A DNA stretch of 64,000 nucleotides from Melanopsichium pennsylvanicum (Eukaryota; Basidiomycota; Ustilaginomycetes; Ustilaginales), in the NCBI GenBank assembly GCA_900208305.1, contig OAPG01000013.1, positions 615,550-679,549 of the forward strand, read 5' to 3'. A program made the translations under genes and the position numbers. Of this stretch, positions 1-64,000 are shown one piece after another; within the stretch, counting starts at the first letter, position 1, and the number at the start of each line of letters is the position of its first letter. The notes beneath the pieces are model-generated. The model saw nothing but the letters and a program-made list of their open reading frames with translations. It was not told the origin of the DNA and searched no databases.

Positions 1-240
1 ACCAGCGTAAAAGCCTACACTGGCTTGATCGGAAGTAGCGCCAATAGAGAATACCATGTCATTGATAAAGGGGAAGATGATGGTAAAGTTGATCGGTTCG
101 GCTAATCTCATGGTGAGGAGGATAACGATCTTGCGTTTGGGTAAAGAACTTTGTTTGGTTGGTGTAGGAGAGGGTGAGGTGAGCAGAGGCTCTTGCTCGA
201 AATCATCAGCCCCGTTTGAGAGTGTCTGTTGTTGCGGCAT
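1..240 (-). CDS. MFS transporter, N-terminal part (runs off the window)
   Basis: The frame opens at an ATG (238-240) on the minus strand and stays open to the window edge, giving 80 residues. After about 40 polar residues comes a basic stretch and a first membrane segment with the signature RLAEPINFTIIFPFIND, followed by a GATSDQASVGFYAG loop. This is the start of fungal DHA1-type major facilitators of the ZIFL/YCR023C kind, with a cytosolic N-terminus leading into helix 1. The substrate cannot be read from this fragment. The rest of the gene lies to the left of the window. It is divergently arranged with SHQ1 across an 800 bp spacer. Confidence 0.75.
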   Translation of the reverse strand, partial: MPQQQTLSNGADDFEQEPLLTSPSPTPTKQSSLPKRKIVILLTMRLAEPINFTIIFPFINDMVFSIGATSDQASVGFYAG

Positions 241-1038
241 GGTTTATGATATCTGTACTGTCTATATCGCAAGTTTATGAAAAAGATTCCGTGATGGAGG
301 CGATGGTTAATGAGGTCGCAAAGGTATGTATATCTACGAAGGATATAAGACCATGCTAGGTCTTGTCGTGGAACCGGACCAGCTTTATCGAGATCCCAGC
401 CGCTAGGTTCGTGACTCAGAGTGGAGCTGCAATTGAATGAAAATTGGTGTATCTCTGCGACAATCGCTGAATCGACAAGAACAGCGCCCGAGCTTATTTC
501 GTGGTCAACATCAACCACCCAAATTGTCTCGAGTCAGGGGGGTTGGATGCCTCGTCGAAGAGGGGGGGAAATGGGGGAAGGGGGAAAAGGGAAATCGTGG
601 TGCAGCGGAGGTCTAGTTGCCGAAGACGGAGTTTGTGGTGTAATTCATAGTTGAACGTGTGGTTGCCGAGAGGTCGAAAGGCATGACTCGTCCTATTGTA
701 CTTGCAGATATATGATATGATATTGTTGGACAAGAGGATGAAATTCACCGAGCAGAGCAGATGTCGTCAGTCGCATGACTCCATGACTCGTGGTTTGCAA
801 AAGGCCGTTCGGCGTCGGCTATCCAATATCCGTGGAATAAAATTTGAGGCTGTCAAACAAAAATTAAGTTTGGACGGAACTCGGGCTAAATCGCTGAAAA
901 AAAAAAAAGATAAATTAGGGCTTCAAAAATTGGCAAAAAGCGAGGTTGGAAAATTTCACTCTCGATTCTCAGCCTTTGCTTCTTTCTCACTGTTGACGAT
1001 TATCATCAATACTCATCTCGACTTAGATCTATGCAGTT
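241..1038. other. Divergent intergenic region (MFS / SHQ1)
   Basis: No convincing gene is seen. The stretch holds both promoters of a divergent pair. An A-run (about 897-910) and a T/C-rich tract lie within 140 bp of the SHQ1 start. A purine-rich GGGGGGAAATGGGGG-like tract sits near 560-590. Short open frames here lack family signatures. Confidence 0.5.
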
Positions 1039-2406
1039 ATGGAAGGATTCAGCATCCCACACTATACCATCACACAGGACTCGGAGCATGTTTACATCAC
1101 CATCACCACCCACAATCCAACAGGCGTGCCTAACATCGCAGTGGAAGGACGTATTTTTGGGTTTCATCTCGAGCCCTACTATCTCCCTCTCGTCATACCA
1201 GACCAGGTGACACGGCCAGCATCGGATGCCGAGACAATACGGCAGGATGGTTCGAAGTTTCGCGTCACATTGAAAAAGATGAAATCGGGGAAGCAATTCT
1301 ATGGCCTGGATACACTGCAGCCACAGCTATTGCCGGAAGATGAGCTAAAGCAGGCGATCAAGGACGCCGAGGAGCAGAAAGGCTTGTTTCAACCGGCCGA
1401 GAGTGAGGATGAAGCGGCAAAATTGCTGCTGCAGCAAGCATTGAAGAGTCAAGGGCTGGTTACGGTCAATGACGATCACGGGGAGGCTGCCATCGACAAT
1501 GCGTCTGTTCAGCAAGGGAATGTGGCATTGCAAAGCGCTCAGGGGAGATCAAGCTTTGGATTCGGTTTCCGAGGAGGCTTCACAGGTGAATTGATTCCAG
1601 GTGGATGCGCGGACACAAAGCATGTGCTCGAAGTGTCGGATCCGGATGCAGTCGAGCCAGCACAGAGGGAACAGGCAGCATATAGGTACGAAGAGCAGAG
1701 GTGGGATGAGGGTGTTTACATGGACAACTATTTGGATGTTGATGGCGAGCTGGCACAAGCTCTTGCTTTCAAACCTACCATTCCAGCTGCTACATTATCG
1801 ACGAATGCAGAGCCATCGACCGAGACTAATCTCGACATTGAGGCCATGACTCTGATTGTGCAGCTGTTATTTGCTCTGAGCTACGACGAGAGAACCAACC
1901 AAGGCGAACCAACGGTCGAGTCCGGATGGACGATCGCTAAGCTCTGCCGTTGTTTGGCTGCATGTGTACCTGCAAAAACCACAAATTCATCGATTAGATC
2001 CCTGGAGGCGGCAGTGGCATGGACACTTGTTGGATGCGTGCGCCGCGCGTTGACAGTACCTCTGTATCGACACTGGGAGCTGAGCGTAGCTTGCATGCAC
2101 GATACGCTTGAACGAATTCAAGCAGGCTCGGCACACATTATCAACAGTCTAGAACAGGTAGCGGCGAGGCTGAAGCAAGGTCAAGATCCGATTCTGTGTC
2201 GTCTTTGCCAAGTCTGGCTGGAGCCGTTGCTTGCCCAGCCACTAGACCAAGCACAGCTGAATCAGCTCGACACTGTCATCTCGAATGTCATGCGAAAGGG
2301 AGATGCGGTTACAAAGCACACGGTTGGTGGGGAAAATTGGGATCTAGAGGTGCTGGAACAGGCGGCCAAGCAGGCATACGAGGATGGCGAGGGTGGATTT
2401 GTGTGA
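1039..2406 (+). CDS. SHQ1: SHQ1, H/ACA snoRNP assembly chaperone
   Basis: An intronless 455-residue protein. Residues about 5-95 form a CS (p23/Hsp20-like) domain with the Shq1 pattern: HYTITQDSEHVYITI, then the PYYLPLVIP strand. Residues about 215-430 match the all-helical SHQ1-specific domain, including the YRYEEQRWDEGVYMDNYLDVDGE-type entry. The known role of the family is to bind the pseudouridine synthase Cbf5/dyskerin, mimicking RNA, and hold it until H/ACA snoRNP assembly in the nucleus. Length agrees with fungal Shq1 (about 450-510). The middle, residues 100-210, is low-complexity and acidic, as is common in this family. The first ATG after the T/C-rich leader is taken as the start. 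Confidence 0.88.
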   Translation: MEGFSIPHYTITQDSEHVYITITTHNPTGVPNIAVEGRIFGFHLEPYYLPLVIPDQVTRPASDAETIRQDGSKFRVTLKKMKSGKQFYGLDTLQPQLLPEDELKQAIKDAEEQKGLFQPAESEDEAAKLLLQQALKSQGLVTVNDDHGEAAIDNASVQQGNVALQSAQGRSSFGFGFRGGFTGELIPGGCADTKHVLEVSDPDAVEPAQREQAAYRYEEQRWDEGVYMDNYLDVDGELAQALAFKPTIPAATLSTNAEPSTETNLDIEAMTLIVQLLFALSYDERTNQGEPTVESGWTIAKLCRCLAACVPAKTTNSSIRSLEAAVAWTLVGCVRRALTVPLYRHWELSVACMHDTLERIQAGSAHIINSLEQVAARLKQGQDPILCRLCQVWLEPLLAQPLDQAQLNQLDTVISNVMRKGDAVTKHTVGGENWDLEVLEQAAKQAYEDGEGGFV

Positions 2407-3083
2407 AACACGTGGCGCGAGCTCCATCACATTCGTCTTGTCTCACAGCTATTATCACAACTTGATCAGTTCCTACACACAAACACAAACTTACGCACAC
2501 TTTCTATCTCTGACTGTTGACTGTTGACTGGTGTCTAGTGTCTAGTGTCTGCTATCTTGTGCGACTTGGCCAGTGCGAAATGGAGAAAAAAAAAAACAAG
2601 AACAAAAACAAAAACAAAAAGGGTCCAAAAGAGAGGGGACAGGCACAGACACGCCTCGCTTGAATCGAGAAGAAAATGAATAATTTACTGTAAATAAAGC
2701 GTATACAGTATGTGTGTGTATTAACCTCATCAACGCGACGCGTCCTAATTTTGGTTGTTAGTGCAACAACACACCTTTGACAGACGGACAGACCGTATCG
2801 AAATAATGCATACCGTATTTGTGGATTGTGGGGCAATCTTGTACCCTGTCGATCCCTCTTTCATCCTCATCTTCAACATTAATTTACACCATCCTGCATC
2901 AAATAGCATAGACTTCCACACATCAACAAAGCATCATACCATCCTATACTCACGTTCGTACAACATTACAAATCCACAAAAAAGAAAAAGAAAGAACCAA
3001 AACAAAGCATCAAGCATTCTCCTTTTCACATCCATCTGGTCGCACCGACGACTAGCAGCTCAAAAAGCTCGACCTTTGTCACC
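2407..3083. other. Intergenic region with a (CAAAAA)n run
   Basis: No gene is seen. It contains SHQ1's 3' flank, a short GTGTCTA repeat near 2530-2550, and an imperfect CAAAAA/GAACAAAAA microsatellite at about 2583-2622. The DNMT5 leader has many A-rich and C/T-rich patches. The CACCATGG start context of DNMT5 ends the region. Confidence 0.5.
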
Positions 3084-6000
3084 ATGGTACCATGTCCTAC
3101 TCCCAAGCCTAACACATCCAAAAACGCTGCAGAAACTCCTAATCAAGGCAAGCTCACCTCCTTCTTCACAAGATCAGCTGCAGCCGCCGCCTCTTCGCCT
3201 TCCTATTCATCCAATGACTTGGCCTCGTCGCAAGCTTCACCTTCTGCATCCAGACTTACCAGATCCTCGCCTGTCAAGCAGTCACCTGTAAAGAAGGAGA
3301 CACTCGCTCGAGCCATCCAAGTCATTTCCGACTTGGAGTCTGAATCCGACTCTGACTCTGACAACGGTTTTTTCAGAGGAGGACCTAGTCATCGTCGCAA
3401 GGCCATGTCCGATAGCGACGATGATTTCAGACCTGAAAAGCACGCCGATATTGAAGATGATGAGCACGATCTCGACCTCGACCTTGACCACGACCTCGAC
3501 CTCGACCTCGATCACGACCATCATGATGATGACGGTGATCTAAGCTCAGAACACAAGCTCCAAGACGACGCAGACCATACCGATTCGTCCCGTCAGCACA
3601 ATATTGAGGATCGTTCTGCCACCCCATCCACAAGCATGCCAGAGACCCCAGCAGACTCTGATTCTTCAAAATTTGGCTACTTTTTCGGTTCGGAACCCAT
3701 CGTCGTGCTAGGCGACAAAAAGACCCCTCTAGCACCCATCTCCAACCTGCTTCGTTCTTCTTCGCAACGTTCCCTCCGCTCAGCTGGTCCCCCCTCAGCT
3801 GCGCCTAAAAAGTTGTTCCCCCTCTTCAAAAGCCCGCCTGCCAAGTCGAAACCATCCCGAGCGGCTCTCCAAGACGAGCATGACTTCCTCGATGATGACG
3901 ACGATAACCATGAAAGCTCACGTAAAAAGCGCTCAGCAGCAGCCAAAAATCGTGCCGGCGCATCTCTTCCCTCCTTCTCCAGCGGAAAAGGCTGGAAGTC
4001 CAAGTTTGCACAGCAGCGTCCCTTCCGCAAGATGTCTTTCGTCCCTTCTCCTGCAGAGATCGCCGACATGCGCACCAAGGTCAAGGAAAAGGCGGAGGCC
4101 AATCTATACCCACCTATCCATCATCTCGCCGACATCTTTGGCGACATGATCGACCGTGCACCAGCTATCCTTGAACTCGCCCAGACGCTCAAGGATCGTC
4201 CGTTGCGTGTCGCTACCATGTGCTCTGGAACCGAATCGCCCTTGCTCGCTTTGGAGCTTATGTGCAGAGCCATCCACGAAAAGCACGGCGTCAGGATCAT
4301 TGTCGACCATGTCTTCTCCTGTGAGATCGAGCCTTTCAAGCAGGCATACATCGAACGCAACTTCTCGCCTCCCATCCTGTTCAGAGACGTCACCGAGCTA
4401 GGCGGCACCACAGCTCACACTGCGTATGGTGCGCTGGTCGATGTGCCAGGCGATGTGGATATCCTCATCGCAGGAACGAGTTGCGTCGACTACTCGCATC
4501 TCAACAACAGCAAAAAGGGTCTCAACGATGGTGGTGAGAGTGGACGCACTTTTAGAGGCATGCTCGAGTGGCTCATGCGTCACAAGCCTACACTCGTCAT
4601 TCTCGAAAATGTCAAGAATGCTCCCTGGGTGAGTGTCGCCGAAACTATCGTCGCCGAGGCCGGCTACGATGTTGGGTTCAGTAACACCTTTGATACCAAG
4701 AACTATTACATTCCTCACACACGTCAACGAGGTTACCTGCTTGCGTGCAGGAACAACAAGAACTCTCTTCCGCAGAATTGGGAACTCATCACCAACCTCC
4801 TCATGCGTCCCGCATCTAGCCCCCTCGATGCGTTCCTCTTGCCAACCGACGATCCCCGTATCCAACGCGTCCGTCGCCAATTCGCACATGGTCAAGGTCT
4901 CAGCAAAGGTCGTTCCACCATTGACTGGTCCAAATGTCAATCTCGACACGAACGTGCACGTGACGAGGAGGAACTTGGCAAGACGCGCCCGCTCACCGCT
5001 TGGGAAGAGGGCGGTACGTGCAAAATGTCGCACGACGGCTGGAACGAGTGGGCTGTGCGTCAACCTGAACGTGTCACCGATCTGCTCGACATCACCACCC
5101 TTCGTTTTGCTGCGCTGGGTCAAGACCCGATCTACAAGTCCAAGATCTGGGAGCTTTCGCAAAATGTCGATCGTAACGTCGCTGCTTCCAGACCTGGAAT
5201 TGCTCCCTGTCTCACACCATCTGGCATTCCATTCCTCACATCGAGGGGGGGTCCTTTGATTGGATTGGAGGCGCTCTCTTTGCAGGGTTTGCCATTGGAC
5301 GAGCTGCTGCTGACCAGGGAGACGGATGATCAGTTGCAGGATCTGGCGGGTAACGCCATGAGCTCTACCGTCGTTGGCGCCTGTGTGCTCGCAGCCTTGC
5401 TTGTCGGTATGGACGATCTCAAACAGGACGGAGAGAAGAGAAAGGCAGCCAAGCTCTCGGCCGAGGTCAAGAAAGAGACCGAGCTCAAGAGCACCAGCCA
5501 GGTCGTCGACAAGATCGTCGTTGACGAGCACAAAAGCGCGATCGCTCACGATGAGCTTCTCGCCGCTCAGCCGCTGGATCTCACCTCGAGCAAGCGCGTT
5601 TCGATGCCAAACCTGCTCGCTGCCGCAGTCAACAGTGCCCAGCTGTGCAATTGCGAAGGCCGTAGCCGTGTCGTCGACGTTCCTGTCCACCGCTGTGCCG
5701 AGTGCGATCACACGGCGTGTGAAACCTGCAAAGGTCGACCTATCCACAGGTTCATCCCGGATACTCTCACTCGCTCTAAGCCAGATGACTTTGCTCCGCT
5801 GCTCAAAAAGGCTCTTCCCATGCGTCTCGAAGCGACAGGTTTGACGAACCAACTCATTTCACAGCTCATGAAGGATCTTGCTTTTGCCAGCGATTCTGTG
5901 GCCAAGCGATGGAGCAAGCGCGTGGTCGAGGTGCTTGAGAGTGCCGAGTTCCGTTTCCAGTCCTTGCTCCGACAAAAGATCTGGCAAGCTCAGTTTGCTG

Positions 6001-9000
6001 CACCGGGTGCACGCCTGGATCTTGTCCTCGATCCCATCGAACCGCACTGGCGTATTCTCGTCGATCCTGCCGTCGATGAACCGGCTGGAAGCCCGTTGCG
6101 AAAGTTGCTCATCCAGCCCGTTGCGCGCATGCCTCTCGATCCCAGGGCTGCAGAAGTGGATCTTCTTCACGGCAAATGGGAGCTCTGCCTCCCCACCACC
6201 GAGATCGTCACGGTCACAGTCAAGAGCACGGGTCCGCAGGTACAGACGTGGCAAAGCGCCATGGGTCTTGGTGGCAAGTTTGTTGACAAGTTGCGATACT
6301 CTGAAATGCACGTTAGCGTTCCAGACCAAGTCAAGAACCTGTTGGATGCCGAGATCGATGGTGCCTACGATCTGCTCGAGCAGTGCGGTACTGCTTGTGG
6401 TGCCTTGCACGTCAAGAGGGGTGATCGGGATACACCGAACAGAAGAAAGTTGTTCCTGTTCATCGATACGGATCGCTTCAAGGACCAGTCTGCCGACAGG
6501 TTTGTGTTTTCTGCCGACACTTCCAGGTGGCCCTACCCTCTCGAGAGAGTTTCTGTAGCTCAGCTGGAGCCTGGGTGGCGACCGACGCTCGCAGAGTTCG
6601 ATAAAGACCAAGTGGAGGAGAAGGTCAAGATGACCATCTCGGGCACTTGGAGCAAGGTGGAAGCCTTCGCTGTGCGTGCTGGTACTGGGTTGGATGGCAA
6701 GATGGCGATCCCGCAGCAGACGTACGATTTGGATCTTGGTCAAGAGGATTGCACTTCTTCTGTAGCAGTGCTGACGTGCGAAGCGCCGGTGTTGGGACGT
6801 GGCATGGACCGTATCTGGCCAGCAGATGGAGTTTGGGGCCAAGTGGATCTGCTTCACAAGACCAACACCACCTTTGGTCACCTGTCTTGGCTCGTCGAAC
6901 GTCTACCAGACATTGAGGCTCTCGACGCTTGGATGCCCGCCAAACACGATCTCTTTGACTGCGCTACCGCCAACTGCGCCCGCTGTGCACCCTCCGAACC
7001 CGACATCCAGTGGTTGACCATCCCAGGCAAACCAGTCATTCCAGTGGAGAACACGATGCAGGCAGGTCCGTACGAGCAGGCACTCAAGAACCGTCCTTCG
7101 CCGTTTGTGGTTCAGCTGCGTCTCAAGCATGATGTGGCCCAAGTGCGATTCGGTGTCAACGCCGCTTCGTTGATGCATCGTGCTGTGTCGCGCTTGCCCT
7201 CATCCAAGAATGCGGGTGGTGTGGAACTCTCGTGGCGCTTGACAAAGCTCGACCGTTCGATCGACATGTTCCGTCTGCCTCGCTACACTCTTTGCAGCAA
7301 CAGGCAGGACGTCGAAGCACCCACTCCGGAGCTTTTTGCATTGCAATTGCGACGAGAACAGAAACGTTCGCTCACGTGGATGCTACAGCAGGAGCAAGCC
7401 AATGTACAGCCGTTTCACGAGGAGGAGATCTCGGAAGGTCTTCTCGATCCTCTTGGTTGGCGTGCAGAGGGTCGAGCCGTTCGTCCTGTGACGGTTCGAG
7501 GTGGTGTGCTGGCTGACGCTGTCGGTTACGGTAAGACATGCATCTCGCTCGCTCTGATTGCGTCTTCTCCGCACCGAAAAGAGCTCCCCGCGCTTCCCGC
7601 CGGTGAAGATGGCACCTACATTCCCACCAAGGCCACGCTCATCATCGTACCTGGCCACCTGTGCAAACAGTGGGAGAAGGAAGTACGCAAGTTCTGCGGC
7701 AAGAAACTCAGCGTACGTGTCGTCACGTCCAAAACCGAACTCAACCGCCTCACGGTGCGCGAGGTGCTCAACTGCGATATCCTCATCATGTCCGTGACCG
7801 TTTATAGGAGCGATGCGTACTGGGAGACGCTTGCTTCCATCGCAGCGAGCAACCCTTTGCCGAACAAGGCGGGTCGATTCTTCAACGCTGCACTCAAAAA
7901 GAGTCTGGAAGCGTTGAAGAACAGGGTCAAGGAGTTGACGGGTGAAAGCGGTGTCAAGCAGCTGCTTCGTTCGATTAAGCACAAGGTGGATTTCGACGAC
8001 TCGCACCTGACTACGCACAAGGCTCGCTCGAGGTTGAAAGGTAAGGCGTATGCCGATGCCGCTGCTGCCAAGGGTGACAACGACGATGATGATGACAGTG
8101 ATCAAGACGAAAAGGAGCTCGCAGCAGCCGCTAAGAAAGGAACCAAATACAAGGCTCTTCCTAAAGAACTCCAATCTTCCAATAAAAAGGATCCCGATCC
8201 GTGGTCTCTCTCGTCCTCCTTGGTGCAGCGGGATTGGCACAACATGACGTGCCCCCCGTTGGAAATGTTCATGTGGAACCGAGTGATTGTCGATGAATTT
8301 CACTATATTGGCGAAACAATGGATCGCACACTCGCTGGTGTCATTTCGCTCCAAGCCCGTTCGAAATGGATCCTTTCGGGTACACCACCTACTGCCGATT
8401 TTGCCGATGTCAAAAGCATCGCAGTATTCCTCAACGTCCATCTGGGTGTGGATGACGATGCAGACACCACTAAAGATTCGGTACGTAAGGCGAGGGAGAA
8501 GATGCGAACCGCGGCTGAAAAGTTCAACAACTTCCGCGAGATGCATTCGCCAGCTTGGCACCATCGAAGGCAACAAGTCGCGCAACGTTTCCTGGATCGA
8601 TTTGTCAGGAGCAACGAGCCAGAGATTGGAGAGTTACCGAGTCAACAGTTGATCAAACCGATTCGTTTGCCAGCGGCCGAGAGTGCGCTGTACTTGGAAC
8701 TAGCTCATGCGATTGAAAATTTGGACTTGAGGCATCATAGGAAAGTGTTCAAGGCAAGACCCAAGGTTAAGGCAGCCACAGCAAAGATGGTGGCAGCCAA
8801 GGAGATTATCGATGATGATGACGACTCTGATTCCGATTCGGGTAAGAAGAAAGCCAAGAAGACGGGCAAGGAGGTGAAGCTGAAAGAAGGCGATCCAAAG
8901 TTGGAAATGTCTCATCGAGATCAACGACTGATTGATACACTCGGTTCTTCCGCCTCGCCCGAAGAAGCGTTGCTCAAACGAGCTTCTGTGTACGATGACT

Positions 9001-10637
9001 TTGCCGGAGTTGACTTGGACGCTATGCAAGGAGTGAACAATGCCATCAAAGCATGCGAGTACATTGTTCGTGAACGTCGCAAACAGCTCGTCGACTGTCG
9101 TCAACAGCTCGAACGAGAATTGCCCATCGCTCTCGAACAGCACTTTTTGGTTCTTCACCACTTTGGATACCGTGATGAAAATCGACAGGCATTTGCTGAT
9201 TACGTTCGTAATGCGCACAATGCGGCGTGGGGAGACAAAGAGTCCAAGAAGATGGTTCGCGAAATCCTCGATGCCGCCAACTGTACCATGGCTTCAGTGA
9301 CTCGTTCGGCGGCCAAGGCGCATTTCTCGAAACCGGGTGTGCTCCAAACTGCGCTCAAACGTAGGGCAAAGCAACGCGCTGCTTTGGAGAAAGGTAATGC
9401 AGGAGGAGCGGGGGTCGATGATGAAGCGGGTGAGAAGGGTAAAGTTGACTCTAAGGCTGCAGCTTGGGCGGAGGAGTATCACCTTCGCGCGCTCGTCCAT
9501 CAACTCACACGTCTTAGAAACGAATTGGTGGGACGAGTCAACGCTCTTCGCTTCTTCACCATGATCCGAGATTGTCAACGTGCGCATCTCGAAGGTGTAC
9601 ACGTCCAAGTGGTTTGTCCCGCCACCAAGTGCAAGCACGGTGCAAAAACTTTAGCGCTGAGTGAGGTCAGTATTAGTTCCACATGCGGACATAGTGGATG
9701 CAGGGAATGCGTTTTGAAGGAAGCGTACATTGGTAAATGTCCCACCGAAGGTTGTGCCGCATTGGCGAAACCGACGAGCATTGTTCAAGCCTCTTCGCTC
9801 GGTGCTGAAGATGATGGGAAAGCCACCCGGTATGGAACCAAACTCGCTCTTCTCTGCGCTCTGCTTGGAAAAATTCCAAACACCGAAAGGGCGCTGGTGT
9901 TTTGTCAGTTCGAGACACTCACAGCTACCGTTTCCGAAGCGCTTTCCGCCTACGGAATTTCATACGTTCAATTAACCGGAACAGCAAAGAGGAGATCCGA
10001 ATTGCTCGAAGCGTATCAAGAAGAATCGGGTGCACGTGTACTTTTGTTAAACGTCGAAGACGAAAGTGCCGCCGGTTCCAATTTGACGGTTGCCAACCAC
10101 GTCATCTTTGTAGGACCTCTGTTGAAACAAGAACAACAACAGTACGAAGCAACCATGACGCAAGCCATCGGAAGATGTGTTCGTTACGGTCAATTGAAAA
10201 AAGTGTTTGTATGGAGGTTGATAAGCATGCAAACCATTGATCAAGAGGTGTTGGAGAAGAGGGAAAAGTTGAAAATTGTCTCCACTACCAATGTGGAGGA
10301 TGCCAAAGTTGAAACAAGTAGTGCTAGTGTGGATAAGGGTGAAGAGGTTGTTGATGCCAATGGAGAAATGATCAAGTCAAATTTGATTGTAGAGGAGTTG
10401 GAGAAGGAGTTTACCAAGGCAATAGGAGGTCTGTTGGTTTTGCAAGATGTTACAATGCTCAAGAGGAAATGGGGAGGGGAAGAGGAAGGGGCAAAGGGCA
10501 AGAGCAAGAGCAAGAGCAAGAGGCAGGTTGCGAACAAGAAGAAGAGCAGACATAGTGCTGCTGATAGCAATGACAAAGATGAAGAGGAGGTAGCAGAAAT
10601 GAGTGTAGATGAAGAGCACAACAGCAATGACATATAG
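3084..10637 (+). CDS. DNMT5: DNMT5-type cytosine-5 DNA methyltransferase with RING and SNF2 ATPase
   Basis: A single uninterrupted frame of 2517 residues. The N-terminal 370 residues are low-complexity, with a canonical PCNA-binding motif QGKLTSFF at 21-28 and an Asp/Leu-Asp/His tract near 125-155; I see no chromodomain. The C5-methyltransferase follows. Motif I is MCSGTES (about 379-385). The catalytic Cys is C467 in GTSCVDYS, the DNMT5 replacement for the usual PCQ loop. ENV is at 508-510, a QRGYL element follows, and motif X is AGNAMSS. A Cys-rich segment lies near 855-886. The SNF2 half has Walker A GYGKT (K1484), DEFH at 1737-1740, a RING-like Cys/His cluster near 2178-2225, then the helicase C lobe with an IGRCVRYGQ motif VI. 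Characterised DNMT5 uses ATP to maintain CpG methylation on hemimethylated DNA. The last ~150 codons are strikingly CpG-poor. Confidence 0.93.
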   Translation: MVPCPTPKPNTSKNAAETPNQGKLTSFFTRSAAAAASSPSYSSNDLASSQASPSASRLTRSSPVKQSPVKKETLARAIQVISDLESESDSDSDNGFFRGGPSHRRKAMSDSDDDFRPEKHADIEDDEHDLDLDLDHDLDLDLDHDHHDDDGDLSSEHKLQDDADHTDSSRQHNIEDRSATPSTSMPETPADSDSSKFGYFFGSEPIVVLGDKKTPLAPISNLLRSSSQRSLRSAGPPSAAPKKLFPLFKSPPAKSKPSRAALQDEHDFLDDDDDNHESSRKKRSAAAKNRAGASLPSFSSGKGWKSKFAQQRPFRKMSFVPSPAEIADMRTKVKEKAEANLYPPIHHLADIFGDMIDRAPAILELAQTLKDRPLRVATMCSGTESPLLALELMCRAIHEKHGVRIIVDHVFSCEIEPFKQAYIERNFSPPILFRDVTELGGTTAHTAYGALVDVPGDVDILIAGTSCVDYSHLNNSKKGLNDGGESGRTFRGMLEWLMRHKPTLVILENVKNAPWVSVAETIVAEAGYDVGFSNTFDTKNYYIPHTRQRGYLLACRNNKNSLPQNWELITNLLMRPASSPLDAFLLPTDDPRIQRVRRQFAHGQGLSKGRSTIDWSKCQSRHERARDEEELGKTRPLTAWEEGGTCKMSHDGWNEWAVRQPERVTDLLDITTLRFAALGQDPIYKSKIWELSQNVDRNVAASRPGIAPCLTPSGIPFLTSRGGPLIGLEALSLQGLPLDELLLTRETDDQLQDLAGNAMSSTVVGACVLAALLVGMDDLKQDGEKRKAAKLSAEVKKETELKSTSQVVDKIVVDEHKSAIAHDELLAAQPLDLTSSKRVSMPNLLAAAVNSAQLCNCEGRSRVVDVPVHRCAECDHTACETCKGRPIHRFIPDTLTRSKPDDFAPLLKKALPMRLEATGLTNQLISQLMKDLAFASDSVAKRWSKRVVEVLESAEFRFQSLLRQKIWQAQFAAPGARLDLVLDPIEPHWRILVDPAVDEPAGSPLRKLLIQPVARMPLDPRAAEVDLLHGKWELCLPTTEIVTVTVKSTGPQVQTWQSAMGLGGKFVDKLRYSEMHVSVPDQVKNLLDAEIDGAYDLLEQCGTACGALHVKRGDRDTPNRRKLFLFIDTDRFKDQSADRFVFSADTSRWPYPLERVSVAQLEPGWRPTLAEFDKDQVEEKVKMTISGTWSKVEAFAVRAGTGLDGKMAIPQQTYDLDLGQEDCTSSVAVLTCEAPVLGRGMDRIWPADGVWGQVDLLHKTNTTFGHLSWLVERLPDIEALDAWMPAKHDLFDCATANCARCAPSEPDIQWLTIPGKPVIPVENTMQAGPYEQALKNRPSPFVVQLRLKHDVAQVRFGVNAASLMHRAVSRLPSSKNAGGVELSWRLTKLDRSIDMFRLPRYTLCSNRQDVEAPTPELFALQLRREQKRSLTWMLQQEQANVQPFHEEEISEGLLDPLGWRAEGRAVRPVTVRGGVLADAVGYGKTCISLALIASSPHRKELPALPAGEDGTYIPTKATLIIVPGHLCKQWEKEVRKFCGKKLSVRVVTSKTELNRLTVREVLNCDILIMSVTVYRSDAYWETLASIAASNPLPNKAGRFFNAALKKSLEALKNRVKELTGESGVKQLLRSIKHKVDFDDSHLTTHKARSRLKGKAYADAAAAKGDNDDDDDSDQDEKELAAAAKKGTKYKALPKELQSSNKKDPDPWSLSSSLVQRDWHNMTCPPLEMFMWNRVIVDEFHYIGETMDRTLAGVISLQARSKWILSGTPPTADFADVKSIAVFLNVHLGVDDDADTTKDSVRKAREKMRTAAEKFNNFREMHSPAWHHRRQQVAQRFLDRFVRSNEPEIGELPSQQLIKPIRLPAAESALYLELAHAIENLDLRHHRKVFKARPKVKAATAKMVAAKEIIDDDDDSDSDSGKKKAKKTGKEVKLKEGDPKLEMSHRDQRLIDTLGSSASPEEALLKRASVYDDFAGVDLDAMQGVNNAIKACEYIVRERRKQLVDCRQQLERELPIALEQHFLVLHHFGYRDENRQAFADYVRNAHNAAWGDKESKKMVREILDAANCTMASVTRSAAKAHFSKPGVLQTALKRRAKQRAALEKGNAGGAGVDDEAGEKGKVDSKAAAWAEEYHLRALVHQLTRLRNELVGRVNALRFFTMIRDCQRAHLEGVHVQVVCPATKCKHGAKTLALSEVSISSTCGHSGCRECVLKEAYIGKCPTEGCAALAKPTSIVQASSLGAEDDGKATRYGTKLALLCALLGKIPNTERALVFCQFETLTATVSEALSAYGISYVQLTGTAKRRSELLEAYQEESGARVLLLNVEDESAAGSNLTVANHVIFVGPLLKQEQQQYEATMTQAIGRCVRYGQLKKVFVWRLISMQTIDQEVLEKREKLKIVSTTNVEDAKVETSSASVDKGEEVVDANGEMIKSNLIVEELEKEFTKAIGGLLVLQDVTMLKRKWGGEEEGAKGKSKSKSKRQVANKKKSRHSAADSNDKDEEEVAEMSVDEEHNSNDI

Positions 10638-11811
10638 AGGGTCTGGCAGTGAAATTGTCAGATGCCCTTGATTTTTGTGCATTTTGTTACATACCTTTTG
10701 CTAGTTTGAAGTTCTTGCTTCTTTCTCAGCAACCATTTGTACCTCACTGTCTATGCTTCATACCAAACAGCCACACCACATTGTATGATAGATTGTAATG
10801 ATAGCCACAGTTTGTTATGCTTCAAAGTCCATAAGCCCATGCCATTGTCACACATGGCAAGTTGTCTTTGTAATGTGCCAGATCATTGTAACTGAGCAAA
10901 GAAGAAAAGATTACTCAGCAAAAAGGGGTGGATGGATGGCCCAAGCTCAGTTGCAATCTGTTGTTACAAAAAGCACAACCATCACAATGACATGGGCTGA
11001 TGGGCTTCAGGGCTATGGTCCTGCTCATCCATCTTACCAAATGGTAGACTATCATTACAATCAATATCACAATTGCATCATTGTGATTGTTATAAAAACC
11101 TGTATGGGTGGGTGTGAACGGCCCTTGAAAAAGGAATATATCATCTTGACCTGCTGTGATGGTGATTCTTGTGAGACAGATGGAAATGGTCTTCTGAGGA
11201 GGTATCACACAATCAATCACAGTCTTTATTGTTGGTTGCCATTAGCATCAGTATCCAACCCATTGCTACATTATAGTTTCAGCCTGCAGACTCTGGGATG
11301 TTTGTGCAAGGCACATGGTATTTTCTGTCCAATTGCATAGGAAAAGCAAGGGACTCAACCAGCATAAGGCAATCACAAGCAAACATGAAGTGATATATTG
11401 ATCTGTCAGGGTTCCCCCAGTTCACAAACAGTCCAAATGTGCTGTCTGTCTCCACCAGATTCACAAGCAACAAGTTCTGTTGGGCTGCACAGGACAGGAT
11501 AAACTGATCAAAGGTGCATGCACACAGCCATGATTGAAGAAAATTTGGACAAAGGTGAAATTTCAAAAGTTGTATGGTAATGAAAGAGATTCCATATGTA
11601 AAGGACTGTGTGGGAGGGTGATCAAGAGCAATTGAAATGCAAGTGCATGTGCAAGTCTGGTGGTGCAAAGATTGCATTGGTCCCAAGGGAAGGATGGGAT
11701 TGGGAAAGGAGAGTATCAAACATTGATTGAATCAATCCCAAGCTCCAATGAGAGCCTAGCCACTGCCTTCAGAACAAGCTCTGTGTTACAGGGCATGGAA
11801 CACCAAGCCAG

Positions 11812-11950
11812 ATAAAACTCTTAGTTTTATCAGGTTTCAATTTGACTTCCAATAAGATAGGTGTTACAGGTACTCAGAATGAGTCCGGATGAAACCCTTA
11901 GTTTTATCGTGTTTTGTATTGAGCCCCAATAAAAGGTGGGTTTCCAGCCA
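11812..11950. repeat. Degenerate ~39 bp minisatellite, left array
   Basis: About three and a half diverged units of roughly 38-39 bp, each starting near (A/G)ATAAAAC or CAATAA and containing TTAGTTTTATC in two copies, at about 11821 and 11898. The same unit appears again at 12667-12935, so the two arrays bracket the LTR-like patch. Confidence 0.6.
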
Positions 11951-12640
11951 ATTTTGGTTGGACACTTGCCGGAAGCCGTGAACAGGTACCATAGACAGCT
12001 GCTACAGGAGCAATAAGGATCTCCGGCAGGTACGGAGGGTCCAGATAACAGGCTTGGTAGGATTTGGGGTCAAGCAATAAGCAGCTACTGGCTCAGGTAG
12101 CCAGCACTGGTAAGCACGGGGGCCAAATCCGGTGTACACAGGCGCAAGGCAGCTAAAGAGACTAACCGCCAATAAGGGGGCCCTGATAAGAGGGATCTGG
12201 ATAAGAACTTCAAGCAGGGCTTGAAAGATATAAGAGGGCATTTGTTTCAATTGTGGAGGAGCGGAGCTCATCCACTCTATTATTCATTACCTTAGTTATA
12301 TTTTATAAGTTCTCAGTATCTACTCCTTGTCTCCGCTGCAATCACCAGGTATTGCAGCATTAAAGTGTTTGTGCCCAGAAACCAAACACACTCGACGACT
12401 GTCAGCACCTCTACTGACACTACAGCACCTCCACTGTATGCAGAACCTCAACCGCGGCAACAGAACCCACACCGTAGCCTTACCAGACACAACAATGGTG
12501 CTCAAGTTTGCAGGAGACATTGTAGACATTGACCGGCGCGTGCATTAAGGACACTTGTGCGTAGCGCAGGTCACACAATCATCTAGACAAGCTGCACTAC
12601 CGCTGAATGGAGTGTTCACGGGGGCTAGTCAATTTGGGAC
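11951..12640. mobile_element. LTR-like relic (candidate solo LTR)
   Basis: The patch has a TATA box-like GATATAAGAGGGC at about 12227-12239, followed within 100 bp by an AT-rich stretch and then C/T-rich sequence, as in the U3-R-U5 of fungal LTRs. No polyprotein is present. The nonamer GGACACTTG occurs at both edges (11960-11968 and 12549-12557), but I could not fix TG...CA ends or a target duplication. It has normal CpG content, unlike both flanks, which suggests a later insertion. Part of it could instead be an old regulatory region. Confidence 0.35.
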
Positions 12641-12666
12641 GGTTGCAGCGGGTCTCAGAGTGAAAT

Positions 12667-12935
12667 CAGATAGAGAACGCATTTCCAGCGGGTTTCATTT
12701 TGAAACACAATAAAACCCCCAATTTCACCAGATATCAAACAAAACACGATAAAACCCCAGATTTCACCAGGTATCAAACGGAATCCCAAGTTAGGCACAT
12801 TGGCCCCTGACACTTGGTACCAGTCTATTGGATCTCAAACAAAACTGCATAGAAGCACATGTTTCATCAGACCTCATATTAAGTTACAATAGAACAGCAA
12901 GTTTCATTGTATCTCAAACCGGTACTTAGGTTTGG
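12667..12935. repeat. Degenerate ~39 bp minisatellite, right array
   Basis: Units of 39 bp are readable in register: one from about 12669, then CAATAAAACCCCCAATTTCA..., CGATAAAACCCCAGATTTCA..., a diverged 39 bp unit, and after a gap another CAATAGAACAGCAAGTTTCA... unit. A shared core is ATTTCACCAG(A/G)TATCAAAC. Its relation to the left array is clear from the ATAAAAC and TATCA blocks. Confidence 0.6.
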
Positions 12936-13888
12936 CACACCAGTCCCTGACACCAGGCTACAAGACAAAAGCCAAAGCAGTTGGATCTATATGGTCAAAC
13001 TGCACTGCTGCTGAGTGCAGAGCCAGAATTGGTATACTGTTTGTGTACCAAGACAAGCAGTTGCATCTTTCACAGGCATAGTTAGATTGTGTCATTACAG
13101 CATCTAATATAGCTTGGTGACACATGGTGACAAGTTTCATAACTACAGTATGAGCTTGAGGCAGAAGAACAAAGGCATGAGTACAAGTGCAAGGGTGTTT
13201 GTTGTCCTTGTTGGCAGTTCCTGACCAGTCTCAGGGTCTAATGAATTTGGCTTTCAGATCTTCACTGTCAAGCACAGCAACAGTACAACATTAGTACATA
13301 CTGTAAATTTAATTTCGAGAGTTGGTTTAATAAAAAACCTAACAAGCTTGATTTTTTGTCGCGTGACGCGTAAAGAGGCTTTCGTCACCAACGCGCTTGT
13401 GAGTATGGCAGCATGTTGTGCGCATCACTAAGTGTTACTGAGCGAGTGCACAAAAAAAAAGGTGACGTTGCTTGTGGCGGTAGAAGCACACACTACATTG
13501 AATAAACTAATTTACTGAGAGGAAATCACACAAGCACGTCGCTTTGGATACATTCCATGAAGAGATTTTAAGTTAACCCCGTCACAGTTCAAGTTAAGCT
13601 CAACTAATAATAATAATTCACAGTTGACACAACGTCACATCAAAATTTCTATTGATTGAATCTTTTTTGTTTCAGCTTCATCAATCAATCACACCTCACT
13701 CACCAACATCCTTTTTGGCCCAACACTACGCCCTGACTCGAGTTGCTGTTTATTAATAAACGATTCACTGGCTGAGTCGTGGATCGAACTCACATCAATT
13801 CTCCGCATCCGCACGCGTTGTCTTTGTACTTTCCAACTCAATCACTTTCCGCTCTCCGCACTTTCTACCAAAGCTTCGCATTCGCAAC

Positions 13889-16870
13889 ATGGCGGTTCAA
13901 CTCGAATTGGACATCAATGGGCACGCCAACGGCAAAGGCTCTCATCATGATGATGACGATCAGCACGATGAGGAGCTCCTTCGCGCAGCCGCACAAGCAG
14001 ACAATCAAAATCAACAACCATCCCCTTCTCAATCCACCTCAGCACCACCTACCATCCCAGATTCCTCCTCTATGGCCCGTAGTGGCAGCTCAAAAGCTCG
14101 TAATGCCGCACAAGACGTGGAACCAGCCGTACATGAGGAGCGCTTCAACAAGCTCAAGTTCCTGCTCCAACGCTCCGGTGTTTACTCCCGCATCATGGGT
14201 GAAAAGATGGAAAAGGAGCGCAAAGCCCGTGCCGAAGCCGCTGCAAAACAGGAGGCTAAACGCAACGCTGCAACTACCCTCGACACCGCCTCAGCTGAAT
14301 CTCAGCCCGCCCCTCCTGTTCGCAAGACTCGCTCAGCGGTCAACGCCAATGACCAATCTTCGGCACCTCCCACCACCACCGAGCGCGACACTCGACGTAG
14401 AGACACTCGCAAGCGCAAACCAGATCAAGATCACAGCGTCACCACCTATCTCAACCAAGACGACTTGGAAGCAGCAAAGGAACAGGCAGATCAGGCGAAC
14501 AAAAAACCCAAAATTGATGCGCCACACATCGCAGACACCAAGCAAAACAACGCCAACGAGTCTGGACGTCGAAACCAGCCAAAGCTCGTTACTGGCGCCA
14601 AGATGCGCGAGTACCAGCTAGACGGTCTCGAGTGGCTCATCAGTCTTTACGAGAACGGTCTCAACGGCATTCTTGCCGACGAGATGGGTCTAGGCAAAAC
14701 GCTCCAGACCATCTCGTTCCTGGCCCATCTCCGCGAAAAGGGTGTATGGGGTCCTTTCCTCGTCGTGGCTCCTCTCTCCACCATCAACAATTGGGTCCTG
14801 GAATTCGAACGCTTCACTCCCGACATCCCTGCTCTCATGTATCACGGTGATCCCGACGTGCGCCGTGAGCTTCGAGATCGCCATCTTCGCATGCCAAGAG
14901 ACAAGGAAAAGCAGAAGGATTTCCCAATCGTCGTCACCAGCTACGAGCTCGTCATTCGCGATCGTAAGTGGCTCGCCAACTATCCCTGGAAGTTCATCGT
15001 CGTCGACGAAGGACATCGTCTCAAGAATCTCAACTGTCGCCTCATTCGCGAGCTCAAAACCTACCGCAGTGCAAATCGTCTCATCCTCTCCGGAACACCG
15101 CTTCACAATAACCTCGCCGAGCTATGGTCGCTTCTCAACTTCATTTTGCCCGACATTTTTGACGACTTGGCCACATTTGAGACTTGGTTTGACTTTTCCG
15201 ACATTCATGAAGAGCACGGCCAATCTCGCATTCTCTCCAAGGAAAACAGTTCCCAAGTCATCACACAGCTTCACGAGATTCTCAAGCCCTTCTTGCTCCG
15301 TCGACTCAAAAATGACGTCGAAACCGACTTGCCTCCCAAGAAGGAGTACTTGCTCTATGCTCCCCTCACAGAATTGCAAAGGGAACTCTATAACTCAGTC
15401 GTCGGCGGCACTATTCGACGATGGCTCCTGGAGCGCAAGACGGGCCTACCATGGAACATGATCCAGGACATTCTCGATGACCCGGATGGTATCAACACCG
15501 CGTCCTCCTCCGCTCCCACAACGCGTATCGGCTCGGCAGATCAGAGTCGCGATCAGTCTCCCCATCCGTGGGCAGTGGCGACCAAACGTCTTGATATTCA
15601 CGCCAAAATCAAGGAGGACGAGATTCCGCAGAAAAAGCGGGGACCGGGTCGTCCTCGTAAGAGCGAACCAACCAAAGCATCACGCTCTTCCTCTGCCGAC
15701 TACCACCTTGACACGGAGGAGCACTCCGCTACCGGTCGGTCGACTCCGCGTCAACAGACCAACCGACGAGCCAAGCGTGGCATCAACTATGTGGACGAAC
15801 TCAACGACGACAAATATTTCAACATGCTCGAAGAGGAGCTCAACCGCGCTCCTAAGCGACTTTCCGCCGCTCAAGCGGAGCGTCAAGGCAAGCTCTTCTC
15901 GATTCGTGAAGCGCAAAAGCAGATCAAGAACATGCATCTCGAGAACGTCGTCATGCAGGCGAGAAAGATCTGCAACCATCCATTCCTGTTCGACTGGCCT
16001 GTCGATAAGGACTCCGGCCAGCTGGTCGTCAACAAGGATCTCATCAATGCATCCGGTAAGATGCTCATGCTCAACCGGCTTCTCGACGAGCTCTTCCATC
16101 GCGGCCACAAGGTGCTCATCTTCAGTCAGTTCACCACCATGCTCGACATCATTGAAGAGTGGGCCAACGAGTTCAAGGGTTTCCGCACGTGCCGCATTGA
16201 TGGAACAACGCCCCAGGATGAACGACGAGCTCAGATGAAGTCTTTCAACGAAGACAAAGGAAAAGATGCTTGCAACCTCTTCCTGCTCAGTACGCGCGCC
16301 GGAGGTCTCGGAATCAATCTCGTCGCTGCCGACACCGTCATCTTCTACGACTCGGACTGGAATCCACAGATGGATCTGCAGGCGCAAGATCGTGTACACC
16401 GTATCGGTCAAACGCGCCCCTGCCTCATCTTCCGTCTGGTTTCGGCCAGCACCGTCGAAGAAAGGATCTTGAAGCGCGCTGGCAACAAGCGAAAGTTGGA
16501 AGCGCTGGTCATCCAACAGGGCAAATTCCGTCTCCCCGCTGGTTATCAATCTTCGCTCAGTGGAGCAAAAAAGAAGAAGGAGGACGAATTGAACGACATC
16601 ACCAATCAGCTTTTGGCATTGGAATCCGAACAGATAACATTGGTCAAAGACGAGAATGACCAAATAATTTCGGATAACGACCTGGATCTACTGTTGGATA
16701 GATCAAAGGAAGCGTATGAAAGAAAGCTCGGATGGGTCTCGAACAATCACGGTGATGATCCCAGAAAGCCTGGAAGAAAGACCAAGGTCGGAAGGAGTGC
16801 TTTCGAGGTTACGGAAACCAAGACGGACGAGGCCAACGAGGAGATTGCCAAGCTTCTGGCTGGAAACTAG
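13889..16870 (+). CDS. DDM1: SNF2 chromatin remodeler of the DDM1/LSH(HELLS)/Irc5 family
   Basis: An intronless 993-residue protein. The N-terminal 230 residues are polar and acidic with a coiled-coil-like stretch (about 88-125). The ATPase begins at REYQLDGLEWL and has Walker A DEMGLGKT (K270), DEGH at 373-376 and the SGTPLHNN motif. A charged insert (about 530-630, with an AT-hook-like KKRGPGRPRK) precedes the C lobe. The C lobe contains ARKICNHPFLFDWP, GKMLMLNRLLDEL, STRAGGLGINL and QDRVHRIGQT. The KICNHPFLF...GKM block and overall length match LSH/DDM1/Irc5 rather than ISWI or CHD. The family remodels heterochromatic nucleosomes so that DNA methyltransferases can reach DNA; here the gene lies next to DNMT5. 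Assignment as DDM1 within the subfamily is inferred from similarity I recognise, not from a tree. Confidence 0.85.
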   Translation: MAVQLELDINGHANGKGSHHDDDDQHDEELLRAAAQADNQNQQPSPSQSTSAPPTIPDSSSMARSGSSKARNAAQDVEPAVHEERFNKLKFLLQRSGVYSRIMGEKMEKERKARAEAAAKQEAKRNAATTLDTASAESQPAPPVRKTRSAVNANDQSSAPPTTTERDTRRRDTRKRKPDQDHSVTTYLNQDDLEAAKEQADQANKKPKIDAPHIADTKQNNANESGRRNQPKLVTGAKMREYQLDGLEWLISLYENGLNGILADEMGLGKTLQTISFLAHLREKGVWGPFLVVAPLSTINNWVLEFERFTPDIPALMYHGDPDVRRELRDRHLRMPRDKEKQKDFPIVVTSYELVIRDRKWLANYPWKFIVVDEGHRLKNLNCRLIRELKTYRSANRLILSGTPLHNNLAELWSLLNFILPDIFDDLATFETWFDFSDIHEEHGQSRILSKENSSQVITQLHEILKPFLLRRLKNDVETDLPPKKEYLLYAPLTELQRELYNSVVGGTIRRWLLERKTGLPWNMIQDILDDPDGINTASSSAPTTRIGSADQSRDQSPHPWAVATKRLDIHAKIKEDEIPQKKRGPGRPRKSEPTKASRSSSADYHLDTEEHSATGRSTPRQQTNRRAKRGINYVDELNDDKYFNMLEEELNRAPKRLSAAQAERQGKLFSIREAQKQIKNMHLENVVMQARKICNHPFLFDWPVDKDSGQLVVNKDLINASGKMLMLNRLLDELFHRGHKVLIFSQFTTMLDIIEEWANEFKGFRTCRIDGTTPQDERRAQMKSFNEDKGKDACNLFLLSTRAGGLGINLVAADTVIFYDSDWNPQMDLQAQDRVHRIGQTRPCLIFRLVSASTVEERILKRAGNKRKLEALVIQQGKFRLPAGYQSSLSGAKKKKEDELNDITNQLLALESEQITLVKDENDQIISDNDLDLLLDRSKEAYERKLGWVSNNHGDDPRKPGRKTKVGRSAFEVTETKTDEANEEIAKLLAGN

Positions 16871-17180
16871 GCATCCTCGACGCCAGAAGGCCGAGGAGGT
16901 ATTTTGCACTTTGTGGGTCGCTTTCAACACAGTGTATTCTGCTTTCACTTATATCGTGCCTTTTCTACATTTGCTTTCTCCGCGTGATCATATGATCCAA
17001 TCTCGTGAACCTTTGCCAAACTTTGTAATTTCAATCGCCTTCGCCATACAATCGTGGCTCAGCAGGCGCAGACCTTTGTCAACAAGTCACGCTGGTACAT
17101 TTTCACAGCCAGGCATTCTTTTAAAAGCTTCAACATTGTATTGCGTCTATGTGCTATCTGGGTTGAACGAAAATTACCGG
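16871..17180. other. Convergent 3' intergenic region
   Basis: 310 bp between the convergent stops of the remodeler gene and the PLP-enzyme gene. It presumably holds both 3' UTRs. No gene or repeat is seen. Confidence 0.5.
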
Positions 17181-18572
17181 TCAAATGGAAGCCTTTGCCT
17201 GCATCTCTTCTTCTAGCACAAGCTGAGCGATCTTGTCGGCGACCCATTCAAAGTCGCTTTGCTGCAACCAGACCTGTGCGCTGAGTCTGCACCAGATCTT
17301 GGCTGCATGGACGCGGAACACGACAAACGTGTTGTTCTCTTTCATTAGCCTGGTTTGCAGTTTGTCGGCTAGGTAGGCTAGTTCGTCGTCCTTTGCTGTT
17401 GTGATGGGGATTGAGACGTTGACCATGCATGCAGTGAGCTTTTCGGACTCTGTTGGGTTGTCTACCTCCATGACCACGGATCCTTTTCCGAGTTTCGTCG
17501 AAACGATCTGGCCTGCTTTGAGTGCAAGGGTGGTGTTGTAGTTCATGATAGCTTCTTCGCCACCGAGCCACCTGCGGAACTCGAGCGCGGCAGGGATAGT
17601 GAGGTAGTTGGAAAGATCCTGTGTGCCGGTCCAGTCCCATCTGCCTACGTAGTTGGAGGGTGCGTCGGACGAGAGCAGAGGGGGACCCGTGGGCGGGGCT
17701 AGGTTTGGAGAGACGTAGTCGTGCGACGTTGGGATGGCTTGTGCAAAGTGTTGGTTGCGTTTGGGCGTGTAAAGGAAAGCGACGCCACGATGAGCAAACA
17801 GCCACTTGTGACAGTTGGAGATGAAAAAGTCCGGATCGGTCGACTTCAAATTCAACGGGATCTGTCCAACTGCATGTGCACCGTCCACCAGAGAAAGAAT
17901 CTTGTGACTTCGAAAGAGGGTACAGATGCGTTCCCAAGGTACGATGACACCGGGCAAACTGGTGATGGCGTCCACAACACCGACGCGGATCTTGATCATA
18001 TTGGACTCGGCGTCAATGATAGCAGCTTCTGTCTTGGCCACAACCTCGTCGTGCGTGATAGGATACTCAAGTGCGACTTTTACGATCTGCAGCTTGTAGT
18101 TGGGGTTGGAATCGACAATGTACTGAGCCGTTTGTCCACAAGCTCCGTAGATTGTCTCGTACACCAAGATGGCCTGACCCTCCTCCCAAGTGCCGTTTAG
18201 TCCCCTAAGCACCACATTGACTCCAGATGTGGCATTGTTGACGAAGACGAGATCTTCTACCTCGCATCCGACAAGATCTGCTACCTGCTTGCGTGCCTGG
18301 AAGAGCAAAGGCTGGTACTGGGCGCGCAAGAAGGTGTCCGGCCATCGTTCGGCTTCGGCAAGAAGCTCTCTGTAGTGATCGAGTACATAGTTAGGACAGC
18401 TTCCAAACGATCCGTTGTTGAGAGGAACGTAGGAGGGATCGAAACCGAAGAACGGTTTGACAGCGTGTCCGAATCCCGGGAAGGGCTGCGACAAAAGGGC
18501 TGCACGATGGCCCTCTAGGCGTTGTTCAAGCGGTAGCATTGCTGCTGGTTGGCGTCGTCCCGTAAGATTCAT
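17181..18572 (-). CDS. PLP-dependent class V aminotransferase-like enzyme (isopenicillin-N-epimerase/Egt2-like)
   Basis: 463 residues without introns. The fold-type I class V signature is complete: YVPLNNGSFG near the N-terminus, FVNNATSGVN for the phosphate-binding region (about 110-118), VDGAHAVGQIPL with the cofactor-stacking Asp (D230) and His, and SNCHKWLF with the Schiff-base lysine K256. Relatives include bacterial isopenicillin N epimerase and the fungal Egt2-type C-S lyases of ergothioneine synthesis. Which of these reactions it performs cannot be decided from sequence alone, and no other ergothioneine gene is nearby. No targeting signal is evident, so it is probably cytosolic. The first of two close methionines (M1, M12) was taken as start. 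Confidence 0.8.
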   Translation of the reverse strand: MNLTGRRQPAAMLPLEQRLEGHRAALLSQPFPGFGHAVKPFFGFDPSYVPLNNGSFGSCPNYVLDHYRELLAEAERWPDTFLRAQYQPLLFQARKQVADLVGCEVEDLVFVNNATSGVNVVLRGLNGTWEEGQAILVYETIYGACGQTAQYIVDSNPNYKLQIVKVALEYPITHDEVVAKTEAAIIDAESNMIKIRVGVVDAITSLPGVIVPWERICTLFRSHKILSLVDGAHAVGQIPLNLKSTDPDFFISNCHKWLFAHRGVAFLYTPKRNQHFAQAIPTSHDYVSPNLAPPTGPPLLSSDAPSNYVGRWDWTGTQDLSNYLTIPAALEFRRWLGGEEAIMNYNTTLALKAGQIVSTKLGKGSVVMEVDNPTESEKLTACMVNVSIPITTAKDDELAYLADKLQTRLMKENNTFVVFRVHAAKIWCRLSAQVWLQQSDFEWVADKIAQLVLEEEMQAKASI

Positions 18573-19204
18573 GTAGGTGGAGACAGTGCAGACTCACAGA
18601 CTGGCGAGGAATGCAAAGTTGATCTATATATGTGTGTCTAGGAGGAGGGGCTTCGAGTCACCAAAGGAAGAAAGACGAGATCGGGTCGCTTGATTGGTTG
18701 GTTGCCGGCAAAACAGCGATCCTTTTGGTTCGGGCTTTCTTTGCTTTGCTATTAGGTGCCATGTGCACGCGTCCAATGCCACAAGTGATGGCCGATAAAT
18801 TGTCCGCTACACCCGCGTCGTTTACGCACCTCAACTCGAATCTCGATATTGCAATACTATGAGTCACATGCTAACCACCAGGCACAGGTGACCTTCGGAT
18901 GGATCTTCCAGCCGAACATGGGTCTGTCTGTTCTGAACATGCACGGCGTGCTCAGTCTTAGATCCGATGCAAGGCATCAAACAACATAGATCCGATGCAA
19001 GGCATCAAACAACATAGATCCGATGCAAGGCATCAAACAACAGAGCCCACTTCACGCTGGTTCCCATAGACAGGCCCGGATACCCATAACAGAATTACAA
19101 TGGATGATGGAGCATGCATAACAACGTCAATGGGCATACAGTGAGTCGGATTGGCCGCGAATAGCCGTGCGATCGACCTCGAAACTGGAAGGAGATGGAG
19201 CTGC
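18573..19204. other. Intergenic region upstream of the PLP gene
   Basis: Holds the promoter of the PLP-enzyme gene (TATATATG at about 18626-18633) and the 3' flank of ERG26, plus the 28 bp tandem repeat listed separately. No gene is seen. Confidence 0.5.
18960..19042. repeat. 28 bp tandem repeat, three copies
   Basis: Three consecutive, essentially identical units beginning AGATCCGATGCAAGGCATCA, spaced exactly 28 bp (18960, 18988, 19016). Each contains the near-palindrome GATGCAAGGCATC. The last copy is one or two bases short before diverging. Confidence 0.9.
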
Positions 19205-20700
19205 TTAAACCTTGGGCGAGACAATGTCTTCGGGGTGCTCGCTCTTCCACCACTGTGTCAGTGAGATCACAACAAAAGCCAAAATAAGACGAGTCAGCGT
19301 AGGCTCGTAACGTCGAGAGATTATTCCAGGTCAATCACAGTACTTACCGCCACACTCCTCTTGATGCCCTCCTCAACGCTAACGATGGGTTGGTAACCGA
19401 GCGCCCTGCGAGCCTTTTCAATGTTATAGTAACGCGAGCTCGCAGAGTAAGTCACTTTATATCTCGTGAACTGCGACTCCCTACCTGTCAACATGCTGAA
19501 TGTCTCTGCCCAACCAGCCAAGGTGAGACCCATATCCTTGGAGATCTTCCACACCTTTTCTTGCGGCATGACGTGACCCATGCCTGCCCACAGTGCGCGG
19601 GGGAAGTCCCAGAATGGAATGGGCTGACCGTTTGTGATGAAGAAGGCCTCTCCTGCGACGGGGATGGATTCCTCGACGAGGGGGAACTGATCACCGAGAG
19701 GATTGCCTGGGCTGACGATCTCGGGGTTCATCATGTGGAAGAACTGGTCGTACTTGTTTCGGATGACAGGGCGAACGTTGAGTTCATGGTCCAGGGTTTC
19801 GGGACTGAGGGTGGTGGGGAGCTTGCGTGCATAGTCGGTGGAGCCTGTAGGGGTGTCGTCCCTCGCCTCGCTGGTGGGGACTGCACGTTCGGTCTTGAGC
19901 TGATCATCGGCGACGACTTTGGATGAGATCATGATTTCCCCAAGCTTGTCAGCGGGATAGCCAGAGGTCTCGAGCTTGTCAGCAGCGAGAAGGTGGGCGT
20001 GGACGACATTGTCGACATAAGTCCAGTCAAAGAGGTTGTTGTTGTCGCCAATCTGGAAATGAGTTTTGCCGGTACGGAGAACATTGAAGAAACCTGGGAG
20101 CGCTTGACGGTCACCGATACCAAAGATGCCGGCAGGACGAAGAGCGACGGTCTTGAGCCTGCGTGCTTGCTTATTGTTGGCTTGCAATACGAGTTTCTCA
20201 GCTTTTGCCTTGGTGTCGTTGTACGCATCGAGGGGTTTTGTCGGGTAAGGAAGGCGCTCGTCGGCGTTGATAAGGCTGTGACCATCGTAGACTACGCCAG
20301 CACTCGAGGTGAAGATGAGCTTTGTAACAGCAAGCTCAGGCTTATTGGCAACAGAAATGACAGTCTGTGTACCGACGACGTTGACCTTGTGGTAGATTTC
20401 GGGACCGAGACCAGCAACAGGGCTGGCAGTGTGATAGATGACCACACCCTTGTTTGACTTGCCAGCCTCGATGGCTGCCTTGTCTCTGACCTGGATGAGA
20501 GCGTCACGAAGCGAGGATTCGGAGGTGATGTCGCCGGTGTAGTATTCGACCTTTTCGATGGGCTCGCGAGCGATGTGAAGATCAAAGACCGAGACGTACT
20601 TTTCGCCACGTTGGCGGAGAGCAAGAGCGATGCGAGAACCGAGGAAGCCAGATCCACCGATGACAAAGTGGACTTCACCCGAAGCGGAGGAAGTCGACAT
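19205..20700 (-). CDS. ERG26: ERG26, sterol-4-alpha-carboxylate 3-dehydrogenase (two exons)
   Basis: An extended short-chain dehydrogenase of the 3-beta-HSD type. Motifs are GGSGFLG (15-21) for NAD(P), the catalytic pair YNDTK (Y160, K164), and RPAGIFG. It removes the C4 carboxyl after oxidation in the ergosterol pathway at the ER. Exon 1 is 20700-19348 (451 codons). A GTAAGT donor follows GCG, with acceptor at 19253-19254 preceded by CTGAC/CTCACTGACACAG. The 95 bp intron (19347-19253) leads to a 48 bp last exon (19252-19205) encoding 15 residues beginning WWKSEHPEDI. The product is 466 residues. Reading through the intron instead stops after eight more residues. The C-terminal third holds a hydrophobic stretch compatible with membrane association. 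It is divergent to HEM4. Confidence 0.88.
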
Positions 20701-21778
20701 CGTTGTTACTTGATGCTGCTGATGTGAGAATGTGTGGTGAAGATGTGTTGGTGGTCGACGAGCAGAGTCTTTACAAGGTGGGCTGTGCGTGTGTGGGCGT
20801 GTGAAGCTGGCCTTCTCCGCATGGCCTTATTGATCCTCTCGAGTTAAATAAGAGAGAAGAAAGACTCTTGTTCTTGGCTCCTTGGATGGTTCGTGTTGTG
20901 TTGCTTGCTGTCTTGGTCAACAATTGCGGTGGTTTCTCTTGAACTGTGCAGTGCAGTAATCCTAAGTACATCAGGTACAGCGTCTCGCCACTCTTTTGCA
21001 AGCGTGGGGAACGACAAGAGAGGGACTACAATGTCCCCGATATCTTTTCCTCTCCTTCTTGTTTTGCACCTACGCACTCTGCGCTCATCTTCGAGGTGTG
21101 AGATCTAAAAAAGCAGACAAAATCGAAAATTCAATCCACGTGCCACGAGAATGAGCTCACCAAAAATAGAGAGACAAGTCAGCGCATCCAACAGCAACAC
21201 GGCACCACCTAGACGAAATCGTGCATACGCTCTTACAGGGGACACAAACTTGGCTTCCACACCGGGTACTCGAAGGTAATCCCTTTCTCTCTCTTTTGTC
21301 ACATGGGCCGTCAAAAGTAGAATCTTTGGTCGGTTGTGTTGGTTTCGAGATTTTAGGGCATCCGAAATTTTAGGAATCCGACATTTTAGGCATCAACGTC
21401 AACTTCGTCATTGCAATCATCCTTGTTGCGTTTGCGCTATCCGCCTACGCTTGTGTTGCTGGCTTGGCCTGCCTTAGCTTGGCGTGAGTCCAACAACCTC
21501 GCACGTCCTCCTTCTCTCCCCTCATATTTGATGCTTCAAAGGCTTTGAGTGCTACTGCCGGAAGCTCCGCTTCAGCATTATTCACAGCACATCGGTATCG
21601 TCGCAGAATCCGCCACCAGCTGCGACTCGTCTTCTGCAGCATTCATCGGGTCCTCCTCGGCCTTACTCTACTTCAACGCCTAGTCTACCGCCCTCTATCC
21701 CGACAACTTGATCCGCAACATTACGTCTCGGAGCTTGCTCACATCGATAGAAACGTGACCTCGTCAACCTCACTCAGC
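20701..21778. other. Divergent intergenic region ERG26 / HEM4
   Basis: About 1.1 kb holding both promoters. It contains three short direct repeats of an ATTTTAGG(G/A)ATCCGA(A/C) unit of 16-17 bp at about 21350-21395, some 380 bp upstream of the preferred HEM4 start. No separate gene is recognised. Confidence 0.5.
21350..21395. repeat. Three direct ATTTTAGG...ATCCGA repeats upstream of HEM4
   Basis: Units ATTTTAGGGCATCCGAA, ATTTTAGGAATCCGAC and ATTTTAGGCATCAACG follow each other without spacer. Position and spacing suggest a clustered protein-binding site, but no known factor is assigned. Confidence 0.6.
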
Positions 21779-23596
21779 ATGTCGGCCGCCAACGATATTG
21801 AGGAGCCTCCTCCTCCCATCACCGTCCTGCTACTGCGCTCACCATTGTCCATGTCCAAAGGCACAGACCCGTATCACGATGCTTTTGGCTCATTCTGCCT
21901 ACCTTCCTTCGCATCTTCCGCACTCGAGTCGGGAACGTCTACACCACTACCCAGCTTGTCAACCGGCCCCAAAGCTTCACTCGCCTTGACCACCGATCAT
22001 GGCGCTCTCGATCTCATCAAGACGGCTCTGAGCCAGCAAGCCGCTGCCTCCAACAAGTCAAATGACCAAGCATCATCCACACCGTTGCCCCTCTCCACCA
22101 CCGGCAGACGAAAGGGCAAATTCATTCAAGATCAGCCACGCCTCATGACACATCATCTCTCCTATCCAGCAGACGCAGCTGGCAATGAGATCGAGCTCGA
22201 ATACTGCGTCACATCTTTCCCCATTCTCGCACACAAGTTTGTCAATCACGACGAGTTTGTGGATCGTCTTTTGCACGGACATCCCATCGACGGTCACGTC
22301 TCGGGCGTTCCATATCGAGGCATGATTGTCACCAGTCAACGAGCAGTCGAAGCATACATCTCGGCAGGTGTCAGAGCTCAAGAAATTTTGCGCTCGAACA
22401 AGGAGACCTCGTCGAGTTCACCTACGCAGTGGAATCGCGTGCCCTTCTTCGCCGTGGGTCCTGCAACGTCTTCAGCATTACGTACAGTGCCCCTCGCACC
22501 CTGGCTGCGGCCCCGTCTCGTCATGGGTGGTGAAGCCACCGGCACGGGAGAAGCATTGGCTCGCTATGTGATCCGTCACTTTTCCACTCCCTCCATCCTG
22601 GATCAGAATTCGGACTTGCGTACAGCAGAGCAGGCGCCACCTCTGCTCTACCTCGTCGGCGACAAGAACGCCGCCACGATCCCCGATATGCTCTCCTCGG
22701 CCTCGCCTCCCACCGGCCCCATTCCCTTCGAAGGGCTGCAGGTATACGAGACTGCACTGGACTCTAACTTTGCCGAAGGCTGCGAGGTGCTTGCAAGGAC
22801 ATTGCCCTCAGTCGTTTCGAGACCTCCTAGTCGCCGACCAAGCCAAGGCAGCATGTACTCTCGTCCTGGAAGTCGGCGACCCAGCGGTGGAAGCACAACT
22901 TCAGGCGATCGTCCGGTCAGAAGCACCAACCCCAGTCGAAAGTCGAGCTCCGAGGACCTTCATTGCAAGGGTGGTGCCGACCTTCGAGCCGCCTCCTCTT
23001 CTTCGCATTCAAGCTTCGGCCACGTGCCTTCTGTGGGTACACCTCTCGGCGTGAGCACCATGACCTCCACCGAAGTAGTCAATCCTCGTCTTGAGACCCT
23101 CAGCATGCCTCAAGCTGTCGCTGGATCACCACAATTGATGGCATCACCCGCTACCATTGAACCAGAGGCGATCAACCCGATCGAGGAAGACTCGGTCCTC
23201 AAGATGCTTCGCTCCAAGGCCAAGAACGGCGGCGCCGACACAATCAGCAGCAGTACACGCCACCGCATAGCTAGGCCAGACTGGATTGTCTTTTTTTCGC
23301 CTAGTGGCGTCAACTATGCTCTCGAGGAATTCCGACGTCGTGAATGGATGCCGCCAGAGCCGGATTCGAAAGGACAAGACTACGAAGCGGTCGGTGTAAA
23401 GACGACGGTCACAGCTCATGCTGGTGGCAAGAATCCGAGGAAGTATCCACGCATTGCTGTGCTCGGTGCCACCACACGTGCATGGATGGTCGAGAATCTC
23501 GCCATCGAGCCAGATGCAGTGGCGGCCAAGCCCGGGCCCAAGGAACTCAAAGATGCGATCGAGGCTGTCGAGTTGCGTTCCCGATTGTCATCCTAA
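21779..23596 (+). CDS. HEM4: HEM4, uroporphyrinogen-III synthase
   Basis: Ring closure and inversion of hydroxymethylbilane to uroporphyrinogen III, a cytosolic heme step. The HEM4 pattern is spread over the protein: VLLLRSP at the start, YRGMIVTSQRAVEAY, PFFAVGPATSSALR, then LLYLVGDKNAATIPDML, GLQVYET, and at the C-terminus DWIVFFSPSGVNY, RIAVLGATTRAWM and KPGPKELKDAIE. The frame is open from 21545, but the ATG at 21779 is preferred because conserved sequence begins 12 residues later and the upstream part is Arg/His-rich without family features. The product is 605 residues, more than twice the usual ~260-300. Extra length comes from a spacer after the first motif and a Ser/Arg/Pro-rich insert (about residues 345-490). 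Confidence 0.85.
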   Translation: MSAANDIEEPPPPITVLLLRSPLSMSKGTDPYHDAFGSFCLPSFASSALESGTSTPLPSLSTGPKASLALTTDHGALDLIKTALSQQAAASNKSNDQASSTPLPLSTTGRRKGKFIQDQPRLMTHHLSYPADAAGNEIELEYCVTSFPILAHKFVNHDEFVDRLLHGHPIDGHVSGVPYRGMIVTSQRAVEAYISAGVRAQEILRSNKETSSSSPTQWNRVPFFAVGPATSSALRTVPLAPWLRPRLVMGGEATGTGEALARYVIRHFSTPSILDQNSDLRTAEQAPPLLYLVGDKNAATIPDMLSSASPPTGPIPFEGLQVYETALDSNFAEGCEVLARTLPSVVSRPPSRRPSQGSMYSRPGSRRPSGGSTTSGDRPVRSTNPSRKSSSEDLHCKGGADLRAASSSSHSSFGHVPSVGTPLGVSTMTSTEVVNPRLETLSMPQAVAGSPQLMASPATIEPEAINPIEEDSVLKMLRSKAKNGGADTISSSTRHRIARPDWIVFFSPSGVNYALEEFRRREWMPPEPDSKGQDYEAVGVKTTVTAHAGGKNPRKYPRIAVLGATTRAWMVENLAIEPDAVAAKPGPKELKDAIEAVELRSRLSS

Positions 23597-24640
23597 GCCC
23601 GTGCTGCTAGTCTTCCGTCCCCGCTGTCGCGACATCCATGTCTCTGATTCGCCACGCCCCCTCTTTATCCCCTTCGTCTCTGTCTATAATGGCATCGAAT
23701 ACGCTATCACACATTTGGTCACCTATAGCTAGCACCTTGCATCAATCCTGTATACTTCCCGCCATATTCGCAATCGCAATCTGCCCAACCTTGCTGATCC
23801 CGCTGCGTTCGTCTGACCGGTAATCACGCTCAGCATTTTTTGAATGAGAGCCCCAATGAATCCATCGACGCATGCACCCACAAACCGAGACTCGAGCAAC
23901 GGCCAATCGTCACAGCGCTCAACAGACGTTGCTTAAGTGACTCAGCCTCCAGTTCCCGTCCGGTCAATGATCGCTGAAGAAACCACATCGCAACATCCTT
24001 TTCAGGGACAGAAGCTGGCCCATCACTCATGCTGCGGTTCGAGAATCATTTTCTGAGTCACGCGTGACATTTAGCCAAAGAGACAGCTTTTCAACGCACG
24101 GCTCTCCTGGCATCTCGGAAACTGATAGGGATTGCCAAGGAAGCAAGGTTCACTCAGAACAAAGCTTCGCAATCTTGCCTCTCTCGCACTGGCATGCTCA
24201 TGGGACGGCTTAGTCCGATCTCTGAATCAGCGGCAAACGTCTGGCACTACAGCGGCTGATCACGACCTGCAATGTGGTAGCATGGGCATTTTCCGAGGCT
24301 TCGGCACGGCCAGCACTCAAAGGCACGCAGAAGGGCGTGGCAAAAGAGGGCGCTTGCTTGCCGTCATGCCCAATACTCAGCGGCAGCATTAAACTCAGTG
24401 CTCGCGTTCTCCCGTCAGACCGGACCATATATAGACGTCCAGTGATTGGCGTAGCTTCGCGCCATGTTCCCGACATCATCCTTTCCGTCAGCTCATCATC
24501 TCTCGAGGCTCACGTTGTCATCAACAGGCTTTGACTGAGGCTTGCTCTTGACGGCTTCTCGACTAGGTGCACAGGATCTGCCGCTTGAAATCATATACCC
24601 AGCGTATTCTTCGACAACATCTTTGGTCGCGTTCTACACC
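23597..24640. other. Intergenic region HEM4 / opsin
   Basis: HEM4's 3' flank and the opsin promoter (a CATATATAGACG TATA-like site at about 24425-24436, some 210 bp before the ATG). No gene recognised. Confidence 0.5.
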
Positions 24641-25860
24641 ATGGATTCGGACTACCTGCACAGAAGGGCCGGCAATCGAGCGCTTCAGTTCAATCCACCC
24701 AATGCCGACATCAACCTCGGCCGTTGGGGTAGCAACTGGGGATGGGCGGTCTATTGCGTCATGGCGCTTTCCCTTCTCAGCCTTCTCATCTGGTCAACTA
24801 CTGTAGCTCGAAACAAAAGGACCTTCCACTACCTCTTCGCCGCTGTGCTCGCCATCTCGACTATTTCTTGGTTCTCTTTGGCCAGCGGTCTCGGTTCTAC
24901 TCCCATCACTGTCCAATTCCTGCGCAACAGTCCCTTTGGAGGTGGTTTTGGCGGCTATCCAACTCGCCAGATCTACTACGCTCGGTACATCGACTGGACG
25001 CTCACCACTCCGTTGATCTTGCTCAGCCTGCTGCTCATCACAGGTCTACCGCTCTCCGTCATCTTCATCACGCTCTTCTTCAACCTGCTCATGATCACCT
25101 GTGGTTTGATGGGCGCCCTCACTCGCTCTCGATACAAGTGGGGTTACTTTGTAGGTTCAAATCCGAAATCAGCGTTTTACACCGTCTCTCCGTATTCGAG
25201 CTGACCAACATTTCCAGACCGCTACCGTCCATTCCCTTTTGCAGGTCTTCGCATGCGCAGCACTTGGCTACGTGCTGTATCACGTCTTTGCTTCAGGCTT
25301 GCGCTCGGCTCGTCGACTCGGAGGCGGCTTTGAGCGCGCATTCCTTTCTGGCTCGATCTTGCTCGCCTTCATTTGGCCATTGTACCCTGTCTGTTGGGCT
25401 TTAAGCGAAGGAGGAAATGTCATCGGCGTCAGCTCGGAGGTGAGTACTACCAACTAGCCGCTCTTGTGCTGCGATTGCTTGATCGTCGCCACCCGTCATT
25501 ATCTATGTATTGACCCCTACCTGACATCGAAAAATTGTGACCTCATCACAGTTCCTCTGGTATGGGCTACTGGACCTGTTATCCAAGCCGGTCTTCGCTT
25601 TCTTGCTGCTGCACATGCTCCGCAAGTGTGACTATGACGCTTTGCAACTCCAATCAGGCAAGGTCTCCGAACATCAAATGGCAGCACGCGAATATCGGCA
25701 AGGACAGATTGAGGAAAAGACCCACGAGGGCGTAGGTGCCGCTCCCGTTCACGACACTGCCGCCACTAGTGTGGCCCCTTTTGAGCATGTGCCTTCTCCT
25801 CACGCTGCACCTCCTACCGCCATCCCACAGACTGTCATGACTCCCGTTCCCAGTACTTGA
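24641..25860 (+). CDS. Microbial (type I) rhodopsin, three exons
   Basis: Exons 24641-25150, 25245-25439 and 25552-25860 join in phase 0 to give 337 residues with seven membrane helices. Introns are GTAGGT...TTTTGCAG (94 bp, branch GCTGACCAAC) and GTGAGT...ATCACAG (112 bp). The first acceptor is chosen because it restores the opsin consensus WGYF-VFACAAL. The retinal lysine is present in LLDLLSKPVFAF (K247), with the helix G counter-ion D243. Helix C reads RYIDWTLTTPLILLS: R115, D118 (bacteriorhodopsin D85), T122, and S129 at the D96 position. The C-terminal ~75 residues are polar. A light-driven plasma-membrane proton pump or photosensor is expected. The missing carboxylic proton donor argues for slow or absent pumping. 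Confidence 0.9.
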
Positions 25861-28834
25861 TTGTCTCTTTCCTCGGTTCAGCCACCTTACCTCATCTTCT
25901 CCTACCTTTGTTCCATCATGTCTTGTTCTGACTCCCAAATCTCATTGTTTCTGGTCCGAACTTCAAAGAAAGATTACCCGAGTCATGCTCTTGAGCTCGG
26001 AAGGGAAGTCAGGGCTCGGTATCGCATGAGACCTCTCAAGTCGTCACGAGTAAATTAATTCCGCTCGTGAAATGCCACGCTGAATACTATCACACCTTTA
26101 AACGAAAATCGGGTTCATCGAGCCTACCAAGGTGCCATCCCGATTGGCTTCTTCGAGAGAAGCCAGCAGTCGATCCAAGCCCGATCAGACAGCTTTACTC
26201 AGGTGGCTTCTCGGGTGGCACAAATTTATCCTTTTTGCAGAAAATAAGCGCATCAGGAAAACGAAGCTATGAAGTCATTGGCCGAACCCATACTCACAAC
26301 AGAACGGCCTGGCAAAGCGTCCAAATTGATTCGCATCTCCAGAAGATAATAAATTGACCCGGCAACCAATTACGAAGGCTGTGGCGTGTGTGCTCGGATG
26401 CCTACGCAACTGGCCATTTTCTCGTCTTGTTTTTTACAGTGACTCTCTTTGACTGAAGCTGATAATTGTTTCATTACAAGTTGTAACACACACAGCCCGA
26501 AGCGACGGTGTCTTCGGAGAGGGGAGAGTGCTGTCTGCAAATCCGGAAATGTTGGGATTGAATTTAAAACTGTTATGTGTGCGACCTTGATCTCCGGAAA
26601 TTAGCATTGAACGATGTTCGAGTAGCCTTGAATAGACCATACACCTTTTTCTTTTTTTTTACTCGTAGCAAAAGTGAAAGTCAACCGGGCAGCCACCCCT
26701 CCTGCGTTCGCCTGCATTAGGTCTGGCTTGGACGATTAATCTCCTTTTTACGATATGCTTTCCGTGTGGAACAATAAAATGCACGAAAATGCACGAGCAG
26801 AGCACGAGTGAAGTCATGAGCTCAATTAAGGTCAAAAATATCTGTCTCGGGCAGTTATTTGGCTGCTTTGCTTCGCTTTTTAGAATTAAAGCCCTGAATC
26901 AGAGCATTTTTATAAGGAATACCGATTATCGAGCACGAAGTGTTCACAGATTACCTATCAAAAGCTGCGCAAAGAAGAAGATTGTTTGGTCGTGCGATTA
27001 ACATTTGAAAAAAAAAAGAGATTGGGTTGAAGCGGCCACCCGCAGTCTGCGCCATAAAGATGGCTCGGCACGAACCTGCGGAAATTTCTCAACAAGCAAC
27101 CAAATTATGGTAGGTGGCTCCTCGGGTGGCTGATTGGATCCTATCATCTTTTCCCTCCGATTTGATGGGCCGGCCCGAGCTAAAGCTGCCAAAAAACAAT
27201 AATAGGACTTGTATCCCAAAAATGTAAAAGGTCGTCAGCATGGCCACCAGGGCGGCTATCCCCGCAGCAATACCTTACGAGGGTGGCTGCATCCTTAATA
27301 CCGGCTGATTTCTGAAAAAATAGTGGGAAGTCTCTTGTGTACATAAAATTGATTTGAGATAACATTATGAGACAGTTCATGGCTTGCCCTGATGCTTCAT
27401 ATTCTATTCAAGAACAAGAAGAAGATGATTTGAGCGGCCACGCTGGAAGCATGTCAAAAGGCGCCACAGTCGGGTAGGTGCTACGGTGCTTGATTGCTAT
27501 AAAGCTGCATCTCGGTGGCTCCAAACCTGTCATGATCTTCGCTAGTGTTTCCTTCGAGCTGGAGATGGGAGGGGATGGTGACGTTTTACATTTATGAGAA
27601 CACGTTTTGTGTAAGCCCCTCGCATCAATATGGTTAGCAGCAAAGCTACCTTTGCAGCCGTCACGGATGGCTGCTCAAAACTTACCCCTTTCCATATTGA
27701 CATTATACTTTTTGACAACAAGAATTTTTGGAAGCACATTGAGCCGTGAAAAGTCGTCCGTGCCGGTACCTCTATAGCCAGCATGGCAGCCCCTTCTTTG
27801 TCACACTAAAATTCGGAACTTAAGAACTATCGCAGACCCCATACTTCCCAGCCGTAATCGGTCGGAAGCTTCGCTGCTTTCGCGGATTGCAATCGGGTTT
27901 CTTATTTGCGAAACAAACGTGTGCCGAGAAGGGACCGCCGGAGAATCTCAACATCCATTCTGGGAGCTCTTTAAAGTCAACGACCGATGTGTAGAACAGC
28001 TGTACGGCACGATACGTTGCTGTTTCACGATTGTTGTCGTTTTGGGAAACGTGATAAAAGCAATAATGTTAAAATGCACCTAAGCTCAGTGTTTGCAAAT
28101 TGATAGGGAGCCACTCTAGGTGGCAGCGCTGTAAGCCACCTTGAGCAGCTTTCCAGATCGGCTTTTTAACGAGTGACAAGCGCCCTGGTATGAAGCTAGC
28201 TGATTGCAAGATTGCGCTTTCCTTGCGGGTAGATCTCTGAAAGGGAGTCCAAACGTTGTGTCTAATCTAAAATGAAAGAAAACAGGTTAAAATGTTCTCC
28301 TAAGATATTTGAGTTAATGCTTTTATTATGAGCTCAAGTTGTATTTCATCGCCAAAACGATCTCAAGTGAAGGTCGAAAGCAGTTAGAACAGAGCCGATT
28401 CCACACATTATTCAGGGTTCATGAGAGCGGGTATGAGGCATGGATACATTGTCTAGTCACAACAAGAGAGAAGTCTCAGTCACACTAGAGGGAACAGAGT
28501 CAGGTTTCATGCGGCTGATAAGCGTGGGGAAAAGCTAAAGAAGGTACTATGTACCATCACGTATGCTTGTTGTGGAGCGGAGATGACGGAGACGGGCTTC
28601 TGTAAGGACGCAAGTACAGAGAAGCCGAACTCAGGTCGGGTCTTGTGAGGATCAAACATGTCGTTGCCGAAGCTGGAAGAAATTTCGAGATTCTGGAGTC
28701 TCCTCGTCAGCGACGACAAAAAATTATATCGGCTTGCCGCGCGCCTCGTATGATTTGCTTCGCGGCCCGGCACAGGTTTCACCTTCTGTCTTGCTTTCCA
28801 CCATCTCCTACGACCTCAGCTCAGCCAAGAAAAC
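25861..28834. other. 3 kb gene-empty, AT-rich relic region
   Basis: No recognisable gene. Short frames are interrupted and without domains. Several diverged copies of a GGTGG(C)-rich motif recur: AGGTGGCTTCTCGGGTGGC at about 26210, TAGGTGGCTCCTCGGGTGGC at about 27112, and related GGTGGC/GCCACC patches near 27010, 27240, 27470, 27515 and 28120. The stretch looks like decayed repetitive DNA. CpG is retained, unlike the DNMT5-DDM1 spacer. Confidence 0.55.
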
Positions 28835-30424
28835 ATGTCAGCAGCGCCACCAGGACGTGTCCAGCCAGCATTGGATTTCAACCCAGCTTCATACGGCTCG
28901 GTCATTCCAGGTACTTCCTATCTGGAACGCACCTCCACCCGCAGCGAGACACAAGACAGCGTCGACGAGCAAGCGCTTGAAGGCGATGATGTCGGTACAA
29001 GCCACAGCCAGAGCGCAATTACCGAGGACCAGGAAGATGCTTCCTACACCTATGGTCGTGACGATGGCGAATCGAGCATGCTGAGCGATTTTGCTTCCAT
29101 TTTTCATCCTAACGAGTATATTGTCGCACAACAGAGGCTTGGTGAAGATGGGAGAAGCGACTACAGTTCGTATGACGAGGAGCGCACCCCCATCCTGTCA
29201 GTTTCATACGCTGGTAGCACAAGACAGTCTGCAGCGGCCTTTTCGCATCGTCGACCCTCCGCCGTTTCAAGCCTTCGGCCTTCTATTTACTCCCGCCCTA
29301 GAACGCAACCGCACCTGATCCCCGAAGAAGAAGTACTGCACGAAGGCTCGACCTGGTCCAAAGCACCCACTGAGCTCGGGGACGTCAGCGGCATCTCGCT
29401 TCGACAAGCACTAGTTGATCCTTCCACCACTCCCGGCTCCAACCTCGGCTTGATGCTCATCGCTGTGAGCCAGGTATCCTACTCGACCATGAATCTCTTC
29501 GTGAAGCTTTTGGATGATCGCGAAGGACAGCAAGATACAGAACCAGTCGGTGCACTAGAGATTGTCGGCGTGGAATGCCTCATCATTTGGATTGGCTGCA
29601 TGCTGGTTATGTGCATGGCAAAGACAGAACACATTCTTCTCGGTCCACCCGGTGCTCGCGCATTGCTCCTCGCACGAGGTATGTTCGGATTCGCCTCGAC
29701 TCTTGCACTCTACATCTCTCTGCATGCTCTGTCGCTGTCGGATGCGACCGTGATCACCTTCCTCTCGCCCCTTGCGACCGGCGTCCTTGCTCATGTTTTG
29801 CTTCACGAACCATTCACGGCTCGCGAGAGAATTGCTGGTGTCTTCTCACTCGCAGGCGTCACCCTGATCGCCCGGCCGTCCTTTCTTTTCGGCAGCAACG
29901 CAGGAGAAGGAGCGCCTGAAGATGGTGACATTGAGATTCCATCTCCATCTAACCCTGATTCCGCTTCCGAGGCAACACGTTTCGTCGGTATCCTTGTCGC
30001 CCTCAGTGGAGTGATTTTCATGGCTGGCGCATGGGTCTGTCTTCGACGTATCGGAAAGCGTGCATCCACGTATCATTCGATCGCCTACTTTGCTCTGTGC
30101 AGCTGGGTATCGAGCTTTGTTGCCATGTGGGTGCTCAACCAACCTTTTATCATTCCAACTTCCACGCTCTCGCTCGTACTGTTGCTCGGGGTGGGTCTAT
30201 TCAGCTTGCTTGCCCAAGTCTTTCAGACACTCGGACTGCAGAGAGAGTCGGCAGGACGAGCTGCCACCATGTCGTATTTGCAGATCATCTTTGCGCTTGC
30301 GTGGCAATTGTTCGTCTTTGGATCGGTGCCAGACTGGGTCTCGATCACTGGCAGTCTAATTATTCTCGCCAGCGGCGCTTGGGTTGCACTCAGCAAAGAA
30401 GGCGGCTCTGCTCCCATGCATTGA
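28835..30424 (+). CDS. DMT-superfamily (EamA/SLC35G-like) membrane transporter
   Basis: 529 residues, intronless. The first ~195 residues are polar, Ser/acidic-rich and presumably cytosolic. Two EamA-type repeats follow. The first (about 200-350) runs from LGLMLIAVSQVSYSTMNLFVKLL to ERIAGVFSLAGVTLIARP and includes LSDATVITFLSPL, the typical DMT helix with a following HEPF loop. The second (about 380-520) contains GRAATMSYLQIIFALAWQ. About ten membrane segments are visible. Family members carry nucleotide sugars, nucleosides or other metabolites; the substrate here is unknown. A hydrophilic loop of ~45 residues separates the halves. It ends 192 bp before the convergent diphosphatase-deaminase gene. 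Confidence 0.8.
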   Translation: MSAAPPGRVQPALDFNPASYGSVIPGTSYLERTSTRSETQDSVDEQALEGDDVGTSHSQSAITEDQEDASYTYGRDDGESSMLSDFASIFHPNEYIVAQQRLGEDGRSDYSSYDEERTPILSVSYAGSTRQSAAAFSHRRPSAVSSLRPSIYSRPRTQPHLIPEEEVLHEGSTWSKAPTELGDVSGISLRQALVDPSTTPGSNLGLMLIAVSQVSYSTMNLFVKLLDDREGQQDTEPVGALEIVGVECLIIWIGCMLVMCMAKTEHILLGPPGARALLLARGMFGFASTLALYISLHALSLSDATVITFLSPLATGVLAHVLLHEPFTARERIAGVFSLAGVTLIARPSFLFGSNAGEGAPEDGDIEIPSPSNPDSASEATRFVGILVALSGVIFMAGAWVCLRRIGKRASTYHSIAYFALCSWVSSFVAMWVLNQPFIIPTSTLSLVLLLGVGLFSLLAQVFQTLGLQRESAGRAATMSYLQIIFALAWQLFVFGSVPDWVSITGSLIILASGAWVALSKEGGSAPMH

Positions 30425-30616
30425 TTGGTTGTCGTCCGCACTTTTTCATCTCTTGTTATCGATCCTCTGCTTCATTTAATCATCCCAATCAGGTTCGTCG
30501 CACACGTAATAATCGTCAGCTTTGGTTTGGGTTCACGCCTCATGCAAACAATTCGGTCTTTCTATGCATTGTACGATACCCGCACACCAAATCAAGTCTA
30601 ATCCACTAGCGTATGC

Positions 30617-32299
30617 TTAGCTTTTGGCCGGATGACCTTTTCGCGCGACCCGGAGACAGTCCTGTTCGAGCTGACGATCGTCGTCGTCGCTGCCTTTGAC
30701 GGTGAAAACCTGGATCTCGCTGCCCCTGAGGATGTTTTGGCTTTGACACTTGACAAAGTCGTCTGGTTCGGCTACGCCTTGGAAGACTCGTCGGATCCTC
30801 AGAATGACCTGCACGTTGTCTCCCGAACCGACGTTGCCACCTTTGATCGCCTGTTGAGCGAGACGAGGAGGAAGATAATAAACCTTGGCTTGCTCGTTGA
30901 ATTTCAGAATGCGCTGCACGCAGGGAAGATTTCCTGAGAGACGTTCTGAGCAAGGCTCCATAGTTGTGTACAGATCGAGGTCGAGTGTTGATATGCTCTT
31001 GTCGCTCCAAGGTCTAGATTCAGACTTGAACTCGGAAGCTATCTTGTCCAGGGCGCATTGTTCCGCATGTGTGTTACCGGGAAGCTCTCTGGAGAACCCA
31101 GTCGCCAAGATCTCTTTTCTGGATGAAGCTGCGGCGTCGCTGGTTGGGCAAATGACGCAACCGACGCAGAATGCAGCGTCCGTGGGTGGAGACTTGTCTG
31201 CCTCGCTCAACGCCATCGCCATCATCGCATAATGACGCGGCAGGCGGCCAGGGTCGCTTCCACGTGCAAAATTTGCTGCTGCTGCTGCTGCGCCATTGAC
31301 AGGTGTCGCTGAGGCTCTGCGGGCCTCCCACTCTCGCCTCCATGCACCGTACTCTCCTTCGATGCCACCATCCGTCCAGACAGCCCAACTGTCTCGGATA
31401 CGGAAAGCGATTGCGATGGGATGATCAAGCAAGATCTGCCTGATAGGTGGTGCGGGATGAAGCTCAGGAAGGATGATATCACTGAGCGTGGAGGATCGTC
31501 TACGTGGCTTACGATGTCGCACGATAGAGTTCTTGTCTTGGCGCGGCTTCTTTGCGGGCGTGAAAGTAGCAATAGGCTGAAGAAGGCGATTAGCACGGAT
31601 GGCCAAAGGAGAGGAAGACTCGGATACAGCCAGAGGAGCCGGCAGCCTGAGAGGCTTTCTAGAGAGATGCTCGGTAACATAATAGTATACGCCTCCGAAA
31701 ACCAGGCCGATGGAAAGTCCAGTGACAATCTGTAGAGATGTATGGTAGTGCAAATGGTGCCTTGAGTAGCATGTGAGGATGGATATGGACGCAATCAAGA
31801 CCATAGCCAGGGCATGTTCGAAGCGTCTCATGGAGTTGATCAAGGTGCGAGGTCTGAGAAGTTGTGGACGGTTGAGATAAAAGTGAGAGAGGAAGAAGGC
31901 GGCAAAGAAGCCGAGAAATTGTGAGTGAGAGGAAGGCATTCCATAGCCGGCACCTAGATGACCTGTGGGGCGGGGCTGCTTGATGAGACGCTTGAGTGCC
32001 CAATTGAGACCTTCACAGGCAAGCTGACCGATGAGTGCATTGATGAAAGTTAATTCGCGACGAAGGAGAATGATTGTGACATAAGAGCATAGTAGGAAAA
32101 TGGGCGAGAGTGTAACCAGAGCAAGGAGCTTTGCAAGCGAGTCCTCCGGATCGTCTGTAATGGCAATGGACAAGGGGAGACGTCAGCGCGAGGCTCGGAG
32201 CAGATGCGCTTGGTTGATTGATCACGACTTACACTGGACGTGGGTGAGGCCGAGAGAAGCAAAATTGCTGGGATCTATAGCGCTCGTGCCCTTGGCCAT
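30617..32299 (-). CDS. Fusion protein: dolichyl-diphosphatase (Cax4/DOLPP1-like) + Rib2-type deaminase
   Basis: Exon 1 is 32299-32233, and a 78 bp intron (GTAAGT...TTACAG) leads to exon 2 at 32154-30617, giving 534 residues. Splicing restores the DOLPP1-like start ASLGLTHVQYDPEDSLA. The N-terminal half is a PAP2 phosphatase with four or so membrane spans: KX6RP (K77...RP), PSSHS (96-100) and SR-X5-H (153-160) with Gln at the next site as in DOLPP1. It recycles dolichyl diphosphate at the ER. The usual C-terminal EYxxWRxEWExRR tail is present before the fusion point (about 290-310). The second half is a cytidine-deaminase-fold domain like the C-terminus of yeast Rib2: HAE (H385, E387) and PC-X8-C (C424, C433), with ELPGNTHAEQCAL and LYTTMEPCSERLSGN. 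This is the riboflavin-pathway deaminase signature. No stop, promoter or splice site separates the halves. Confidence 0.8.
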
Positions 32300-32751
32300 G
32301 ACTGCGAGGGTCTGGTTGACTGATTCAAGCGCTCAATCTCAGCACGTCAGACTGATCTAATGGAGGTCGTGATGATGGTGACGACGATAGAGCCTTGATG
32401 TGTACGACAGAGCGAGCCGTGACCCCCAAAACATGAAACGCCCGGATGGTCCGAGCACATCCCCCACATGGTGACTTAATAATGAATCACTCGCAGAACG
32501 CTAACTTTCAAAAAGTTAAAAATGGAAATTCTCAAGAAAAAAAGCGACCACAAAAATTGGCGAGTGCACATTTGACCTAAATCATGCAATCAAAGCTAGA
32601 TACACACTTTCGGTACAACCGAAATTTGAGAGTCATCTTCTTTAATCAGGAGCACATTTCCACCATCGGCCGACATGAAACCAATGTCTCTCCAGACGCT
32701 CACTCCATAGCGTGGAAAGCGTACTGATAACCCCCATATATCACCTGCACC
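32300..32751. other. Divergent promoter region (diphosphatase-deaminase / OTU)
   Basis: 452 bp between two start codons, with AT-rich sequence near 32500-32580. No gene is seen. Confidence 0.5.
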
Positions 32752-34069
32752 ATGCCAAAGAAAGGAAAAAAGGGATTGCGTCCCGCCGCGCAACATACCG
32801 ATTCTTTGCGTAAGGACATAGAAGTAAGTTACTCAATCTTGCACAGATAAGACACGCGATGCCACAGCTCGTATTCACATATACTCCTTTGCTGACTGCG
32901 TTATCCTTTCCTATCACCAGGCCAACCGGAATGTAGCTACCAACGGCGTTATTGATCCCTTTGTCGATGAAGACGGATTTGATATCGCCGAAGAGCTGCT
33001 TGCCGCACTAGATGCTCGCGATGCACAAGGTAGCGCCGCTGCCCAAACTCCAAAGTCCGTCCCCATGACCGTTTCCAATACCAGCAAACAATCAACCTGT
33101 CAAGCATCCAGTACAAAGGCAGAAAACAGCCAGACCGGCTTGAGAGGAGCAGGCGAGCGATTCATCAACGGTTTACGGCACCACAAAGACGACAATGACG
33201 CACCAAGTCAGGATCCCACCTCGCTCGCCGTCACAAGCCCTAACACAGGTCGACGCTCAAGTATACGTAAGCTCTTTGGTAGCAGTCCGAAGAGCCCGGA
33301 ACAATTTCCCTTAGATGCAGCAGCACCAAACAAGAAAGTTAGCCGTCAACAGCAGCGCAAAGATCGTAAAGCAGCACAAGTGGCAGAGATGCGCAGACAA
33401 GCCGAGGAGGAAGTCAAGGCTGGTGCTGGAAAACCGGATGAGGCTCAAGTTGAGCGACAAGGCATTTCAGCCATGTGTGCTAGTCTTCACGTCAACATGC
33501 ACGAGATCAATCCCGATGGTCATTGGTATGTCCCCACATCATACATTGTCCTGCGTTCCCTTTTTTGTCTCGTTCACTGACCCCTGATTTTCACTTCAAA
33601 TCGTCACTTGACTCACAACAGTTTGTATGCAGCAGTAGCAGATCAACTCAACTTGCGCAAAAAAGTCTCGAGACCTATCGACTACAAGCAAGCCCGAGCA
33701 GCCACCGCACAGGAAATGCGCACCCATCCCGACGATTACAAACCCTTCATCTCGGACTCCGACGAGCACATGGCTGGCATTGTTAACAAAGAAGCCGGCA
33801 CCCTCAACTCTGAGCAGGCTCAGGACAAGTACTTTCTCGGCTACTGTTCAGCCGTGGAAAACACTGGTGTTTGGGGTGGTCAACCCGAAATTTTGGCTTT
33901 GTCAAGAGCATTCAAGACACAGATCAATGTCGTTCAGGCTGGTGTACCCGTGTTGAAGGTTGGCGAGGGCGAATACGATGGCGAGCCGCTCTTCATCTCT
34001 TATCATAGGAAGATGTATGGTTTGGGAGAACATTACAATTCCTTGCGTCCTGCTCCATCTGCACCATAA
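32752..34069 (+). CDS. OTU-domain deubiquitinase, OTUD6/Otu2-like (three exons)
   Basis: Exons 32752-32823, 32921-33525 and 33622-34069 give 374 residues. Introns have GTAAGT...CACCAG and GTATGT...CAACAG ends. The second intron splits the codon for the catalytic cysteine: DGH(TG|T)LYAAV becomes DGHCLYAAVADQL, the OTU active-site block. The C-terminal catalytic His lies in PLFISYHRKMYGLGEHYNS. The N-terminal 180 residues are charged, with a KKVSRQQQRKDRKAAQ coiled coil typical of OTUD6/Otu2 proteins. These remove ubiquitin, and yeast Otu2 acts on ribosomes. The acidic/Asn residue of the triad follows the usual spacing. Without the splicing the enzyme would lack its nucleophile, which supports the model. 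Confidence 0.85.
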
Positions 34070-34885
34070 TTATCTAGCTCGGGACCAAGATTCGGGAATA
34101 CGAGGCGGCACACAATCTCAGATACAGACCGTAGAGTACAGGAAATCTCTTTGGTCACCAATGCATTTCGTTACAAACGCAGTTTCAACACACCTACCAC
34201 AATTGAAGTTCGTGTGACAAGATTGTGCCAACATGACTGACTACACCAAACTCGCACTCGCCGAAGCTCCTTGAAGCCCAAGAGGCTTTGCGATTGCAAC
34301 AAGAAAGACTTGCTTCGCTGAAGGTGTGTAACAAAGGCAGCACAATGAGCATCCGCGCTGCGTAATGCGCCAGAGTGAAGACAAGAGGCCGAAACACGTG
34401 TTCATTCTGAAACGTACAAGGTTGCTGTCGACGTCCATTCCGCTCTGCTCGCGCCACAGTCTGTAGTCGGAACTGCTTCAAGAACACAGAGGAGGCTTAA
34501 CTAAAAGCTTCGGCGAGAATTCTTTGTTGCCTGCTCACCATCCGATCTCGAACTCTTTGGCAATTCTCAAGACGCGCTTTTCCGTCGATGAATCCAATTA
34601 TTCCTCCAGCAACACCCACGAATTGGTCGGCAGAAGCAATGCGGAAACACGTTGGAGTCAGATTCGACCGAAAAGCAAGCGATCGATGCATACACAACGG
34701 AGAAAGAAAAGGAAGCTTGCAGGGCGATCATACGCAATCTCATAGTCTAGAGACTGAGATAAAGCACATGTCGCAAAAGAGACGTGATGCGGTAAGATGC
34801 GGGCGGAATGCAACCCGAAGTAAATTGGTTCGTTCGAGCTGTTTTTGATCTATCATTCATGGCAGAATGGACATGATGAAACATT
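34070..34885. other. Convergent intergenic region OTU / homocitrate synthase
   Basis: About 0.8 kb between two stop codons. Short frames on both strands have no domain. No RNA gene or repeat is recognised. Confidence 0.45.
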
Positions 34886-36205
34886 TTAGGCGGCAGCAGT
34901 GCCGTTCTCGATGGAGCGAGCGTAGTTTCTGAGGATCGAGTCAACGTCCTCCATGGTCTGCTCACGAACGTCAGCAAGCTGCTTGATCTTGGCGGTGACC
35001 TCTTTAACCTGGTCCTCGGTCAAGCTGAGCTCGAGCTGCTCACACCTCGACTTGACGGCGTTCCATCCGGTCAAACGGTGACCGATCGAGACGTATCGAG
35101 ACATACCAAAGTCCTCGGGACGGATGATCTCGTATGTGGAAGGGTTGGCAAGGATAGCCTTGGCGTGGATACCGGCTTTGTGGGTGAAAGCGCAGTAGCC
35201 GGTGACGTAGTTGTTAAAGGGGACCTGGATCTGGACGGCTTCGGCGACGAGGTTCTCCACCTCACGGAGCGCCTTGAGGTTGTACTTGCTCATGACGTAT
35301 TCGCGATCAGCGGTGTACATACGGGCGATGAATCCACCGAGGGAGGGGATACCGTTTCGCTCACCGATACCGAGAACGGAGGTGTCGACGTGGGTGGCAC
35401 CGGCCTCGAGGGCAGTGTAGGCATTGGCGATGGCACAGCCAGTGTCGTTGTGGAAGTGGCACTCAATGTCGCATCCGACGACACCACGGAGAGTTCGGAC
35501 GAGGTCGTACACTTGTCTTGGGTTGGCGACTCCGACAGTGTCTGCGATACCGACACGGTTGACGCCTACCTTGTCGACAGCCTGGTAAATGCTGAGCAAG
35601 TCAACGAGATCGGATCGGAACGAGTCCTCGGTGGAAAAGCGAATTTCGATGCCCTTGCTCTTGACAAACTGAATGACCTCGATGGCGGTCTTGGTGATGT
35701 AGGTCATGTCCTTGCCGTGAGAAAATTCACGCAAGAATTTGGACGTGCCCATGACGACATCGACACCGTCGACACCGGTCTCTACGGCGATTCTTGCATC
35801 GTCCATGTGGCATCGAATGTGAGTGATAACCTTGGCCTTGAGACCAAGCTTGCAGATAGCCTCGCAGTCCTTGCGAGACTGTTCCGAGGCGGCGGGAGAA
35901 GTGAGCTCGATACAGTCGACACCGAATTTGTCGAGAGCCTTTGCGATCTTGATCTTGGTCTCGGTGTCAAAGAAAGCGTTCGCGAATTGCTCACCCTCAC
36001 GAAGGGTGGATTCGATGATCTTGAAGTTGGAGACGTTGCTCAAAAAATCGGAGTAACGAGTGTTGAAGGGCTGAACGGAGCCTACGTTGCCATTGTCCTT
36101 GGCCACACCGTTAGTATTGGGTGCGGAGGTGTCGATCGCGACATGGGTGTCGGGGGCGGTGCCGTTGACCTGCTGAATGGGAGAAGGCTCGGAGTGATCG
36201 CACAT
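34886..36205 (-). CDS. LYS20: Homocitrate synthase, first step of the alpha-aminoadipate lysine pathway
   Basis: Condenses 2-oxoglutarate and acetyl-CoA. The 439-residue product starts at [12 protein letters not shown] barrel (about 60-320) begins with [12 protein letters not shown] (R69/E70, substrate and catalytic). It contains [15 protein letters not shown], the metal-binding [12 protein letters not shown] and [11 protein letters not shown], and ends in a C-terminal HCS regulatory region with [13 protein letters not shown] (lid, H and E/Y network). Length and motifs match fungal Lys20/Lys21. The frame is also open 72 codons upstream to 36421, but conserved sequence and a better start context favour 36205. 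Lysine feedback is expected through the barrel's active site. No intron in the coding part. Confidence 0.93.
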
Positions 36206-37416
36206 GATGAATGTAGCGGTAGAGTGAGGAGGATGTAGATGGGTTGGATGAAGATTGGAATAGAGGAAAGAGAAGGATGATGACTTGTGCCAAAAATTGT
36301 ATGTAGCTCTGAGTCGACTGTGAGACTGACCTGGGAAAAAGAAGGCAAATTCGGAGATTCGCCGAAGTTGAGAACCAAGAGAGAGTGACAAACTGCAGTC
36401 GGAGAATATGATAAAAGCCAAAAGAAGTGTGGCTCACCAGTCAAGAAGAAATTCCAACGCCAATTTTGGAGGCTAGAAATCTTGGTCTAAAGTTGGATTG
36501 GCGTTGGACGAGTCAGAAGAGTCGGGTTTGCCGTCACAAGGGAGAAAGATGCGGGCCATGGCGGAGAGAACCCACTTCGCTCCAACACAGTAAAGCACTC
36601 ACTGGGCTGCTACAGTGTGCCTTATTCTCTCACTTTGTGGTGCACCCACGTCCTCCTTGACTGTCACTTTCTGAACTGTCGGAACGCTGCTTCCTGCCTT
36701 TGGGTTCAAGTGTGGGACAAAGACAATGCATTTGTGATTGTGGTGCGTAACTCTGTACGACAGGATTGAAATGAGCGGCAGAACCGATGTCTCGTCTCTC
36801 CCCCTCTGTGTCTCTGAGAATGTGCGCATTTACCGCGGGTGTGTGGCTCTGAAAAAGCAGAGATACACTCCAAAGAGAAGAGAGAGAGACGAGAAAGAGT
36901 TGAAAGCCACAGTCTGTGTGGGCGAGTCACCCACTGCCACAACCCGAGCCGTTTCCTTCGGTTTGCCACCGCCACACACTGCACGGAGAACAAGATTTTT
37001 ACGATTTTCTAAGAGTGTTCTCGTGCGAATTAATCAGCACATTACAACAAAATTGGTCTCCACGATGCACGCCGCCGTAATTGCAGCTGCCGCTCTGCAT
37101 CATGTGGCTTCGAGACTGCACACAGAGCGATTTGAAGACCCATCATCATTTTTGACTGGAGCTCGGGCTCATCGGGAAGAGTCGCCCAATATCGGGCGAC
37201 GCCCCAACCTCAGAAGTGTGTTGTGTACGATGAGTTGACATTCCGTTCTTCAGAGTGTTGACTCTGTAACAGTGTCTCCTCTGTGTTTTCAGTTCGGTTG
37301 GTAAAAGAATTCTATTAATTCACATGTATTCGTGACAGTGTACCGCTATCAGTATGTTGCTCGTCTTTCGAGCTCGAACGACGCATAAGAATCTGACCGA
37401 ATCACAACACACTAAC
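36206..37416. other. Intergenic region upstream of homocitrate synthase
   Basis: 1.2 kb with the homocitrate synthase promoter/5' leader and the 3' flank of the alkaline phosphatase gene. GAGAGAGA runs near 36880-36900. A CCCAG/GTCAGT segment at about 36325 could belong to a 5'UTR intron. No gene recognised. Confidence 0.45.
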
Positions 37417-39189
37417 CTAGAGCTCCTGACGGCGAGCGTTCGAGTGAGATCTCTCCGCGAGCGTAGCATCACCAACACGAGCACCATGGATCCTCCTCAG
37501 AAGAGGCTCATTCTCGGCGTGAGAGTCAAAGTGAAGTTCACGCTTCTCAGATGCCGATCGGTTGGGGATAACACGAGCAAGACCGCCATGGTAGTGCTCC
37601 AAGTTTTCAGTGAACGCGTTGAGCTTATCGCCCCAGTTGTTGTACCAGCTGTAGTCAGAACCGTTGTTCAGCTTCTTGGTGATCGAATCCAGGTCGAGAT
37701 TGAGGTAAGAAGCGATCCACTCTCCAATCCAAGTGTTCTCGTGCGAGCCGATCACCGAAGCACGGCGTGCCTCGTACTTCTTGTACTTGTCCGACCACAC
37801 ATCCTTGGGCTTGGCCTCGTGGTAGTACAGTCCCACTGAGACACCAGAGTGCCCCGTGGTCGACCACCCAAGGTGCGCACGCCAGTTAACAATAGACGAA
37901 AGCCACACAGTGTAAGGAATTTGGTTCTTGAGCTTGGCGAGGTCCACCGCGCGAGTGATCTCGCCTTCCTGCACATCCTGGATTCCAAGTCCTTTGACAA
38001 CAACTTCGTCCTTGATGTATGCGCTGAGGTCGGTGTCGGTACGGTTGGCAGTAGCGATCCACTTGGCAGTCTGAGCGGAAAGAAACTCGGTCGAATGGGC
38101 GGCGTTGAGCAACACATCAGGGTACCAGCCATACCATGCCTCCTCGTCCTCACTCCTCTGAAGACCAAGAGTGAGGCCACCGCACTCGTGATCCGCTACC
38201 GAAAATACAACAGTCTCACGCTCCTGAGGGTTGTTGGCCGCGTTCTCGTCAACCCAGTCCACTACAGCCTGCACCATCTCGTTGTATGCCAGAATGTCGT
38301 GGATGTGGCCGATAGGGTCGTTGTTGTGAGCAGCGTGGTCGATACGAGCACCCTCAATCATGATGAAGTACGGCTCGTTGGCGCTGCGAAGACCGTTGAG
38401 AGCAGTCAAAGCCATTTCCTTGAGGCTTGGCTCCAAGGTAGCGTTTCGATCGACCTCGTAAGCCATATGCGAGCTCGTGAAGAGTGCCATCGAGGGAAGC
38501 TTGAGAGCCTTGCCACCCTGCAGAGCATCAAAGTCGGTGCGGTTGCTAACAATGTTAAAGCCGCGCTCCTTGGCCTCGTCAACCAGGTTGCGACCATCCG
38601 AACGGATACCGGGCTTGGTGGTATTGGGAAGGAAGTGGCGCAATCCGCCACCCCACAGAATGTCAGCCTGGCGACCAAGCATGTAGTTGCCAATCTGCTG
38701 GCTCGCAATCTCGTCCTCAGCGTCACGGTCGTCGATGTGAGCAGAGTAAGAAGCAGGAGTGGCGTGAGTGATGCGTGAGGTAGTCACAAGCGCAGTGTTG
38801 TACCCCTTTGCCTTGGCACCCTCGAGGACCGTTCCGCAAGGCTTCTTGTCAGAGTCGACACCAATGTAAGCGTTGACACTCTTAAGACCGCAAGAGTAAG
38901 CGGTAGCAGAGGCAGCAGAGTCCGTGACGAGCGAGTCGGTGGACCTGGTGCGGACCTCACCAACAAGCAGCTTGTCAAGGGGCATGGTGACGTTCCATGC
39001 AAGATGCTGCTCAGTCTGAAGATACGAACGAGCAAAAGTCTCGGAAGCAGGACCGAAACCATCCGAGATGAGCTGGATGACGTTGGGCTGCTTCTGCTTG
39101 TTCCGATTGCCGTTGTTAGGGGCGGCAGTAGCGGTGAGAGCCAGGAGCATGATCGCTCCCAGCTGGACGAAAATTCCCTGCAGCTGCAT
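37417..39189 (-). CDS. Alkaline phosphatase (Pho8-type family), secretory pathway
   Basis: 590 residues. A hydrophobic N-terminus (FVQLGAIMLLALTATAAP, residues 7-24) reads as a cleavable signal peptide, rather than the type II anchor with cytosolic tail of yeast Pho8. Active-site features of the zinc/magnesium phosphatase family are all visible: LISDGFG (D43), VTDSAASATAYSCG with the phosphorylated serine S91, THATPASYSAHI, IEGARIDHAAHNND, VADHECGGLT and WSTTGHSGVSVG. Several N-X-S/T sites and a long C-terminal extension fit an extracellular or vacuolar glycoprotein. It hydrolyses phosphate monoesters. Phosphate-regulated expression is known for relatives but was not traced to a site here. 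Confidence 0.9.
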   Translation of the reverse strand: MQLQGIFVQLGAIMLLALTATAAPNNGNRNKQKQPNVIQLISDGFGPASETFARSYLQTEQHLAWNVTMPLDKLLVGEVRTRSTDSLVTDSAASATAYSCGLKSVNAYIGVDSDKKPCGTVLEGAKAKGYNTALVTTSRITHATPASYSAHIDDRDAEDEIASQQIGNYMLGRQADILWGGGLRHFLPNTTKPGIRSDGRNLVDEAKERGFNIVSNRTDFDALQGGKALKLPSMALFTSSHMAYEVDRNATLEPSLKEMALTALNGLRSANEPYFIMIEGARIDHAAHNNDPIGHIHDILAYNEMVQAVVDWVDENAANNPQERETVVFSVADHECGGLTLGLQRSEDEEAWYGWYPDVLLNAAHSTEFLSAQTAKWIATANRTDTDLSAYIKDEVVVKGLGIQDVQEGEITRAVDLAKLKNQIPYTVWLSSIVNWRAHLGWSTTGHSGVSVGLYYHEAKPKDVWSDKYKKYEARRASVIGSHENTWIGEWIASYLNLDLDSITKKLNNGSDYSWYNNWGDKLNAFTENLEHYHGGLARVIPNRSASEKRELHFDSHAENEPLLRRIHGARVGDATLAERSHSNARRQEL

Positions 39190-41575
39190 CGCAATTAAAG
39201 TGAATGGGTGAAGGGAACAAACTCAAGTGGTATAGATGGGAGGGTGAGCGCGAAAAGAAGAATAACTTGACGGATGGATGCTGATCCTTTATACACATGT
39301 CCTCTGGCAGATTTGACGGCAGCAATCTATCAGGTGGTGATGAACAGAGCCCTTGTCAGACGAGAATCCCTTCAGAGCCGCGAGCGCGAAGGAGAGCACG
39401 TTCGCACATGTGAACTTCTTGGCTTACATCTCTACCTATGCTTCCGATCTTTTCACGAGCTGTTCTTGTTTCAGGAACGTCTACTTTTCTTGCCACCAGC
39501 TGCATGTCAGAGCACTTTGCGCTTTGTGTCTCGCTCGGCCTCGTGCGCAGTCAGACTTTGATTCCAAAATTTCAGCATGCTCGTGGCACTTGATGATCAG
39601 GAGGGGATGTCGTGTGCGTAACGCTCTTCCAAGTGCTCCTAAGACACGGTTGGAGGAGGCTTGAGTTTGAGGGATTTCAACTTAGTCAGTGAGCACGTTT
39701 CATCCATCCCATGTTGTCTAAATGGAAGCAGAGAGACCAAACAGCATCGGAAGCCGCAATTTCGTCCGTATCTTTCCCACCGATGCCGCCGCTTTCCTTT
39801 ATGGTGGAGCTGGCAATCCTAATTTTTCTGTCTCGAGGAAAAAAGCAGTGGTAGGGAAGAGGTGGCAGCAAGCAGTCAAATTGTGCGAGAGGTCTTGGCA
39901 TGCATCACAATTTTCTAGCACCGGGAAAAAGAGCAGAGGAAAACCAATTTTGCCAAGAAATGCAAGACCCTGTCGCAGAGGGCCACGTTCCCCATCGACC
40001 TGCGTACGCGACCACTCCTCCAAGCGAGGGCGAGTAATTTACCGTCATCTAGGATTCTTGCCTATTTGGGTTTTGCGCTCACACTCTCGCTTTGCTGAGC
40101 GGAGGGAATCGCTACTGCAAGACTCTGCCAAGGATCTGTCGAGGAGCAGCCGAGAGAACGAACACAAGGTTTTGGGATTAATACTAATGTTTCAACGAGA
40201 TAGTTATCTTTGCTCCTCCCACAAAACGATATCACTCCCTTGTAGCTTGCCACAATGAGTTTGTAAGCCATCTAGATAGTGTAGTGTGTGAAATTCTCGC
40301 TCGTCGTACTCCAAATTTTCCTACTAGCTCTTCTTGCAGTTCTGCCGACCGTTTGGTCGATTGTGACATCCAAACTATCTCGTAACACCGCTCGCGTCAA
40401 ACAGAAAGCATGACACATTTTGCGAATCACGTTCTCTGTTACTTACAATCTCTCCCTTCTCCGGTTCGAATTTGAGGCTGATGAACTTTCTTCGGCGGTC
40501 CGAAACTGAATAATACCAAGAAAATGAGGGAGGAGGATCTGATGCGAGAGAGTAGCAACTCGTTTTGCACACAGGCGGAGCGTACTAACGCTCGAAGATC
40601 ACCTTTCGCATCTGCGAGAACGAGACAAGAAGCAGTTTCAAGCGTCTCAACTCAGGAGCCCAACGAGCCAAATAGCCGACCACCGCAAATGTGCAATGGT
40701 GCCGTTCTGACTTCCTCAGGGTCAGAAACAGCCGTTAATTTCCGGGACAAGAAGTTCCGTTGCAGCGCAACGAGTAGCTCAGTACTGCTGCTTCCAGTCA
40801 CAGCATACCTGTGACCGCATCTGCAGCATTGACTGTTTCTGCGGCAACAGTTTTATAGAAGCCATCTCACGGAAGGCATGTATCATTCCACGTTGATGTG
40901 GCACGAAATGAAGGCCTCGTATGAGAAGAAAGATCGGAGATAAATGCGACGAGTGGCTAAGAATCGCTTGCGCCTCGCGACTGACAGCATCGTCAGGACC
41001 GGCTGTGACGATGAGACTTCCATTCTCGCCCGGGGTCAATCGAATGAAGAAAACAGTGAGAGCAGCATCGCCGGCTGTGACGACTCATGCTGGTCAGTGG
41101 GCAACAGAGGAACGAGGATGATGCAATACACGACAACCTTGGAATGTCGACCGAGTTTTTCTTTCACACACATTAACGTTCGACTGTTTCATCTGCTCGA
41201 CCTGGCTCTCAGATTCATTCGAAGCGTCTTGCGTTAGTATGAAGCATTTTTGAAACTTTTCCATCTGTCAAGGCTCTACGGCCGTCGAATTACGCGCGCA
41301 AACTTGTTAGGTGAGGTGACTTGATCGTGAGTAGAAGGCGATGGTGACCCCGATCTCGTCTCTACGATATATCAAAAATCGGAGATCTCGTTCAGATTTT
41401 GTGTCCGTATTTCGAGATGAAATCCACATGGCACGAAAAACTCGCCGATTCTGTGCTGCTTTGCAAGCACAAAAAAGCCTCGTGTGCGTTGTTGCTGGCC
41501 TACACTTACTTCTTCAACGTTCGCACAACGCAGCGGCTGCAGAGCTACCTTGACAAGAAAAAGAAGGGGGGAGCC
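39190..41575. other. 2.4 kb intergenic region (divergent phosphatase / helicase promoters)
   Basis: No gene recognised. Frames such as 39722-40258 and 40944-41237 lack domains and have Ser/Arg-rich shadow composition. The phosphatase promoter has CTTTATACACATG at about 39287-39299. The helicase frame is open from 41399, but its conserved part begins later. Confidence 0.45.
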
Positions 41576-44500
41576 ATGGCGCCGCGGAAGAAGAATCCCG
41601 CCATCAAGTCGAGTGGCACCACCTCCTCCAAAGCATCGCCGCTTCCGGACTGGGTCAAAGGTGGAGGCCACAAACCACCGCCCTCGTACACAAAAGCTGC
41701 CAAACAGCAACAAGCACAGCAGCCCAAAGACGGTTCAGACTCCAAAGATGGCTTAAGCAGTACAGCGGCAGGACTCTCAGCAACTGGAGCAGGCCAGGGG
41801 CAGAGGGAGATGCTATTTCCCCCAGGCAGCAAGACGCCGCTCCACATGCTGTACGAACGAATCAACAAGCTGCCAGGATGGGAAAAGCCCATCGTCGAGC
41901 CACGCAGGCACAAGGATGGCTACAGCTGTATTGTCACACTCAAAAAAGTCAACAAGAGGGACGCTTCCAACCCGTTGACCGTCGTATTCGAGCCAAAGGA
42001 GCCGGGGCTTCGGCTGGAATGCCAGTCCAGCCTCGAAGCCAAGCATTGGGCTGCTACCTACGCGCTCTTCCGCATCTTCAACCATCTTTCTCTTAATCTC
42101 GCACTCCCACCAGGACCAAGAGATTACTGGATTAAGATGGAAGCATACAAGAAGAGCGCACCGAGCCACCAAGATTGGATGTGGGAATCGGAACCCTTCG
42201 AAGCTGCAGCCAAGAGGGACGCGGACAAGGCCAAGAAAGAGGCCGACAAGCAAGCTGCTACCGATGCAGTCAGCAGAGGTGGAGTCGGAATCGTCAATGG
42301 CAAGCTGAATGGTGCTGGCAAGCCGCTGAGCAAAGCTTGGCAAGAAGCCAGGGAGGTCAGACTGGCCAGCAAATTGCGAGAAAAGATCGAAGCAACCATC
42401 CGCAAAGCTATGAGTATCTTGCCTTCCGCCAGCACCGCTCCTTTGGATCTTGAAGAAGAGGATAAAGACGCGGATGCTGCAAATGGAGAGCTCACCGGCG
42501 CCAAGATGGATGCAATTCGCCTCGAACGGGAATTGACGTCGTACGGCTTCAGACGTGGACACGCGCGCAGTGCCATCTCCTGGTTGACTTCGGCGCGTAC
42601 TGCACTGTTGCATCAAACTGCATCCAGCACCTTCGGCGCAGCGTGTTTGTTAGATCCAATGCTTGCGTCCGCTGCCCAGCTTACCGACCGCGAAGCCGCG
42701 TTGGAGTATCTCATGCTCTACACTCCCGAAGAAGACCTGCCGACGAAATTCAAACCGAGCACATCTTCGGAGAGTTTCGTTACAGCTTCCAAGGCGGGCG
42801 CGGGTGGTGATGCGCTCGCAATTGGATGGGCTGTGGACAAACTCTCCAAGCAGGCTGGATTTCCGCGACACGCCGTTCAAAGAGTGTTCAAACGCATCGC
42901 CGCCGCTGATTGCTCGTTAGAGACAGAGATTCCAAGGACAGTGAAAGAAGGCTTGGCGCTGGAGATGCTACTGCGACAGATGGTCGGGTGGGACTCTGCC
43001 GAACAGACACAGCAAGGTTGGACGTCTGACGCGGTTCTTGATGCCACTCTTTCCTTCCCGGATGCGATTGGCGAGGCGGACAAAGGCGAAATCGAAAGTA
43101 AGCGTGCCGACGAACGCATGGCCGTTGAAGCGGTCCTGGGTGATGATCGGGTGGTGGTCCCATCCGAACACGAGCGGCTGAGTGCGCAAGATTACGACAT
43201 CACCATTGCGGGGCCTGGCACGCCTGCTGGTGGCAAGGAAGACATTCGTCTGCGCATTTCCTCCCATCCTCGAGCTCTTTACCCTGCTGCTCGCGACAAG
43301 TTGGAAATACACGCACTACCAGCATTCTTTGTCGTCTCCAAGACGCTGCCCTCGTATCTTAAGCTCGCTCTCACGCAACACCTGCTTCGGGCCTTCCAGG
43401 GCGATAACAAGCGGGCTGACTGGTTCGACGCTATCGAGTCTGGTGATGGCGGCGTGTTGCTAGGTTTGGTCGAGGAGCTAGAAAGCACATGGTCAAAGCT
43501 TGTCGACGATCCACCCCTGCTCAACCACGTCATGCGCTTCCTCGTTTTCACTGAGCAGGATGACGCGAGCGTGCAGGCCACACCAGAAACCTCACGTGCT
43601 GCCACTCCCATCACCGGTCAAGGCAGGATCAACAGTAAGCGCCGGAGTGGCGCGGGCAGGCCGCTGAAACGCGATCCTTTGATTGACTCTGAGCTGCAAC
43701 GCCAGCAGAAGCAGTTGCACACATCGCAAAGCTACTCCAAGCTGGATGCCATTCGAAGGTCTCTCCCCGCCTTATCTGCTGCAAGCCAGATCTTGGAGTT
43801 GATCCGCACAAACCGCGTTGTTATCATTGCTGGTGAGACAGGTTGTGGTAAGACGACGCAGGTACCGCAATACATCCTGGACGAAGCGATCGAAGCTGGA
43901 ACTGGAAGCGAGTGCAATATCGTGGTCACACAGCCCAGGCGTGTGAGTGCTATTGGCGTCGCCTCGCGAGTCGCTGTCGAGCGAGGTGAGGATCTGGACG
44001 GCAAGAAGAAGCCGGTCGCATCTGGTAGCTTGGTGGGCTACGCGATTCGTGGGGAACGTCGAGCTTCCAGAGAGTGCAGGCTACTATTCACCACTACCGG
44101 TTTGCTGCTTCGCAGGCTCGGTGCGGGAGGTGATACAGACCTGAGAGGTATCTCGCACGTGGTGGTGGACGAAGTGCATGAGCGAAATGTCGACTCAGAC
44201 TTCCTACTTCTCGAGCTGCGAGAACTGCTCAAGCGGAACAGCAAGATCAAAGTGGTGCTGATGAGTGCTACGATCAACCAGGAGACATTTGCGAGCTACT
44301 TTGGCAAAGCACCGTGCATATCTATCCCCGGCCGCACTTTCCCAGTGGAGGACTACTACCTCGAGGACATTGTACGCGATAGTGGATTTCGCCCCTCTGG
44401 CAACGAGTTCCGCTTCGGCGCACGCGGCGGGAAGCAGATCGAAGAAGAGATGGGCCAGCTTCGTTCGCATCTGCAGGCTCAGAACGTAGACGAGGAGACG

Positions 44501-46264
44501 ATAACGACGATCGAGAGCATTTCTCGCTCGGGCGGCAGGATCAGCTACGAGCTCATCGGGGCCGTTGTGCGATACGTGGTAGGAAGGGCCGAGAACGAAG
44601 AGCTCAGCGGAGCCGCAGACGCCAGTATAGGCGGAGCAGTGCTGGTCTTCTGCCCCGGTGTAGGTGAGATCAGACAAGCGATCGATGCCGTCTCAACTTC
44701 CTTGCGTGGGCAGAGCAAGGTGGAAATCCTTCCACTGCATGCCAATCTCACCCCAGACGAGCAACGAAAGGTGTTTCAGCCTGTGCGTGCTGGTTACCGC
44801 AAGATTGTCGTATCGACCAACGTTGCCGAAACATCGATCACCATTCCGGATGTTTCGTACGTGGTAGACACCGGAAGGGTCAAAGAGACACGCTTCGAGC
44901 CCGAGAGCGGTTTGACCAGGCTGGTCGAGTGCTGGGCTTCACGTGCGGCATGCAAGCAGCGACGTGGTCGTGCTGGTCGTGTTCGTGCTGGAGAGTGCTT
45001 CCGCCTATATTCGCGCTTTGTTGACGAGAAAAAGATGGCGGCGCAGCAGACACCTGAGATGCGTCGAGTACCGCTTGAGTCTCTCTTTTTGGCAGTCAAG
45101 TCGATGCGGGAGGACGAGGACGTCAAAGAATACCTCAACAAAGCATTGGACCCGCCTAGCTTGGCATCGATGGACGCAGCACTGAGCAACTTGATCGAGG
45201 CCGGTGCACTGCAAGCTGACAAGGCATACAAGAGCAGGCTGACGTCGTTAGGCAAGCACTTGTCACAATTGCCTCTGGATCTGCGATTGGCCAAATTATT
45301 GATCATGGGTACCATCTTTGGCTGCTTGGGACCGATGCTGACCGTGGCAAGCATCATGTCTTGCAAGCCGCTGTTCGCAGCACCTTACGAGAAAAGGGAA
45401 GAGGTGAGCAAAGCAAGGTCAAGCTTCGCAGCTCCTGGTTGCCGGAGTGATTTGCTTGCCGATGCAGCTGCCTTCGAACGGTGGCAGACGATGCGAGCGG
45501 AACGAAGATCCAATGGCGAGATCCGTGACTGGTGCGAGAGCAATTTTATCTCGCAGTCGACACTTCGCGATATCCAGACCAACAGATTGGAACTTCTTTC
45601 GCATCTGCAAGAGATGGGCTTTGTGCCCCAAAGCTACAGTCCTTTCGGCGTCTACGACGACGACGTATACGACAAGAATGCCAAGCATGCTGGCGTGCTT
45701 CGATCGGTCATCCTTGCTGGGCTGTGGCCAGCCTTGGTGCGTATCGATACACCGACAGCCAAATTCGACCAGTCATCGAGCGGCACGGTACAGAGAGAGG
45801 CAGAGGCCAGGCAGGTCAAGTACTTTGACCGAAACGGCCGCGTGTTTTTGCATCCATCGTCCACGCTCTTCAGCTGCAAGGGATTCGAATCTTCGTACCT
45901 CACCACCTTCGCTAAGAGTTCGACTGGCGCCGCCGCCGATTCCAAAGTGTACCTTCGCGATGCCACCGAAGTGCCCGTTTTTGGCTTGCTGTTGTTTGGA
46001 GGAAAGCTCAAGATCAATCACTTTGCGGGTGGAATTGTGATCGGATCTAATCAGGCGACCGAGAAGGGGAGCAAGGAGGAGAATTGGGTCAGACTTCGTG
46101 CGAATGCCAGGATCGGTGTGCTTTGCGCTCAGTTGCGAAGGCTGCTCGGCGCTGTTATGGATCACGCGATTGATGAACCACAGGACATGTTTGCCGCGCC
46201 AGGATGCAAGGATGTATTGGAGGTGTTTAGCGAAGTGCTGCAACGTGATGGTCTTGCCGCGTGA
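41576..46264 (+). CDS. DEAH/RHA-family RNA helicase, DHX29/DHX57-like
   Basis: The start at 41576 (GCCATGG context) gives 1562 residues; the frame is open 59 codons further upstream without conserved content. Order: basic low-complexity N-terminus, a UBA-like segment (about 315-355, LTSYGFRRGHARSAISWL), an RWD-like region (about 560-600), then the helicase. Motif I is GETGCGKT (K759), with TQPRRVSAI, DEVH (865-868), LMSAT, TNVAETSITIPDV and QRRGRAGRV, followed by HA2 and an OB-fold-like C-terminus. UBA and RWD before a DEVH helicase is the DHX29/DHX57/YLR419W arrangement; these act on structured RNA, DHX29 in 43S scanning. Motif Ia-VI spacing looks intact, so the enzyme should be active. No introns. 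Confidence 0.88.
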   Translation: MAPRKKNPAIKSSGTTSSKASPLPDWVKGGGHKPPPSYTKAAKQQQAQQPKDGSDSKDGLSSTAAGLSATGAGQGQREMLFPPGSKTPLHMLYERINKLPGWEKPIVEPRRHKDGYSCIVTLKKVNKRDASNPLTVVFEPKEPGLRLECQSSLEAKHWAATYALFRIFNHLSLNLALPPGPRDYWIKMEAYKKSAPSHQDWMWESEPFEAAAKRDADKAKKEADKQAATDAVSRGGVGIVNGKLNGAGKPLSKAWQEAREVRLASKLREKIEATIRKAMSILPSASTAPLDLEEEDKDADAANGELTGAKMDAIRLERELTSYGFRRGHARSAISWLTSARTALLHQTASSTFGAACLLDPMLASAAQLTDREAALEYLMLYTPEEDLPTKFKPSTSSESFVTASKAGAGGDALAIGWAVDKLSKQAGFPRHAVQRVFKRIAAADCSLETEIPRTVKEGLALEMLLRQMVGWDSAEQTQQGWTSDAVLDATLSFPDAIGEADKGEIESKRADERMAVEAVLGDDRVVVPSEHERLSAQDYDITIAGPGTPAGGKEDIRLRISSHPRALYPAARDKLEIHALPAFFVVSKTLPSYLKLALTQHLLRAFQGDNKRADWFDAIESGDGGVLLGLVEELESTWSKLVDDPPLLNHVMRFLVFTEQDDASVQATPETSRAATPITGQGRINSKRRSGAGRPLKRDPLIDSELQRQQKQLHTSQSYSKLDAIRRSLPALSAASQILELIRTNRVVIIAGETGCGKTTQVPQYILDEAIEAGTGSECNIVVTQPRRVSAIGVASRVAVERGEDLDGKKKPVASGSLVGYAIRGERRASRECRLLFTTTGLLLRRLGAGGDTDLRGISHVVVDEVHERNVDSDFLLLELRELLKRNSKIKVVLMSATINQETFASYFGKAPCISIPGRTFPVEDYYLEDIVRDSGFRPSGNEFRFGARGGKQIEEEMGQLRSHLQAQNVDEETITTIESISRSGGRISYELIGAVVRYVVGRAENEELSGAADASIGGAVLVFCPGVGEIRQAIDAVSTSLRGQSKVEILPLHANLTPDEQRKVFQPVRAGYRKIVVSTNVAETSITIPDVSYVVDTGRVKETRFEPESGLTRLVECWASRAACKQRRGRAGRVRAGECFRLYSRFVDEKKMAAQQTPEMRRVPLESLFLAVKSMREDEDVKEYLNKALDPPSLASMDAALSNLIEAGALQADKAYKSRLTSLGKHLSQLPLDLRLAKLLIMGTIFGCLGPMLTVASIMSCKPLFAAPYEKREEVSKARSSFAAPGCRSDLLADAAAFERWQTMRAERRSNGEIRDWCESNFISQSTLRDIQTNRLELLSHLQEMGFVPQSYSPFGVYDDDVYDKNAKHAGVLRSVILAGLWPALVRIDTPTAKFDQSSSGTVQREAEARQVKYFDRNGRVFLHPSSTLFSCKGFESSYLTTFAKSSTGAAADSKVYLRDATEVPVFGLLLFGGKLKINHFAGGIVIGSNQATEKGSKEENWVRLRANARIGVLCAQLRRLLGAVMDHAIDEPQDMFAAPGCKDVLEVFSEVLQRDGLAA

Positions 46265-48719
46265 GCCACACCTTTCACACAATCGTCATATCAAGACTCG
46301 ATTGTTTGAAGGCAGAACCACAAGCTAGGAGAATGAATGCTGGCAAGGTCGCACAAATTGAGCTCGATTCGAGCTTGATCATATTGCCAGCACAGCCAGA
46401 TGGAGTTAAGGGCCAAACAACAAGCTCAGCGATACTCTCAGTCACAGAGGAAGATTATGTTTATCAGAGCAAACAAATGTCGAACCAAAGCAAATGTATT
46501 TGTTGATCTGATTGGTGCTCGCGAGCGGCCGCGATAGCCTGCCTTCTCTCAGGCAGGCGTATCCAGTATACCGGTGCCAATCACGACAGATCGGCCTGAC
46601 GCGAGCAGATACGGGCGCTCAGACCTCCAACAGCATTCGCTTTCCATCAGCATCGGCTTTGAGGGTGGGAACACCTGTCAACGCAAATTCACCTCAACAG
46701 ACACGGAATGAAAGGAGTCGCATGTGCGACAATCAAAGTGGGACGAGTCCTGAGCGCATAAAGTTGCACATTTGAGATGTCACCATCCAGTATACTGTAC
46801 ATTAAGGTTGAAGTTCGTGCTCCGCTGGTCACATTATTTGCACCCCTATCCACCTTGAGCCGGCGAGATTCCCTACGACAATGATACGGCGAGCTCGACA
46901 AGGAGATGCTCAATGCCTCAAATTAGATCACTGCATAGTGCCACCGGCGTGTGTGAAAGGACTGCTCTGCCTCGGCAAGGACAGGCGTAAGAAGGAATGA
47001 AGTTGCGCCGCAGAGCGAGCGGAGTAATGTCCCATCTTTGCTCCAAGCCAATGGAGCAGATCTGCAAGTGCTGAGAAGGGACAATCTATGACTATGCATG
47101 CAACAGCTTGCAAGTCTTTTTAAGCTGGGCTACGCTGGCTAAAAAATCGCTTCAAAGTTTGTCTGCGCATACCTAGTCTTTCTGCATCTCTAGTCACATA
47201 CACACTCAGCACCACCTGGCCTGTCTCTCAATGAATCTCAACAGCACGGCCTAGCGCCGTATCATTCGATTTGAATAATCCAGCACTTCGTTCACTCTCG
47301 CTACGCCACTCATCTTCTGACCTTGCAGTGCATATTTTTTAGCAGTGAGGCCATGCTCTTGGGTGCCGCAACGCTGTCTGTGGTTTGGCTGCTGGTCTAT
47401 GACAACGAAAAGTGCCAATGCGTCTTCAAGCGGCAATAAGCTCTTCACCTCCCAACGACAAATTCGGCGCAGAATGAGCAGGATGCTGGTTGCCAGCCTC
47501 ATCCTTGTCATGACGTTGCTGTCCCTGAGGTCATCGCGCCTCCATCATGACCGCGTACTACCAGCGAGCATGTGTACAGCAGATCAAAGCCTCAAATGTA
47601 CACCCTGACTCAAGCTTAGGGTTTCCTGCTCACACTCCATCCTGGATGGTACAGAGCAGATCGAAGAACTGCATGCACCGCAACAACAAAGCCGCGGAAC
47701 TACCTGGCCGTTCGTGTATACGTAATGAGCCGGGCTGTGTGGGCCTAAACGACGACTTTAAGACGATCATGTTGATAGATTTTTTGCGGTGGATCGAGGT
47801 TGTTCGAGCAAGCAAGGCTTGCCTTCCACCATTCAAAAGCACAGTCTCGTCCAGTTCATGTTGACGCCTCTGTCTATGTCCATGTCTTGCCCTAGTCTCT
47901 CGTCATGGTCGTCCTTCCTGTTGCTGAGCTCGCCACAGCTAGCAAGTGCCAGCAAAGTAACTCTCTCCGTTCTTGCACTTCGCCCGCTATTTGTTGCTCT
48001 CCGTTGCGCCCATCGGGCCCCTTTAACGGGGTGTGGAGACTCATTGAGCTTTGATAGCACAGATCTTACTGATCGCAAATCAGTCGTGAATGCATTTCCC
48101 TAGTCTTCTGTGAGAGCTTTGCTGAGCTGGAACTCTCTGTCAACCAGTCGCGTTGCCAACATACGGGCAGAACGTAGCAGCTCGACTTTCTTCAAACATA
48201 CCCGAGAATGCTGACTTGCTCCCTCGCATATGATGCGCAACACACCGGGCATGATCCTGTGTACAAACAAGCGATGGAGATCCACCCAAACAAGCTGTGC
48301 AGTAGCGTGTGAAGCTGTGGATAGATTGCAGAGGCACTTGCAGGGAAATTAGGAGAAAACCGTCAGGAGAAGAGTCGCCATCAAAAAACAATTGAAATCT
48401 TTTCTGCCCAAAAGTGCAATCAAATCGATCGCTTCATCGATTGGCTGTGCGTTACAGCAGATCCGGCCAAGTATTGACCGTCCTGCTCCAGGAAGATTGT
48501 ACAATAGGCATGCACATCGACGATAGAGACGGGCGTGTTGGCAAAGACGTGTGGTTGTCACACGAGCCATGATTTCAAAATCGGTAACTTAGTTGCTTTT
48601 CCACTTCATATCATCCTATCTCTGCACTTCAAGCACTTCAAGTCGGATTGGAAACGTTACTCGTATTGCGCACCGAACTGTTACGAGGGAACAACCTCTT
48701 CTATGCTATTTTCTAACCT
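46265..48719. other. 2.5 kb convergent intergenic region
   Basis: Lies between the stops of the helicase and myosin I genes. That is unusually long for two 3' ends, so an unrecognised RNA or short spliced gene is possible. Short frames (for example minus 47251-47511) have no family I recognise. No tRNA-like structure was found by eye. Confidence 0.4.
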
Positions 48720-51700
48720 CTAACGACGGGGTGGCGTAGGAGGAATGGCCCTTCCATTTGTGGCACCTGCAGGCTTGGGTGCGACGGGTGGCTTGGCAGC
48801 GATGGGCGGCGCTGCCCCGTTACTAGCTCCATTTCCATTTGCTGCTGCAGCTGCAGCTGCGTTCTCTGCCTTCTTCTTGGCTAATACTGCTGCAAATCCA
48901 CCGGGTGCACCGAGACCAGGCATGACAGCGACAGGGGCAGCGGTGGCATCTGCCTGTACTGCGGCAGGTCGTTCATGTGGCCTAGCTCCAGCAGGTGCAG
49001 TCTTGGCCGCAGGCTTGGGCTTGATAGCCGGAACGGCTCCGCCAAAGGCGGGCTTTGCGGCCACTGCAGGCCGGTTGTTTGGCGTGGACGAGCCAGATTT
49101 AGTCGCCGCGGGAGCAGCGGGAGGTGCTCGCTTCACGGGTGGAGCAGGAGCAGCTTTCGGCGTTGGCGGAGCTTGTGGGATGAGCTCGAGATAGTTGGAA
49201 GGTGCCCAGCCTTCGACACCATTCTTCTTGACAAGCCACCATCCAGAGCCAGTTTCGTCTTTTTGCGTGACTACAACCACGTCGTCCTTTTCCAGTGCCA
49301 TCTCGCCGGCATTCTCGGTGGTGAAGGCATAAAGCGCCTTGTACTTGAGGACCTCAGGTTCGGTAGGTGCAGCCGCTACTGGGGGAGAAGGAAGTGATGG
49401 AGCGCTGCGGCCTGCACCGGCACCAGCACCTGCACTCGCTGTTGCGATGGCTGCAGCTGGGGGAGCAGCGGCGCTGGCTGTACCGCTACCAGGAAGCTTG
49501 GCGGGCGTCGGCGTGGAGCGTGGTATGGCTCGGGGTTTGGGCTTGTTGTTGGGATTGGACGGACCACCCGCTCGCAGCAATTTTCCTGAGGTGATGGGTC
49601 GAACCAGACCTGCCTTCTTCTTGGGAGCAGGTCTGGAGACGCTGTTGGCGGGTTCACCAGTACAGACCGAAACAGTGCTGCTCTTGTAGACATCGTCATT
49701 CTTGACCATCTCGTCCTTCTTGAAAGTGATATGAGCCTTCTTGTCCTTCTTCTTGGTGTATTCGAGGCTGTTCGAGATGATGACGTTTACAGCGCCGTTG
49801 GTCCTCTGCAGTAGGTGCGTGACGAGCTCGGTCTTGAAGTAGCAGTGAAAGAGGGGATCGGCTTCTGCAGCATTGGTGACGTTGAGCACAGCCCAATCAT
49901 CACGGAGATTCGACAAGCCGACAGCCGAGATGGATCCAAGGTTGATACGTCTTTCGCACGTGGTCGAGACCTGATTGTTGACCATTTGTGTAACGAGAAT
50001 GTAGATTGCCTTGTCAGTCAAGATCAGGAAGCGTGGACTGCGTACACTCGATCGACCGAGACGCGAGACGAGCACCTGGATACGGCTGCTGAATGCGACA
50101 CTCTCGCCTGGGCCCATGCCGGAAGCTTGTCGAAGCATCTGACCCTCCGCGCTTCCTCCACCTTTGCCATTAGATCCGCCAACATCGAGGTAATCTCCCA
50201 TGAAACGACGCGTTCCGAGCAAACTGAACCTTCTGCGCTCCTTGCGACCGGCGAGCACCTGGTGACCGTAATCTCGCAGCTGGATGTACTGGAGACCTTC
50301 TTTGTTGTTTTTCCACATGCGCTGAATCCGTCTGGCGCACTCCTCCTTGTAGCGAAGGTAGTTGCGGTACGCGCGCTGGATACGCATGGCCATATTGTGC
50401 CAATAGCGGTCGCGCATGGTCTCGAGCGCGAAGAGAGTCTCGGGATTCTTGATGAAGGCCTTGGTGACACCCATCTGCCACTCCTCGCGTGCGATTCCTG
50501 TGTCGATGAGAATGCGCTCGCATCCACTACGAACGTCTCCCTGCCAGGTGTACTCTCCGGCATACGAGGTACTGGGCGACAAGAGATAGAATCGCTCGAC
50601 CATCTTTTCGAAGGTGTTTCGGTACGCGAAACCGGCTCGTCGCACACGGATGTTCTCCTGCAGACCGAGGTACTTGATCTGGTGAAGAATCGCCTGAGTG
50701 TCGTACTCGGTCGGGCTCTTGTTCTGATTCGGCTTGATGGTACGGATGTAGGAAGGCTGGGCGCGCATGAGATTCTCGACCAGAGCGTTTGCACTAGCCT
50801 TGATACGATCACCAGCGGTCGGAGGACGCTTTTTGCTGTTAGGGTCAGGACGGTCAGGGAAGAGCTTCTGAAGATACGGGTTGGCGCTCGAGTCGACGAG
50901 ATCCAGGATATCCTTGAGGAGCGAATCCTTGTTCTTGTCGGTCATGCCCTGAACGTTGTACATGACATCACCAGCATAGTGCTTGATCAAGAACTTGGTG
51001 CCACGCGAGTCGAAGTGAGGGTTGGAAGAAAGCATGCCGGTCCGCTGGATGAACGAGTTGTCGGCAGCGGTGGGATCAGCGTGGGCGGTGGCGCAAGCAT
51101 CGTTGAGAGCGGAGAAGATGCCTGGAGGACGCTTCTCTTCGATGAGGTCGCACACAATCTTGTTATTGAAGTACTTGATGGGGGTCCATTGAATCTGCTC
51201 GTAAGCGTATTCCTCCTGTTCCTTCTTCAAAGTAAGTTCGATGAAGATCTGCTGAAGCTTCTCGTTTACGTAGTTGATGCAGAGCTGCTCGAACGAGTTG
51301 TTGTCAAAGATCTCAAAACCATAGATATCGAGTACTCCAATTACGTTGGAGCTCTCGATTCTTGGATTCATGGATCGGTTGATGCGTTCCACGATCCAGT
51401 CGAACATGTTGTTGTAGATGGCCTTTGCAAGAGCGTCTCGCGCGGCTGCAGCTTGAGTAGGGTTGAGGGGGACCTCGTAGACGGAACCTCTTCTTCCACC
51501 ACGCTGGGTCTCCACGATACGCTGTGTCAAGGCCTTCGTGACGTTGCCGGCATCGACTTCTAGGAGGTAGGCTACAAAGTCTGGTACGCCGGGGTCTGAG
51601 ATCTCTGCATTTCCCTCCTGGTTTTCCACGTACTGCACGTTGCCGATCCACAGAATGGTGGCAATCATACGGAAGATGTTGTCTTGCTCATCGGCTGTGA

Positions 51701-52583
51701 GACCGATGGTGTTCATGGCGCTGATGGTCTCCTTGTAGTCGGCATGGTCATCGATACCATTGACATCGAGGCACTGGCTGTTGGCGGTGTATGCATACGC
51801 CTCGGGGCCCTGAATGCCATAATTGTCGCGATGAGCTGCCGAAGCCGCCTTGGTGAACTGGTAGAAGATGTGAAAGTTGCGCTCGTCGCGGATTTGCTGC
51901 ACGACGCGATTCTTTTCGAGCAGATAGTTAGTGATGTTGGCGCCTATGGGCTCGCCGTGTGCGTTAAACATGATTTCGAGGTACTTGCCGTGTCGAGACG
52001 AGTTATTGTTTCTGAGCGTCTTGGCACAACCAAAGCTCTCGAGGAGCGGGTTGGTGGCAAGCACCATATCCTTGACATCTTGAATCCCACTGTTGGAGCC
52101 ACCACTAACGGCAGCAATGTACTGCATGATACGCTTTGCAGCTTCCGTCTTTCCTGCACCAGACTCGCCCGAGATGATGACGCACTGGTTCTCCTTGTAT
52201 GCGTTCATGTTGTAGTATGCGCCTTCGGCGATGGCAAACACATGAGGTGTCATCTCGAGACGGTTCTTGCCACGATAGGTTTGGAGGATCTTATCGGTGT
52301 AGATACCGAGATCACGGAAGGGGTTGACCGAGATGAGCACATTGCCAATGTAGGTGTAGATCTCTGCGTTCTGGAAACGCTTTTGCAGGTTTTCGTTGAT
52401 GGCCTCGTTGGTAACTTTGGAGAGTAGTGTCATGTCCGACACTCCAGCCTGTGGCTTTTTGAAACCTTCTCTCCAATCTGCCCTTGCGACACCACCTTTC
52501 GATGCACCACCAACGGATTTGGAGGGTGGTGGCTTGGAGACAGCGCCTGCCTTTTTGGCTCCGGCCTTTTTCGAGATGGCCAT
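48720..52583 (-). CDS. MYO5: Class I myosin (Myo3/Myo5-type)
   Basis: 1287 residues, intronless. The motor domain (about 35-730) has the P-loop GESGAGKT (139-146), [10 protein letters not shown] switch I, DIYGFEIF switch II, and a phosphorylatable TEDS-site serine, S367 in RRGSVYEV. Two IQ motifs (about 750-790) follow, then the basic TH1 membrane-binding tail (about 820-1010). A Pro/Ala-rich TH2 follows, with an SH3 domain at about 1078-1132 ([20 protein letters not shown]...GWWLV...APSNYLELI). The last ~150 residues are Ala/Pro-rich and end PPTPPRR. Such myosins drive actin assembly at endocytic patches and polarised growth. The acidic Arp2/3-binding tail of ascomycete homologues is not visible. 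Confidence 0.94.
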
Positions 52584-53610
52584 GATGTATAGGTGTTGCG
52601 ATCGATGAGATGGATGATGGCGACGAGAGGCAAGGCGGGATATCCGAAGTCTTTAGTCAGAGTCGGACGGAATTGACTGGAGACGAAGGCCTGCCGGATA
52701 TCCCGACAGATGGAGCGTGCTAAAAGGAATGACGACTACCAAAAAGCCAGCAGAGCGTCGGATTGTGACAACGGAAGAAACGACGTGAAGGCGTAATGAG
52801 AGCGTGATGGATGAAGGAAGGAGAACTTCAGAAAGCGGGGACGACGCAAGAAGGAAGGTTCAAGGATGTGGCAGGCTGATTTACTGTCAGAGTCAGTGTG
52901 CGGTCGGGCGCATCCGACGTGCGGATGGATGGCTGCTCGATTTCCACACTGCAAAGGGTCCGTCCGATTGGCAGACTGAGCAAGTAGTGGGGAAAGAGAC
53001 AGGCTCGAGGCTGCGTCTCTCACTCATACTCTTGTTGTGCCCAGCGCTGGCCCAACCCCGGCTCTGATCGCACAGACCATGTTGCGGAAAATCCAATTAT
53101 TGTATCTTGTCTCGATCTGTGTAGTGTGAGTCCACTTTACAGTAGATTTATTCCTCCTGCCATAGGGGGGTTTTGGGACTACCAAATTTGACTTTTTTGT
53201 GAGCCAAATTTCTCTCTAATCACATTTTTAGCTTCTTGTCTTCTGCTCATGGATTAGGGAGGTTTTGGGACAACCAAATTTGAGTTTTTTTGTGAGCCAA
53301 ATTTCTCTATAATCACATCTTAGCTTTTTGTCTTCCGCTCATGGACCTAGCGCAAGTCAAATTGGACCCTTTTTAGCTCATGGAATATGGCTTTTATTGA
53401 GCCAAATCTCTAAGCTTCATGTCATGAGTTGCTTGTGCCAGACCTGCAGACGCCAAAAATTGCCAGAAATTTGACTGTACTTGATGAATTGAGGCTTTGC
53501 ATTCTTTGAGTTGTGTGCGCATGAGCAACTGATGGTTTATGTACATTGAGTGAAGTGCAAGTAAAATGCCTAGTGCTGTTGAACATTTGCGTCCAAGGTT
53601 GACTGACTCC
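52584..53610. other. Myosin promoter and transition to subtelomeric repeats
   Basis: About 500 bp of myosin upstream region, then from about 53113 an AT-rich, CpG-poor stretch containing a 92 bp tandem repeat. No gene. Confidence 0.5.
53162..53346. repeat. 92 bp tandem repeat, two copies
   Basis: Copies start at 53164 and 53256. Each runs AGGG(G/A)GGTTTTGGGAC(T/A)ACC, TTTTTTTGTGAGCCAAATTTCTC and a TGTCTTC(T/C)GCTCATGGA end. A degraded third piece (AGCTCATGGA, GAGCCAAATCTCTA) extends to about 53415. Confidence 0.85.
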
Positions 53611-54585
53611 TGTTGAACGCTGTGTCAGCGGTCGCGTGCCAGAGATCCGAATTCCCGTGAGAAAGCGCGACTCGCCGGATTTCAGTGAGTTCCGGCGGTT
53701 AGGCTTGGCCTCAACGGATATCGAAGAGAATCCCGCGAGTGGCGATCTCTCGACGGATATCGGCTGACCGCTGGTGACACTCCGTACAGAGGTAACGCGG
53801 CAAGCTCGGACGGGGTATTCGGTCGACGCGAGTGTCACGACGTCGACGGGATACTGCTGATGGCTGGGTTAGACCTCAGCCGTCGTTGCCGGTGGAGATA
53901 TGAGGGACTGGTTGTGGTGCCAGGCCCGCGGTTGAGGTTCCGCCTGTAGTTGAGGTGCTACAGCGTCGATTGTGGTGTCGACGACGTCTATACGTTGTTC
54001 TCCGTTCACCGACGGGGACACAGACTATATGGATCGCAATAAATGGTATTGCGATGTGCGACGTGTGAAGAGTATGGTAAGTACAACGTACTGATAACTA
54101 TGTGTGACTGAGATATAAGATAGAGTGGATGAGCTTCCGCTCATCCGATAGCGGGGAACAGAGTATTTATATATATGTATTGTGTGCGAGGTCCATCGGT
54201 ACTGTACGACCTGCGTGCGTCAAGCTTGGACCCCCGCACGATAAGACTGCCCCTAGCCCTTCGGCAGGGTGCTTCCGAGCACGCCCGCGTGCTCTCTCTC
54301 CGTTGCCCCCTGGGCGTCGGTCGGCCCACGTGTTGCTCCGGCTGGCGTTGGTCGCCGCCGTCGCAGATGCTCCCCTTGCCATCAATACCTTCGATATCCG
54401 GCGAGTCACTGCCACTCGCCGAATTTCCGTGAGATCCGTCGAGACCTGCTCTCTCACCGGATTTCGTCCGATTCAACTTCTCGGTTCTGCGCTAACCTTA
54501 AATCCCATGAGCCCACCAATATCCACCAGATCTCCCTGAGATCCGTCGAGACATGCTCTCCCACCGGATCTCAGCCGATTCAACA
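53611..54585 (-). mobile_element. Full-length LTR of retroelement family 2 (copy A)
   Basis: Ends form the inverted pair TGTTGAAC...GATTCAACA. The sequence from 53623 is repeated almost perfectly from 54589. A TATA-rich stretch (TATTTATATATATG, about 54164-54177) and the hairpin GGATGAGCTTCCGCTCATCC (54127-54146) lie inside. The right third contains two diverged ~80 bp tandem sub-repeats ending GATTCAACTTCT and GATTCAACATCT. Strand is inferred from the position of the antisense gene in the neighbouring internal region. Confidence 0.8.
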
Positions 54586-54588
54586 TCT

Positions 54589-55352
54589 TGTCAGCGGTCG
54601 CGTGCCAGAGATCCAAATTCCCGTGAGAAAGCGCGACTCGCCGGATTTCAGTGAATTCCGGCGGTTAAGCTTGGCCTCAACGGATATCGAAGAGAATCCC
54701 GCGAGTGGCGATCTCTCGACGGATATCGGCTGACCGCTGGTGACACTCCGTACAGAGGTAACGCGGCAAGCTCGGACGGGGTATTCGGTCGACGCGAGTG
54801 TCACGACGTCGACGGGATACTGCTGATGGCTGGGTTAGACCTCAGCCGTCGTTGTCGGTGGAGTTATGAGGGACTGGTTGTGGTGCCAGGCCCGCGGTTG
54901 AGGTTCCGCCTGTAGTGGAGGTGCTACAGCGTCGATTGTGGTGTCGACGACGTCTATACGTTGTTCTCCGTTCACCGACGGGGACACAGACTATATGGAT
55001 CGCAATAAATGGTATTGCGATGTGCGACGTGTGAAGAGTATGGTAAGTACAACGTACTGATAACTATGTGTGACTGAGATATAAGATAGAGTGGATGAGC
55101 TTCCGCTCATCCGATAGCGGGGAACAGAGTATTTATATATATGTATTGTGTGCGAGGTCCATCGGTACTGTACGACCTGCGTGCGTCAAGCTTGGACCCC
55201 CGCACGATAAGACTGCCCCCTAGTCCTTCGGCAGGGTGCTTCCGAGCACGCCCGCGTGCTCCCTCCCCGTTGCCCCCTGGGCGTCGATTGGCCCACGTGT
55301 CGTTCCGGCGTGGCGTTGGTCGCCGCCATCGCAGATGCTCCCCTTGCCATCG
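54589..55352 (-). mobile_element. LTR of family 2 (copy B), left piece
   Basis: Near-identical to 53623-54380 with a few substitutions and two single-base insertions. It lacks the first 12 bases of copy A and follows copy A after only TCT. It is cut at 55352 by the chromovirus insertion and resumes at 62992. The hairpin is conserved at 55093-55112. Confidence 0.85.
55348..55352. repeat. Target-site duplication CATCG (left)
   Basis: CATCG directly precedes the TGTTAGGG end of the inserted element and recurs at 62987-62991 after its CACTAACA end. The uninterrupted copy A has CATCAATACC at the same place, which confirms a 5 bp duplication. Confidence 0.95.
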
Positions 55353-55782
55353 TGTTAGGGCTGTAGGGTCTAGATACCGCGGGCGGCTACAGCCGGGATG
55401 GAGGCTACGGGTACGGAGAGGTCGTAGGCGGGGCGACACAGGCGGTCGGGGGTCAGAGCACACTACTGCGTTGCTATAGAGCTAACTAAGTAATACATGC
55501 AACGAGGTCCGGAGGCAACCTCATGTCAGGCGGGGGCGGGGTGGTAAGGTACAGGAACTATCGGTCACTTCCCACCGCGGCGTTACAATGTTAGGTTGCC
55601 GACGGTCGTATCCTACGTACGGAGGGACCAGCCGCGGTTGGGCGGTAGGAGGATCGTGTCAGGCCGACCGCTCCGCTGCGAGGGGTCCGGAGAGGGTCGG
55701 TCGGGGCCCGATCACGACGATCGCTCAATCGGGAGGGGGGCCGAGCACCCCCTCTTTGGACTCCGGTTGGTAGGCACTAACA
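55353..55782 (-). repeat. 3' LTR of the chromovirus
   Basis: 430 bp, TGTTAG...CTAACA ends. It differs from the 5' LTR in the candidate primer segment: TACATGCAAC here, TACATGCGAC there. Confidence 0.93.
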
Positions 55783-56084
55783 TTACCCCCCGGTTCAGGC
55801 CGACTGGTCCCCAGGCGGCTGATAGGACAGGAGGGCGAGGGGGGTCGTACTCCCTCAACCTTAATCCGCGCCAGGGGCGCCTCTCTGTACAAGTTGCGAC
55901 GCTCGTCTCGGCAATTTAATCGCGGATGCGCAGCAATGAGGCAATACCACCCACAATGCCTTGGACCGGCGGAATTGACTGTGCGCCATTGCTCGTGCGT
56001 AGCTATCGAGGAGGGATATAAGGATGGGGTTCGACGGGTCTTCCTTCTCGATTTCCCCCATTCTTCCCCATTCTTTTTTTCGCA
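55783..56084 (+). other. Element 3' end / upstream region of the antisense gene
   Basis: Holds the polypurine tract (on the minus strand) and the presumed promoter and leader of the plus-strand passenger gene, ending in T-rich stretches. No coding frame of its own. Confidence 0.5.
56017..56021 (+). promoter_or_regulatory. TATA box of the antisense passenger gene
   Basis: GGGATATAAGGATGG with TATAA at 56017-56021, 64-68 bp before the first ATG at 56085. The equivalent gene near the telomere has TTAAATA 61-67 bp before its ATG. Confidence 0.5.
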
Positions 56085-57539
56085 ATGTCGTCGCCACCAG
56101 CAGACGCTTCCTTGGATTGTCTTTTTTTTGCAATGTCGTCGTCACCAGTAGACGCTCCCATGGATTCCCCGGCCGACAACCCGTCGGCCGGTGTCAGTAC
56201 CGTTCCCCCTCCATCGCCTACGACCGCAACGGCGGCAGCGTCGGCAACAGCAGCAGCAGCGACAACAACAACAGCACCAACAACAACAACAACGTTACCC
56301 GCTTCCGGAGGTGAGTCAATCGTGGTTCCGTCGTGATTCGGTTGCGGATGGGGGCCCAGAGGGCCTGACAACCACCGGTCGGTGCCGTGGAATGGGTTAC
56401 TGACGTTTGTTCCCTCCCCCTTGTTTCGATTACGACAGATCGGCCGTCGGAGACCTCCGCTGGTCCCATCCGGGGGGTGCGCCGTTCTCCGCGTGCTCAC
56501 CTTTCCCGGGGGGCCAACTCGGGCCGTCGCAAGCGCGCCGTGCGTCAACAGTCTGCCGATCCGTCGGCCATTCCTTCCTCTGCATCGACCAACACTTCCC
56601 TCGTCCTGGCGCCCCGGAATTCGATGCCGTGGTCGCGTCCTTCGGTTCCCATTGAGATCACTCCGGAACTCGTTGGTGATGGTAAGTATTTGTTCCATTG
56701 CTGTGTTGATTGGGATCGCTACTGACGTTTGTGTTTCCGTGGCCGATACGACAGACCTTGCCCCGCTATGGGCCGAGACGTGGGGCGATTGCTACGCCTG
56801 CATATGCGCCGGCGTTGCCTGTGAGCGGGCGGGAGGCGATCTCCGCTGCCGTCGGTGTCAGGGGCACCACGGGCAACCCTGCGACGCGGATATGCGCGGT
56901 AAGTATTTCCGTCGGGCGTCTGTCGCAATGTCTTGGGTGGTCGGCTGACTCTTGTTCCTCCTTTTGTTTTCCTCGACAGTCCCACCACTTGGCGGTGCCC
57001 AAGGTCCCCTCCGAATGAGGGTTTACGCGTGCTTGCTTGAGAGGTGGAGGTCCGGAGGGGTCGGTCGGCGTCGCCGCCCCCACCCCAACGTCAGGTTGTC
57101 GCTGAGGACACTTGGCGAGATCCCGGAGGAGGAGGAGGAACTGAGGGAGGAGGTGGCTTGGGTGGGCGCGGTGGGTCGGGAGCGGGAGGCGGCTCGCAAG
57201 CGAGCTAGGTCTCGCCCCGACCGTCCAGCCGAGGCTGCCCGAGAGCGGCGCCGCACTCGGGCGCGGGCCCAAGGCCAGCCGGAGGAGTCCGCTATGGGCC
57301 TGGGGGATCTGGGTGCGGCCGTAAGGCGTGCCGAGTCCCTCTTCCACGGGGTGCAGGAGGGGACTGAGTTATTTCAACAGGGGCTGGCCGACGTGGCTGC
57401 GCTGTTGCTGACAGAGTCGCTGAGGACCGGCGGCGAGCGAGAGCTCCGCCGGATCAGCGAGATCCAGCAACTGTCGCAGAACACGCGACAGCAGGTGGAC
57501 GTGGTCTGGGCGTGGTTGGAGGGCTTCCTGAGGGACTAG
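56085..57539 (+). CDS. Spliced antisense passenger gene: Zn2Cys6-like, Arg-rich coiled-coil protein
   Basis: Exons 56085-56310, 56439-56681, 56755-56898 and 56980-57539 join to 390 residues with no internal stop. Introns of 128, 73 and 81 bp have donors GTGAGT, GTAAGT and GTAAGT, acceptors ACGACAG, ACGACAG and TCGACAG, and a CTGAC branch 29-35 bp before each acceptor; all are phase 1. Exon 1 encodes a Ser/Pro/Thr/Ala-rich N-terminus, with a 48 bp duplication giving two in-frame starts (M1, M17). Exon 2 is basic (GRRKRAVRQ). Exon 3 holds a cysteine module C-X2-C-X6-C-X8-C-X2-C-X7-C, the spacing of fungal Zn2Cys6 DNA-binding domains. Exon 4 is Arg/Glu-rich and probably coiled coil, ending WLEGFLRD. 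It lies convergent to pol inside the retrotransposon. I recognise no named family; DNA binding is inferred from the Cys spacing. Confidence 0.75.
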
Positions 57540-60500
57540 CCCCGGGGCCCCTCCTCAAATGCATTTGTTTTCTTTTCTGTCGCTTGCGTGTGTGTGTGTC
57601 CGTGTGTGGGAGTGGGGGTGAGGGGAGCCCGACCGGGTCTCCTACTCCAGAGGTCGGGGACCAGAGGGGTTTTGGCTCCGGCAGGGGGGTCTCCCGACGG
57701 CGACCGTCGCTCGTATCCGTGCCTAACGCCGGGTAGGGGCCGGCTTGGTCGGGTTCGCGGCGTGGTACGCAGCGACCAGATCCGGGGCGCGGTCCACGTC
57801 TTCCGCCGGGACCCAGCTTGGGGGTACCCTACCCAGGAGACCTTGTACTGTAGGCGTCCGGCGCGGCGGCGGGAGTCCAATACGCCCTCGACTTCGAAAT
57901 CGGCGTAGTCGTCCTCCAGAGTAGTCGGTTGGGGGGCGTCGCTGGACTCCCTGACTCCGTCGGGGTATGGCTCCAGCATCTGTACGTGAAAGACGGGATG
58001 GACCTTCCACGACGGAGGCAGGAGGAGTCGGTAGGCTTGGTCGCTAATCACCTCGTCGACTTTGAACGGGCCGGCGAGGGGGTTGGAGAGCTTGTGGGAG
58101 GGTCGGTCGCTGCGGAGGTGCTTGGTACGGAGGAGCACCAGGTCCCCCCGGCGGAACGAGACGTCGCTCCTGCGACGGTTAAACCACTTTGCGACGGCAA
58201 GGTTAGCTTTGGCGATGGCGTCCTGGCACACCCGCACTTTATCCGCCGACGGAACGCTGGAGGTGGCCGGGGGGATGGAGGGGTGTGCCCGAGGTGCAAA
58301 TGTGAAGCAAGCTATAGCCGGGGCGATGGTTGTGGTCGCCAACGGTCTTTGGTTCAGCGCGAGCTGGGCTGTCGGCAGGAGGGTTGCCCAGTCGCTGTGG
58401 TCGTAGGCCGTATAGAAGCGGAGGAACAACTCCAGCGTCTGGTTGGCTCGCTCGGTTTGGCCATTTGTTTGAGGGTGGTAGGCCGACGAGTAAGACCCTT
58501 TAATCCGGAGGGCCCGGAGGAGTTCCGTCCAAACGGAAGCTACAAACGTGGTTCCCCGGTCAGATACAATGGTGTCCGGGAGGCCAAAGTATGAAAAGAC
58601 GTAGCGGTGGAGCTGGTACGCCAAAGTCTCCGCCGTATCGGTTTTGTTTGCAGGAATGAAGACCACAAACTTGGTGAGGCGGTCGACGACTACGAGAATG
58701 GAGTTGTAGGTGGTGCCGTTGGCAAGGGAGGGCGGGAGGTCAGTGATGTGGTCCATGGTAATAGTGGACCAGGGCCGATCGGGAGGGACCGACGGGAGAA
58801 GGTAGCCGTGGGGTTTGTGACGGGGGTGTTTTGCCCTTCGGCAGGCCGCGCAAGAGGCGACATAGCTGTCGGTGTCCTGCACCATGGTTGGCCAGTAAAA
58901 ACGTTGACGCATGAGATGGAGGGTCGTCTTGCGGCCAGGATGTCCCGCCGTAGGGTGGTCGTGCAGTAGGTGGAGTGCCTTGTCCCGTAATTGGGGTGGC
59001 AGGTAGACGTGACCCTCTGTGGTGTACGGGACACCATTGCAGACGGCAACGTTTGGGGGGAGGTTGGCCGCTTTCCGGAGGGTTTCGATCCACTCCGTAG
59101 GCAGGGGGTCCAAGGAGTGTACGCCGGCTGCCCTTGCAAACAAGTTTGCAGGGAGGAGAGTGGCTTGGTTGGCGGGGTCTGGGCGCGACGGTCCGTCGGG
59201 GAACAAGTCGTGCCGGCGACTCAGAGCGTCGGGGCGGACGGCCTCCTTACCCGGACGGTAGTGGAGGACGAAGTCGAACTCAGCCAGGTCGGCTTGCCAG
59301 CGGGCTTGGCGACGGTTGAGTTGTCGCTTCGTCTGAAAATACTGGAGCGCTTGGTGGTCGGTGTAAATGAGGAACGGTCGGATGAGGCCATGGAGGTAGT
59401 GTCTCCAAGCGCCGCAGGCGTCTACGATAGCCAGGAGTTCCTTGTCGTGGATTTCGTAGTTACGCTCCGCCGGGATCATCTTTTGCGACCAGTATGCCAC
59501 AGGATGGAGGGTATGCAAGCGGCTGTTGGGCCCGGCGCTCGCGTCGGCGCCCGGCTGTGGGTGCCACTGCGACAGCACGGCGGCTACCACAGCATCGCTT
59601 GCGTCTGTTTCGACGACGGTGTAGAGCGTTGGAGAGAAGTGCCGGAGGATAGGGGCAGAGGTGAACGCTTCTTTCAGCCGGTTGAAGGCTGCCGTTGCTT
59701 CCGGGGGCAGATCTACCTTTCCGGAGGCTCCTCCTTTCAGGAGGTCGGTGAGGGGGGCCGCTACACGAGAGTAGTGGCGGATGAAGCGACGGTAGAAGTT
59801 GGCGAATCCGAGGAAGACTTGGATCTGTCGGATCGACTGTGGTGGCGGCCACTCCAAGACTGTACTGACCTTGGTTGGGTCCATGGAGAGGCCGTCGGGA
59901 CTGACGAGGTAGCCGAGGAACTCGACGGAGTCGGTGTGGAATTTGCATTTGTCCGGAGCGCAATACAGCTGATGCTTCCGTAATTGATCCAACACTTGGC
60001 AGACGTGGTGGTGGTGGTCGGCCTCGTTGTCGGAGAAGACTAGGATGTCGTCCAGATATACGATGACGGACACGTCTAAGAGATCCAACAGCACGTGGTT
60101 CATGAGCCGTTGGAAGGTCGCCGGAGCGTTGCAGAGGCCAAACGGCATGACAAGGTATTCGTAGCTGCCGTAGCGCGTGCGGAATGCGGTCTTCCATTCG
60201 TGGCCGGGGGCGATCCGGAGGAGGTTGTAGGCACCCTTCAGGTCAAATTTAGTGAAGATCTTGGCCGTCGCCAGCCGATCAAGGTGTTCGGAGATGAGGG
60301 GGATCGGGTAGCGATCCTTGACGGTGATGGCGTTGAGGGCGCGGTAGTCCACACACGGCCGGAGGCGACCGTCCTTCTTTGGTACAAAAAGAAGGGGCGC
60401 GGCAGCTTGGCTACTCGACGGTCGGATGAAGCCAATGGCCTGCATCTTCCGGAGGTAGTTCCGGAGCTCCTCTTGTTTGCGGTGCAACAGGGAGTAGAGT

Positions 60501-61291
60501 GCGCCGTAGGGAGGGGTTTTGCCAGCCTCCAGGTTGATCTCGTGGTCGTGTGGGCGGTGGGGAGGCAATTGGTCGGCCCTCTTGGCGTCGAAGACGTCGG
60601 CGTACTCGCGGTACTCTGGCGGTAGGACGGCGATGTCGGTCGCGGAAGTTTGGAGGGGCAGTAGCTCCTCTTCCGGTTCTGGGAGGACCAGCAGGTCCTC
60701 CTCAGTGGAGACCAGCTGTCGCCGGCCGACCAAGTTGTGGAGTTCGTTCTTTTCGATTTTGGGGTTGGAGGGCACCGTGACGGTGTGGGGGACCCGGAGG
60801 TCCCACGTACGGAGGGTATAGTTTGGCTCCGGCCTGGCGGCCTCGATCCAATCCATTCCCAACAGCACGTCGTGGGAGGTCATGGGGGTGATGAAGAGTC
60901 GGTGGCGTGAGGTGATGCAGTGGTTGTTGATGATGATATCCACCGCCGCGTGGCGACTGATGGCGGCCGACATGCCCTGGAGGAATGTGGCGTGGACGGA
61001 TTTACGGAGGGAGTGGGTAGGAATGTTGGCCGTTGCGACCATTTTGGGAGTAATGAAAGAAGCGGTGGCGCCGGTATCGAGCAAGGCAAGGCCTTGCGTG
61101 TCGCCGACGCTTACCAAGCATTCGTAGGTTGGTAAGGTAGGGTGTCGATGGATCCGGAGAACGGATCCCTCTTGCTCCACGACGGGAGTGTCGGTCCGGT
61201 GGGCTGCCCAGAATGCTGCGGCGAGCACCCGGAGCTGGCTTAGGTTGTCGATGGGTTCGGACCGAAGGAACCCATTGACCCTTAGTTTCCC
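57536..61291 (-). CDS. pol: Chromovirus pol (protease, RT, RNase H, integrase, damaged chromodomain)
   Basis: Reached from gag by a -1 frameshift at 61291-61285. The frame is open from there without needing an ATG, and the first in-frame start-like codon, 61228, is GTG. Counting from 61228: protease LLDTGATASF (about 49-58); RT with YLDDILVF (about 390); RNase H with ETDASD and KELLAIVDA; integrase zinc motif HDHPTAGH...CAACRRAK, the D,D-E core (MDHITD about 823, VSDRGTTF, TNGQTERANQ about 925); and a GPY/F module LAGPFKVDEV. A chromodomain begins EGVLDSRRRAGRLQYKVSW (about 1120). At 57820-57824 (five G on plus) the frame leaves the expected chromodomain sequence, which continues in another frame to a stop at 57723. 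The listed stop, 57536, is therefore aberrant and overlaps the passenger gene's end. Confidence 0.92.
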   Translation of the reverse strand, partial: GKLRVNGFLRSEPIDNLSQLRVLAAAFWAAHRTDTPVVEQEGSVLRIHRHPTLPTYECLVSVGDTQGLALLDTGATASFITPKMVATANIPTHSLRKSVHATFLQGMSAAISRHAAVDIIINNHCITSRHRLFITPMTSHDVLLGMDWIEAARPEPNYTLRTWDLRVPHTVTVPSNPKIEKNELHNLVGRRQLVSTEEDLLVLPEPEEELLPLQTSATDIAVLPPEYREYADVFDAKRADQLPPHRPHDHEINLEAGKTPPYGALYSLLHRKQEELRNYLRKMQAIGFIRPSSSQAAAPLLFVPKKDGRLRPCVDYRALNAITVKDRYPIPLISEHLDRLATAKIFTKFDLKGAYNLLRIAPGHEWKTAFRTRYGSYEYLVMPFGLCNAPATFQRLMNHVLLDLLDVSVIVYLDDILVFSDNEADHHHHVCQVLDQLRKHQLYCAPDKCKFHTDSVEFLGYLVSPDGLSMDPTKVSTVLEWPPPQSIRQIQVFLGFANFYRRFIRHYSRVAAPLTDLLKGGASGKVDLPPEATAAFNRLKEAFTSAPILRHFSPTLYTVVETDASDAVVAAVLSQWHPQPGADASAGPNSRLHTLHPVAYWSQKMIPAERNYEIHDKELLAIVDACGAWRHYLHGLIRPFLIYTDHQALQYFQTKRQLNRRQARWQADLAEFDFVLHYRPGKEAVRPDALSRRHDLFPDGPSRPDPANQATLLPANLFARAAGVHSLDPLPTEWIETLRKAANLPPNVAVCNGVPYTTEGHVYLPPQLRDKALHLLHDHPTAGHPGRKTTLHLMRQRFYWPTMVQDTDSYVASCAACRRAKHPRHKPHGYLLPSVPPDRPWSTITMDHITDLPPSLANGTTYNSILVVVDRLTKFVVFIPANKTDTAETLAYQLHRYVFSYFGLPDTIVSDRGTTFVASVWTELLRALRIKGSYSSAYHPQTNGQTERANQTLELFLRFYTAYDHSDWATLLPTAQLALNQRPLATTTIAPAIACFTFAPRAHPSIPPATSSVPSADKVRVCQDAIAKANLAVAKWFNRRRSDVSFRRGDLVLLRTKHLRSDRPSHKLSNPLAGPFKVDEVISDQAYRLLLPPSWKVHPVFHVQMLEPYPDGVRESSDAPQPTTLEDDYADFEVEGVLDSRRRAGRLQYKVSWVGYPQAGSRRKTWTAPRIWSLRTTPRTRPSRPLPGVRHGYERRSPSGDPPAGAKTPLVPDLWSRRPGRAPLTPTPTHGHTHTQATEKKTNAFEEGPRG
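57820..57824 (-). other. Frame-breaking homopolymer in the chromodomain
   Basis: The C5 run on the coding strand (plus G5) is one base short of what would keep the chromodomain open. The neighbouring frame then reads SWVPAEDVDRAPDLVAAYH, the normal chromodomain end, to a stop at 57723-57725. It could be a real mutation, a frameshift site or an assembly error. Confidence 0.7.
61251..61291 (-). promoter_or_regulatory. -1 programmed ribosomal frameshift signal between gag and pol
   Basis: The coding strand reads GAG GGA AAC TAA. GGGAAAC (61291-61285) is an X XXY YYZ slippery heptamer in the correct phase and ends at the gag stop. After a nine-base spacer comes an 8 bp hairpin ATGGGTTC (61275-61268), 9-base loop, GAACCCAT (61258-61251). 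The -1 frame is exactly the pol frame. Confidence 0.8.
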
Positions 61292-62517
61292 TCCGGGGGA
61301 TCCTCCAAATCCGATAGGTCACTGTTGGGGTTGGAGGCTGACCCGTCATCCATGGGGTTGACGAGTATAGTCCCGGAATTGTTGTCAAATGAAATAGCAT
61401 GTGCCCGGAGAGTTTGTGTTTGGGGTGCCTTCGGGCAGTCACGGGCCAAATGGTCGCTGCCACCGCAGCCAAAGCACTGCCCGTTGGTCCGTTGGTGCTG
61501 GCGGAGGCGTTCCGCCGCATCACGCGTAGGGTCCTTGGCCGGTAGTGGAGGTCGTTCCATTTTGCGGGGTCCCTCCGGAGGCTCTCGTTTGGCCGTCACG
61601 GCTGGGAGGGGCGGTCGGTGTCGCAGCTGTGACTCCGAGGGTCTTGTCGTGGCCTCCTGTATCACCTGCATCCGGCGCTCCGTGACAATGGCGGCGTTGA
61701 TGAAGTCACGGATGTCGGTCATCGGCACGTGGGTGAGCTTTTCCCGTAGGCGCGGCCGGAGGCTTTGTTCGAACAGCATCAACGCCTGCTGCTGGTCGGT
61801 CAGGTGCGATTTGGCCGTCAGCGACATGAACTCCGCCGCGTGCTCCGATACCGATCCCTTCTGGCGGAGGGCATTCAGTTGGAGGCGTGCGGTGTAGCTG
61901 GGGTCGGGATCGCCATGGACGCGACGGAGGTCGGCGCAAAAGGCCCTCCAGGAGCTCATCCAGGGCGGATCCTCCCCCTCCTGTTGTCGCACATTGCGAA
62001 TGCGGGTTCGTGGTTTGCCCGTCATGTTGCCGATGGCAAACATGATGCGACGGGCATCCGTCGGAAACTTGGAGGGATTAGCCTCGAAGTTGAGTTCGCA
62101 TTGATCCAAGAAGTCCTCCAGTTTGTCTTGGCTGCCGTCCCATTCCGGAGCCTGGAGTCGAATCTCTGGCTCGCGGGGCGCGGCCTCCACGTAGACGGGG
62201 GCTACGGTTGGCGGGGGGACCTGGGCAGCGGTTGCTCCTTGGTAGTGCTGGGAAGACTCCGGTCTAGGTTGATCCTCCCTGGGGAAGAAGGCGGCCTCTA
62301 GCAGAGCGGTAATGCGCCGCTGTTGTTCAGAGGTTTCACGCAGAAGCGCCAGGATATCCACTTGCCCTTGGACCAAGGTGGTCAGGGCGGCGGGCGGTTT
62401 GCCCGAGGGTGCAACAACGCTGGCGGGCTCGTCTCCGCTGGGGGAGATGGTGGGGGCGTCTCCCTCCGCTTGGGGGGGGGCGTCCGTTTGGTTTCGTCGG
62501 TTGGAGCGTGTACTCAT
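61282..62517 (-). CDS. gag: Chromovirus Gag (capsid/nucleocapsid)
   Basis: 411 residues from the ATG at 62517; the frame upstream of it is LTR and leader sequence. The N-terminus is polar. A retrotransposon Gag core (about 150-300) contains LEDFLDQCELNFEANPSKF and ARLQLNALRQKGSVSEHAAEF, then a basic region. A single CCHC zinc knuckle CFGCGGSDHLARDC lies near the C-terminus, which binds the genomic RNA. The last residues are DPPEGN before TAA. Without frameshifting this is the major product. Confidence 0.9.
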   Translation of the reverse strand: MSTRSNRRNQTDAPPQAEGDAPTISPSGDEPASVVAPSGKPPAALTTLVQGQVDILALLRETSEQQRRITALLEAAFFPREDQPRPESSQHYQGATAAQVPPPTVAPVYVEAAPREPEIRLQAPEWDGSQDKLEDFLDQCELNFEANPSKFPTDARRIMFAIGNMTGKPRTRIRNVRQQEGEDPPWMSSWRAFCADLRRVHGDPDPSYTARLQLNALRQKGSVSEHAAEFMSLTAKSHLTDQQQALMLFEQSLRPRLREKLTHVPMTDIRDFINAAIVTERRMQVIQEATTRPSESQLRHRPPLPAVTAKREPPEGPRKMERPPLPAKDPTRDAAERLRQHQRTNGQCFGCGGSDHLARDCPKAPQTQTLRAHAISFDNNSGTILVNPMDDGSASNPNSDLSDLEDPPEGN

Positions 62518-62545
62518 CTTGGTTACGACGTCGTCCTGTGGGGAG

Positions 62546-62555
62546 GTCGCATGTA
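62546..62555 (-). promoter_or_regulatory. Candidate self-priming primer-binding site
   Basis: One base inside the 5' LTR, the coding strand reads TACATGCGAC. It does not start TGG, so it does not match a tRNA 3' end. It is perfectly complementary over 10 bases to GTCGCATGTA within the 5' LTR (plus-strand coordinates 62698-62707), as in Tf1/sushi self-priming elements where the mRNA 5' end anneals to the PBS. Confidence 0.5.
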
Positions 62556-62556
62556 A

Positions 62557-62986
62557 TGTTAGGGCTGTAGGGTCTAGATACCGCGGGCGGCTACAGCCGG
62601 GATGGAGGCTACGGGTACGGAGAGGTCGTAGGCGGGGCAACACAGGCGGTCGGGGGTCAGAGCACACTACTGCGTTGCTATAGAGCTAACTAAGTAATAC
62701 ATGCGACGAGGTCCGGAGGCAACCTCATGTCAGGCGGGGGCGGGGTGGTAAGGTACAGGAACTATCGGTCACTTCCCACCGCGGCGTTACAATGTTAGGT
62801 TGCCGACGGTCGTATCCTACGTACGGAGGGACCAGCCGCGGTTGGGCGGTAGGAGGATCGTGTCAGGCCGACCGCTCCGCTGCGAGGGGTCCGGAGAGGG
62901 TCGGTCGGGGCCCGATCACGACGATCGCTCAATCGGGAGGGGGGCCAAGCACCCCCTCTTTGGACTCCGGTTGGTAGGCACTAACA
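62557..62986 (-). repeat. 5' LTR of the chromovirus
   Basis: 430 bp, same TGTTAG...CTAACA ends as the 3' LTR. It should contain the promoter for the minus-strand genomic RNA; no clear TATA box is seen upstream of the candidate primer segment. Confidence 0.93.
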
Positions 62987-62991
62987 CATCG
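62987..62991. repeat. Target-site duplication CATCG (right)
   Basis: Matches 55348-55352 exactly and continues into ATACCTTCGATATCCGG, the interrupted LTR. Confidence 0.95.
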
Positions 62992-63192
62992 ATACCTTCG
63001 ATATCCGGCGAGTCACTGCCACTCGCCGAATTTCCGTGAGATCCGTTGAGACCTGCTCTCTCACCGGATTTCGTCCGATTCAACTTCTCGGTCCTGCGCT
63101 AACCTTAAATCCCATGAGCCCACCAATATCCACCAGATCTCCCTGAGATCCGTCAAGACATGCTCTCCCACCGGATCTCAGCCGATTCAACA
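62992..63192 (-). mobile_element. LTR of family 2 (copy B), right piece
   Basis: Completes the LTR interrupted at 55352. It matches 54393-54585 of copy A closely and ends GATTCAACA. The two pieces total 965 bp against 963 bp for the matching part of copy A. Confidence 0.85.
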
Positions 63193-63197
63193 TCTCT

Positions 63198-63211
63198 GGT
63201 CTGCGCAGACC
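63198..63211. repeat. 14 bp perfect palindrome
   Basis: GGTCTGCGCAGACC, five bases inside the LTR edge of the family 2 element. It may be a transcript hairpin near the polypurine end. Confidence 0.7.
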
Positions 63212-63273
63212 CCTTCCTTGGGACCCACTCCCCTGACACTACCCCCCCTTCGAGAGCCGAGCTCCGTTGAGGC

Positions 63274-63280
63274 TTAAATA
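63274..63280 (+). promoter_or_regulatory. TATA-like site of the telomere-truncated gene
   Basis: GGCTTAAATAGGG, 61-67 bp before the ATG at 63341, followed by a C/T-rich leader ending CCGTCAAGATG. Confidence 0.4.
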
Positions 63281-63340
63281 GGGTCGGCGGGCGTTCCCCC
63301 GACTTGTTCTTCCACCAACAGCACCTTCTAAACCGTCAAG

Positions 63341-63863
63341 ATGTCGAACCACTCGAATAATGCCCCTTCTGCTGCGTCATCGCGACCAGCGTCGACACGA
63401 CTGCCTGCCCTCAGGGCAGAAGAGCCTGTGCGCCGTAGCGCCAGGCTTTGCAACCGAAATCCTGCCACTTGGGCAGTGACAACACCTTTGGCTGTCGGCC
63501 TCGAGGCCACAGCTTTGTCGTCCCCTGCTGCTGGCGAGCAGCCCATCGAAATCGTGGCTGCCGAGCAGCTCGTTGCGTTGCGGTCAACGCCGCGACCACT
63601 GGAGCCGTTGTTCCTGGGGAGCGATGCCGCAGGGGAGGAGGAAGAGCAGCTGGAGGCAATGGAGGTGGAGGAGTCGGTTGTAGGGAGGGTGAGCGAGGCC
63701 GGGGAGGACCCTGTCGCTCTGCTCGTTGGGCCTTGTGTGCCAAACCACTTCGAGATCGCGCTGTGGGCGGAGTCCTTTATCGCTCTGGTGTTGCTGGTAT
63801 TCGTGGCGTGCGAGGCCTGGCCCCCTACTTGGGAGGTATCGGAGGGTTCCGTGACGGCTGGGT
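63341..63863 (+). pseudogene. Truncated family 2 passenger gene running into the telomere
   Basis: From the ATG (CAAGATGTCG) the frame is open for about 174 codons without a stop. It starts MSNHSNNAPSAASS, has a basic PVRRSARLCNRN segment, an acidic GEEEEQLEAMEVEESV stretch and a hydrophobic LALVLLVFVACEAW-like segment. It then continues into the TTAGGG array, which reads as Arg-Val repeats to the window end. A GTGAGC donor-like site at about 63688 means part may be intronic. Position just inside an LTR, strand, TATA spacing and a low-complexity-then-basic N-terminus parallel the passenger gene at 56085. No sequence-level homology is established by eye. Confidence 0.5.
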
Positions 63864-64000
63864 TTAGGGTTAGGGTTAGGGTTAGGGTTAGGGTTAGGGT
63901 TAGGGTTAGGGTTAGGGTTAGGGTTAGGGTTAGGGTTAGGGTTAGGGTTAGGGTTAGGGTTAGGGTTAGGGTTAGGGTTAGGGTTAGGGTTAGGGTTAGG
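63864..64000 (+). repeat. Telomere, TTAGGG repeats
   Basis: About 23 perfect TTAGGG units run to the end of the window, joined to unique sequence at GACGGCTGGG|TTAGGG-like junction (63857-63868). There is no other subtelomeric repeat or RecQ-type helicase gene between element and telomere. The G-rich strand runs 5'->3' outward, so this is a genuine right-hand chromosome end. Confidence 0.97.

Follow-up and report, generated by a model that had tools for sequence, protein, structure and literature searches.

A probable spliced protein gene antisense to gag-pol in a Ty3 chromovirus of the smut Melanopsichium pennsylvanicum

Antisense open reading frames between pol and the 3' LTR (aORF-3R) have been described in maize Grande (gene23), rice RIRE2, Silene Retand and PvRetro13, and excerpts of the same sources report for Grande an own promoter and a nuclear protein (PMC7264820, PMC11963269). 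In fungi, Boty-like elements of Botrytis and Sclerotinia carry the antisense gene brtn (Zhao et al. 2011, as cited in parts of PMC7264820, PMC8365987 and PMC4227169). Among retroviruses, HBZ of HTLV-1 and APH-2 of HTLV-2 are antisense genes with spliced transcripts, whose products are nuclear regulators of the element (excerpt of PMC10186651). Antisense genes in this position are, going by these excerpts, established for plants and for the Boty-like elements of fungi, and the role of such accessory genes in LTR retrotransposons is treated there as an open question (PMC7264820, PMC11963269).

Here we analyze a further case in a smut fungus. The window, a stretch of 64,000 nucleotides, is part of contig C13 of the 21.1 Mb genome of Melanopsichium pennsylvanicum and ends on the right in a TTAGGG telomere. 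It contains a retrotransposon on the - strand, element A (Table 1), which is flanked on both sides by the target duplication CATCG and whose LTRs show 3 differences. The order gag, protease-RT-RNaseH-integrase and chromodomain between LTRs identifies it as a Ty3/gypsy chromovirus. In gag, the Pfam families Ty3_capsid and Retrotrans_gag score over their cut-offs and zf-CCHC slightly under its own; the Chromo match in the window copy is partial and likewise under cut-off (19.6 vs 25.1 bits). The pol open frame spans 1260 aa in the window copy vs 1198 aa in 15 other compared copies, and the near-abutment of pol stop and antisense stop seen in the window is not general across copies. Element A appears to have inserted into the LTR of an element of a second family, B, whose own antisense gene, to the right of element A, is truncated by the telomere. 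Left of element A (53623-54888) lie two stretches of family B LTR type, with 966 bp between them. Elsewhere in the window (2907-10637, +), a 2576-aa open frame combines C-5 DNA methylase and SNF2/helicase domains, which we take to be the make-up of a DNMT5-type methylase.

Table 1. Coordinates in the window of element A, its antisense gene and the adjoining family B element
Feature	Position	Strand	Remarks
3' LTR of element A, 430 bp	55353..55782	-	LTR pair, left side
TATA-like TATAAGG	56017..56023	+	identical in 28/28 aligned copies; putative promoter
Exon 1	56085..56310	+	start 56085 or 56133
Intron 1, 128 nt, phase 1	56311..56438	+	CTGAC at 56400
Exon 2, 243 nt	56439..56681	+	open frame
Intron 2, 73 nt, phase 1	56682..56754	+	CTGAC at 56722
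Exon 3, 144 nt, six-cysteine module	56755..56898	+	missing from deposited model MEPE_05065
Intron 3, 81 nt, phase 1	56899..56979	+	CTGAC at 56945
Exon 4 with Arg-rich stretch, stop TAG	56980..57539	+	open frame
pol open frame, stop to stop	57536..61318	-	Pfam: protease, RT, RNase H, integrase, partial chromodomain
gag with CCHC knuckle	61282..62517	-	Pfam; start codon picked by eye
5' LTR of element A, 430 bp	62557..62986	-	LTR pair
Remaining family B element	62988..63866	+	LTR part, C-run 63239 (polypurine-tract side), antisense ATG 63341

An earlier, sequence-only reading had placed four exons on the strand opposite gag-pol, between pol and the 3' LTR, with 390 residues in frame, three phase 1 introns and a complete cysteine module in exon 3. 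This description is borne out. The LTRs and the mapping of pol confirm the location, which is that of an aORF-3R, and the four + strand exons (56085-57539) join without a stop through 390 codons. The donors of introns 1 to 3 have the consensus forms GTGAGT, GTAAGT and GTAAGT and the acceptors read CAG; the branch A of CTGAC precedes the acceptor G by 35, 29 and 31 nt, respectively, as claimed (29-35 nt). Exon 3 codes for C-X2-C-X6-C-X8-C-X2-C-X7-C. Since the lengths of exons 2 and 3 are divisible by three, skipping either leaves the frame intact, and the predicted protein has 390 aa, or 342 aa without exon 3. It begins with a part rich in proline, serine and threonine and has its arginine-rich stretch in the last exon. 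Of the two in-frame starts, the first is absent from 7 of 28 copies.

At this place NCBI already lists a gene, MEPE_05065 (P0001, 326 aa), as uncharacterized. Together with MEPE_05912, MEPE_04496 and MEPE_00722 (P0001-P0004) it represents the same gene in four copies, all called uncharacterized. The MEPE_05065 model starts at the second ATG (56133), starts vary among the four, and all omit exon 3, which could mean that the cysteine module is optional or that the models are mistaken. MEPE_04496 (P0003) and MEPE_01710 (P0006) start at an upstream ATG (MPWTGGID, 55956), which conflicts with a start placed near the TATA-like box. In MEPE_01710, exons 2-3 of the gene are joined to a part with staphylococcal-nuclease and Tudor domains, possibly an element-host fusion or an annotation artefact; A-type exon 2-3 matches lie at G000:C3:506750-507218.

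By DNA search, the antisense gene occurs in at least 44 places of the genome, at least 36 of them near full length. We aligned 28 of these 36 copies, drawn from 30 loci after two (L048, L060) were dropped as partial or rearranged. The frame is open from ATG to stop in 27 copies, and the three introns are present in every one. Their lengths vary (128-130, 72-73 and 80-81 nt) and leave the frame unharmed. Donor GT is found in 27/28, 28/28 and 28/28 copies for introns 1 to 3 and acceptor AG in 28/28 for each, a single donor in a single copy being the sole loss at the six splice dinucleotides; all copies have CTGAC at introns 2 and 3 and TGAC at intron 1. The six cysteines of exon 3 are likewise kept throughout. 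That the copies keep both frame and splice sites argues that the gene is more than chance. The exceptions are the one broken frame among the 28, the one lost donor and, outside the alignment, a TAG in exon 4 of two copies, C16:2819-3379 and the truncated C7:461482. A further A-type copy (L103, G000:C8:496900-499700) is cut inside exon 2, where an LTR-like stretch of a third family, C, begins. LTR dating was tried on 27 copies, of which 7 gave no 5' LTR in the stretch covered and 3 only short matches (31-136 nt); in the 17 usable ones the LTR pairs, compared over partial LTRs, are 97.1-99.7 percent identical.

Selection on the frame was assessed by moving the variants to other sites with an identical triplet context and comparing the observed ratio of nonsynonymous to synonymous variants (N/S) with that expected. 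L053, equal in sequence to L052, was left out of these tests, and L042 also of the pol test. The copies bear the mark of purifying selection: N/S in the antisense frame reaches 0.60 of the expected value (27 copies, exons from position 56160; P 0.002), and pN/pS pooled over all pairs of the 28 copies is 0.62. A stretch of pol taken as yardstick gave 0.43 (P 0.001; 26 copies), so the antisense gene, open in nearly all copies, is conserved in the manner of other element proteins. The depletion persists for variants found in two or more copies (0.62, P 0.045) and in four or more (0.36, P 0.033, n=22), and singletons are as depleted as shared variants (0.58, P 0.012). Among the other five frames, four lie at 1.09-1.48, and the mirror frame, which shares wobble positions, at 0.62. 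By exon, pN/pS is 0.92, 0.50, 0.64 and 0.54 for exons 1 to 4. Exon 1 is thus under little constraint, and the signal comes mainly from exons 3-4; in exons 1-2 alone the depletion of N/S is not beyond chance (P 0.19). Premature stops are no rarer than expected (1 vs 1.4), and the case therefore rests on N/S, splice sites and frame. Given the near-identity of the LTR pairs, part of the variation, and most singletons, should have arisen after insertion and be neutral; the depletion among singletons, at 0.58 here and 0.41 in family B, in both as strong as among shared variants, is not what a simple model of selection during transposition would predict.

Family B has an antisense gene of its own, with two exons and one intron of 70-93 nt. 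In the 23 copies with the whole gene, out of 30 loci, exon 1 measures 614 nt in all but one (605 nt), and GT-AG is found in 22. The frame is uninterrupted (353-356 aa) in 12 of the 23 and has an early stop in 11; six of the 23 (L020, L021, L026, L033, L034, L038) have in common a stop behind residue 260, which might stem from a single inherited event or from a change that recurred. N/S is 0.34-0.45 of expectation, with none as low in 1000 simulations. The deposited model P0009 has 356 aa, the same length as the two-exon model. The cysteine module of the B protein consists of C-X2-C-X6-C, 18-20 residues and C-X2-C-X7-C, with the intron falling within the module; across 13 aligned deposited proteins, two of its six cysteines vary. 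Over 13 chosen smut proteins 26 columns are invariant, a number that drops to 5 over 21 proteins and then to none as truncated models are added. Relatives occur in Ustilago hordei, U. nuda, U. tritici, U. bromivora and Ustilago sp. UG-2017a and UG-2017b, and 81 B-type proteins, those of M. pennsylvanicum counted in, were found at E 0.001. One cluster represents 75 sequences, which suggests a repeated element. Two of the proteins, P0048 (Ustilago sp. UG-2017a) and P0072 (U. bromivora), join the B-type cysteine module to another N-terminal part that is alike in both; a Pfam search at E 0.01 found no domain, and they might represent a domesticated copy.

The distance between pol and LTR differs between families. 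In the family B copy L017, the C-run beside the LTR lies at 1753 and the pol stop at 3422, about 1.7 kb apart. Family C, whose RT is 59 percent identical to that of A, has its C-run at 2278 and its pol stop at 2734 in the one copy read (L103), and the gap of about 0.46 kb leaves no space for such a gene there. Comparison of the A and B proteins by hhalign gave no sign of homology (probability 0.1 percent) in what is a weak comparison, as the A profile is built from 5 near-identical sequences (Neff 1), of which four lack exon 3. The common cysteine spacing may therefore reflect convergence, deep homology or chance.

From conserved frame, splice sites and N/S we consider it likely that element A carries a real, selected and spliced protein gene antisense to gag-pol. 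The gene would be a functional accessory gene, transcribed from its own TATA-like box and spliced in vivo at three spliceosomal introns. Sense-strand introns of a retroelement are lost on reverse transcription. In element A the splice signals are read on antisense RNA only, so that the introns would stay in the genomic RNA and be carried through reverse transcription; the earlier argument that antisense introns persist through transposition is sound and fits their presence in all copies aligned. The module of exon 3 probably binds zinc, and the protein is most likely nuclear, with nucleic acid or chromatin as its substrate, where it may tune the expression or integration of its own element. 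Such a nuclear accessory protein is the reading we favour, given the parallels of Grande gene23 and HTLV HBZ, while holding a regulatory role as such to be tentative, at somewhat less than even chances. The sequence-only reading put forward the element's LTRs, heterochromatin and host genes as candidate targets and called the gene regulated, for which the conserved TATA-like box is the one indication.

Other explanations have to be weighed against this one. The antisense transcript might work as RNA, pairing with genomic RNA over the exons, feeding RNA interference and limiting copy number, with the frame secondary. One Piwi-domain (Argonaute) locus and three RdRP loci are present in the genome, so double-stranded RNA could be used, and an excerpt of PMC7264820 considers what antisense RNA may do in elements of this kind. 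An effect of this kind could exist beside that of the protein. As the main explanation it is improbable, since it leaves aside the coding constraint on the A frame and the invariant columns of the B protein, the latter with the reservation on truncated models given above.

We see about equally little chance that a host gene was captured in reverse with its introns and rides along as a passenger, intact as the copies are young. Introns and an own TATA-like box do resemble an ordinary gene, and the LTR pairs are indeed close to identical. Against a passenger speak the depletion of N/S and the sheer number of near-full-length copies. Furthermore, no relative away from elements was seen among the own-genome matches listed or in the protein search, the P0006 fusion aside. 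That search returned 6 proteins, all from M. pennsylvanicum, with no relatives outside the species; the host-like character given to the gene by the sequence-only reading is conjectural.

The same reading had suggested a Zn2Cys6 transcription factor. Zn2Cys6 clusters (PF00172) follow the spacing CX2CX6CX5-12CX2CX6-8C, which the CX2CX6CX8CX2CX7C of exon 3 fits. Some structural likeness comes from the AlphaFold model of the B relative P0031, in which a short helix follows each CxxC, with pLDDT at 81 and 79 in the two blocks concerned; these turns look compatible with a zinc cluster in a model of mean pLDDT 53 (the two runs on the B family gave 43 and 53). The family itself goes unmatched in gene A: its protein hits no Pfam family at E 1, none of the 67 Zn_clus matches listed in the genome falls on a copy of the gene, and Zn_clus fragments appear only at E 3.5-9.4, in two of five B-type proteins. 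Foldseek with the B-family model returned 7 matches, none at E 0.001; a sequence search of solved structures found none, and the NCBIfam search nothing beyond one match at E 0.17. On the profile evidence, we reject membership in the classical fungal Zn2Cys6 family as very improbable. Just as improbable is a coding region on the sense strand, env-like or other, with the antisense frame as its shadow: a sense ORF over exons 3-4 (56766-57368, 200 aa) is open in 27/28 copies and the mirror frame carries the same N/S signal, but the sense ORF over exons 1-2 (56003-56791) has a stop before residue 215 in 21/28, the wobble-site test leans antisense without significance (6 vs 2 informative variants, 4.5 and 2.3 expected), and both the conservation of + strand splice sites, together with the variation in intron length, and family B, with its nearly fixed exon 1 and short variable intron, make antisense the preferred strand.

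Going beyond the accessory protein gene favoured above, one may speculate that the Ty3 elements of smuts make up a 'complex' class of LTR retrotransposons with a dedicated, alternatively spliced antisense regulator. Inclusion or skipping of the cysteine exon would yield nucleic-acid-binding and dominant-negative forms in an HBZ-like manner, and the antisense introns would ensure that the regulator is made from nuclear, integrated copies alone. At least two families, A and B, which differ in intron layout and have the module spacing in common, would have taken up or retained such a gene, and family C would lack it from the outset or through loss. We regard this wider scheme as unlikely, if less so than the alternatives just discussed.

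For the study of antisense accessory genes, the fungal case offers many young and mostly intact copies, clean gene boundaries and conserved splice sites. It also offers a family with a like trait (B) and one without (C, one copy read), and the host genome has retained genes for RNA interference. With Ustilago maydis as a laboratory smut, the role of such a gene is open to direct testing.

How, then, does the gene of element A relate to the described systems? Going by the descriptions in excerpts of PMC7264820 and PMC11963269, it is like the plant aORF-3R in position, orientation and presence in most copies, and unlike them in residing in a fungal chromovirus and in having three introns and a cysteine module. 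Boty-like brtn comes close in another respect, as it too lies antisense between pol and the 3' LTR in a fungal LTR element, again as far as published descriptions allow the comparison. HBZ is driven from the 3' LTR and codes for a bZIP protein (excerpt of PMC10186651), whereas the gene of element A has a TATA-like box inside the element and three introns in its coding region. Searches of open-access literature turned up no fungal LTR element with an antisense gene of several introns, and no title or opening of an abstract listed there names such a gene in any LTR element. As far as we found, what is new is the multi-exon layout together with the recurrence in a second family, brtn having been compared by position and orientation only. 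With its several introns, the gene also shows, in a natural setting, that spliceosomal introns come through retrotransposition if they are in antisense orientation.
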